Positions 1 through 36,769 of a DNA stretch of 36,769 nt are shown piece by piece. Below the pieces are notes generated by a model. The model searched no databases, was not told where the DNA came from, and saw only the letters and a list, made by a program, of their open reading frames with translations. The position numbers and the translations under genes are program-made. The stretch is from contig JANYEQ010000111.1 of NCBI GenBank assembly GCA_025363015.1, positions 1 to 36,769 on the forward strand. The letters run 5' to 3'. The stretch comes from Bacteroidota bacterium. Lineage in GTDB: Bacteria > Bacteroidota > Bacteroidia > B-17B0 > Aurantibacillaceae. The first letter of the stretch is position 1, and every line of letters starts with the position of its first letter.

Positions 1-28
1 TGCTCTGAACCAGCTGAGCTAAGCTCCC
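1..28 (-). tRNA. tRNA 5' fragment, probably tRNA-Val
   Basis: Read on the minus strand from base 28, the sequence begins GGGAGCTTAGCTCAGCTGG, followed by TTCAGAGCA. This is the acceptor 5' strand, the D-stem and D-loop of a tRNA. The anticodon and 3' half lie outside the window. The GGGAGC acceptor strand with this D-arm is what I recall for tRNA-Val(UAC) in Bacteroidota, but the identity is inferred because the anticodon is not visible. Confidence 0.8.
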
Positions 29-108
29 ATTTTTTTGGTGTGTAAATGTAATTTATTTATTTTTATTTACAAAAATTATTTTATAAATTTTTGTAAATAA
101 AGTTTTTA

Positions 109-876
109 TTACTCTACACCAGTATCTGGTATTAACATTCCGTCAACTAACACACGGCCACAATGCTCACAAACAATAATTTTTTTGTTTGTACGAATAT
201 CTAATTGACGTTGTGGTGGAATTTTATTGTAACAACCTCCGCAAGCATCACGCTCTACCGCAACAACCGCTAAACCATTATGTGTGTTTGCACGAATACG
301 ACGATACGCATTTAATAATCTATCTTCAATGCCTTCGGCTGCTTTTTTACTTTCTACTTGTAATGTTTTTTCGTCTTTTTCAGTTTCAGCAATAATTTCA
401 TCTAATTCGCTTTTTTTAGCTTTTAAATCTTTACTCCGCTCTTCAAATTCAACTTTACTTTTTTCAAGTAATTCGGTTTTAAACACTAAAGCTACACTCG
501 CTTCTTTCATGCGTTTTTCAGCCAATTGAATTTCTAAGTTTTGAAATTCAACTTCTTTTGTAATAGCATCGTACTCACGATTGTTACGCACTTTACCTTG
601 TTGACTTTCGTATTTTTTAATATTTGCTTGAAAATCTTTTATAGATTGTTTTTTTTCATTTAACTGATTTTCTAATTCAGCAACTTCCTCAGTAACGTTT
701 TGCAAACGTGTTTGCAAGCCAGTAACAGTGTCCTCTAAATCACTTACCTCTAAAGGTAATTCACCTCTAATGGTTTGTAAACGGTCTATTTTACTATCTA
801 TTAATTGTAATTGGTATAAAGTTTTTAATTTTCCTTCAACCGAAGCATCAAGTTTTTCTTTAATTTTAGCGCTCAT
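109..876 (-). CDS. coiled-coil protein with C-terminal C4 zinc ribbon (COG1579/DUF164 family)
   Basis: This is a 255-residue cytosolic protein. Residues 20-185 are a long charged heptad region that should form an antiparallel coiled-coil hairpin. The C-terminal part carries two CxxC pairs, CGGC at 212-215 and CEHC at 236-239, spaced as in the COG1579 zinc ribbon. This layout and length are usual for the family, whose members are thought to bind nucleic acid or protein partners; the exact role is not established. Its start lies 3 bases after the stop of the Nif3-like gene, so the two are probably co-transcribed, an arrangement I recall as common in Bacteroidota. The call to family is sure; the function is not. 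Confidence 0.92.
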   Translation of the reverse strand: MSAKIKEKLDASVEGKLKTLYQLQLIDSKIDRLQTIRGELPLEVSDLEDTVTGLQTRLQNVTEEVAELENQLNEKKQSIKDFQANIKKYESQQGKVRNNREYDAITKEVEFQNLEIQLAEKRMKEASVALVFKTELLEKSKVEFEERSKDLKAKKSELDEIIAETEKDEKTLQVESKKAAEGIEDRLLNAYRRIRANTHNGLAVVAVERDACGGCYNKIPPQRQLDIRTNKKIIVCEHCGRVLVDGMLIPDTGVE

Positions 877-879
877 ATT

Positions 880-1974
880 TTAAAAATAGTTTACCGGGTT
901 TGTATTGATTTTTGATAAACGGATTGCAAATGTAACAAATTTATTTCTAATTATATCATAAAATATTTCAGGGGTAAATTGTTCGGTTTCATAATGCCCC
1001 GCATCTATTAAAAGTAGTTTGTTTTCGGCATCAAAAAACTGATGATATTTAAAATCGGAGGTAATAAAAGCATCTGCCCCACTATTTAGTGCGTTTTTAA
1101 TCAAAAACTGACCACTTCCACCACAAATTGCTACTTTTTTAATGTTTTTGCCTGTTTTTTGAGTATATTTTAAACATTTTGCGTTTAAACTTTGTTTAAC
1201 ATGGCTTAAAAAGTCGTCTTCTGCCATTTCTTCAACTAATTCTCCTAACATGCCACTACCAATGTTTTGGTGCGAATTTGAAAGAGAATAAATATCATAA
1301 GCAATTTCTTCATAAGGATGCGCTAGTTTTAAGGCCGAAATTATTTTAGATTCATTAAATGCTTCAAAAATGGTTTCTATTCTAACTTCTACCTCAACAC
1401 TTAACTGGTTTGGTTTACCAATAAAGGGATTGCTAGTTTCGTTACCCATAAATGTGCCAGTGCCTTTGGCATTAAAACTACAATTATTATAATTACCAAT
1501 ATTACCACACCCCTCTTCAAATAAAGCATCTAACACTTTTTGATGATGGGTTTCGGGTACAAATGTTACTAATTTTTTTATTGCATTAGCTTTTGGAGCT
1601 AAAATACTTAGGTTTTGTAAACCTAATTTTTGTGCTATTTTTAAATTTACGCCGTTTTTAACGTTATCAAAATTAGTATGCGCTGCATAAATAGCAATGT
1701 TGTTTTGTATGGCTTTAATAATGGTGCGCTCAATATAATTACTCCCATTTAATTTTTTTAAGCCGCTAAATAAAATGGGATGATGGGCAATAATTAAATT
1801 ACAATTCGTTGCCAAAGCCTCGTCAATTATAGCTTCGGTACAATCTAAGGTTAAAAGTGCGCCCGTACATTCCCACTGTTTTTGTCCAACAATTAATCCA
1901 CAATTATCATAATCTTCTTGTAATGATAAGGGGGCAAAGGCCTCTAACTCATTTGTAATATCTTTTATTTGCAT
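880..1974 (-). CDS. Nif3-like dinuclear metal-centre protein
   Basis: This 364-residue protein is a Nif3/YbgI (DUF34) family member, annotated elsewhere as 'GTP cyclohydrolase I type 2' or 'Nif3-like dinuclear metal center hexameric protein'. The metal ligands are visible: the HH pair in IIAHHPILF (His64, His65), Asp103 in AHTNFDN, and the C-terminal GHYETE motif (His327, Glu331). At about 364 residues it is the long form, with a PII/CutA-like domain inserted between the two halves (about residues 130-235). Members form hexameric rings with a dinuclear site; the physiological substrate is unsettled and a hydrolase role is only inferred. It is the first gene of a pair with the zinc-ribbon gene, with a 3-base gap. 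Confidence 0.93.
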   Translation of the reverse strand: MQIKDITNELEAFAPLSLQEDYDNCGLIVGQKQWECTGALLTLDCTEAIIDEALATNCNLIIAHHPILFSGLKKLNGSNYIERTIIKAIQNNIAIYAAHTNFDNVKNGVNLKIAQKLGLQNLSILAPKANAIKKLVTFVPETHHQKVLDALFEEGCGNIGNYNNCSFNAKGTGTFMGNETSNPFIGKPNQLSVEVEVRIETIFEAFNESKIISALKLAHPYEEIAYDIYSLSNSHQNIGSGMLGELVEEMAEDDFLSHVKQSLNAKCLKYTQKTGKNIKKVAICGGSGQFLIKNALNSGADAFITSDFKYHQFFDAENKLLLIDAGHYETEQFTPEIFYDIIRNKFVTFAIRLSKINTNPVNYF

Positions 1975-2037
1975 GTTATTTTTTTAGCATTTGATACGAA
2001 TTTACACACATTTTTTGTGAGTTAATAGGTTTAATAA

Positions 2038-2781
2038 TTACAGATTTAAAATTTCTTTTAATTTTAAGTTACCTGTTTTGCTAAGTGGAATTTTAATGCC
2101 ATTTTTTAAAATAGCTAAAGCATTATTTTTATCTAAAGGCTCAATTTTAGTTAAATAATTTATATTTAAAATATACGAACGGTGAATGCGTACAAACTGT
2201 TGAGCATCTAATATTTGTTCGTAATAGGCCATTGTTTTCTTTTTTAAATAAAAGGTATCTTTATTAAAAATTTTAACATAATCATCGTAGGCTTCAATAT
2301 ACATTACATCGTTAATGGGTAAAATTAAAATAGAACTTCCATTTTTTACAACAATGCGATGCGCCTCGTCTTGATGTTTACCCGTGGTTTCTAATAGTTT
2401 TTCAACTTTAGTAGAGCTAATTTCTATTTTGTGTGTAGCTAAAAATTTATCAATTGCTTTTTTAAAACGTTCTTCGCTAAAGGGTTTTAATAAATAATCG
2501 ATAGCATTTTGTTCAAAAGCTTTTAAGGCATACTCGTCAAAAGCAGTTGTAAAAATTACTGCTGGTTTTGTTTCTAATAACTCCAAGGTTTCAAAACCAT
2601 TTATTTTTGGCATTTGAATATCTAAAAAAATTAAATCGGGGTTATGTTGTTGTATGGCTTTAACGGCTTCAAAACCATTATCGCATTGGGCTACAATTTT
2701 AAAATTTGCAAAGGCTTGTAAATATTCTTGTACAATAAGGCGTGCTAAGGGTTCGTCATCTATTAAAATTACGTTAATCAT
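2038..2781 (-). CDS. LytTR-family response regulator
   Basis: This is a 247-residue two-domain transcription regulator. Residues 1-120 are a CheY-like receiver with the acidic pocket Asp8-Asp9, phospho-acceptor Asp54 in FLDIQMP, Thr78/Thr79 and Lys99 in LLKPF. Residues 142-245 are a LytTR DNA-binding domain, with the typical YIEAYDDYVKIF stretch and the RIHRSYILNINYL motif. Its start codon overlaps the end of the histidine kinase gene by 8 bases, which argues for translational coupling and direct pairing. The likely targets are its own operon and envelope genes, but that is inference. The last gene of the four-gene operon. Confidence 0.95.
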   Translation of the reverse strand: MINVILIDDEPLARLIVQEYLQAFANFKIVAQCDNGFEAVKAIQQHNPDLIFLDIQMPKINGFETLELLETKPAVIFTTAFDEYALKAFEQNAIDYLLKPFSEERFKKAIDKFLATHKIEISSTKVEKLLETTGKHQDEAHRIVVKNGSSILILPINDVMYIEAYDDYVKIFNKDTFYLKKKTMAYYEQILDAQQFVRIHRSYILNINYLTKIEPLDKNNALAILKNGIKIPLSKTGNLKLKEILNL

Positions 2782-3814
2782 GTTGCGGAATTATAAGTTT
2801 GGTTATAAAAATGTTATTACTTTTTTGTATAGAAAGTAAATCAGCTCGGTGATACAATAATTGCAATCTGCGTTCAATTAACGATAAGCCAAAACCCTCA
2901 CCTTTACGTGTTTGTATGGCATCCTCGTCAAACGGATTTTTAACTTCTAATATTAAATGTGTGTTTTGTAATTGTGCTGATATTGAAATTTCAACATCGC
3001 TTAATACATTATAAAGTCCAAATTTAATAGCATTTTCAACAATGGGTTGTAAAATTAAAGCCGGAAGTTTAAAGTTATTTGTAGCTTCATCAATTGTAAA
3101 AACTACTTGCATACGATGTCCAAATCTAATTTTTTCAATATCTAAATACAAGTGTAAAAGCTTAAGTTCTTCTTCTAAATTTACTAATTTATTATCGTCT
3201 TTTTTTAAAGTACCTCTTAAAAAATCAGATAAGTTTTGTATCATACTTCTGGCTAATTGAGGTTGCGAACCCACCAAAGCATTTATAGAGTTTAAACTAT
3301 TAAATAAAAAATGTGGTTGTAATTGCTGACGAAGTTTTATCAATTCTGCATCGCGCAGGGTATTTTGTGCTTGTTGTTGTAACGCTAGTTGTTTGGTTTT
3401 AGTTTTAATATTATTTAAAAACCACATGGTTGCAAAGAAAAATACCGTTTGTAAAAACACAATAAATATGCGAAGTATTTCGGTTTTTGTATACACCTCA
3501 TTAAAATTTATAGGATTGTAAACGTATGGCAATAAAAATTTTTGTAAATAAATTACTTTAAAAATAAATAGAGTAATTAAAAAAAATTGAGTACTAATTT
3601 TATTTAAAAAATTAGGTAAATAATTTTGCATAAAAAAAACTAATAATAATGGAATAGCCGTTAAACCCACCGAAATTGCAGCATCAATAGTTGCTAATTT
3701 TACATTAGCTGTTAATTGAAAAAGTGTACCTGCTAAAACTAAACCGCACACAATAAACCAACTACTAATAAAAATTAATAGTTGGTTTTTAGAGACAAAT
3801 TTTTCTGTTTGCAT
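2774..3814 (-). CDS. LytS/YpdA-type sensor histidine kinase
   Basis: A 346-residue inner-membrane sensor kinase. About four hydrophobic segments lie between residues 11 and 133 (near 11-33, 45-63, 76-95 and 114-133), followed by a short coiled linker. The His_kinase domain (Pfam PF06580 type) has its phospho-acceptor at His168 in LQPHFLFNSLNSI, an N-box VENAIKFG (259-266) and a G-box GEGFGLSLIERRL (305-317). There is no separate extracellular sensor domain, so it may sense through its membrane part, perhaps with the LiaF-like protein encoded upstream. It is coupled by an 8-base overlap to the LytTR regulator gene. Confidence 0.95.
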   Translation of the reverse strand: MQTEKFVSKNQLLIFISSWFIVCGLVLAGTLFQLTANVKLATIDAAISVGLTAIPLLLVFFMQNYLPNFLNKISTQFFLITLFIFKVIYLQKFLLPYVYNPINFNEVYTKTEILRIFIVFLQTVFFFATMWFLNNIKTKTKQLALQQQAQNTLRDAELIKLRQQLQPHFLFNSLNSINALVGSQPQLARSMIQNLSDFLRGTLKKDDNKLVNLEEELKLLHLYLDIEKIRFGHRMQVVFTIDEATNNFKLPALILQPIVENAIKFGLYNVLSDVEISISAQLQNTHLILEVKNPFDEDAIQTRKGEGFGLSLIERRLQLLYHRADLLSIQKSNNIFITKLIIPQHD

Positions 3815-3833
3815 TTTTAAATTTAAACAAAAC

Positions 3834-4181
3834 TTAACAAAAAACTAACGATTTACTCTGTATGGTCATTGCTTTTTGTAGCACAGTATCTATAAAACTT
3901 TTTTTATCGTAGGTTTCAATGGTATTGCTGTAAAGTTCAACACCATCACTTAACTGTTCTACTTTTACTACTTCGCTTACATCAATAAACGTCCAGCTTA
4001 AGGTTGCTCCTTGTTCTGTTTCAAAATCGGCTTGCAGTTTTTTGCCCAATTGCTTCGCCTTAAAATAAGCGCCTTCTTGGTTTGGAGCATTTACTAATCG
4101 TAATTGCTCATCAAATTGTGCATTTTTTTGGTTTGTGTACCCATCAATGCTATAAATTAATTTTACTAAATACCAGTTCAT
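3834..4181 (-). CDS. DUF4288-like small protein
   Basis: This is a 115-residue soluble protein with no signal peptide or membrane segment. The N-terminal MNWYLVKLIYSIDG, the central AKQLGKKLQADFE and the WTFIDVSEVVKV stretch match what I recall of DUF4288 proteins, a small alpha/beta family of unknown function. It sits 19 bases upstream of the kinase gene and 25 bases downstream of the LiaF-like gene, in the same direction, so it is probably part of the same envelope-signalling operon. A regulatory or accessory role is only suggested by position. The family assignment is from memory. Confidence 0.75.
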   Translation of the reverse strand: MNWYLVKLIYSIDGYTNQKNAQFDEQLRLVNAPNQEGAYFKAKQLGKKLQADFETEQGATLSWTFIDVSEVVKVEQLSDGVELYSNTIETYDKKSFIDTVLQKAMTIQSKSLVFC

Positions 4182-4206
4182 GTTTTTGTTTTTTTTATTT
4201 AATTAA

Positions 4207-5001
4207 TTAATAGGATATTATTTCAACGCCGCCAAATAAAACATTGCCTGTAAGCACTAATGTTTTGGCATTTGCAAGGCTTGTTACATTCATCGGTGCG
4301 CGCTCGTCTTCAACACCACCAAATACGCAAACTAAGTCTGATTTTATATTCCAGTTGCTAGGTACAATTATTTTAACACCTCCAAATTGTTGGTTTAAAT
4401 TTAAAACGGCTTCGTTTGTAATTTCGGCTTGCATTAAATTTAATTCACAACCACCAAAGGTATTTTTTACCTCACCACCCTTAAAATCTTTACTAATAAT
4501 GTTACGTTTAGTGCCTCCAAATACGTTACTTATTAATATATAATCATCGCTACTATTATTACTAGCATCGTTTGCACCTACATTCCAGGTTTGGCCACAA
4601 TTGTGTTTGCTATATTTATATTTAGAAAAATGATGGTATTTATTTTTTGGTTTAAAAATTAATACTAAACCTACAATTAGTAAAATTACTGGTAGTTCAT
4701 AACGCTCAATATTATACTCAGGAAAAATATCACCTGCTAAAAAAACGCCACCAATGGCTACTAAAATTAACCATTTTGCATTTTTAAATTGGTGTTTAAT
4801 ACCCGATACAATACCTATGGCTATTAATAATACTGGCCAAGTAAATAACCAATGTGGTAAAATAGTGCCTGCTTCTTTCATAAAAAATAATATGGCAGCG
4901 CCTACAACAAATAATCCAGCAATCATACGGCCTTTGCGTTGATTTTTTTGCCAGTTGTTAAACTTATCGTCGTTTTTAAATTGATCTTCTAATGTTGTCA
5001 T
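4207..5001 (-). CDS. LiaF-like membrane protein
   Basis: This is a 264-residue membrane protein. After a charged N-terminus, four hydrophobic segments are packed between residues 25 and 117, as in LiaI/LiaF-type transmembrane regions (DUF5668). A soluble C-terminal domain (about 150-264) contains repeated VFGG or FGG turns (ISNVFGGTKRNI, NTFGGCELNL, QQFGGVKIIV, CVFGGVED, VLFGGVEII), the short beta-helix of the LiaF C-terminal domain. In Firmicutes LiaF inhibits the LiaS kinase during cell-wall stress. Here it heads an operon with a LytS-type kinase and LytTR regulator, so a similar sensing or inhibitory role is plausible but inferred. Confidence 0.88.
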   Translation of the reverse strand: MTTLEDQFKNDDKFNNWQKNQRKGRMIAGLFVVGAAILFFMKEAGTILPHWLFTWPVLLIAIGIVSGIKHQFKNAKWLILVAIGGVFLAGDIFPEYNIERYELPVILLIVGLVLIFKPKNKYHHFSKYKYSKHNCGQTWNVGANDASNNSSDDYILISNVFGGTKRNIISKDFKGGEVKNTFGGCELNLMQAEITNEAVLNLNQQFGGVKIIVPSNWNIKSDLVCVFGGVEDERAPMNVTSLANAKTLVLTGNVLFGGVEIISY

Positions 5002-5027
5002 TTTTTTGTGTTTTTAAATTTATAGGT

Positions 5028-5056
5028 CAAAAGTAAAGCACAAATTTTGCGTACAA
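5028..5056 (-). promoter_or_regulatory. Bacteroidota-type promoter of the LiaF-kinase-regulator operon
   Basis: On the minus strand there is a -33 TTG (bases 5056-5054), an 18-base spacer and a -7 box TACTTTTG (5035-5028), matching TAnnTTTG. Transcription would start near 5021, about 20 bases before the LiaF-like start codon. The elements and spacing agree with the promoter upstream of rpsT in this window. Confidence 0.65.
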
Positions 5057-5084
5057 AACAGTAAATCGGTAAAATAAGTGTGGG

Positions 5085-5196
5085 TATAGGTGAGTGAAGA
5101 ATTATTTTTAGGTAACGGTTGGGGCTTGCGCCGTTTTTTGCTTGTCCAAGTTATACATTTAGGCGTTAACACGCAAAAAATTACGCTTGCTTGCTG
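5085..5196. other. G+C-rich, non-coding patch downstream of the orphan secreted-protein gene
   Basis: This stretch is clearly less AT-rich than its surroundings. On the plus strand it includes AACGG...CCGTT arms around GGCTTGCGCC, followed by six T (about 5114-5140), which could form a hairpin. It also contains TTTAGGCGTTAACACGC and repeated CTTGC units. It does not encode anything I recognise. It resembles the structured intergenic DNA that often borders small accessory genes in Bacteroidota; that comparison is from memory. Confidence 0.4.
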
Positions 5197-5817
5197 TTAG
5201 CTGCTGGGCTTTTTGTTTAGTTTTAAAGCTAATTTAAATTCTGTCAAAAAAGTTGTCGGTAAATATTGTAGTTTGTCTGCATTTAGCGTTGCAATGTGGC
5301 CATTTTTATATTGCTTGATATAAAGAGGTAATTCTATAACACAAAAAAGATTCAATTGGATCGTCAGTCGATGAACTTGCTTTGAAATTGTCGGTCCGAA
5401 ACAGCCAATCATGTCATTATATGTAATTTGCTTTATGTCTTTTGTTGGATTATGAATTTGATACAAATATGATAACGTCTTAACCGAGGCGGATATGTCG
5501 GCAATTTTATTTTGACGCGTTAATTTATAAGAATAACCTAACGAATAGTAAAAGTTGTCTGGATTTATGTTTATAATTTGATTAGCTATTCCGACGTCAA
5601 AGAAGTGTCGCTTTTTGCTTAAATAAAAGCCAACGTTGTAAAATATTGGATAATTGTCTACCCCATTTTTATAATAGCTATATTTTTTATCGAATGTGAA
5701 GATGCCAAGTCCGCTAAATGTCAGCCCGTAACTTAATTTATTTTTGCTTGTGTCAGATTGCGAATATCCGAAACTTGTCGAACAGATCATTAATAATATG
5801 ATATATTTTTTCTTCAT
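5197..5817 (-). CDS. putative secreted or outer-membrane protein of unknown function
   Basis: I do not recognise this 206-residue protein. It has a clear Sec signal peptide (MKKKYIILLMICSTSFGYSQ, likely cut after YSQ). The mature part has alternating patterns such as LSYGLTFSGLGIFTF, YNVGFYLSKKRHFFDVGIA and YYSLGYSYKL, consistent with a small beta-barrel, but it lacks a clear C-terminal aromatic strand and ends LNKKPSS. Base composition and codon use (more G/C-ending codons, for example GTC, TCG, CCG) differ from the flanking genes, and both flanks are unusual. It stands alone with no operon partner, so it is probably an accessory gene acquired recently. Confidence 0.65.
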   Translation of the reverse strand: MKKKYIILLMICSTSFGYSQSDTSKNKLSYGLTFSGLGIFTFDKKYSYYKNGVDNYPIFYNVGFYLSKKRHFFDVGIANQIININPDNFYYSLGYSYKLTRQNKIADISASVKTLSYLYQIHNPTKDIKQITYNDMIGCFGPTISKQVHRLTIQLNLFCVIELPLYIKQYKNGHIATLNADKLQYLPTTFLTEFKLALKLNKKPSS

Positions 5818-6018
5818 ACACGTCTGTCAAAGCCTTGCAGCTAAATAATATCTTAGCGTTTTTTTTAATAAATATATAAAAAATAAATCATTTAAAATAT
5901 TTAATTAGTTATTTGATTATCAGTTATTTAATCGTACAATTATTCGACAACAAACGACTACAATTGCTTTTATTCGTATGTAAATACTTAATAACCGAAT
6001 AAGGTTTTTTAGTAGCCA

Positions 6019-6026
6019 TACCTTTG
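6019..6026 (+). promoter_or_regulatory. -7 box candidate upstream of the ssb pair
   Basis: TACCTTTG matches TAnnTTTG and lies 85 bases before the first SSB start. I see no convincing TTG at the -33 position. Among the 294 non-coding bases 5818-6111 it is the best promoter candidate; the rest is AT-rich with no gene that I can support. Confidence 0.4.
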
Positions 6027-6111
6027 TACCGTCGAAATAAGTAGCGCAATAATTTTAAATCTTAAATCGGCTAAACAAAAAAATAATTAATAATTTAAAA
6101 AAACAAACGTT

Positions 6112-6456
6112 ATGATGAACATTAAAAACCACGTACAATTAATAGGTCGCTTAGGTGCAGAGCCTGAAGTAAAAATTTTAGAAAGCGGTAGCAAACTAGC
6201 ACGTTTTACAATTGCGGTAAGCGAGTATTATAAAAATAAACAAGGCGAGGCCATTACAAACACACAATGGCACACTATAATTACATGGGGTAGCCTTGCA
6301 AACATTGCCGAGCGTATTTTACACAAAGGTACCGAGGTTACGATTGATGGTAAATTATTAAACCGCCTTTATACCAGTAAAGATGGCGTAAAACGCAGTG
6401 TAACCGAAATTGTAGCCAACGAATTATTTGTTTCGTGCCAACAAAAAGCGGCATAA
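6112..6456 (+). CDS. ssb: single-stranded DNA-binding protein, short form (copy 1)
   Basis: A 114-residue OB-fold SSB. The family signature is clear: NHVQLIGRLGAEPEV at the N-terminus, LARFTIAVSEYY, NTQWHTIITWGSLANIAE and KGTEVTIDGKLLNRLY. It ends in VSCQQKAA and has no glycine/proline-rich linker and no acidic DDxIPF-type tail, which in canonical SSB recruits repair and replication partners. It starts ATGATG, so Met1 or Met2 could be used. A paralogous gene follows 58 bases downstream. It may be an accessory SSB rather than the replicative one. Binding of single-stranded DNA is secure from the family; the specific role is not. Confidence 0.92.
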   Translation: MMNIKNHVQLIGRLGAEPEVKILESGSKLARFTIAVSEYYKNKQGEAITNTQWHTIITWGSLANIAERILHKGTEVTIDGKLLNRLYTSKDGVKRSVTEIVANELFVSCQQKAA

Positions 6457-6514
6457 ATTTTAAATTCAAAAAAATAAATAACCAATTAAATAAATTAATA
6501 AAAAATACATAATT

Positions 6515-6838
6515 ATGAACGTAGTAAACAGAGTACAATTAACAGGCAATTTGGGTAATGCCCCCGAAGTAAAAACATTTGATAACGGTGGTAAATTGGT
6601 AAAATTTTCGTTAGCAACCAACGAAGAGTATAAAACTCTAAAAGGCGAAACCGCTACCGATACCCAATGGCATTTTGTAAGCGTGTGGGGCAAGTTAGCT
6701 ACCGAATTAGAAACTACTTTAAAAAAAGGTAGCCACGTAAGCGTAGATGGTAAACTATCTACCAAAAGTTATATTGATAAAAACGGTGTTAAAAAATATG
6801 TAACCGAAATTATTGCTAAAGAAGTGGAATTGAAATAG
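6515..6838 (+). CDS. ssb: single-stranded DNA-binding protein, short form (copy 2)
   Basis: This 107-residue OB-fold SSB is paralogous to the gene just upstream: NRVQLTGNLGNAPEV, LVKFSLATNEEYK, DTQWHFVSVWGKLATELE and KGSHVSVDGKLSTKSY align along the whole length with many substitutions. Like copy 1 it stops right after the OB fold (ending AKEVELK) and has no acidic C-terminal tail. The divergence between the copies shows an old duplication. Both are probably on one transcript, ending at the strong hairpin at about 6864-6902. Confidence 0.92.
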   Translation: MNVVNRVQLTGNLGNAPEVKTFDNGGKLVKFSLATNEEYKTLKGETATDTQWHFVSVWGKLATELETTLKKGSHVSVDGKLSTKSYIDKNGVKKYVTEIIAKEVELK

Positions 6839-6863
6839 TAATTACAGTACTTCATCCTACAAC

Positions 6864-6902
6864 AAAAAAAGCCCTATACACTTCATGTATAGGGCTTTTT
6901 AG
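6864..6902. terminator. bidirectional intrinsic terminator between ssb and rpsT
   Basis: The perfect 10-bp stem GCCCTATACA (6871-6880) and TGTATAGGGC (6886-6895) encloses the 5-base loop CTTCA. An A-run lies before and a T-run after it, so it can end transcription of the ssb pair on the plus strand and of rpsT on the minus strand. Confidence 0.95.
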
Positions 6903-6918
6903 TTTTTATTAAACTAAT

Positions 6919-7173
6919 TTATTTTAAAGTAGCTATTTTTTTAGCTAATTTACTTTTTAAATTACCTGCTTTATTTTTGTGGATAACGCTTTTTTTAGCT
7001 AATTTATCTAACATACTCGATACTTTAGGAAACAAGTCTTGTGCTTCTTTTTTATTAGTAAGGGTACGTAAAGCTTTTACAGCATTACGAGTAGTTTTTG
7101 CGTAGTAACGATTTTCTACACGTTTTGCATCGTTAGAACGAATGCGTTTGATAGATGATTTATGATTTGCCAT
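6919..7173 (-). CDS. rpsT: 30S ribosomal protein S20
   Basis: An 84-residue, very basic protein. [18 protein letters not shown] at the N-terminus and [20 protein letters not shown] near the C-terminus are diagnostic of S20, which binds 16S rRNA early in 30S assembly. Length is normal. It is a single-gene transcript, with a good promoter at 7219-7247, a palindrome in its leader and a shared terminator downstream. Confidence 0.98.
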
Positions 7174-7199
7174 TTTATTAAAATACGTTTATTTAATTA

Positions 7200-7216
7200 T
7201 TCCTAAATTTTAGGAA
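7200..7216. repeat. 17-bp palindrome in the rpsT leader
   Basis: TTCCTAAA (7200-7207), a single T, then TTTAGGAA (7209-7216) form perfect 8-base arms. It lies just downstream of the rpsT -7 box, at or right after the expected transcription start. It could be an operator or a short 5' hairpin in the rpsT mRNA. Confidence 0.6.
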
Positions 7217-7218
7217 GG

Positions 7219-7247
7219 CAAATATACATATAATTTTAGATATCCAA
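7219..7247 (-). promoter_or_regulatory. rpsT promoter
   Basis: On the minus strand: -33 TTG (7247-7245), an 18-base spacer and a -7 box TATATTTG (7226-7219). This matches the Bacteroidota sigma factor consensus TTG/TAnnTTTG and leaves a leader of about 40 bases before the rpsT start codon. Confidence 0.75.
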
Positions 7248-7270
7248 GTGTTAAAAACAATTTCTTTTTT

Positions 7271-7303
7271 TTGACTTAATAAATACAAATAAAGCTATTT
7301 TTG
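7271..7303 (+). promoter_or_regulatory. promoter candidate of the OmpA-family gene
   Basis: TTG (7271-7273) and TATTTTTG (7296-7303) match the -33 and -7 elements, with a 22-base spacer that is longer than at the other two sites. The -7 box ends only 5 bases before the ATG at 7309, so a transcript from it would be leaderless or nearly so. Confidence 0.45.
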
Positions 7304-7308
7304 TAATA

Positions 7309-8406
7309 ATGAGGCTTGTTTTAATAGTTTTTTTAGGCGTTTGTGCTTATTTTGAGGTATTTTGTCAAATAATACCTCAAAATACGCCTCAAAAAAACTT
7401 AATTCCTAATGGTAGTTTCGAAAATTATCGCAAAAAATCGCTCAACATTAAAAATGCCATACCTTGGCAAGGCTTAGCAACGGTTGATTTTTATCAAAAC
7501 CCTTTAACAAATGATACCACCGCCCAAAAAGGCGCATATGACGGCTATTGCTATGCTGGGTTTCGTTTCCAAAAAAAATACAAAGAATTTTTACAAGTTA
7601 AATTAGTTGAGCCACTCAGGCGTGGTGTTGTTTATGAATTTAATATGAAAGTGAAATTGGCTTTTTGGAGCAATGCTGTACTAAAATCTATGGGTATATT
7701 GTTTAGCAAGGCGGGCTATACCAAACAAACCGATGCCATAAAAAGCAACATGATTGATACCATTTGCAAAAAAAATACTGGTTTGCAAAAAGGTTTTGAA
7801 TGGTTTACCGTTAAAGGATTTTACAAAGCTGATGGCGGCGAAAAATTTATTACCATTGGTAATTTTTCGCCTATAGTAAAAAAAGATATGATGCGCTTAA
7901 ATAGCCTTTCGTTAAAGTTTAAAGAGTCGTATTACTTTGTAGATGATGTTTCGCTATTTAAAACTACCGTGGGCGAAGAAAAAGTAGATGTTGAAATTGT
8001 GGGTCCAAATATTCGCGATAATCAAGAAGATAGTGTACTACAAGTAAATACCGATATTAAAGTAGGAGAAAAGTTAGCGCTAAAAAATATTTTTTTTGAA
8101 AATGGACATCATTACTTATTACCCGAATCCTATATAGAGCTTAACAAATTGGCGCAATACTTAATGAAAAATCCATTAATACAAATTCAAATTAACGGAC
8201 ATAGCGATAATGGCGGACTTAAATTTAAAAATCAAAAAATTAGTGAGTTGCGTGCCCGCGAAGTGTTTGAATACCTTATTAAAAAAGGAGTTCAAAATAA
8301 ATTGTATTTTAAAGGCTTTGGTAGTTCGCAACCCATTGCTAGTAATGATACTGATGAAGGAAAAGCAAAAAATAGAAGGGTAGAATTGGAGATTATTAAA
8401 CGATAA
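7309..8406 (+). CDS. OmpA-family outer-membrane/peptidoglycan-binding protein
   Basis: This is a 365-residue exported protein. Residues 1-20 are a signal peptide (MRLVLIVFLGVCAYFEVFCQ). The middle part (about 30-215) starts NLIPNGSFENY and includes a YFVDDVSLF stretch, the look of a jelly-roll, carbohydrate-binding-like domain often placed before OmpA domains in Bacteroidota. The C-terminal OmpA_C domain (about 255-365) has INGHSDNGG, ISELRAREVFEYLIKKGV and AKNRRVELEI, the peptidoglycan-binding signature. It probably links the outer membrane to peptidoglycan. The UMF1-family transporter gene follows after 7 bases and is likely co-transcribed. Confidence 0.9.
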   Translation: MRLVLIVFLGVCAYFEVFCQIIPQNTPQKNLIPNGSFENYRKKSLNIKNAIPWQGLATVDFYQNPLTNDTTAQKGAYDGYCYAGFRFQKKYKEFLQVKLVEPLRRGVVYEFNMKVKLAFWSNAVLKSMGILFSKAGYTKQTDAIKSNMIDTICKKNTGLQKGFEWFTVKGFYKADGGEKFITIGNFSPIVKKDMMRLNSLSLKFKESYYFVDDVSLFKTTVGEEKVDVEIVGPNIRDNQEDSVLQVNTDIKVGEKLALKNIFFENGHHYLLPESYIELNKLAQYLMKNPLIQIQINGHSDNGGLKFKNQKISELRAREVFEYLIKKGVQNKLYFKGFGSSQPIASNDTDEGKAKNRRVELEIIKR

Positions 8407-8413
8407 AATAATT

Positions 8414-9730
8414 ATGGAATTACTTAAAGACGATAAAAAAACAATTAAAGCCTGGACGTTTTACGATTGGGCAAACTCCGTATTTCCATTAGTTATTACA
8501 TCGGCTATTTTTCCAAATTTTTACGATTACGTTACCACTCATAATGGTAAAATTTTTATTGGTAAAACAGTTGAGTTTTTGGGCATGCAATTCGAAAACC
8601 AAAATATTTATTCGTTTGTGTATGCTTTTGCATTATCAATAGTAGTTTTAATTACCCCAATATTAAGTGGTGTAGCCGATTACTTAGGAAATAAAAAACG
8701 TTTCCTTCAATTTTTTTGTTATTTGGGTTCTTTATCTTGCATGTGTTTATTCTTTTTTAATCGCGCACATTTAGAGTTAAGTTTTATTCCCTTTATTACT
8801 GCAACTATTGGATTTTGGGGTAGCTTAGTATATTATAACTCTTATCTCCCCGAAATTGCAAGTGAGCAAAATCAAGATAAAGTAAGTGCCAAAGGCTTTG
8901 CATTGGGTTATTTTGGAAGTTCGTTACTATTAATTGTGTGTTTAATTTTAATTATGGTGGCTAAAGTGCCTGCAAAATATAGCTTTTTATTGGTAGGGCT
9001 TTGGTGGATAGGTTTTGCGCAAATTACCTTTAAAAACTTACCCAATATTTTAAATGCAAAAAATAGCGGTACAAAAAATGGTTTAATATCAAAAGGCTTT
9101 AAAGAATTGCTTAACGTTTTTAAACAAGTAATAAAACTTAAACAATTAAAACGCTTTTTACTGAGCTACTTTTTTTATAATATGGGTGTACAAACAATAA
9201 TGGTAGTAGCTGTTTTATTTGCGCGTAACGAAATTGATTGGGGTGTAGGCGAAGCAGCCGAAAAAGCAAAAACAACTTCATTAATTATTAGTATTTTAAT
9301 TATACAATTTGTGGGTATTGCGGGCTCCTACTTATTTTCGGGCATATCGTCAAAAATAGGAAATATAAAAGCCTTATTAATTGCTATTTTAATTTGGATT
9401 TTTATTTGCACGTTTACTTATGCTGTTGTTCGCACGCCTTTTCAATTTTACATAGTAGCCTTTTTAGTAGGTTTTGTAATGGGAGGCATACAAGCCCTTT
9501 CGCGAAGTACCTATAGTAAATTTTTACCCAAAACTAACGACCATACTAGTTTTTTTAGTTTTTACGATGTCATTGAAAAATTAGGCATGATAATAGGCAC
9601 CGTTTCGTTTGGTATTATAAGCGAAATTGTAGGCGGTATGCGCCCTGCAGTATTATCCTTAATTTTATTTTTTGTATTAGGTTTTGTTGGTTTGCTATTT
9701 GTGGGTAAACAACACGCAAATAAGGCTTAA
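8414..9730 (+). CDS. MFS transporter, UMF1 (Atg22-like) family
   Basis: This 438-residue protein has about 12 hydrophobic segments. The N-terminal AWTFYDWANSVFPLVI (residues 13-28) is characteristic of the UMF1/Atg22-like branch of the major facilitator superfamily, as is the late GGIQALSRSTYSKFLP motif with the following SFYDVIEKLG. Members are inner-membrane permeases whose substrates are mostly undefined; the yeast homologue releases amino acids from the vacuole. It starts 7 bases after the OmpA-family gene and ends convergent with the next minus-strand gene, 12 bases away, with no clear hairpin between. Confidence 0.92.
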   Translation: MELLKDDKKTIKAWTFYDWANSVFPLVITSAIFPNFYDYVTTHNGKIFIGKTVEFLGMQFENQNIYSFVYAFALSIVVLITPILSGVADYLGNKKRFLQFFCYLGSLSCMCLFFFNRAHLELSFIPFITATIGFWGSLVYYNSYLPEIASEQNQDKVSAKGFALGYFGSSLLLIVCLILIMVAKVPAKYSFLLVGLWWIGFAQITFKNLPNILNAKNSGTKNGLISKGFKELLNVFKQVIKLKQLKRFLLSYFFYNMGVQTIMVVAVLFARNEIDWGVGEAAEKAKTTSLIISILIIQFVGIAGSYLFSGISSKIGNIKALLIAILIWIFICTFTYAVVRTPFQFYIVAFLVGFVMGGIQALSRSTYSKFLPKTNDHTSFFSFYDVIEKLGMIIGTVSFGIISEIVGGMRPAVLSLILFFVLGFVGLLFVGKQHANKA

Positions 9731-9742
9731 TAAAAAAATTAT

Positions 9743-10564
9743 TTACTTATTTAAAAGTACCTTGTAATTGGAAGAGCTTGAATCATTTGATACGTTAATG
9801 ATATAAATACCGTTTGCAAAAGCCGTTAAGTCAATACGTTTTGCATTTACTGTGGCTGAACTTTCTATCGTTTCGTCGTATACAATAACACCTAAGGTAT
9901 TAATTACTTTTATGTTTTTTACATTTTTATAATCAACAAATACTACGCCGTTTGCAGGGTTTGGTAAAAAATTAAAAGTAATATTATCTTTTTTATTCTC
10001 GTCAATACCAACGGTAGATGGCACCCAATCAATTAAAATGTTTCCAAAATCAGGGTCGTTAGTAATAATTTGATTATCGGCACTTGGCCCTTTTGTAAAC
10101 GTATAAGAAGTAGTGGCTGTAAAACCAGTTCCATGATTCCATGTAGCTTGAATGGTTACTTTATAAATTCCATCAGCTACCACCGTACCATTAGAGGCGC
10201 CATTTACATCTTTTGCATCCCAGGTAAATGATTTTGCCGTAAAACTACTTAAAGTAGCCCCCGAAGTACCATCCGTAATATTACCAGCACTGGCATTAAA
10301 TGCAGTGCCACCAGCATTTACTGCATAAGTTGGCAAATGATCAAAAGTACTACCACCACAACAATTGCGTATTTTTGTTTTTACAAATGCCCCCGCATTG
10401 GTTTGTATCCATGCCGCTAAAACATTATTAGAACCTTGATAGCAAGGGGATTTGGTAACGGGCATAAATGTAAATGTTAAAACCCCAGAAGTTTGGGCAA
10501 TTAAAGATGTAGTAAAACAAACTATTAAAAAAGTTAATATTAAAAGAGATAATTTTTTAGTCAT
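9743..10564 (-). CDS. T9SS-exported protein with Por sorting domain and DUF2271-like domain
   Basis: A 273-residue exported protein. Residues 1-23 form a signal peptide (MTKKLSLLILTFLIVCFTTS region). The core (about 25-185) has GVLTFTFMPVTKSPCYQGSNN, VLAAWIQTNAGAFVKTK, FTWDAKDVNGAS and DGIYKVTIQATWNH, which resembles the DUF2271/FlgD-like fold. The last 75 residues are a type A Por (T9SS) C-terminal domain: FLPNPANGVVFVDY, IKVINTLGVIVYDE and ANGIYIINVSNDSSS ending KVLLNK. The domain is cleaved during export through the type IX system, leaving the core on the surface or secreted. It shows that the genome encodes T9SS. Function of the core is unknown. Confidence 0.9.
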   Translation of the reverse strand: MTKKLSLLILTFLIVCFTTSLIAQTSGVLTFTFMPVTKSPCYQGSNNVLAAWIQTNAGAFVKTKIRNCCGGSTFDHLPTYAVNAGGTAFNASAGNITDGTSGATLSSFTAKSFTWDAKDVNGASNGTVVADGIYKVTIQATWNHGTGFTATTSYTFTKGPSADNQIITNDPDFGNILIDWVPSTVGIDENKKDNITFNFLPNPANGVVFVDYKNVKNIKVINTLGVIVYDETIESSATVNAKRIDLTAFANGIYIINVSNDSSSSNYKVLLNK

Positions 10565-10673
10565 AAAATAAGTTTAAATTAATAGTTACGAATATAATTA
10601 AAAAAAATACACACTAAACTTTACAAATTAATTGAGTTTTAAAAAGAAAAATTTTAAACAATATTAAACTAAA

Positions 10674-11270
10674 TTAATTTACAACTAAATTTTTATACTT
10701 TTTTAAATCTAAATTACCACTTTGTTTTTTTCCTAACTTAATTTTTAATTGGCCCCTAGTTAAATAATAATCGGCTTTAGTTTGATTTAAATTAATGGCT
10801 TTTGTGCAATCTACTATTGCACTTTGGGTATCGTTTAGTGCAGCTTTTGAAAGGGCTCTATAATAAAAAGCATCTGCATTATCTTGTTCATGTTTTAGCA
10901 TTTTATTAAGGTCGGCAATGGCTGGCTTGTATTTTTTTATTTTGTAATAATTTATTCCCCTACAAAAAAAATTATCAACGTTGTTCGAGTCAATCATTAT
11001 AGCGTTGGTAAAATCTAAAATAGCACCTTCATAATCGTGCATAATTTCTTTCATCATGGCTCTATCAAAATAAGCCGAAGAATCTTTAGGGTTAATTTGT
11101 ATAATACGAGTGTAAAAATCTATAGCACTACTATAATCTTTTAGATTTATTTTTTCAATAGCACACGTATTATATTCTTTAATTAATTGTGTTTGACAAT
11201 TTAAAGTTAAAGACACTAAAAAATAAAAAAATAAAGTAAATAGGGTGTAATTTATTTTATAAACATTCAA
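10674..11270 (-). CDS. exported TPR-repeat protein
   Basis: This 198-residue protein begins with a hydrophobic signal sequence (TLFTLFFYFLVSLTLNC at about 9-25; the Cys fits a lipobox poorly because the preceding residue is Asn). Four to five tetratricopeptide repeats follow, with typical units DYSSAIDFYTRIIQINPKDS, YEGAILDFTNAIMID and KPAIADLNKML. TPRs mediate protein contacts. It starts 11 bases after the stop of the SpoIIE-phosphatase gene, so the two form an operon in which a TPR protein and a phosphatase, often fused in Bacteroidota, are separate polypeptides. The TPR protein appears to be periplasmic, though, and the phosphatase cytosolic, so direct contact is uncertain. Confidence 0.8.
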   Translation of the reverse strand: MNVYKINYTLFTLFFYFLVSLTLNCQTQLIKEYNTCAIEKINLKDYSSAIDFYTRIIQINPKDSSAYFDRAMMKEIMHDYEGAILDFTNAIMIDSNNVDNFFCRGINYYKIKKYKPAIADLNKMLKHEQDNADAFYYRALSKAALNDTQSAIVDCTKAINLNQTKADYYLTRGQLKIKLGKKQSGNLDLKKYKNLVVN

Positions 11271-11281
11271 AGCAAATAAAA

Positions 11282-11992
11282 TTAAATTCTAATGCCAATT
11301 ACACACACGTCGTCCACCTGCTCTAAATCACCTTTCCATTTTTCAAAAGCTGTATTTAGTTGTTCTTTTTGGGTATCTAAAGGTAAATCAACTGCTGCTA
11401 AAAGCATATCTTGTAATTGCTTATACTTAAACTTTTTGCCTTTTGGTCCACCAAACTGGTCAGCAAATCCATCTGTAAATGTATAAATAGTATCGCCTTT
11501 TTGTAAATCTATTGTTTGCAAGGTAAATGGCTTCAATTCATCGTTGTACTTACCAACAGGCATTTTATCGGCTTTATATTCAATTACTTCTCTATTACGC
11601 ACTAACCATAATGGGTTGTTTGCAGCGGCAAATTCTAATTTATTGTTTTCAAAATCGTAAGCGCATAATACGCAATCCATACCATCTTTACTTTCTTCTT
11701 CGCTACCTTCGGGGTTTAAAGAATCAATAATACCGCGACGAACGTTATCTAAAATTTCGTTTGGCTTCACAATGTTTTTTTCTAAAATACTTTCGTTTAA
11801 ACGCGAAATCCCCACCATACTCATTAAAGCACCTGGCACGCCATGCCCAGTACAATCTGCCGTACACAAATAAAAAATTTCTTTATTGCTACCCAAGGCT
11901 TTGTGCGCTTGAGCGTAGTAAAAATCACCACTTACAATATCTTTGGGACGATATAAAATAAAAAAATTTTTCGTTTCAGTTGCTGTTTCCAT
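11282..11992 (-). CDS. stand-alone SpoIIE-type serine/threonine phosphatase
   Basis: This 236-residue protein consists of only a PP2C-like SpoIIE domain. The metal-binding motifs are visible: KDIVSGDFYYA (19-29 or so), CTADCTGHGVPGALMSMVG, GMDCVLCAYD, YTFTDGFADQFGG and the terminal VDDVCVIGIRI. There is no sensor, TPR, HAMP or membrane segment; the domain starts after only about 9 extra residues. Such enzymes usually dephosphorylate anti-sigma-factor antagonists in partner-switching pathways, but no such partner is encoded here. Most Bacteroidota relatives I recall carry TPRs and a membrane helix on the N-terminal side, so this is a reduced form. Confidence 0.9.
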   Translation of the reverse strand: METATETKNFFILYRPKDIVSGDFYYAQAHKALGSNKEIFYLCTADCTGHGVPGALMSMVGISRLNESILEKNIVKPNEILDNVRRGIIDSLNPEGSEEESKDGMDCVLCAYDFENNKLEFAAANNPLWLVRNREVIEYKADKMPVGKYNDELKPFTLQTIDLQKGDTIYTFTDGFADQFGGPKGKKFKYKQLQDMLLAAVDLPLDTQKEQLNTAFEKWKGDLEQVDDVCVIGIRI

Positions 11993-12296
11993 AATATTAA
12001 AAATATTTCAGTTTAAATATAGATAAATTTTTAATAACAAATAAATTTCAATTAACAATTTTCACTTTTTGTTAAATCTTAATAACATCTGTTAATAATT
12101 AATTAGTGGGTAACATTTTCTTAATATCCTAAAAATCAAGCTATTTATTTTAAATAGTTAATTACTTACACTTTTGTTAATAATCATAGTTCGTAGGCAA
12201 ATGTAGGCTTAGTATATTAGTTAATTAAAGTTTTTAGAATGCTAAAATCAATAAATACAGTTAACAACCAAAAACTAACAACTAAAAACTAATGGC
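11993..12296. promoter_or_regulatory. divergent intergenic region, SpoIIE phosphatase / SMC operon
   Basis: These 304 very AT-rich bases separate two divergent operons. They hold a perfect 7-base inverted repeat CTATTTA-TTT-TAAATAG at 12141-12157 and two copies of TGTTAATAAT (12090-12099 and 12175-12184), all upstream of the SMC operon and possible operators. I found no exact TAnnTTTG box. The last 40 bases carry AACTAAAAACTA-like repeats reaching to the start codon. No gene is visible. Confidence 0.4.
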
Positions 12297-13529
12297 ATGG
12301 CTCTTCAGGTAAATGTAAACGATATACTTTCTCAGCTCTACCAAAACCGTGGTGTGGTTGAATTTTTATTTGCTAATCGTGAAAATATTACGGTAAACGA
12401 ATTGCTTTCGCGCGAAGATGTGAGTGCCGAGCAATACCAAAAACTTAAATCGCTTGATTTAGTTTACGAATACGAAAGTGTAGTAAGCCTTAACGATGCG
12501 GTAGTAGCTATGTTTGAAGATTTTATGGAGATTGGTGAAGTAACGCCAGGCTTTATAAACGATTATATTAACGAACTAAAACGCCACATACGTTTTTATC
12601 AAGAAGTACATGAACACCGCTTTTTACGCAGTATAAAAAAATACTTAAAACGTATAAATGTTGCCTTAACGCGCGAAATTATTAAGCTTCAAAAAAATGT
12701 AGATGATACTTACAAAAACGAAGCCAATTACCGTATTAAAATTCACAAGTTAGAAGATTACCGCGAAAAGCGCGACACCATTATTGATTTTATTCGCAAA
12801 ACTGAAGAAATTATTGCTGATACTCGCCAGCTATTTGTACATACCAACGACCAAGAATTGTACGGTATTGTAAATTCGTTAAAAATAAATTTAATTGAAA
12901 ACCTCGACTTTTTAATTGAAATACAAACCGATATTACTGATTACATCAACAAAATTCAATTTCAATTAGATGTTTATGTAAAAGCCCAACGCTTAAAAGA
13001 GATTAAAGACCATGGCACACTTCACTATCGGACTAACTTTAACGAAGTAATAAAAGATATCACTTCGCTACGTTTTAATAATGTAAAGGGGCCGCGTACA
13101 AAAATTGCCATCGACTTTTTATTTACAGACGAAGGGCACGTACTATGTAAAAAAGTAGCAGAAAAATATAAACTCTCTCGCTTAATGATGCGAGGAATTG
13201 CCGGAAAATTACCTAGTAATTTTAAAGAGCAAATAATTGATACTCAAATAAAATTAGATGTTGAAAAATTAGTAGACCGTTTTTTGAATCAAACAAAATT
13301 AAACCTATTTGAATATTTAATAGATTACAAATTTCCTAAAACGGTGGGTAATGTTACGTTTGAAGATAGATTATCCTTATTTGTTGAAATTACCATGGAA
13401 TACCAAAACAATTTAGATTTTAAATACCGATTAAATTACCACGATTATTTAGATAACGAGAAAGTAAAAAAACGTTTAGGCTACACGTTAATATTGCCTT
13501 TAACAAAAAAAGAAAAAGCAATAAAATAA
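12297..13529 (+). CDS. MksF/JetA-like kleisin subunit of an SMC complex
   Basis: This 410-residue soluble protein is the first gene of a three-gene SMC operon. The N-terminus (about 1-75) looks like a winged helix (VNDILSQLYQNRGVVEFLFAN, VNELLSREDVSAEQYQKLKSLDLV). The rest is mostly helical and charged, with a middle helical bundle (about 90-260), which fits the MukF/MksF/JetA layout of N-terminal wHTH, helical middle and C-terminal domain binding the ATPase head. Primary sequence of these families is too divergent for me to recognise directly; the call leans on gene order, size (410, 202, 1227 residues) and the clear SMC-like third gene. ATG at 12297 is preferred, since the ATG at 12292 soon meets a stop. 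Confidence 0.75.
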   Translation: MALQVNVNDILSQLYQNRGVVEFLFANRENITVNELLSREDVSAEQYQKLKSLDLVYEYESVVSLNDAVVAMFEDFMEIGEVTPGFINDYINELKRHIRFYQEVHEHRFLRSIKKYLKRINVALTREIIKLQKNVDDTYKNEANYRIKIHKLEDYREKRDTIIDFIRKTEEIIADTRQLFVHTNDQELYGIVNSLKINLIENLDFLIEIQTDITDYINKIQFQLDVYVKAQRLKEIKDHGTLHYRTNFNEVIKDITSLRFNNVKGPRTKIAIDFLFTDEGHVLCKKVAEKYKLSRLMMRGIAGKLPSNFKEQIIDTQIKLDVEKLVDRFLNQTKLNLFEYLIDYKFPKTVGNVTFEDRLSLFVEITMEYQNNLDFKYRLNYHDYLDNEKVKKRLGYTLILPLTKKEKAIK

Positions 13530-13605
13530 TTTTTAATGTTGAGTTTTTAGTTTTTAATAAACTGAACTCACTAAAAACTTAATACTATTAACTAAAAACT
13601 AAAAA
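13530..13605. repeat. inverted AT-rich repeat between SMC-operon genes 1 and 2
   Basis: The 76-base spacer holds GTTTTTAGTTTTTAATA on one side and its near complement TATTAACTAAAAACTAAAAA on the other, with another ACTAAAAACTTAA unit between. The motif AACTAAAAACTAA also precedes the first gene of the operon at about 12270-12292. It may be a remnant of a dispersed intergenic repeat or a hairpin affecting expression of the downstream genes. Confidence 0.55.
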
Positions 13606-14214
13606 ATGAACGAAATAGATTATAACCTCCCAAAACAAACCCACGATATTTTTGCAATAATGGCTCGTGGTCATTTTATTAGTAGTAACGGAACAAAAGA
13701 TAATATGAGCCGCTTGTACGACATAATAAATAATCCCGAAAATTTTGATAGACTTCAAGCATTTTTTAATGTGATTCGTTACAATATTGAACGAGGTAAC
13801 AATTATTTTTATTTCTCCCGCTTAAACGAAGCCAACAGTTTAATAGAACAGAAATTAGAAACCTTTGAACGCTATATTGACGTGATAGATTTATTTGCAA
13901 GTATGGATAATAAAATCACCATCGGTTCGCGCTTTCGCCCTAGCGAAATTGCCGAAGAGTGTAATGCCAATGTACGCTTAAAACAAAAACTACAAAAAAT
14001 ACCAATGTACCGTAGCGAAACACTTTTAAATAAAGTGCGTGATATTTGTAACCTAATGACGCGTGATAGCTTTTTAGAATTAGAAGACGAGCAAACCGAA
14101 AGCTATAAAGTATTAGATGCTTACACGTATTTATTAGATATGATAAACGCCATAAGCATTTACGAAGAAACAACAGGCATGGATACAAATAGTAGCGGAA
14201 TTATATTGAATTAA
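13606..14214 (+). CDS. MksE/JetB-like subunit of an SMC complex
   Basis: This 202-residue soluble, helical protein is the second gene of the SMC operon. It has a compact N-terminal part (LPKQTHDIFAIMARGHFISSNG) and helical segments typical of a tandem winged-helix (KITE) protein; MukE, MksE and JetB are about this size and bind the kleisin. I see no other known motif. Identification rests on its position between the kleisin-like and the SMC-like genes and on size, not on recognised sequence signatures. Spacers of 76 and 119 bases on its two sides are longer than in a tightly coupled operon. Confidence 0.7.
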   Translation: MNEIDYNLPKQTHDIFAIMARGHFISSNGTKDNMSRLYDIINNPENFDRLQAFFNVIRYNIERGNNYFYFSRLNEANSLIEQKLETFERYIDVIDLFASMDNKITIGSRFRPSEIAEECNANVRLKQKLQKIPMYRSETLLNKVRDICNLMTRDSFLELEDEQTESYKVLDAYTYLLDMINAISIYEETTGMDTNSSGIILN

Positions 14215-14333
14215 ACTCGTCACTCTGAACGAAATTAAAGCAGTAATAAAAACAATGTCTCACAGATAACGCAAATATCGAAGATTAAAATTATAAAATA
14301 AATCTGCCAGAACAAAAAAAACAAAAACAAAAA
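14215..14333. repeat. probable dispersed-repeat remnants in the spacer before the SMC gene
   Basis: The 119-base spacer contains TCGTCACTCTGAACGAAATT (14218-14237) and, after a gap, GTCTCACAGATAACGCAAAT followed by ATCGAAGATTAAA. These resemble degraded copies of two intergenic repeats that I recall from Bacteroidota genomes, the 'CACTCTGAGCGAAGTCGAAG' and 'TCTCGCAGATAACGCAGATT' types. Comparison is from memory. The last 30 bases are A-rich and lead into the start codon. Confidence 0.4.
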
Positions 14334-17300
14334 ATGGAAAACACAAGAATACTAAACAGAATTGTACAAATAAATATATCAAACGTAAAGTACGCCGATA
14401 TTGAACTAAGCGGTAACACGTGTTTTGTGGGCACAAACAACTTTGGTAAAACATCGTTACAACGTGCTATTTTGTTTTTTTACAGTGCTAATAGTCGTGG
14501 GCTTGGTATTGCGCAATCGCAAAAAAGTTTTGAAGAACATTATTTTCGCTACGAAAATTCATATTTAATATATGAAATAGCAACTCCTGAAAAAAACTTT
14601 TTTGTAATGGTGTACCGTCATAATAAATTAGTATTTCGTTTTGTTGATTCACCTTACAACCCCGATATTTTTTTAAATAGCAACGATGAGGCGATGAAAA
14701 TAAAAGAGATCGTTTCTAATATTGAAAAGCAAGGCATTTTTGTATCTAATCAAATCGATACGTTTGAGCGTTACCGTAATATTATTTTTGGAACGGAGAC
14801 GGATAAACAACTTTCTAAATTTTATTTATTAAAAGGAAATGAAAAATATCAAAACATTCCTAAATCTATTACCAACGTATTTTTAAGTTCTAAAAGCAGT
14901 ATTGATAGTCGTTTTATAAAAGATTTTATTGCTAACTCTTTAACTAATGAAAACTCTTCTATTAAATTAGAACAAGTAGAGCGACAGTTACGCCAATTTA
15001 ACGAAAAATATACGGATATTGAAACCTACGTTAAAAAAGAAACAACTCAATTAATTGAGTTAATTGATAAAAAGTACGACCAAGTACACATGTTAAAAGG
15101 TGCACAAATGGAAATGGCCGATAAATTAGGAAGTAGTCTTCGCTATGCAGAAACACAAAATGAATCCATTCGCGAAGCTGCAAAAAAGAAAGAAGAAGAA
15201 TTAGAAGTACTAACTAAGGCGCATGAAGAACAACTTTATACCATTAACGAAAAACAAAACGAAATAAGAGAAGAGATTGGTTTTTACGACCGTACCATTC
15301 GCGAAGCCAACAAAAAATTAAAAGAATACAAAGACAAAAATATTGACGAAGCCGTTGAAAAAAATGCAGAACGCGAAAAATTACAAGTAGAATTAAACAT
15401 TGCTCGTCGCGAATACGAGAGCTTAACAAGCAACGTGGCAAACATTGAATTAAAGTATTCATCGTTAATTGAGCAATTACGTAACGATAAAGCCGCTTAC
15501 GTAAATAAAATAAACGCACGTACCAGTGAAATTTTTAACCATTACAACGAATTACAACTCTTACAAAAAAACGAATTCAACAAACGCGATGCGGAATTAA
15601 AACAAAAACGCGACGAAAGTTTAAGTGAAGTAACACAAGAAGTTACCGCCAAACAAATTGAATTTAACGAATTAAAAAGCGAAGAGAAAGTAATACGCAC
15701 TACTCGTTTTTACGAACAAGAAATAAAAAATTTAGAAAACGAATTAGCTGAACTACGAGCCGTTAGTTACAAAAATAAAAGCGAGCGTGCTATTAAACAA
15801 AACATGGTGCAAACCATACAACGCGAGTGGGAAAATTTAGAAACCAAATTAAAAACGGCTTTAACCAATCAGATCAATCAAACTAATAACGAAATCATTA
15901 AACTTAAAAATGAAATTAAGGAAGTTGAAAGTAAGTTAAATGTTCAGCACGATGCCTTTTATGGTTATCTTGAAAAAAATGTAAAAAACTGGCAAAATAC
16001 GATTGGTAAGGTAGTTAACGAAAAAATATTATTTCGTACAGACATTTCTCCCGAACTAAAAGAAGCCACTGCCAACACGCTTTACGGCATTAGTTTAAAT
16101 TTAGATAACGTTGAAGTTATTTCAAAATCAATTGAAGAATACCAATTTGAAAAAAATGAACGCTTAGCACACATTCGCGATTTAGAAGAAGGTTTAACTA
16201 AATTTCAAACGGCTAACAACGAAGAAAAAATGTTAGCCGCCGATAAATTTGGCAAACAATTAGGCGAATTTAAAGAAGACTTAAAAGTACTTACCTACTC
16301 ACTTGAACTAGCTGATAAACGTGAACAAAAATTACAAATTGAGTTAGAAGATTGGAAAATGAAAGCTGGGGGCGAGGTAGAAGAATCACTCACCAGCAAC
16401 CGCCAGCGTTTAAATTTAATTGAAGAAGAGTTAGCCGTATTAACTAAAAAGAAAAACAATTTATTAAACGATTTTAACAACCAGTTTGATAAAGTAAAAA
16501 TATTTAGTGATGAACGTTTAGCTGATTTAAAAGAACGCCAAGAAACAGAAATTAGTGAGTTAGAAGTTGAAAAGAAAAATCAAGTAAAAGATTACGAAGC
16601 GAAAGAAGATGAATTAAGCAAAGAAAAAGAAAGTAATTTTAAAAGCAAAGGTGTTGATGCCAAGCAATTAAAAGAAGTGGAAGGTAGAATGAAAGAATTA
16701 CAAGCTTCTTTAAAAGACATTGAACAATACGCACAAATTGTAAGCGATTACCTGAAAGACAAACGCGAAAAATTTGACAAATTACCTGACTTAATTCAAA
16801 AGAAAGAAGAGTTTGTAAAAAGTAATAACGACTTAGGTGCGCAATTAGACGAAAACACAGGCAAGTTTAATTTAAAGCGCATGGAACTAAACAAACAGAA
16901 ACGTACCTTTGACGAAGAGTTAATTGAGTTTAACAATGGTGTTAATTTTTTCAGCAATAACTTTCGCGAGACACCTGTTTATAATAAGTATGCCGACATT
17001 ATTGAGCGCGCCGAACCAAAACGTACTAATTATAATATTATGGATTTGTGTACGCAGTTACTAAAAAACGATTCGCATTTTAATGAGGAATATGGCGCTT
17101 TTCAACGTTATGTAAATGAGTTTGCAGGTAAGTTCAAAATAGATAATCACTTTAATTTTATTATTCGTAACGATGCCACACAAGGCGAATACGAGCGCTT
17201 TGCTCAAAATTTACGCTCGTTTATTAACGAAAATAAAATTGAATTGAGTATTGCAGAAACTGCCACCCAAATTGGTTTGGTAACCGATAGTATTGCTACC

Positions 17301-18017
17301 AAAGTAAAAGAGCTAAGTGGCCAAAAAGAAAAAATACAACACATTATAACGTTAATAGGTGAAGACTTTAAAAAAGCAGAGTTTGAAGAAAGTAAGTTAA
17401 TTGAATTTATTAAAATTAAAATTGAAGAAAGTGACAACAAAGTTTATAGGCTTTTAAAACGTATTGAAGAATTTAGAGAAGAGCACGGCTTAGTATATAA
17501 CGAAGGTTTATTTAATACCGATTTTGCAACGGGGCAGAAACGCGAAATTAGTGGGCGTGCTGTAAAATTATTAGAGCAATTACGCACTGCTATTAAAGAA
17601 CAAGAACAAGACGAAATTCGTTTACAAGATTTATTTGAATTAAAATTCAATATTAAAGAAGGGATGAACGAAACCGGTTGGACACATAAAATTGATAGCA
17701 TTGGTAGTACCGGAACCGATATTTTAGTAAAAGCCATTATTTATATTACCTTGTTACACGTATTTATAAAAGAAAGTAGCCACCGCAGTAGTAGCGAATT
17801 TAAAGTACATTGTATAATTGACGAGGTAGGGCAAATTAGCGCCCATTACTTACGCGAATTGTTGAAATTTGCGAAGAACCGAAACATTATGATGATTAAT
17901 GGTTTACCAAACAAATCAGGCTTAGAAAGCCATTACCGTTACACCTACCAATTCCGCAGAGAAGATACTGGCAATGTGCGTATCTTCCCTAGTATTGTAA
18001 CTGAAGTGGAGGCGTAA
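14334..18017 (+). CDS. MksB/JetC-like SMC ATPase (DUF3584-type)
   Basis: This 1227-residue protein has the full SMC layout. The N-terminal half-head has Walker A GTNNFGKT (33-40), preceded by an SMC-like strand NISNVKYADIELSGNTCFVG. Long coiled coil runs from about 225 to 860, broken near 560-620 (GKVVNEKILFRTDISPELKE), where a MukB-like small hinge would be. A second helical part leads to the C-terminal half-head with a signature-like GSTGTDILVKAIIYITLL (1124-1141) and Walker B VHCIIDE (1158-1164). The signature lacks the LSGG of canonical SMC and resembles the MukB/MksB/DUF3584 side. It should load on and extrude DNA with the two upstream subunits. No JetD/MksG nuclease gene follows. Confidence 0.85.
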   Translation: MENTRILNRIVQINISNVKYADIELSGNTCFVGTNNFGKTSLQRAILFFYSANSRGLGIAQSQKSFEEHYFRYENSYLIYEIATPEKNFFVMVYRHNKLVFRFVDSPYNPDIFLNSNDEAMKIKEIVSNIEKQGIFVSNQIDTFERYRNIIFGTETDKQLSKFYLLKGNEKYQNIPKSITNVFLSSKSSIDSRFIKDFIANSLTNENSSIKLEQVERQLRQFNEKYTDIETYVKKETTQLIELIDKKYDQVHMLKGAQMEMADKLGSSLRYAETQNESIREAAKKKEEELEVLTKAHEEQLYTINEKQNEIREEIGFYDRTIREANKKLKEYKDKNIDEAVEKNAEREKLQVELNIARREYESLTSNVANIELKYSSLIEQLRNDKAAYVNKINARTSEIFNHYNELQLLQKNEFNKRDAELKQKRDESLSEVTQEVTAKQIEFNELKSEEKVIRTTRFYEQEIKNLENELAELRAVSYKNKSERAIKQNMVQTIQREWENLETKLKTALTNQINQTNNEIIKLKNEIKEVESKLNVQHDAFYGYLEKNVKNWQNTIGKVVNEKILFRTDISPELKEATANTLYGISLNLDNVEVISKSIEEYQFEKNERLAHIRDLEEGLTKFQTANNEEKMLAADKFGKQLGEFKEDLKVLTYSLELADKREQKLQIELEDWKMKAGGEVEESLTSNRQRLNLIEEELAVLTKKKNNLLNDFNNQFDKVKIFSDERLADLKERQETEISELEVEKKNQVKDYEAKEDELSKEKESNFKSKGVDAKQLKEVEGRMKELQASLKDIEQYAQIVSDYLKDKREKFDKLPDLIQKKEEFVKSNNDLGAQLDENTGKFNLKRMELNKQKRTFDEELIEFNNGVNFFSNNFRETPVYNKYADIIERAEPKRTNYNIMDLCTQLLKNDSHFNEEYGAFQRYVNEFAGKFKIDNHFNFIIRNDATQGEYERFAQNLRSFINENKIELSIAETATQIGLVTDSIATKVKELSGQKEKIQHIITLIGEDFKKAEFEESKLIEFIKIKIEESDNKVYRLLKRIEEFREEHGLVYNEGLFNTDFATGQKREISGRAVKLLEQLRTAIKEQEQDEIRLQDLFELKFNIKEGMNETGWTHKIDSIGSTGTDILVKAIIYITLLHVFIKESSHRSSSEFKVHCIIDEVGQISAHYLRELLKFAKNRNIMMINGLPNKSGLESHYRYTYQFRREDTGNVRIFPSIVTEVEA

Positions 18018-18092
18018 GAATTATAGTTTGGCGAAATATTTTGACTTGCACAAAAGCAATTAAAATCAGCAATATATATATATTAACCAAAA

Positions 18093-18364
18093 TTGAAACC
18101 AAAAAGAATAATACGCATTCGCCACGGCGAAAATACAACAAATTTTAAATACATTGAAGAGCCTCGAATTAGAGAACAAGAATGGGGGCATTTGAGACAG
18201 AAAGAAGAAAGTAAAAAAGTAGAAAGATTTGATGACTCGCAAATTCAAATTGTTGCGAAATAGTAATACTCAAAAAAGATAAAAATGATAAATATTTTTT
18301 ACTATCAGAATTAAAAAAGTACAAAGGCCCTTATCATACTTTTCAACAACCAATAAAATTATAA
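18093..18364 (+). pseudogene. decayed histidine phosphatase (phosphoglycerate-mutase-like) gene
   Basis: Two in-frame pieces in different frames are recognisable. From 18093 to 18263, KPKRIIRIRHGEN (RHG catalytic motif) is followed directly by YIEEPRIREQEWGHLR, a conserved block that in intact Bacteroidota homologues lies roughly 70-80 residues further on. From 18266 to 18364, a second piece contains KYFLLSELKKYKGPYHTF, which suits the C-terminus. At least two internal deletions and a frameshift are needed, and the first piece has a TTG instead of a usual ATG start. The gene lies just where a fourth (JetD-like) gene would be expected. The relic is clear at the first piece; the second is less sure. 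Confidence 0.75.
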
Positions 18365-19756
18365 ATGCATACTAACATAATAATAATTAACACAACACCT
18401 CTACGCAATAATAATTTGGCAATTAAGCTTGCTGTGTCTTTAATGTTAGTTTGTCAACTTGTTAGTTTTTCTCAAAATAATAAAATAGACTCTTTACAAA
18501 ACAGTTTAAAAACAACAAAAAATGATACAACGAAAGTCAATAGTTTAAACAATTTATCAAACCAACTTGAGGAATTAGGGAATTATAACGAATCATTAAA
18601 TTATGGAAACACTGCTTTAGTTCTTTCAAAAAAATTAAATTATAAAAAAGGTATTGCCATTTCGTATTATAATATTGGCTCTATTAGTTATCGTAAAGGC
18701 GATTACCCAAAAGCTTTAGAATATTATAATTATGCCTTAAAAATTAGTACCGAAATTTTGTACAAGGTAGGCATGTCTGATTCCTATCGTAAAATTGGGA
18801 ATATTTTTTATTATCAACAAAACTACAAATTAGCTTTAGAGAATTTTCTAAATGCCTTAAAAATAGCTGAAGAGTTAAAGGATAAAAATAAAATTTTATA
18901 TGCATTACAAAATATTGGCTCAGTGTACTTTATTAAAAACGATTGTAGAAATGCTTTAAACTATTATAACAAATCACTAACTATTAGCATTGAATCTAAA
19001 AACTTAAAAGGCATTGCGTATAGCTATACTAACATTGGCAATAGCTATCACTTGTTATATAAATTTGATTTAGCCTTAAAAAATTATTTAGCCTCGTTAA
19101 AAATAAAAAATGAATTAGGTGATAAACGAGGGGTAGCCTTTACCTCAATAGAGATTGCAAGTACCTATACGCAATTAAAACAGTTTAAAAACGCAGCAGA
19201 ATATATTTATAAAGGGCTTAATACTGCTCTAGAAATTGGTGAAAAAGAGCTAATCAAAAACAGTTATAAAAACTTAGTTGAATTAGATTCGACAACAAAT
19301 AACTGGAAAGACGCATTTAAACACCAAAAAATATTTAATTTATATAAAGATAGTTTGATAAATGAAGAATCTACCAGTAAAATAGCACAATTAGAATTTG
19401 ATAAAAAAGAAACCGAACTTAAAACAGAGCAAGATAAAAAAAATACTATTTATAAAGCTGAACAATCAAAAAAGGAACTAGAAATTAAAAATCAAAAATT
19501 AATAAAAAATGCGTTTATTATTGGTGCTGTACTTTTACTTGGCTTGGTGTTTTTTGCTTTTAAAAATTTAAAACAATCTAACCGTACTAATACACTTATT
19601 ATTAGTCAAAAACTTGAAACAGAAAAACAAAAAGCCATTGTTGAAGAAAAACAAAAAGAAATTATTGAAAGCATTCAATACGCCAAACGCATTCAAAATG
19701 CCCTATTACCACAGGATAAATACATTGAACGAAAATTAAATGAATTAAATAAATAA
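18365..19756 (+). CDS. TPR-transmembrane protein lacking the usual SpoIIE phosphatase domain
   Basis: This is a 463-residue protein. A hydrophobic N-terminal export/anchor sequence (about 19-37) precedes about six or seven TPR units (50-320; for example AISYYNIGSISYRKGDYPKALEYYNYAL) that should lie in the periplasm. A transmembrane helix follows at about 377-398 (FIIGAVLLLGLVFFAF), then a cytoplasmic coiled coil ending EIIESIQYAKRIQNALLP and a short tail to ELNK. The 'YAKRIQNALLP' linker normally leads straight into a SpoIIE phosphatase or kinase output domain in Bacteroidota TPR sensors. Here translation stops 15 residues after it, and the next 40 bases encode no continuation in any frame. 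It is either a truncated sensor or one that works with a separate output protein. Confidence 0.85.
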   Translation: MHTNIIIINTTPLRNNNLAIKLAVSLMLVCQLVSFSQNNKIDSLQNSLKTTKNDTTKVNSLNNLSNQLEELGNYNESLNYGNTALVLSKKLNYKKGIAISYYNIGSISYRKGDYPKALEYYNYALKISTEILYKVGMSDSYRKIGNIFYYQQNYKLALENFLNALKIAEELKDKNKILYALQNIGSVYFIKNDCRNALNYYNKSLTISIESKNLKGIAYSYTNIGNSYHLLYKFDLALKNYLASLKIKNELGDKRGVAFTSIEIASTYTQLKQFKNAAEYIYKGLNTALEIGEKELIKNSYKNLVELDSTTNNWKDAFKHQKIFNLYKDSLINEESTSKIAQLEFDKKETELKTEQDKKNTIYKAEQSKKELEIKNQKLIKNAFIIGAVLLLGLVFFAFKNLKQSNRTNTLIISQKLETEKQKAIVEEKQKEIIESIQYAKRIQNALLPQDKYIERKLNELNK

Positions 19757-19790
19757 AAATTATTTAGTTTTACACAAAAAAAACAAATAC

Positions 19791-20900
19791 CTAAAAGCAC
19801 TCCCCTACTGTAAAGTAAAAGCCTTTATTTTTTTTATCAGAATAACCGTAATCTAAGCGTAAATTTAAGCGTTCGTTTCGTAATAATTCTATACGCAAGC
19901 CGCCGCCATAAGCATACTTTATTGATTGTATGTTTATTTCGCTTACTTTATCATAAACATCGCCCATACCTCCAAATAATACACAGGCAAAACGTTTGTA
20001 TATCGGCATTCGGTACTCCGCTATAAGGCTGTAAAAACAATTAGCTCTATATCTTCCTGTATAAAATCCACGTAAATTATTGGCGCCGCCAAGCCCCGCA
20101 AATTCGCGTAAAGGAACTTGCCCAATAATGGAATAATTATAAAACTGAAATGCTACTACCTGATTATAAAATGTTTTTTTAAAAACGCGAGCATCAATAA
20201 CTACTTTAGCTAAATTAAATGTGCTTAAAAAAAGTTGATTAAAACCTGTACACACTGTTTGTACAAAAATACCTTTCGTAGGCCAATTGTTACTATTACG
20301 GGTATCATATCCCAAACTAAAACCTAGCCCCGATACTAAATAATTTTGTTTGCCTAAAAAATTAGTCGTGTCAAAAATACCAATACTATCTCTCGTTCTA
20401 TTCTTATCTTTAAGTTTAATTACGTTAAAAACATATTGAAATTCGCCAATAGCGCCTAAAAAAATATGCTTTCTTACCTTATGTTTTATGTGAGGAGAAA
20501 ACAGTACATGCTCAAAGGCATAATGCTGGCGCCAATCATTTTTAGTATTTTGCCCTAAACCCCAAAAATAATCAGGAAAAAATGAATGAGAAGATTGTAA
20601 ATATAAAATATTTTTTTCGTGTGGAAAATAAATAGTGCCATCTATTGCCTGAATATTTTGTCCGCGTTGGGTAAACATTACAATAGATTGAATGATGGAA
20701 GAACGTGTGGTACTATCGTTTTTAGGCGTGGTTTTAAAATAATATGCGCCAGATAATCCCACAGCCCAACCCGTTTCGGGTGATTTAAATACCACAGGTA
20801 TTAGTAAATATTTTTTAGGTCTTTTAACAGTATCATTTTTAATAGTATCATTTTGTGAAACCAATAAAAATGGAAAAAATATGAAAAGAATATATTTCAA
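19791..20900 (-). CDS. BamA/TamA-family outer-membrane barrel (surface antigen)
   Basis: This 369-residue protein has a short signal sequence (MKYILFIFFPFLLVSQ) and a 16-strand Omp85-type barrel with no POTRA domains. The family motifs are GLGFSLGYDTRNSNNWPTKG, where the barrel strands begin to repeat, and GGANNLRGFYTGRYR, which carries the RGF motif of the inward-folded loop. The last residues YFTVGECF end in Phe as an outer-membrane barrel should. The lack of POTRA resembles the short 'surface antigen' or patatin-associated barrels of Bacteroidota rather than essential BamA. It is the last gene of the run, 8 bases after glyA. Confidence 0.85.
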   Translation of the reverse strand: MKYILFIFFPFLLVSQNDTIKNDTVKRPKKYLLIPVVFKSPETGWAVGLSGAYYFKTTPKNDSTTRSSIIQSIVMFTQRGQNIQAIDGTIYFPHEKNILYLQSSHSFFPDYFWGLGQNTKNDWRQHYAFEHVLFSPHIKHKVRKHIFLGAIGEFQYVFNVIKLKDKNRTRDSIGIFDTTNFLGKQNYLVSGLGFSLGYDTRNSNNWPTKGIFVQTVCTGFNQLFLSTFNLAKVVIDARVFKKTFYNQVVAFQFYNYSIIGQVPLREFAGLGGANNLRGFYTGRYRANCFYSLIAEYRMPIYKRFACVLFGGMGDVYDKVSEINIQSIKYAYGGGLRIELLRNERLNLRLDYGYSDKKNKGFYFTVGECF

Positions 20901-20908
20901 AAAATTAC

Positions 20909-22186
20909 TTAATCTTTAAATAATGGATATTTTTCCATCATGGTATTTACCTTCTTTTTAATTTTTGCTAACTCCTTAGGGTTATCTTTTTGTTTTAAAA
21001 CACTATCTATTAATTCTACCACTTTTAAGCACTCTTTTTCTTTTAAACCGCGTGTGGTAATTGCTGGCGAACCAATGCGAATACCCGATGTAACAAATGC
21101 CGATTTATCATCAAAAGGCACCATGTTTTTATTTACGGTAATATTTACTTGTTCTAAAGCCGCCAAAGCCTCTTTACCATTTAAATTTTTATTTCGTAAA
21201 TCAATTAAAAACATGTGGTTGTTAGTGCCTTTACTTACTATGTTATAGCCTAAATTTATAAAGCCTTTGGCCATGGTATTTGCATTTTTTACTAACTGAA
21301 TGCAATAGTGCATATAATCATCCGTGAGTGCTTCGCCATAAGCAATGGCTTTTGAGGCAATCACATGTTCTAAAGGGCCCCCTTGCGTACCAGGGAAAAC
21401 AGCCATATCTAATAAGTGACTCATCATTTTAGTTTCGCCTTTAAGTGTTTTTTCACCAAAGGGATTTTCAAAATCTTTTCCCATCATAATCATTCCACCA
21501 CGCGGACCACGCAATGTTTTATGAGTAGTAGTAGTTACAATATGGCAATGTGGAATAGGATCGTTTAATATACCTTTTGCAATTAAACCGCTTGGATGTG
21601 AAATATCGGCCAATAAAATAGCGCCAACCATATCGGCAATTTTACGGAAACGCTCATAATCCCAATCGCGCGAATAAGCGCTAGCACCACAAATAATCAT
21701 TTTTGGAGAATGTGTTTTCGCCATTTTTTCAATGGCGTTATAATCAATTAAGCCCGTTTCTTTTTCAACGCCATAAAAGGTAGCATGGTATAATTTACCC
21801 GAAAAATTTACAGGAGAACCATGCGTTAAATGCCCACCATGGCTTAAATCAAAACCTAAAATGGTGTCGCCAGGCTTTAAGCAAGCAAGCATTACTGCGG
21901 CGTTTGCTTGTGCACCTGAGTGTGGCTGCACATTTACCCATGCGGCACCAAATAATTGTTTGGCGCGGTCTATGGCTAATTGCTCCACTTTATCTACTAC
22001 CTCGCAACCGCCATAATAACGTTTAAATGGCAAACCTTCGGCATATTTATTGGTTAACACACTACCCATGGCTTGCATTACTTGTTTACTTACGTAATTT
22101 TCGCTGGCAATCAACTCAATTCCTTGAGTTTGACGATGTTCTTCTTCTTTAATTAATTTAAAAATAGTGCTATCTCTTTTTATCAT
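20909..22186 (-). CDS. glyA: serine hydroxymethyltransferase
   Basis: This 425-residue PLP enzyme converts serine and tetrahydrofolate to glycine and 5,10-methylene-tetrahydrofolate in the cytoplasm. The family marks are [36 protein letters not shown], the SHGGHLTHG loop, [12 protein letters not shown] and the PLP-lysine motif [15 protein letters not shown] with Lys223. Length is normal for bacterial SHMT. It is embedded 8 bases downstream of the exosortase-associated gene, an unusual partner for a one-carbon enzyme, and likely shares its transcript. Confidence 0.98.
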
Positions 22187-22194
22187 ATTCTTTT

Positions 22195-22671
22195 TTATTT
22201 TATATGTTGAAACGATTTATTGTATAATTTATACGAAGCAATTAAAATTAAGCAAATAATAGGCGATTGGACTAAGCCTAATAGCCAGCGGCTAAAGGCA
22301 TACTCATCATCTTGTAAACGTTGGTTTATAAGTAAGCCATACGCCATTATTACTGCGGCTAAAGTTACTAAAACCAAATAAGAAATAGTAAGATATTTTA
22401 ATAATTTTTTTTGAGCGCATATTTTAATAATGGCTAAGTAACTTAGGGCGTAAAAAACAAGTACCCATAACAGCGTATAAATGTATTTTGAATAGTATAA
22501 TGTTTTGTAAGAAAAAGTTGTAAAAATATACATACAGTTTGGTATAGGTAGCGTGGTATGATTGTAATATTTTTGAAACATAATATTGTTTAAGTTTACA
22601 AAAAAAAACTCGCGCCAATAGCCAAAACAGCCAAACACCAGCAAAAAAAACAACAACCATTTAATTTTCAT
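22195..22671 (-). CDS. exosortase-associated membrane protein
   Basis: About 158 residues with four predicted transmembrane segments ([54 protein letters not shown], and a C-terminal one near [12 protein letters not shown]). The preferred start is ATG at 22671, which overlaps the exosortase gene end by 11 bases; an upstream ATG at 22710 would add 13 residues and a 50-base overlap. Small membrane proteins regularly follow Bacteroidota exosortases (for example XrtF systems), and this one occupies that place, but I cannot name a specific family from sequence alone. Confidence 0.7.
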
Positions 22672-23218
22672 GGGCGTTTGTGGTTTGTTTAAGGTTTGTT
22701 TTAGAGGCATATTTGTTTACCCAAATCATCCATAACAAAAAAATAAAAGCGTATACTATAAATGTAAAGGTATAGGTATGATTAAAACTAAGGCTGTAGG
22801 GCGAGTAATAGGCAATTATAACTAACGCAATTACCCTTATAATATTTAAAATATGAATAAGTAAAATACCCAATGGTATAAACCATAGCTTACTTTTTTG
22901 ATGCCCAGGATACGCAAATACAAAAACCGAAAATAACGAAAATAACGTAATAGCATTGCAATTAGAACCCACCCAAACCCCATTACTACCATCAATACCA
23001 ATAACTTGATAATCTCTATCTTGTAACACGGTAAAGGTTTTATAGCCTACTAATTTTATAAAATATTCAGCGGTAGAAATAATACTGCCTATAAATTTTT
23101 GGTCGTAAAAGGTATATTTTTTTACAATAAATTGATAAATAAGATATAACACAAAATAGATGAGAGATGCTAAAACAACAAACCTTGCAAAGGCATTTTG
23201 TTTAAACGAAACCCTCAT
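22661..23218 (-). CDS. exosortase/archaeosortase family transpeptidase (XrtX-like)
   Basis: This 185-residue inner-membrane protein has five or six hydrophobic segments and the exosortase catalytic triad: Cys87 in GSNCNAITLF, Arg128 in HILNIIRVIALV and His147 in FNHTYTF. Exosortases cleave substrates bearing C-terminal signals of motif-TM-basic type and may attach the product elsewhere. Length is short, as in Bacteroidota types rather than the larger proteobacterial EpsH-like enzymes. The neighbour on the N-terminal side encodes a matching small substrate with a PIDGG motif, and an EPS locus lies divergently, both as expected. The specific label XrtX is from memory. Confidence 0.9.
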   Translation of the reverse strand: MRVSFKQNAFARFVVLASLIYFVLYLIYQFIVKKYTFYDQKFIGSIISTAEYFIKLVGYKTFTVLQDRDYQVIGIDGSNGVWVGSNCNAITLFSLFSVFVFAYPGHQKSKLWFIPLGILLIHILNIIRVIALVIIAYYSPYSLSFNHTYTFTFIVYAFIFLLWMIWVNKYASKTNLKQTTNAHEN

Positions 23219-23232
23219 TTTTAACGTATAGT

Positions 23233-23442
23233 TTAAGAAACTGTTTTTTGATTTTTACGTAAATCGTAAATTTTTTTAATACCATAAAGCCCACCAGCAA
23301 TAATTAAAAAAACGATGCCGCCATCAATAGGCACACAAGGTGGTGGCCAACAGCCTGGGCTTCCGCCAGGGGGTGGCGGTGGCGCTGCAAAAATTACAGT
23401 ATTACAAACAAAACAAAATATAGTAATTAAAAGTGACTTCAT
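23233..23442 (-). CDS. PIDGG-motif (PID-CTERM-like) mini-substrate of the exosortase
   Basis: 69 residues from the ATG at 23442; an upstream ATG at 23481 would add 13 residues in front of the signal peptide and is less likely. Residues 1-20 are a signal peptide ending VIFAA. Next come PPPPPGGSPGCWPPPCV, the motif PIDGG (38-42), a hydrophobic stretch IVFLIIAGGLYGI and a basic tail KKIYDLRKNQK. This is a complete exosortase sorting signal (motif, TM, basic tail). If both ends are processed, only about 17-20 residues of a Pro/Gly-rich, two-cysteine peptide remain. It matches what I recall as the PID-CTERM family. It is 14 bases upstream of the exosortase gene. Confidence 0.85.
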   Translation of the reverse strand: MKSLLITIFCFVCNTVIFAAPPPPPGGSPGCWPPPCVPIDGGIVFLIIAGGLYGIKKIYDLRKNQKTVS

Positions 23443-23518
23443 TTTTTTATTTAATTGATTTTGAGATGCGTAAAGATACAAATATTACAACACAAAAAAA
23501 ATATTTAATAAAAATACC

Positions 23519-23526
23519 TATATTTG
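23519..23526 (+). promoter_or_regulatory. -7 box candidate of the EPS operon
   Basis: TATATTTG exactly matches TAnnTTTG and lies 16 bases before the GTG start of the Wzc-like gene. No TTG is present at the expected distance upstream, so the promoter may need an activator or be weak. The leader would be very short. Confidence 0.4.
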
Positions 23527-23542
23527 TTACTTATTATTTTTT

Positions 23543-25909
23543 GTGACCGCTACTAAAAAACAAGCTATTGTATCGCAAAAAGATTTAAGTCTTTTATGGC
23601 GAATTGTTAAATCTAATTGGTGGGTGCCATTGGTGGTTTTACCTATACTATACACCATTGGCTCGTTTTATGTGTATCGTTTAACAAACGTTTACCAAGC
23701 CAGTACTCAATTATTATTAAAAGTAAACGATACCTATTACCAAGGCAATGTACTAAGCGATGAGGGGTTTTATAGCTATGGTTCCTATGTTGATAATTTA
23801 AACGAGGTAAGGGTGCTACAATCTTATGATTTAGCTTATCAGGTAGTTAATAAACTAAAAGATAAGCTTCAAGTATCGTACTTTATTGTTGGAAAAGTGC
23901 GTAAAACCGAGCAGTTTAGAGGTATCCCCTTTAAAATAAAAATTACCTCTATTAATTCGGCGTTTTACGAACAAACCTTTGATTTTAAAATTATTGATTA
24001 TAATAATTACGAAATATCATTTTTACAAAACGGCACTCCACAAACAAAAAAAGGCAAATTTGATATCGATTTAATCGATCTGGATTTAAACATTAACGTT
24101 TCGCGTGAGGGCACTTTTTCTACCGAAACCGTTGAAGCCTTAAAAACTATTTTTTATCAATTTTCTATTCATAGTACAGATTATTTGGTTTCATCCATAC
24201 AAAACCAAATGACCATTAATAACCCAGAGTACACCAACATTTTAGAGGTAAACTTAAAAGATATTGTACCTGAGCGCGCTGTATTAATTTTAGATACTTT
24301 AAATTTAGTGTATTCCAACAACCGCTTAAAAACAAAATTTGAGTTAAACGAGCGCACCATTGTATATATTGATAGACAATTAGATGAAATTAGTTACTCC
24401 TTAAAAAGCATTGAAGATACTATGCAAAACTATAAGGAAAAAAGATCTATTATCGACTTAAATTGGGAACAAAGCGATTTTTTAAGTAAAATTTCGCGCT
24501 ACGATAATGAAAAATCTAACCAACAATTACAATTAGCCTCCTTATCTGATTTAGAAAAATACATTATTGAAGATAAAGACCCCCAATTTTTACCCCCAGG
24601 TGTTTTTGTAGCCGAAAAAAGTGGTTTTATGACGCAAGCTGTTGCCGAATTATATAACAAGCAAATTGAATTAAACAAAGTATACAATGTAGCCAAAGAA
24701 AACAATCCTTTAATCAAAGATCTAAAAGCTAACATAAAAAAAGTAAAACAAGATTTATTAGTTTACATCAATAATACCCGAAAAGCTACCATTTTAAATA
24801 TGGATAACATTGATAGAGAAATTTATAAATACATAAACGAAGCAAAATTAATACCTGGTAAGCAGCGCGATGTACTTAATATTCAACGCAAAGCCAACGT
24901 AAACGAGCAATTATATAATTTTTTACTCCAAAAACGAGCCAGTACAAAAATTGCCAGAGCAAGTATTATTCCCGATATTAAAGTAATTGAATCGCCGCGC
25001 GACAGAGGTGTTGTAGAGCCAGATAAACCAGCCATACAAAAAAAGGTAATGTCGTTTGGTATTTTACTATCTATTATTATTATTATTTTACGAACGTTTT
25101 TCTTATCAAAAATTACCTCTGTTGATCATTTAAAAGAATTAACTGATTTGCCCTTGGTAGGCGTTTTTCCTTACCTTAAAGATATTGGAACAGAGGGTAT
25201 TGCTGTGGAGCAAAATCCAAATTCATTAATATCCGAATCGTTTCGTAATTTTAGAACCAACTTACAGTATACCAACGTTGACAACGCTGCAAAAACGTAC
25301 TTAGTTACCTCCTTTTCGCCTAGCGAGGGTAAAACATTTACGAGTATTAACTTAGCAAGTATTTTGGCGCGCAGTGGTAAAAAAACCCTGTTATTAGAGT
25401 TAGATTTACACAAACCCCGAATTTATAAGCGCTTTGGCTTACCATTACAAACCATTGGTATTACAACTTGTATTACTGGGCAAAACACCTTTGATGAAAT
25501 TGTAACTCCCACTCAAATACCAAATTTATTTTGTTTGTTTTGTGGCCCTATTCCACCCAACCCCTCAGAGTTTGTATTATCTGGAAAATTAAAAGAAATT
25601 ATAGATACAGCTAAACAGCAATTTGATTATGTGATTATTGATACCCCACCAGCTGGTATTTTGTCCGACTCTATTTACTTAATTCAATACGTTGATTCTG
25701 CTATTTTTGTATTAAATACCCGAACCAGCTCTAAAAAAGTAATTACATTTATTGAAAACATTATTGCCGATAATAATATTAAAAATATGCTACTGGTATT
25801 AAATGGTGTTAACCGTGTGGGCAAGCGTTACTATTACCAAGGCTATGGCTATAGTTATGGCTATGGCTACGGTTATGGTTATGGCAAAGGCTATGGTTAC
25901 AAAAAATAA
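23543..25909 (+). CDS. Wzc-like polysaccharide copolymerase / BY-type tyrosine kinase
   Basis: A 788-residue inner-membrane protein with a GTG start. An N-terminal transmembrane helix (about 28-46) and a second (502-520) flank a large periplasmic Wzz-type domain with coiled coils (about 265-305 and 365-415). The cytoplasmic kinase domain (from about 560) has Walker A SFSPSEGKTF (Lys597), Walker A' LLLELDLHKP (616-625) and Walker B YVIIDTPP. In Walker A' the usual first Asp is Glu619 and the usual Arg is His623, while Asp621 is kept. The C-terminal tail has 12 tyrosines between 763 and 786 as Gly-Tyr repeats, the autophosphorylation cluster. It should control chain length and assembly of the EPS encoded downstream. 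Confidence 0.93.
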   Translation: MTATKKQAIVSQKDLSLLWRIVKSNWWVPLVVLPILYTIGSFYVYRLTNVYQASTQLLLKVNDTYYQGNVLSDEGFYSYGSYVDNLNEVRVLQSYDLAYQVVNKLKDKLQVSYFIVGKVRKTEQFRGIPFKIKITSINSAFYEQTFDFKIIDYNNYEISFLQNGTPQTKKGKFDIDLIDLDLNINVSREGTFSTETVEALKTIFYQFSIHSTDYLVSSIQNQMTINNPEYTNILEVNLKDIVPERAVLILDTLNLVYSNNRLKTKFELNERTIVYIDRQLDEISYSLKSIEDTMQNYKEKRSIIDLNWEQSDFLSKISRYDNEKSNQQLQLASLSDLEKYIIEDKDPQFLPPGVFVAEKSGFMTQAVAELYNKQIELNKVYNVAKENNPLIKDLKANIKKVKQDLLVYINNTRKATILNMDNIDREIYKYINEAKLIPGKQRDVLNIQRKANVNEQLYNFLLQKRASTKIARASIIPDIKVIESPRDRGVVEPDKPAIQKKVMSFGILLSIIIIILRTFFLSKITSVDHLKELTDLPLVGVFPYLKDIGTEGIAVEQNPNSLISESFRNFRTNLQYTNVDNAAKTYLVTSFSPSEGKTFTSINLASILARSGKKTLLLELDLHKPRIYKRFGLPLQTIGITTCITGQNTFDEIVTPTQIPNLFCLFCGPIPPNPSEFVLSGKLKEIIDTAKQQFDYVIIDTPPAGILSDSIYLIQYVDSAIFVLNTRTSSKKVITFIENIIADNNIKNMLLVLNGVNRVGKRYYYQGYGYSYGYGYGYGYGKGYGYKK
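25829..25906 (+). repeat. Gly-Tyr codon repeat in the 3' end of the Wzc-like gene
   Basis: Tandem 6-base units of GGCTAT, GGTTAT and GGCTAC type, with single interruptions (AGT, AAA), encode the tyrosine-rich tail. The number of units could vary by slippage, changing the number of phosphorylatable tyrosines. Confidence 0.75.
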
Positions 25910-25952
25910 TTTGGCAAACTAAACAATAATGAGTAATTTTATTACTCAATAA

Positions 25953-26486
25953 ATGATTGAAGCACTCATATCTTCTAAAACGCGGGTAAAAATTTTAATA
26001 AAATTTTTTTTAAACAACACTTCTACCTCCTATTTACGGGGCTTAGAAGAAGAGTTTGGCGAATCCTCCAATTCTATTCGTATTGAATTAAACCGCTTTG
26101 AAAAAGCAGGTTTTTTAACCTCTTTTTTACAAGGCAATAAAAAAATATTTAAAGCCAATAATGCTCACCCCTTATTTACCGAAATAAATAGCATTGTAAA
26201 AAAAATAGTGGGAATTGATTACATTATTGATTATACCTTAAAACGCATTGGTCAACTCCAAAAAGTATATTTAGTGGGTAAACTATCTAAGGGCTTAGAT
26301 ACGGATATTATTGATATGGTTTTAGTAGGAGATATTAACAAAGCATACTTAGTAGATTTAATAGCGAAGGCTGAAAAAAAGATAAATAAAAAAATTAAAT
26401 TCATTGTTTATACCGAAGGTGAATTTGATATAGAAAAAATTAAAGAGCGCGATGTAAATCCGCTTTTAATTTGGAGTAATACATAA
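25953..26486 (+). CDS. winged-helix regulator with degenerate nucleotidyltransferase-like domain
   Basis: This 177-residue cytosolic protein has an N-terminal winged helix (about 1-75; ISSKTRVKILIKFFL, SSNSIRIELNRFEKAGFLTS, wing NKKIFKAN) of the kind used for EPS-locus regulators. The C-terminal half (about 90-177) contains VYLVGKLSKGLDTDIIDMVLVGDI, which follows a nucleotidyltransferase pattern (G-S-x-x-R-G...D-x-D...LVG) but with the first serine replaced by Lys. The two aspartates (DTD) remain. Proteins of this layout occur between wzc-like and upxY-like genes in Bacteroidota, as far as I recall. It may sense a nucleotide or sugar nucleotide and regulate the locus; that is inference. Confidence 0.7.
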   Translation: MIEALISSKTRVKILIKFFLNNTSTSYLRGLEEEFGESSNSIRIELNRFEKAGFLTSFLQGNKKIFKANNAHPLFTEINSIVKKIVGIDYIIDYTLKRIGQLQKVYLVGKLSKGLDTDIIDMVLVGDINKAYLVDLIAKAEKKINKKIKFIVYTEGEFDIEKIKERDVNPLLIWSNT

Positions 26487-26683
26487 GATTATATTTTTAA
26501 GGGTTTAGTGTTTAATACACTATTCTAATAAAATTTATAAAACATTAAAAACTTAGCGATGGGACTGAGGTGGCGAAGCTGTGCAAAGGCAGTGTTAAAT
26601 AAGAAATTTTAAATGTAAATAAAAAAGTAACATACTAAATTTATTACATACAATCATTCACTATTTATTATTAAAAAATTAAA
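26487..26683 (+). promoter_or_regulatory. untranslated leader before the UpxY-like gene
   Basis: The 197-base gap contains a 6-bp hairpin TAGTGT-TTAAT-ACACTA (26506-26522) and an isolated G+C-rich block (about 26555-26594, TTAGCGATGGGACTGAGGTG and following bases) in otherwise AT-rich DNA. No gene and no exact TAnnTTTG box is visible. UpxY proteins act on the untranslated leader of their own operon, so the block may be an element for antitermination; it may as well be a repeat remnant. Confidence 0.4.
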
Positions 26684-27175
26684 TTGAACTGGAAAGCCCT
26701 ATACGTTGCTTCACGCTCCGAAAAAAAAGTAGCCTTGGCCTTACAAAATTTAGGTTTAGAGAGTTATATACCCTTAAAAACCGAAAAAAAACAATGGAGC
26801 GACCGAAAAAAAATAATTACCTCACCCTTAATAAATGGTTACGTGTTTGTAAAAACAAATAATCAAAATAGAGACTTGGTATTTAAAGTAAATGGCGTTA
26901 TACAATACGTTCGATTAAACAGTACCGATGCCATTATTAAAGATGTTGAAATTGAAATTTTAAAATCTGTTGAGCAAAAAGGCTATTATGTTGAAGGAAA
27001 ATTTGATTCCAACTTTGATATTGGACAAACTACCTTAATTACCCAAGGCACATTTAAAGGTTACAAAGGCATTATAAAAACTAAAGTAAACGAAACCCTG
27101 TACTATATTTTAATTGAAAGTATAGGCTATAGTTTAACCATAAAAGTACCCGCTGAAATTTTACAAAAACAATAA
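26684..27175 (+). CDS. UpxY/NusG-like transcription antiterminator of the EPS locus
   Basis: A 163-residue NusG paralogue. The N-terminal NGN-like domain begins NWKALYVASRSEKKVALALQ, continues LESYIPLKTEKKQWSDRKK and PLINGYVFVKT, and is followed by a KOW-like domain (about 105-163; TTLITQGTFKGYKGIIKTKV). Such UpxY proteins, known from Bacteroides capsule loci, prevent early termination in the leader of the polysaccharide operon. The start must be TTG at 26684 (or a non-standard codon) because a stop lies 4 codons upstream in frame and the WKALYV strand begins immediately. It is followed 1 base later by the epimerase gene. Confidence 0.9.
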   Translation: MNWKALYVASRSEKKVALALQNLGLESYIPLKTEKKQWSDRKKIITSPLINGYVFVKTNNQNRDLVFKVNGVIQYVRLNSTDAIIKDVEIEILKSVEQKGYYVEGKFDSNFDIGQTTLITQGTFKGYKGIIKTKVNETLYYILIESIGYSLTIKVPAEILQKQ

Positions 27176-27176
27176 C

Positions 27177-28142
27177 GTGATTGCTGAATTACTCACAAAA
27201 AAAATTTTAATAACAGGTGGTGCTGGCTTTATTGGCAGTAATATTGTTGATTATTTAATATCAATAAATCATCCAAATATTACCGTTTTAGATAATTTAC
27301 AAACCGGCTCACTATCAAATATAGAAAAGCATTTAAATAAAATTAATTTTATTAAGGGCGATATAACAAATTTTGTAACCTGTTTAAATGCTACAAAAAA
27401 TTGTGATATTATTTTACATCAAGCCGCACTAGGCAGTGTACCACGTAGTATTGAAAAACCGTTAGATACGCATAATACAAACGTTACAGGCTTTATTAAT
27501 ATGCTTGAGGCTGCAAAACAAAATAATGTAAAACGTTTTGTGTATGCATCATCATCATCTGTTTATGGTAATGATACAACCTTGCCTAAAATAGAAGAAC
27601 ACGTTGGCACCCCACTTTCGCCCTATGCTGTGAGCAAAAAAACAAACGAATTGTATGCAGATGTATTTTCAAATTTATATAATTTACAAATTATAGGTTT
27701 GCGTTATTTTAATGTATTTGGTCCTAAACAAAACCCTAATGGCCCATATGCTGCCGTAATACCTATATTTATAAATAATATTTTAAATAATAAACAATCG
27801 CATATTTTTGGTGATGGTACAAACCAACGCGATTTTACCTTTGTAAATAATGTGGTAAATGCCAATTTATTAGCAGCAACCACACAAAATAAACACGCTT
27901 TAAATCAAGTATATAATATTGCTTACGGCTCTACAAAAAGCATTAACAATTTATACGCATTTATTAAACAAAAATTAAACTCAAACATAAGCTCAAATTT
28001 TATGCCTGCCCGAGTTGGTGAGATTAAAGATAGCTTTGCCTCTATTACAAAAGCTAAACAATTATTAAATTATAACCCAATCGTTAATTTAGAAGAAGGT
28101 ATTGAACTTACTATAGATTGGTACAAACAAAATAAATTTTAA
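27177..28142 (+). CDS. UDP-N-acetylglucosamine 4-epimerase family SDR (WbpP/TviC-like)
   Basis: This 321-residue extended short-chain dehydrogenase binds NAD(H) with GGAGFIG (14-20) and has the catalytic Tyr150-x3-Lys154 in PYAVSKKTNE, with the supporting Ser stretch SSSSVYG. HQAALGSVPRSIEKP is characteristic of the WbpP/TviC/Gne 4-epimerases that act on UDP-GlcNAc, UDP-GalNAc or their uronic acids. It provides a sugar nucleotide for the EPS repeat unit. It starts with GTG at 27177, one base after the antiterminator stop, and ends by overlapping hisH by one base. Confidence 0.9.
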   Translation: MIAELLTKKILITGGAGFIGSNIVDYLISINHPNITVLDNLQTGSLSNIEKHLNKINFIKGDITNFVTCLNATKNCDIILHQAALGSVPRSIEKPLDTHNTNVTGFINMLEAAKQNNVKRFVYASSSSVYGNDTTLPKIEEHVGTPLSPYAVSKKTNELYADVFSNLYNLQIIGLRYFNVFGPKQNPNGPYAAVIPIFINNILNNKQSHIFGDGTNQRDFTFVNNVVNANLLAATTQNKHALNQVYNIAYGSTKSINNLYAFIKQKLNSNISSNFMPARVGEIKDSFASITKAKQLLNYNPIVNLEEGIELTIDWYKQNKF

Positions 28143-28753
28143 TGATTGTAATTGTTGATTATGGCATTGGTAATTTAGCATCTGTTTTAAATATGTTTAA
28201 AAAAATAGGTGTTAAAGATGTTACAATTTCTAACGACAATAAAGTAATTCAAAATGCCACAAAATTACTTTTACCTGGCGTTGGTGCCTTTGATGCAGCA
28301 ATGACAAATCTTGAAAAATCGGGCTTACTGCCTATTTTAAATAAAAAAGTGTTAGAAGAAAAAGTTCCTATTTTGGGAATTTGTTTAGGAATGCAGTTAC
28401 TTACAAAACAAAGCCAAGAGGGTGTAAAACAAGGTTTAGGTTGGATTGATGCAGAGACAGTAAAATTTAATTTACCTCCCGAATTAAAATTAAAAGTACC
28501 CCACATGGGTTGGAATTATATTAAAGTTACAAAAAAAAATCCTCTAATTAGTTTAGAAGAAAAAAATCGTTTTTATTTTGTACACTCTTATTATGTAAAA
28601 TGTTTTAACGAAAGCCAATCTATTGCCACCAGTAATTTTGGAACCGATTTTACCTGTATGGTAAATAATAATAATATTTACGGGGCGCAATTTCACCCCG
28701 AAAAAAGTTTAAAATTTGGAATGAAATTGTTGCAAAATTTTGCTAATCTATAA
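28142..28753 (+). CDS. hisH: HisH-like glutamine amidotransferase subunit (sugar amidination type)
   Basis: A 203-residue class I glutamine amidotransferase with Cys81 (GICLGMQ), His185 and Glu187 (GAQFHPEKS) and the oxyanion-strand PGVGAF. It is homologous to HisH, which hydrolyses glutamine to feed ammonia to HisF. No other his gene is present, and it lies within an EPS locus with a HisF whose catalytic Asp11 is lost. That matches the HisH2/HisF2 pairs of O-antigen loci, which supply ammonia to a WbpG/PseA-type sugar amidotransferase. Start ATG at 28142 overlaps the epimerase stop. Confidence 0.88.
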   Translation: MIVIVDYGIGNLASVLNMFKKIGVKDVTISNDNKVIQNATKLLLPGVGAFDAAMTNLEKSGLLPILNKKVLEEKVPILGICLGMQLLTKQSQEGVKQGLGWIDAETVKFNLPPELKLKVPHMGWNYIKVTKKNPLISLEEKNRFYFVHSYYVKCFNESQSIATSNFGTDFTCMVNNNNIYGAQFHPEKSLKFGMKLLQNFANL

Positions 28754-28786
28754 AACAATGTTTATAATCCATCTTCCATTTATATT

Positions 28787-29545
28787 TTGGCTTTAAAACG
28801 CATTATACCTTGTTTATTATACGATGGAAGCGGGTTAGTTAAAACCGTTAAGTTTAAAAACCCATCTTACATTGGCGACCCCATTAATGCCATAAAAATA
28901 TTTAACGACAAAGAAGTAGATGAATTAATTGTGTTAGATATTAATGCATCAAAACAAAAACGTAAACCTAATTTTGATAAAATTGCCGATATGGCATCCG
29001 AAGCATTTATGCCCTTTGCTTATGGTGGTGGCGTAAAAACTTACGATGATTTTATAACCTTATTTAAAATTGGAGTTGAAAAAGTTATAGTTAATTCATT
29101 AATACAAGAAAACCCTCAACTTATAAAAAAAGTAATTACAAGTTATGGTGCACAGGCAGTAGTGGGCTGTATTGATTTTAAAAAATCATTCTTAGGTACA
29201 AAAGCCCCTTATTCATATATTGGAAATAAAATACAATTATCATTAATTGATTATGCAAACTATTTGGCACAAGAAATTGGTGTTGGCGAAATAATGCTTC
29301 AAAGCGTTGATAATGATGGCACCTGGCAAGGCTACGATTATCAAACTACCGAACAAATTTTAAATGCCATTGAGGTGCCCATAATTGCTTGTGGTGGTTG
29401 TGGTAGTGTAGATGATTTAAAGAAAATTTTATATCAAAGCAATGCAAATGCCGCTGCAATTGGTAGTATGGCGGTATATAGTAAAAAAGGAATGGGAGTT
29501 TTAATAAATTTTCCGAAAAGGGAATCCATTATAATTGAAAACTAA
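28787..29545 (+). CDS. HisF-like TIM-barrel subunit (sugar amidination type, not histidine synthesis)
   Basis: This 252-residue (beta/alpha)8 protein aligns with HisF. The start is TTG at 28787. In HisF the residues Asp11 and Asp130 are catalytic. Here position 11 is Leu (RIIPCLLYDGSGLVK), while Asp130 is kept (VVGCIDFKK). The phosphate-site strands FAYGGGVK and IIACGGCGS remain. Loss of Asp11 fits the HisF2/AglZ branch in sugar-amidination loci, where the barrel is an ammonia conduit or shares an adapted reaction. It is a complete gene, partner of the HisH-like subunit 33 bases upstream. The expected third partner, a WbpG/PseA-like amidotransferase, is not in the window. Confidence 0.85.
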   Translation: MALKRIIPCLLYDGSGLVKTVKFKNPSYIGDPINAIKIFNDKEVDELIVLDINASKQKRKPNFDKIADMASEAFMPFAYGGGVKTYDDFITLFKIGVEKVIVNSLIQENPQLIKKVITSYGAQAVVGCIDFKKSFLGTKAPYSYIGNKIQLSLIDYANYLAQEIGVGEIMLQSVDNDGTWQGYDYQTTEQILNAIEVPIIACGGCGSVDDLKKILYQSNANAAAIGSMAVYSKKGMGVLINFPKRESIIIEN

Positions 29546-30408
29546 TGGCAGTAAAATCAAATAGTTCAGAGCAAAATTGGGATATTGTTGTAAAACCCAA
29601 ACAGTCTCTTTTTAATTTAAACCTAAAAGAAGTCTGGGCTTACAAAGACCTAATTTTTTTAATGGTAAAGCGCGATATAACTGCCCAATACAAACAAACA
29701 ATTTTAGGCCCGGTATGGATGTTGATACAACCCATATTTACTACCATAGTTTTTACTATTACTTTCGGCTACATTGCTAAAATTAAAACCGATGGGGTAC
29801 CCTCTATGCTATTTTATATGATTGGATTAACATTTTGGACTTATTTTGCCGATTGTTTAAATAAAACAGCATCTACCTTTACAGCCAATGCTAGTATTTT
29901 TGGTAAAGTATATTTTCCGCGCCTTGTAATACCCATCTCTGTAATTATTTCAAATATTATTAAACTTCTAATTCAATTTACACTTTTACTACTATTCTGG
30001 TTTTATTTTCTTATTAAAACAAATACCCTAACGCCACAATATCATTTACTTATTTTATTACCTTTTTTATTATTAATGCTAGCATTACTTGGCTTGGCAT
30101 TTGGTTTAATTGCATCATCATTAACTACTAAGTATCGCGATTTTACATTTCTTTTGGGCTTTGGCGTTCAACTATTTATGTATGGTAGTTGCATTATTTT
30201 TCCCATTTCATTAACAGGCATTTATAGTAAAATATTAATGTATAACCCTGTTGCCGCAATAATTGAAGCTATAAGATTTATTTTTACTGGGAGTGGTTAT
30301 TTTTCTATTCAATATTTGAGTATTGCATTTTTATTTACCACTTTATTGATGGCTTTTGCACTAATTATTTTTAATAAAACCGAAAAATCCTTTATGGATA
30401 CCGTATAA
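29545..30408 (+). CDS. Wzm-like ABC-2 permease of polysaccharide export
   Basis: A 287-residue membrane protein of the ABC-2 family. After an N-terminal amphipathic part with KQTILGPVWMLIQPIFTTIVFT, about six membrane segments follow. LTFWTYFADCLNKTASTFTANASIFGKVYFPRLVIPIS and the loop TTKYRDF are typical of KpsM/Wzm transporters, which move completed polysaccharide across the inner membrane. ATG at 29545 overlaps the stop of the HisF-like gene. The Wzt-like ATPase gene follows 9 bases later. The pair means the polymer is exported by an ABC route. Confidence 0.93.
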   Translation: MAVKSNSSEQNWDIVVKPKQSLFNLNLKEVWAYKDLIFLMVKRDITAQYKQTILGPVWMLIQPIFTTIVFTITFGYIAKIKTDGVPSMLFYMIGLTFWTYFADCLNKTASTFTANASIFGKVYFPRLVIPISVIISNIIKLLIQFTLLLLFWFYFLIKTNTLTPQYHLLILLPFLLLMLALLGLAFGLIASSLTTKYRDFTFLLGFGVQLFMYGSCIIFPISLTGIYSKILMYNPVAAIIEAIRFIFTGSGYFSIQYLSIAFLFTTLLMAFALIIFNKTEKSFMDTV

Positions 30409-30417
30409 ACATACTTT

Positions 30418-31707
30418 ATGTTAAACCCCGTAATACAAATAAATAATTTAGGCAAACAATACCGCTTGGGCGAAGTAAGTGGAAAAACAATTGCCGATGA
30501 TTTTAAAAGATGGATACATAAAATAAAGGGGAAAGAAGATCCATTTTTAAAAATAGGTGACGAAAATGATAGAACAAAAAATGGAAACTCTGATTATATT
30601 TGGGCGTTAAAAGATATTAGTTTCTCTGTTAACCAAGGTGATGTATTGGGTATTATTGGAAAAAATGGCGCAGGTAAATCCACCCTTTTAAAAATTCTCT
30701 CTAGAACTACATCTCCCTCAATTGGCGAATATAAAATTAAAGGCCGAGTAGCTAGCTTACTTGAAGTTGGTACTGGCTTTCACCCCGATTTAACTGGTCG
30801 TGAAAATGTATTTTTAAACGGGGCTATTTTAGGAATGACTAGGCACGAAATTAAAAATCAATTTGATGAAATAGTTGATTTTAGTGGCGTTGAACGATAC
30901 ATTGATACTCCTGTAAAACGATACTCATCGGGGATGTATGTGCGTCTGGCCTTTGCTGTTGCGGCACACTTAAATCCTGAAATTTTAATAGTAGATGAAG
31001 TGTTGGCTGTTGGCGATGCCGAATTTCAAAAAAAATGTTTAGGGAAAATGAAAGACGTGAGCGAAAAAGGCAGAACTGTTATATTTGTTAGCCATAACCT
31101 ATCCGCTGTGAGAACTTTATGTAATAAAGTTTTATACTTACAAAATGGCAAGTTTGTTGAAATTGGCGAAACTTCGGCAGTAATAGATAAATATTTAGCT
31201 GGCGATAAAATTAACACCATTAATGGCCTTATACCTCAAAATGCTAGTACTTATCAAAACAACGATGCGAAATTTTTATCATTTAATCTACTAAATAAAA
31301 AAAATGAAACGATTGATACCTTGTATTATGAACAAAACTTTATTATCGAATTTTCGTTACAGGTTAATCGAACAATCCCAAAAGCTATTATCGATTTTTC
31401 AATAGGGACATTAGATACCCGTTATACATATACCTCAACTTTTGACACCAATGCAAATTATATAAAATTAGAACAAGGCATTTATTCTATTCGGTTACAA
31501 TTATCACCCAAAATAACTCCAGGTACTTACACATTTTATATGGGAGTTCACGACTTTGAAAATGGCGGTTTAACTCTTGATTTTATTGAAAAAATTGGTG
31601 TAGTAACTATACTTCAGTTTAAAGAAATATCAGGAGAGAAATTTCCACTTAATACTTCTTTTGGCAATGTGAGAATAGACGGGAAATGGGATATAAACAA
31701 AATATAA
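30418..31707 (+). CDS. Wzt-like ATPase of polysaccharide export, with C-terminal carbohydrate-binding domain
   Basis: A 429-residue two-domain protein. Residues 1-250 are an ABC ATPase with Walker A GKNGAGKST (81-89), signature YSSGMYVRLAF (169-179) and Walker B ILIVDEVLAVGD (189-200), plus the switch His in VSHNLSAV. An unusual insertion-like stretch (about 25-60) precedes the Walker A. Residues 265-429 match the position of the Wzt C-terminal beta-sandwich, which recognises the terminal modification of the polymer before export. The last gene with local-type base composition, ending 4 bases before the next. Confidence 0.93.
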   Translation: MLNPVIQINNLGKQYRLGEVSGKTIADDFKRWIHKIKGKEDPFLKIGDENDRTKNGNSDYIWALKDISFSVNQGDVLGIIGKNGAGKSTLLKILSRTTSPSIGEYKIKGRVASLLEVGTGFHPDLTGRENVFLNGAILGMTRHEIKNQFDEIVDFSGVERYIDTPVKRYSSGMYVRLAFAVAAHLNPEILIVDEVLAVGDAEFQKKCLGKMKDVSEKGRTVIFVSHNLSAVRTLCNKVLYLQNGKFVEIGETSAVIDKYLAGDKINTINGLIPQNASTYQNNDAKFLSFNLLNKKNETIDTLYYEQNFIIEFSLQVNRTIPKAIIDFSIGTLDTRYTYTSTFDTNANYIKLEQGIYSIRLQLSPKITPGTYTFYMGVHDFENGGLTLDFIEKIGVVTILQFKEISGEKFPLNTSFGNVRIDGKWDINKI

Positions 31708-31711
31708 AATT

Positions 31712-32680
31712 ATGGATTTAAAAAATAGTAAAATATTAGTTATAGGCGGTGCCGGCTTCATAGGAAGCTATGTTGTAGCCGAACTTTTAAAAGAACCTGT
31801 TGGTGAGATTTTTGTTTATGACAATTTTGCAAGAGGAAAAAAAGAATATTTAAATGAGTCTTTGAAAGACACACGCTGTAAAATATTTCCGATCGGTGGA
31901 GACATCAGAGAAATTGATATTTTGAACAAAGCCATGGAAGGGATGGATTATGTAATTTGTCTTTCAGCCATGTGGTTATTGCATTGCAAAGATTTTCCAA
32001 GAACCGCTTTTGATGTTAACATTGCTGGAACATTTAATGTTCTGGAAGCCTGCGTAAACAATAAAATAAAAAAATTGATCTGGTCCTCCTCTGCCTCTGT
32101 ATATGGTGATGCTGTTCAATTACCAATGACCGAAGAGCATCCTTTCAATAATAAAAATTTTTACGGCGCTACAAAAATTGCCGGTGAAGCAATGGCAACA
32201 GCTTTTAATGACAGGTACGGACTAAAAGTAATTGGTTTACGATACATGAATGTGTATGGCCCGCATCAGGATCAAACTGCAGCATACACAGGCGTTGTAC
32301 CTATCATGCTTAATAAAATTGATGCGAATGAAGCGCCGGTAATTAACGGTGATGGCAGTCAGGCCTATGACTTTATTTATGTTGAAGATGTTGCACGTTG
32401 TAATGTTCTGGCATTAAAAAGCGATACCGACTATGGATTTTACAATGTTGGCACCGAGGTTCAAACCTCAATTAAAGAACTTTGCGATCTTATTCTTAAA
32501 CTAAAAAGTTCTGACCTAAAAGTAACGTATAAGCCGTATAGCGCAGATGACGCAAGGGCCTTGGTTCAAAACCGAATTGGTTCTGCTGTAAAAGCAGAAA
32601 AAGAATTAGGTTTTAAGTACAAATACAATTTAAAAGACGGATTGCTTAAACTTATAGATTGGAGAAACAAGAATAAATAA
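31712..32680 (+). CDS. NAD-dependent sugar epimerase/dehydratase (extended SDR)
   Basis: A 322-residue extended SDR. NAD-binding motif GGAGFIG (12-18), SSSASVYG, and catalytic Tyr151-x3-Lys155 in FYGATKIAGE are clear. The stretch LSAMWLLHCKDFPRTAFDVN replaces the usual LAA..V.R...P motif and I associate it with SDR enzymes that travel with AsnB-type amidotransferases in O-antigen/EPS loci. The exact substrate is unknown. It shares a one-base overlap with the AsnB gene. It is clearly richer in G+C and in non-local codons than the preceding genes. Confidence 0.88.
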   Translation: MDLKNSKILVIGGAGFIGSYVVAELLKEPVGEIFVYDNFARGKKEYLNESLKDTRCKIFPIGGDIREIDILNKAMEGMDYVICLSAMWLLHCKDFPRTAFDVNIAGTFNVLEACVNNKIKKLIWSSSASVYGDAVQLPMTEEHPFNNKNFYGATKIAGEAMATAFNDRYGLKVIGLRYMNVYGPHQDQTAAYTGVVPIMLNKIDANEAPVINGDGSQAYDFIYVEDVARCNVLALKSDTDYGFYNVGTEVQTSIKELCDLILKLKSSDLKVTYKPYSADDARALVQNRIGSAVKAEKELGFKYKYNLKDGLLKLIDWRNKNK

Positions 32681-34557
32681 TGTGCGGAATAACCGGAATA
32701 TTTAATCTAACAGGGAAAGCGGCTACCCTTGAGCAAATTAAGCAAATGGCAAATGCTATTGCACATCGCGGTCCCGATGGAGAGGGATATTTTACCGAAG
32801 ATTCCTTGGCATTAGGCCATAAGCGCCTTGCAATTTTGGATACTTCTGATAAAGGGCTCCAACCAATGATGAGTAAGAACAGAGAATGGATAATTACTTT
32901 TAATGGCTGCATTTATAATTTTCATGAACTAAAAAAAGAACTATTATTAAAAGGACATACTTTTATTTCTGAAAGCGACACGGAAGTAATAGTTGAAGGT
33001 TTAGTTGAGTACGGAATAGACTTTTTCAAAAGGCTTAACGGCATGTTTGCAATTGGAGCTTATAATAAAATCTCAAAAAAATTGTACCTGAGCCGAGATA
33101 GGCACGGCGTAAAACCCTTGTATTATTATTGCGCTAATGGAACGCTTCTTTTTGCCTCTGAAATAAAAGGCATACTAGCCTTTCCAGGATTTAAAAACGA
33201 ATTAAATAAACACGCTCTTAACGAATATTTTACTTTCCAAAATCAGTTCACTTACACTACATTATTTAAGGACGTTTATATGCTTCCACCTGCAAATACA
33301 GTTTGCATAGACTCAAACACCAAGGAGGTTTTGCATAACCCTTGGTGGGATTATGATTTTACGGAGCCTGATGAAACAATGACTTTTGAAGATGCTGTTT
33401 CCGAAACAAAAAGATTGTTTCAGCAAGCCGTTTCAAGGCAAATGTTAGCCGATGTTCCCGTAGGGTCATATCTTTCCGGCGGCATGGATTCAGGTTCGAT
33501 TACCGCTATTGCTTCCTCTCACGTTGAAAGGCTTACAACGTTTACCTGTGGATTTGATATGAGCCAGGTAACAGGTGTAGAAGCTAATTATGATGAAAGA
33601 AGAGATGCCGAGCTAATGGCTAACTTCTTCAAGACCGAACATTACGAGCAGATTATGAATGCAGGTGATCTCAGATGGAGCCTTCCAAAAGTAGTTTATC
33701 ATTTGGAAGATCTTCGTGTTGGTATGAGTTATCCGAATTATTATATAGCTAGGCTCGCGAGCAAATTTGTAAAAGTTTGTCTTCAAGGTACAGGCGGAGA
33801 TGAACTTTACGGAGGATATCCATGGAGATACTATCGTATATTTAAATCACTCGACCGCAAAGATTTTTTTAACCAGTATTACAATTTTTGGCAACGTTTG
33901 GTTCCTGACAATGAAAAAAATCAATTATTTAATAGCAATGTCTTAAATAAGGTCGATTTAAATGAGCCAAGGAATATATTTGAAAGAGTATTTTTATTTA
34001 ATTCAAAATTAAAATATGAAACACCTGAGCAACACATTCAAAACTCTTTGTATTTCGAAATTAAAACATTTTTACCCGGCTTATTGATTGTTGGAGACAA
34101 ATTAAGCATGGCCAGCGGATTAGAAGAACGTTTTCCATTTCTTGATAATGACCTAGTGAACTTCGCTCAAAAAATACCGGTTAGGCATAAATTAGGCAAT
34201 TTAGCGTCAATGAAAAAAATTGATGAGAACGCTTTTGGGCCGAAAAAACAATCATATAAGGAACATGATGATGGGAAGAACGTGTTACGGAAGGCTATGA
34301 TGGATTTTTTACCGGAGAAGATTATTAACCGAAAAAAACAAGGCTTTTCTGCGCCGGACGAGAGTTGGTACAGAGGTGAAAATGCTGATTACGTAAAAGA
34401 TCTGTTATTAAACAGCAAAACAATTTCAACCGAATTTATAAATAAAGATTATATCCAAAAGATTATTAACGAACATATTGATCAAAAAATCAATCACAGA
34501 TTACTGATCTGGAGTTTTATGAATTTTGAAATGTGGTGTCAAAAATTTTTAAATTGA
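32680..34557 (+). CDS. AsnB-type glutamine amidotransferase (asparagine synthase family)
   Basis: A 625-residue two-domain amidotransferase. The N-terminal Ntn glutaminase starts at Cys2 (MCGITGIFNL) with AHRGPDGEG and the Gly/Arg loops. In FNGCIYNFHEL, Cys77 stands where asparagine synthetase has Glu. The C-terminal synthetase domain has the PP-loop SGGMDS (266-271), TGGDELYGGY, and a substrate region LSMASGLEERFPFLDNDLV. In polysaccharide loci such enzymes often amidate a sugar carboxylate rather than aspartate; with the neighbouring SDR genes that is more likely here than asparagine synthesis. No frameshift; length is normal. Confidence 0.88.
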   Translation: MCGITGIFNLTGKAATLEQIKQMANAIAHRGPDGEGYFTEDSLALGHKRLAILDTSDKGLQPMMSKNREWIITFNGCIYNFHELKKELLLKGHTFISESDTEVIVEGLVEYGIDFFKRLNGMFAIGAYNKISKKLYLSRDRHGVKPLYYYCANGTLLFASEIKGILAFPGFKNELNKHALNEYFTFQNQFTYTTLFKDVYMLPPANTVCIDSNTKEVLHNPWWDYDFTEPDETMTFEDAVSETKRLFQQAVSRQMLADVPVGSYLSGGMDSGSITAIASSHVERLTTFTCGFDMSQVTGVEANYDERRDAELMANFFKTEHYEQIMNAGDLRWSLPKVVYHLEDLRVGMSYPNYYIARLASKFVKVCLQGTGGDELYGGYPWRYYRIFKSLDRKDFFNQYYNFWQRLVPDNEKNQLFNSNVLNKVDLNEPRNIFERVFLFNSKLKYETPEQHIQNSLYFEIKTFLPGLLIVGDKLSMASGLEERFPFLDNDLVNFAQKIPVRHKLGNLASMKKIDENAFGPKKQSYKEHDDGKNVLRKAMMDFLPEKIINRKKQGFSAPDESWYRGENADYVKDLLLNSKTISTEFINKDYIQKIINEHIDQKINHRLLIWSFMNFEMWCQKFLN

Positions 34558-35444
34558 AAATACTCATAACCGGCGCTAAAGGTTACATTGGCTCACATTT
34601 AGTAAATGAATTAGCGAAGGACAATTCAGTTCATCTGTTTTGTGTATGCAATTCAACTCCGTTTGCAGAAGTTGAGGCAAATAATGTCACTTATTTAAAA
34701 GCTGATTTATCTACAGACGATTTTATAAAGGAGTTGCCTGAAAAAATAGATGTCATAATTCATCTGGCTCAATCTAATAATTACAGAAATTTTCCGGAAA
34801 TGGCCGAAGACATTTTTAATGTGAATATAAGATCGACACAATTATTACTTCATTGGTCTATAAAAGCAGGAGTAAAAAAATTTATTTTTAGCTCAACAGG
34901 AAATGTATATAAACAACAAAATAAATTATTGAGTGAAAGTGACCTCTGCGAACCAAATAGCTATTATGGCGCTAGTAAATACGCAGCCGAACAAATTATT
35001 AAACCTTATCAAAAATATTTCAACGTAACCCTGCTTAGAATTTTTGGAGTTTATGGCCCTGGTCAGAAAAATATGACAGTCCCAAACATTATAAATAAGG
35101 TTGTTACAAATGAAGAAATTTCACTAGCAAATAATGAAGGCCTATTTTTTACACCTCTTTACATTGATGATTGTGTTTTAATGATAATACAAATACTTAA
35201 AGCAACTTTCCAAGCTCAAAATAACGTCTATAATATATCAGGTAATGAAAAGGTGCATTTAGGAATTTTGGTAGAAATTATTAGTCAAATAACGTCTGTT
35301 AAACCTAAAATAAAAGTAACCGAAGATAACACAGTGTATCTTATGGGCGATGCCTCATCATTTTTAAAAGAATTTAACTATAAAATAAAAACGCCTTTTA
35401 TACAAGGCATTGAACAAACAATTAAATATGAAACAATTAAATAA
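34554..35444 (+). CDS. NAD-dependent epimerase/dehydratase (extended SDR)
   Basis: A 296-residue SDR sugar enzyme. The TTG start at 34554 is favoured because it overlaps the AsnB stop (TTGA) and puts the strand KILITGAKGYIG right at the N-terminus; a GTG at 34533 would add 7 residues. It has the NAD loop GAKGYIG, LAQSNNYRNFPEMAED, SSTGNVYKQQN and the catalytic pair in YYGASKYAAE. The family includes UDP-sugar epimerases and reductases; I cannot name the substrate. Gene end overlaps the next gene by 17 bases. Confidence 0.85.
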   Translation: MKILITGAKGYIGSHLVNELAKDNSVHLFCVCNSTPFAEVEANNVTYLKADLSTDDFIKELPEKIDVIIHLAQSNNYRNFPEMAEDIFNVNIRSTQLLLHWSIKAGVKKFIFSSTGNVYKQQNKLLSESDLCEPNSYYGASKYAAEQIIKPYQKYFNVTLLRIFGVYGPGQKNMTVPNIINKVVTNEEISLANNEGLFFTPLYIDDCVLMIIQILKATFQAQNNVYNISGNEKVHLGILVEIISQITSVKPKIKVTEDNTVYLMGDASSFLKEFNYKIKTPFIQGIEQTIKYETIK

Positions 35445-36210
35445 AGACTGGCTTTCTTGTCCGGTAACCAAAGAATCGCTTAAAGAAAATGAAGGTGAGC
35501 TAACTTCCTCAAAATATTCCTTTAGCAAAAAAGATGGGTTCTGGAATTTTATTCCACAAACTTTGGAAGAGTTGAATGCCCCTCTTTGGAAAGTGTGGAA
35601 TCAACTTCAGGATAACGGAGTTTCGTCTTATAATAATTCTCCTACGAATAATTTAGGTGTCGGGCCAAGAAAAGACTTTATGCAATTTGCTGAATTCTGC
35701 AAATTAAAAGGGCTGATTCTGGATGTTGGTGTAGGTCCCCAAAAAGCTCCTACTCATATAGAGTTTAACACCAACCCCGATGTAACATTTGTTGGTTTGG
35801 ATCCGCTTGCAGGTGCTCAACCAAGAGATTTTATATTTGTGCAAGGATTAGGTGAATATTTACCTTTTAAAAATGAGTTGTTTGATCAGGTTCTTTTTGT
35901 AACATCTCTTGATCACTTTATTGATCCTGTAATTGCTCTAGAAGAGGCAAAACGTGTTGTAAAAAATACTGGCAGCGTTTGTGTTTGGCTTGGTGAAAAG
36001 GATAAAAATGCACCTAAACCATCCGTTAGTCCTGACTGGTATAAAGCCCTTCAAATTCCGGAAGGAGCCGAAGATCCTTTTCACTATAGAAGATTTAGCG
36101 TTGATGACTTTAAAACATTTTTACCCAAAGCGGGCCTTAAAATAACTGAAGAGGAAGTGCATGTTGTTGACCAATGGAGAAAAAACTGCTTTTTTAGATT
36201 AGAAAAATAA
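35428..36210 (+). CDS. SAM-dependent methyltransferase
   Basis: About 260 residues with the ATG at 35428; a TTG at 35410 would add six. The N-terminal 35 residues (WLSCPVTKESLKENEG, KYSFSKKDGFWNFIP) resemble a Trm112-like or zinc-ribbon leader that has lost all but one cysteine. The rest is a class I (Methyltransf_11-like) domain with motif I ILDVGVGPQ, VTFVGLDPL, LPFKNELFDQVLFVTSLDHF and EAKRVVKNTGSVCVWL. It probably methylates a sugar of the EPS. The ORF overlaps the SDR gene by 17 bases. Confidence 0.82.
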   Translation: MKQLNKDWLSCPVTKESLKENEGELTSSKYSFSKKDGFWNFIPQTLEELNAPLWKVWNQLQDNGVSSYNNSPTNNLGVGPRKDFMQFAEFCKLKGLILDVGVGPQKAPTHIEFNTNPDVTFVGLDPLAGAQPRDFIFVQGLGEYLPFKNELFDQVLFVTSLDHFIDPVIALEEAKRVVKNTGSVCVWLGEKDKNAPKPSVSPDWYKALQIPEGAEDPFHYRRFSVDDFKTFLPKAGLKITEEEVHVVDQWRKNCFFRLEK

Positions 36211-36214
36211 ACGA

Positions 36215-36769
36215 ATGACAAACGCTGACAAATATCATTTTAGCGATTTTACAACCGAAAATTACAGGCATCTTTTACGTATTGCAAAACAAAAATATAC
36301 GTTTAAGAACTTTAGTAATTATCAAGACAATGAGGGATTTATTATTTGGCGACATGATGTTGATTTTTCCATGCACCGTGCATTAAAGCTTGCTAAAATT
36401 GAAGCGGAAGAAGGTGTCCAATCCACTTTCTTTATTTTATTACACAGCGAATTTTATAATCTCTTTGAAAAAGAAATAACGGAATTGGTAACCCAAATTA
36501 TAAAGCTCGGCCATATTATTGGCCTTCACTTCGATTCGCATTATTATAATATTAAAACAGAAAGCGAACTAAACGAAAAGCTATTATTTGAAAAGGAAGT
36601 TATTGAAAAAATATTCTCTATTAAAATCAATTCATTTTGCTTTCACATCACCAATGACTTTACTTTAAGTTGCAATAAAAAACATTACGGGGGACTAATT
36701 AATGCCTTTTCTCCCTACTTTCAAAGGGAGATTGCATATTGCTCTGACTCAAACGGATATTGGAGATTT
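36215..36769 (+). CDS. polysaccharide deacetylase-like protein, 5' part (3' end outside window)
   Basis: An open frame from ATG 36215 runs to the window edge (185 codons, no stop). The start MTNADKYHFSDFTTEN leads to WRHDVDFSMHRALKLAKIEAEEGVQSTFFILLHSEFYN and LGHIIGLHFDSH, the NodB-like fold with the catalytic HDVD motif and GHxIGxHxxxH-like pattern. Related proteins often lack full deacetylase activity or act on EPS sugars. Located 4 bases after the methyltransferase. Composition matches the G+C-richer cassette starting at 31712. Confidence 0.82.
   Translation, partial: MTNADKYHFSDFTTENYRHLLRIAKQKYTFKNFSNYQDNEGFIIWRHDVDFSMHRALKLAKIEAEEGVQSTFFILLHSEFYNLFEKEITELVTQIIKLGHIIGLHFDSHYYNIKTESELNEKLLFEKEVIEKIFSIKINSFCFHITNDFTLSCNKKHYGGLINAFSPYFQREIAYCSDSNGYWRF

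Follow-up and report, generated by a model that had tools for sequence, protein, structure and literature searches.

Two NCBIfam models, NF046080 (PID_CTERM) and NF046081 (exosortase X, XrtX), already describe a C-terminal sorting tag and an enzyme of the kind studied here, and both genes of our locus exceed the curated cut-offs of these models, which places them in the same kind. Across the literature searched, no paper used the term "PID-CTERM" or dealt with PID cargo or XrtX, and none offered biochemical data on XrtX or a PID-CTERM protein or described the minimal cargo, the cysteine loop or how this loop is linked to XrtX; the tag and the enzyme are already annotated in NCBIfam. A related system is PEP-CTERM/EpsH (XrtA), which, as described in PMC1569441, shares with our locus a signal peptide, a short motif, a transmembrane segment, a basic tail, an exosortase homologue and exopolysaccharide (EPS) genes. 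It differs in its motif (PEP versus PID here), in its number of substrates (a median of eight versus one here) and in that the substrate here has almost no cargo. Archaeosortase A (ArtA) and rhombosortase/GlyGly-CTERM combine C-terminal processing with a lipid-type moiety (PMC7157517, PMC6219818) and serve as the model for the step proposed below; their known substrates are full-size surface proteins or enzymes, unlike our micro-protein, and rhombosortase, being rhomboid-like, belongs to a different protease family from XrtX. Finally, XrtF of Flavobacterium johnsoniae (Fjoh_1448, TIGR04128) is an enzyme related to XrtX; xrtF and a neighbouring gene are reported to be needed for biofilm and colonisation (PMC10936215), and the targets of XrtF were stated in 2025 to be not yet known (PMC12188702).

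A PID-CTERM gene beside exosortase X

The window, that is, the whole stretch of 36,769 nucleotides analysed, holds on its minus strand a coding sequence of 69 aa at 23233..23442 (ATG at 23442, stop at 23235-23233), as judged by its translation, its match to NF046080 and its orthologues. The frame is open upstream as far as a TTG at 23481, and ATG 23442 is preferred as the start because the signal peptide begins there. The translation reads, in order, a Sec signal peptide MKSLLITIFCFVCNTVIFA (23386..23442, heuristically predicted to be cut after residue 19), an 18-residue, proline-rich stretch with two cysteines, APPPPPGGSPGCWPPPCV (23332..23385, from the translation and the same heuristic cut), the sorting motif PIDGG (23317..23331), and a transmembrane segment IVFLIIAGGLYGI with a basic tail KKIYDLRKNQKTVS (together 23236..23316) that ends at the stop codon. 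The exported stretch includes the conserved, presumably loop-forming CWPPPC (23335..23352), identified from alignment column counts and from the number and spacing of its cysteines. The tail matches NF046080, a model that spans only the 25-position sorting tag, over residues 37-60 (E 2.2e-10, 40.1 bits, cut-off 26), and since this score exceeds the curated cut-off and the gene is conserved in the family, the match is not a chance one. No PEP-CTERM model was among the matches to the micro-protein, whose motif is PIDGG and not Pro-Glu-Pro; a search of solved structures by sequence returned none that matched, and scans of the locus for repeats, promoters and terminators and with Rfam gave nothing of note. 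In the source genome (3.3 Mb in 143 contigs), profile search places a single PID_CTERM match and a single exosortase match above cut-off; the comparison with other PIDGG-type genes proposed in the initial annotation yielded no second one at that level. On reading, the sole other PID_CTERM match (E 3.25) proved to be no PID protein, and the frame of the sole other exosortase match (E 0.435) holds two stops.

The locus is a member of the annotated kind, PID_CTERM followed by XrtX, the latter being encoded on the minus strand at 22661..23218 (185 aa; NF046081, 176.9 bits, cut-off 170). Against the XrtF model TIGR04128 it scores 87.4 bits, with a cut-off of 90. XrtX keeps Cys87, Arg128 and His147 as candidate catalytic residues; in an alignment of 221 relatives, taken from samples that overlap, they are present in 221, 221 and 215 sequences, respectively; we take the conserved Cys, Arg and His to be the catalytic triad of exosortases. 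A third minus-strand gene (22195..22710, 171 aa), with homologues in 68 loci, occupies the position of the XrtX-associated membrane protein, an agreement that is positional only, as its score against NF046082 is 18.1 bits, below the cut-off of 75 (a relative at locus L083 reaches 43.1 bits). The syntenic downstream gene encodes a serine hydroxymethyltransferase (SHMT; 20909..22186, minus strand, by profile match) that is probably unrelated in function to the PID-XrtX genes. Divergently, on the plus strand, lies a Wzc-type polysaccharide co-polymerase/tyrosine kinase (23543..25909; TIGR01007, 149.8 bits; Wzz and GNVR domains), followed at 26684..36210 by a UpxY-type antiterminator and surface-polysaccharide genes (epimerases, ABC/Wzt export, amidotransferases) assigned by profile matches. 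The block PID-XrtX-membrane protein-SHMT, with divergent Wzc, is conserved in the family, and the Wzc gene adjoins the PID gene in most family loci.

Elsewhere in the window, a class-I glutamine amidotransferase and a HisF-like protein stand beside sugar epimerases and an asparagine-synthase-type amidotransferase (28142-34557), a set that suggests an amidated or amidino sugar. At 13606-18017 lies a probable Mks-type condensin set, made up of an MksE-like condensin subunit (E 3.4e-30) and, after it, a DUF3584 protein of 1227 aa.

Cargo length and conservation of the exported peptide

The cargo of about 17 residues claimed in the initial annotation was measured at 18, from the heuristic cut to PIDGG, and the homologue search with cargo lengths suggested there was carried out. 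Minimal cargo turned out to be no peculiarity of this gene: as a rule, the PID proteins examined have next to none. Specifically, the stretch from signal peptide to PID measures 10-29 residues in 73/73 family rows (median 19, heuristic cut). A class sample of 395 genomes (the class being, as we read it, Bacteroidia) has PID_CTERM above cut-off in 159, and 105 loci from the best-scoring part of these matches were used for cargo; the 102 of these best-scoring loci with a scored cut have a median of 19 residues, with 99 at 30 or fewer and the exceptions being L100 (56), L115 (48) and L167 (36). Outside the 102, three loci in which no cut was found (L142, L152, L179) have about 10 residues by eye. 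L167, in genome G194, carries a lipobox cysteine and is apparently an N-terminal lipoprotein with a C-terminal exosortase tag. It should be noted that Gln at +1 (64/102 class and 11/73 family rows) is counted with an upward bias and is not used as evidence, since the second cut heuristic rewards it on account of the Bacteroidetes Q-rule as given in PMC10653852.

These observations were extended with a CWPPPC-PIDGG coding pattern, which occurs at no fewer than 118 loci in named genomes; at each of the 118 listed, which overlap the family sample, the frame encodes 55-82 aa when length is taken from the last plausible start codon. Among Cys-free relatives, some stretches have only about nine residues. 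Four PID matches in long frames were read: three (L078, L079, L080) are weak matches inside longer proteins and were rejected as long-cargo PID proteins, and the fourth, locus L188 of genome G269, is a 995-aa frame with a PID-like tag at its end, the only long-cargo candidate among the matches listed, to which the survey extends, so that others may exist among weak long-frame matches. Overall, the PID tag can carry cargo and mostly does not. Genomes G143 and G269 hold 5 and 4 PID_CTERM matches (L086, L098, L111, L112, L114, L117, L124, L141), and, apart from the 995-aa frame, their PID proteins are short, Cys-free and of similar design. As a control on cargo size, only seven of the 128 T9SS tail matches in the source genome lie in frames <150 aa; short frames are therefore not a trait of C-terminal tags in this genome.

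Within the GTDB family of the source genome (Aurantibacillaceae), PID_CTERM matches occur in 75/87 genomes (E <=0.1), above cut-off in 68. The window and 72 other family loci (73/75) fit a CW..C..PID pattern, which presupposes the cysteines; the remaining two, L074 and L076, read CWPPPCIPADNG, and the cysteine pair is thus present in 75/75. Across the 73 aligned family sequences, the P and D of PID and the L at +8 in the transmembrane segment are each found in 73/73, the second Cys column is filled in 72/73, and the first Cys and Trp columns in 68/73 each, being shifted in the others. CWPPPC is nearly invariant in these sequences and recurs in other families. Moreover, the prolines of CWPPPC and PID are written in the 73 family sequences with all four synonymous codons (CCT, CCA, CCC, CCG); residues that stay constant as their codons vary point clearly to selection at the protein level on the peptide itself.

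Linkage to the exosortase and the cysteine pair

The constant adjacency to the enzyme assumed in the initial annotation held for the most part, with a few exceptions. XrtX is directly next to the PID gene in 69/73 family loci (L059 being counted as adjacent by gene coordinates), and in the other four, all from one genus (L065, L071, L073, L077), XrtX lies elsewhere in the genome and the PID gene still stands beside the divergent Wzc; the two of these detached XrtX loci that were read, L083 and L085 (~3.5 kb each), show no PID gene. A PID gene beside Wzc without XrtX ties the peptide to the polysaccharide locus, and this link could also be passive synteny or retention. Of the 87 family genomes, 75 have PID and 77 XrtX: 75 have both, 10 neither, and two, only 56% and 58% complete, XrtX alone. 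Across the 395 class genomes, 176 have both, 8 PID only, 44 an XrtX-like enzyme only and 167 neither (Fisher p 7e-58; thresholds E 0.01 for PID and E 1e-12 for XrtX-like), counts to be read knowing that at E 1e-12 the XrtX model also catches XrtF among other related exosortases, with PID partners that PID_CTERM often misses. Where XrtX is above cut-off, PID is present in 96 of 102 class genomes and went undetected in 6. Among the 118 listed CWPPPC-PIDGG loci, an Xrt gene is adjacent in 103, elsewhere in the locus in 5 and absent within <=8 kb in 10. With one PID gene and one exosortase in the genome, their adjacency and this co-occurrence, the prediction that the micro-protein is the dedicated substrate of the neighbouring exosortase is strengthened.

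Cysteines were scored as two in 71 family rows and three in 2, and in the class as two in 54, one in 1 and none in 47. Four rows were corrected by hand: in L054 and L057 the third cysteine belongs to the signal peptide, L190 was cut inside its own loop, and L167 was scored Cys-free only since its single cysteine, the lipobox, precedes the cut. Mature peptides, so corrected, carry two cysteines or none, and this all-or-none pairing suggests a loop closed by a disulfide, found for the most part in the XrtX branch. Four residues separate the two cysteines in 108/125 rows and 3, 5, 6 or 7 in the others; a metal site is disfavoured by this variation in spacing. The rows behind the cysteine parity are related by descent and not phylogenetically independent.

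The pair also follows the enzyme. Over 45 class loci, substrates with the Cys pair accompany 34/36 adjacent enzymes scoring at least 160 bits with a family-built model and 0/9 of the lower-scoring ones; the count as scored was 33/36, becoming 34/36 after L122 was re-read, and the two exceptions without a pair are L092 and L111. On a 55-enzyme tree, in which some branches are long and unsure, the Cys-pair label changes 4 times, versus a mean of 11.1 when shuffled. Two loci, L094 and L175, speak against a link that is strict: both have the Cys pair, and no Xrt gene was detected in either.

Proposed processing, alternatives and XrtF

We consider the most probable reading, at roughly 55%, to be that the micro-protein is a dedicated XrtX substrate whose peptide is cut off and transferred to an acceptor of the envelope or EPS, where the disulfide-closed CWPPPC loop would be displayed. 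Once the Sec signal peptide is removed, the proline-rich 18 residues would lie outside the inner membrane, anchored there by the PIDGG-transmembrane-basic tail; XrtX would then cut at or near PIDGG, through Cys87/Arg128/His147, and join the peptide's new C-terminus to an acceptor. This acceptor would probably come from the surface polysaccharide, whose wzc export gene lies divergently alongside, in the form of a lipid or glycan. What the cell would then display on its envelope or EPS is no folded protein but a small ligand or tether: a short, rigid peptide, poorly accessible to proteases, with its CWPPPC loop closed by a disulfide and its C-terminus capped by the acceptor. We infer cleavage and transfer, the cut site, the acceptor, the disulfide and a possible function in EPS retention. 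Cleavage plus transfer is proposed by analogy, because ArtA substrates are lipid-anchored (PMC7157517), rhombosortase cleaves and conjugates its substrates (PMC6219818) and an EPS-related role has been proposed for PEP-CTERM proteins (PMC12188702, PMC9850573); mutants in exosortase genes are reported to lose biofilm (PMC10936215, PMC12188702). A role of the peptide in EPS or the envelope is plausible given the divergent Wzc and the adjacency to Wzc without XrtX in four loci. Against this reading stand the 44/395 class genomes with an Xrt-like enzyme and no PID and the 8 with PID and no Xrt-like enzyme, as well as the Cys-free stretches of about nine residues, which ill fit a ligand and are compatible with a mere spacer.

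Such short stretches, of which QPNNPSNPV is an example, and the largely Pro stretches of the XrtF type fit a reading in which the peptide has no function of its own and is a sacrificial or carrier substrate, serving as primer or cap while the real product is a modified lipid or glycan; the proline stretch would then merely keep PIDGG clear of the membrane. We regard this as doubtful, given that the near-invariant CWPPPC, recurring with high-scoring XrtX, exceeds what a spacer needs. The micro-protein might also be no peptide donor but a small bitopic protein that partners or regulates XrtX or the Wzc export complex, with a tail that serves only for docking: almost nothing is exported, the transmembrane segment is well conserved, the gene usually adjoins both XrtX and Wzc, and it is present in single copy in the source genome. 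This is unlikely in our view, as the full tripartite sorting tag is retained; the presence in other genomes of up to 5 copies, or of this tag, next to an exosortase, on cargo that is longer and dissimilar, fits substrates better than a subunit. It is very improbable that the peptide, freed after both cleavages, acts as an extracellular signal, as the initial annotation had considered. Its size is like that of peptide pheromones, it would be secreted by Sec and it may form a loop, but a strain-specific pheromone is not expected to be near-invariant, as CWPPPC is over the family, recurring beyond it, and the conserved block PID-XrtX-membrane protein-SHMT/Wzc, considered as the locus only, contains no receptor gene.

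The reading of the micro-protein as an exosortase substrate was extended to XrtF in an XrtF-bearing family (f54). In ten of its genomes XrtF is above cut-off in 10/10 and PID_CTERM in 4/10, and a PID-like micro-protein was recognised by eye in 7/10. A profile built from the tails of these seven was run on 199 f54 genomes at a lax E 0.1 and matched in 119; XrtF is likewise found in 119, with both in 110, 9 and 9 alone and 71 with neither (Fisher p 2e-33), a co-occurrence that lies inside one family and for part of which shared ancestry may account. Without six seed genomes the counts are 104 both, 9 PID only, 9 XrtF only and 71 neither, and without seven weak or odd-frame matches, set aside afterwards, they are 109, 3, 10 and 77. 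The 30 best f54 loci (seeds included, five of the substrates read by eye) have Cys-free stretches such as QTPPPPGPPPPPGFPIDGG, largely Pro, and in 29/30 the micro-protein gene stands beside the same two conserved genes and not beside XrtF; we take these two neighbours, recognised by eye, to be riboflavin synthase-like and PdxA-like. Unlike those of the XrtX type, the 30 XrtF-type substrates are without the cysteine pair, and 29 of them are encoded away from the enzyme gene. Their co-occurrence with XrtF makes these cargo-poor PID micro-proteins candidate XrtF targets, as read in f54 genomes.

Some f54 genomes have a second exosortase beside PID proteins with longer, genome-specific and sometimes Cys-rich or repetitive cargo (L375-L383). 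This second, below-cut-off enzyme was seen in 12 f54 genomes; 9/12 were read, with a PID protein of longer, dissimilar cargo adjacent in 9/9, and two of the nine enzymes, when scanned, scored 127 and 130 bits with the XrtX model (cut-off 170).

Taken together, we tentatively suggest, at clearly less than even odds, that in Bacteroidota XrtX and XrtF belong to a single system and that this system would mainly produce, in place of a sorted protein, a very short capped polyproline peptide, disulfide-closed in the XrtX branch and covalently held on surface polysaccharide or lipid; near-empty PID micro-proteins would then be the XrtF targets and the reason why xrtF mutants lose biofilm. Sorting enzymes are usually seen as handlers of proteins; the conserved substrate studied here consists almost wholly of sorting signal. 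A tag that is annotated yet lacks an explanation would thereby become a small, defined peptide amenable to synthesis and to tracing by mass spectrometry, and the candidate targets offer an answer, open to testing, to what publications of 2024 and 2025 left unsettled, namely what XrtF, needed for biofilm and surface colonisation in F. johnsoniae, acts on.
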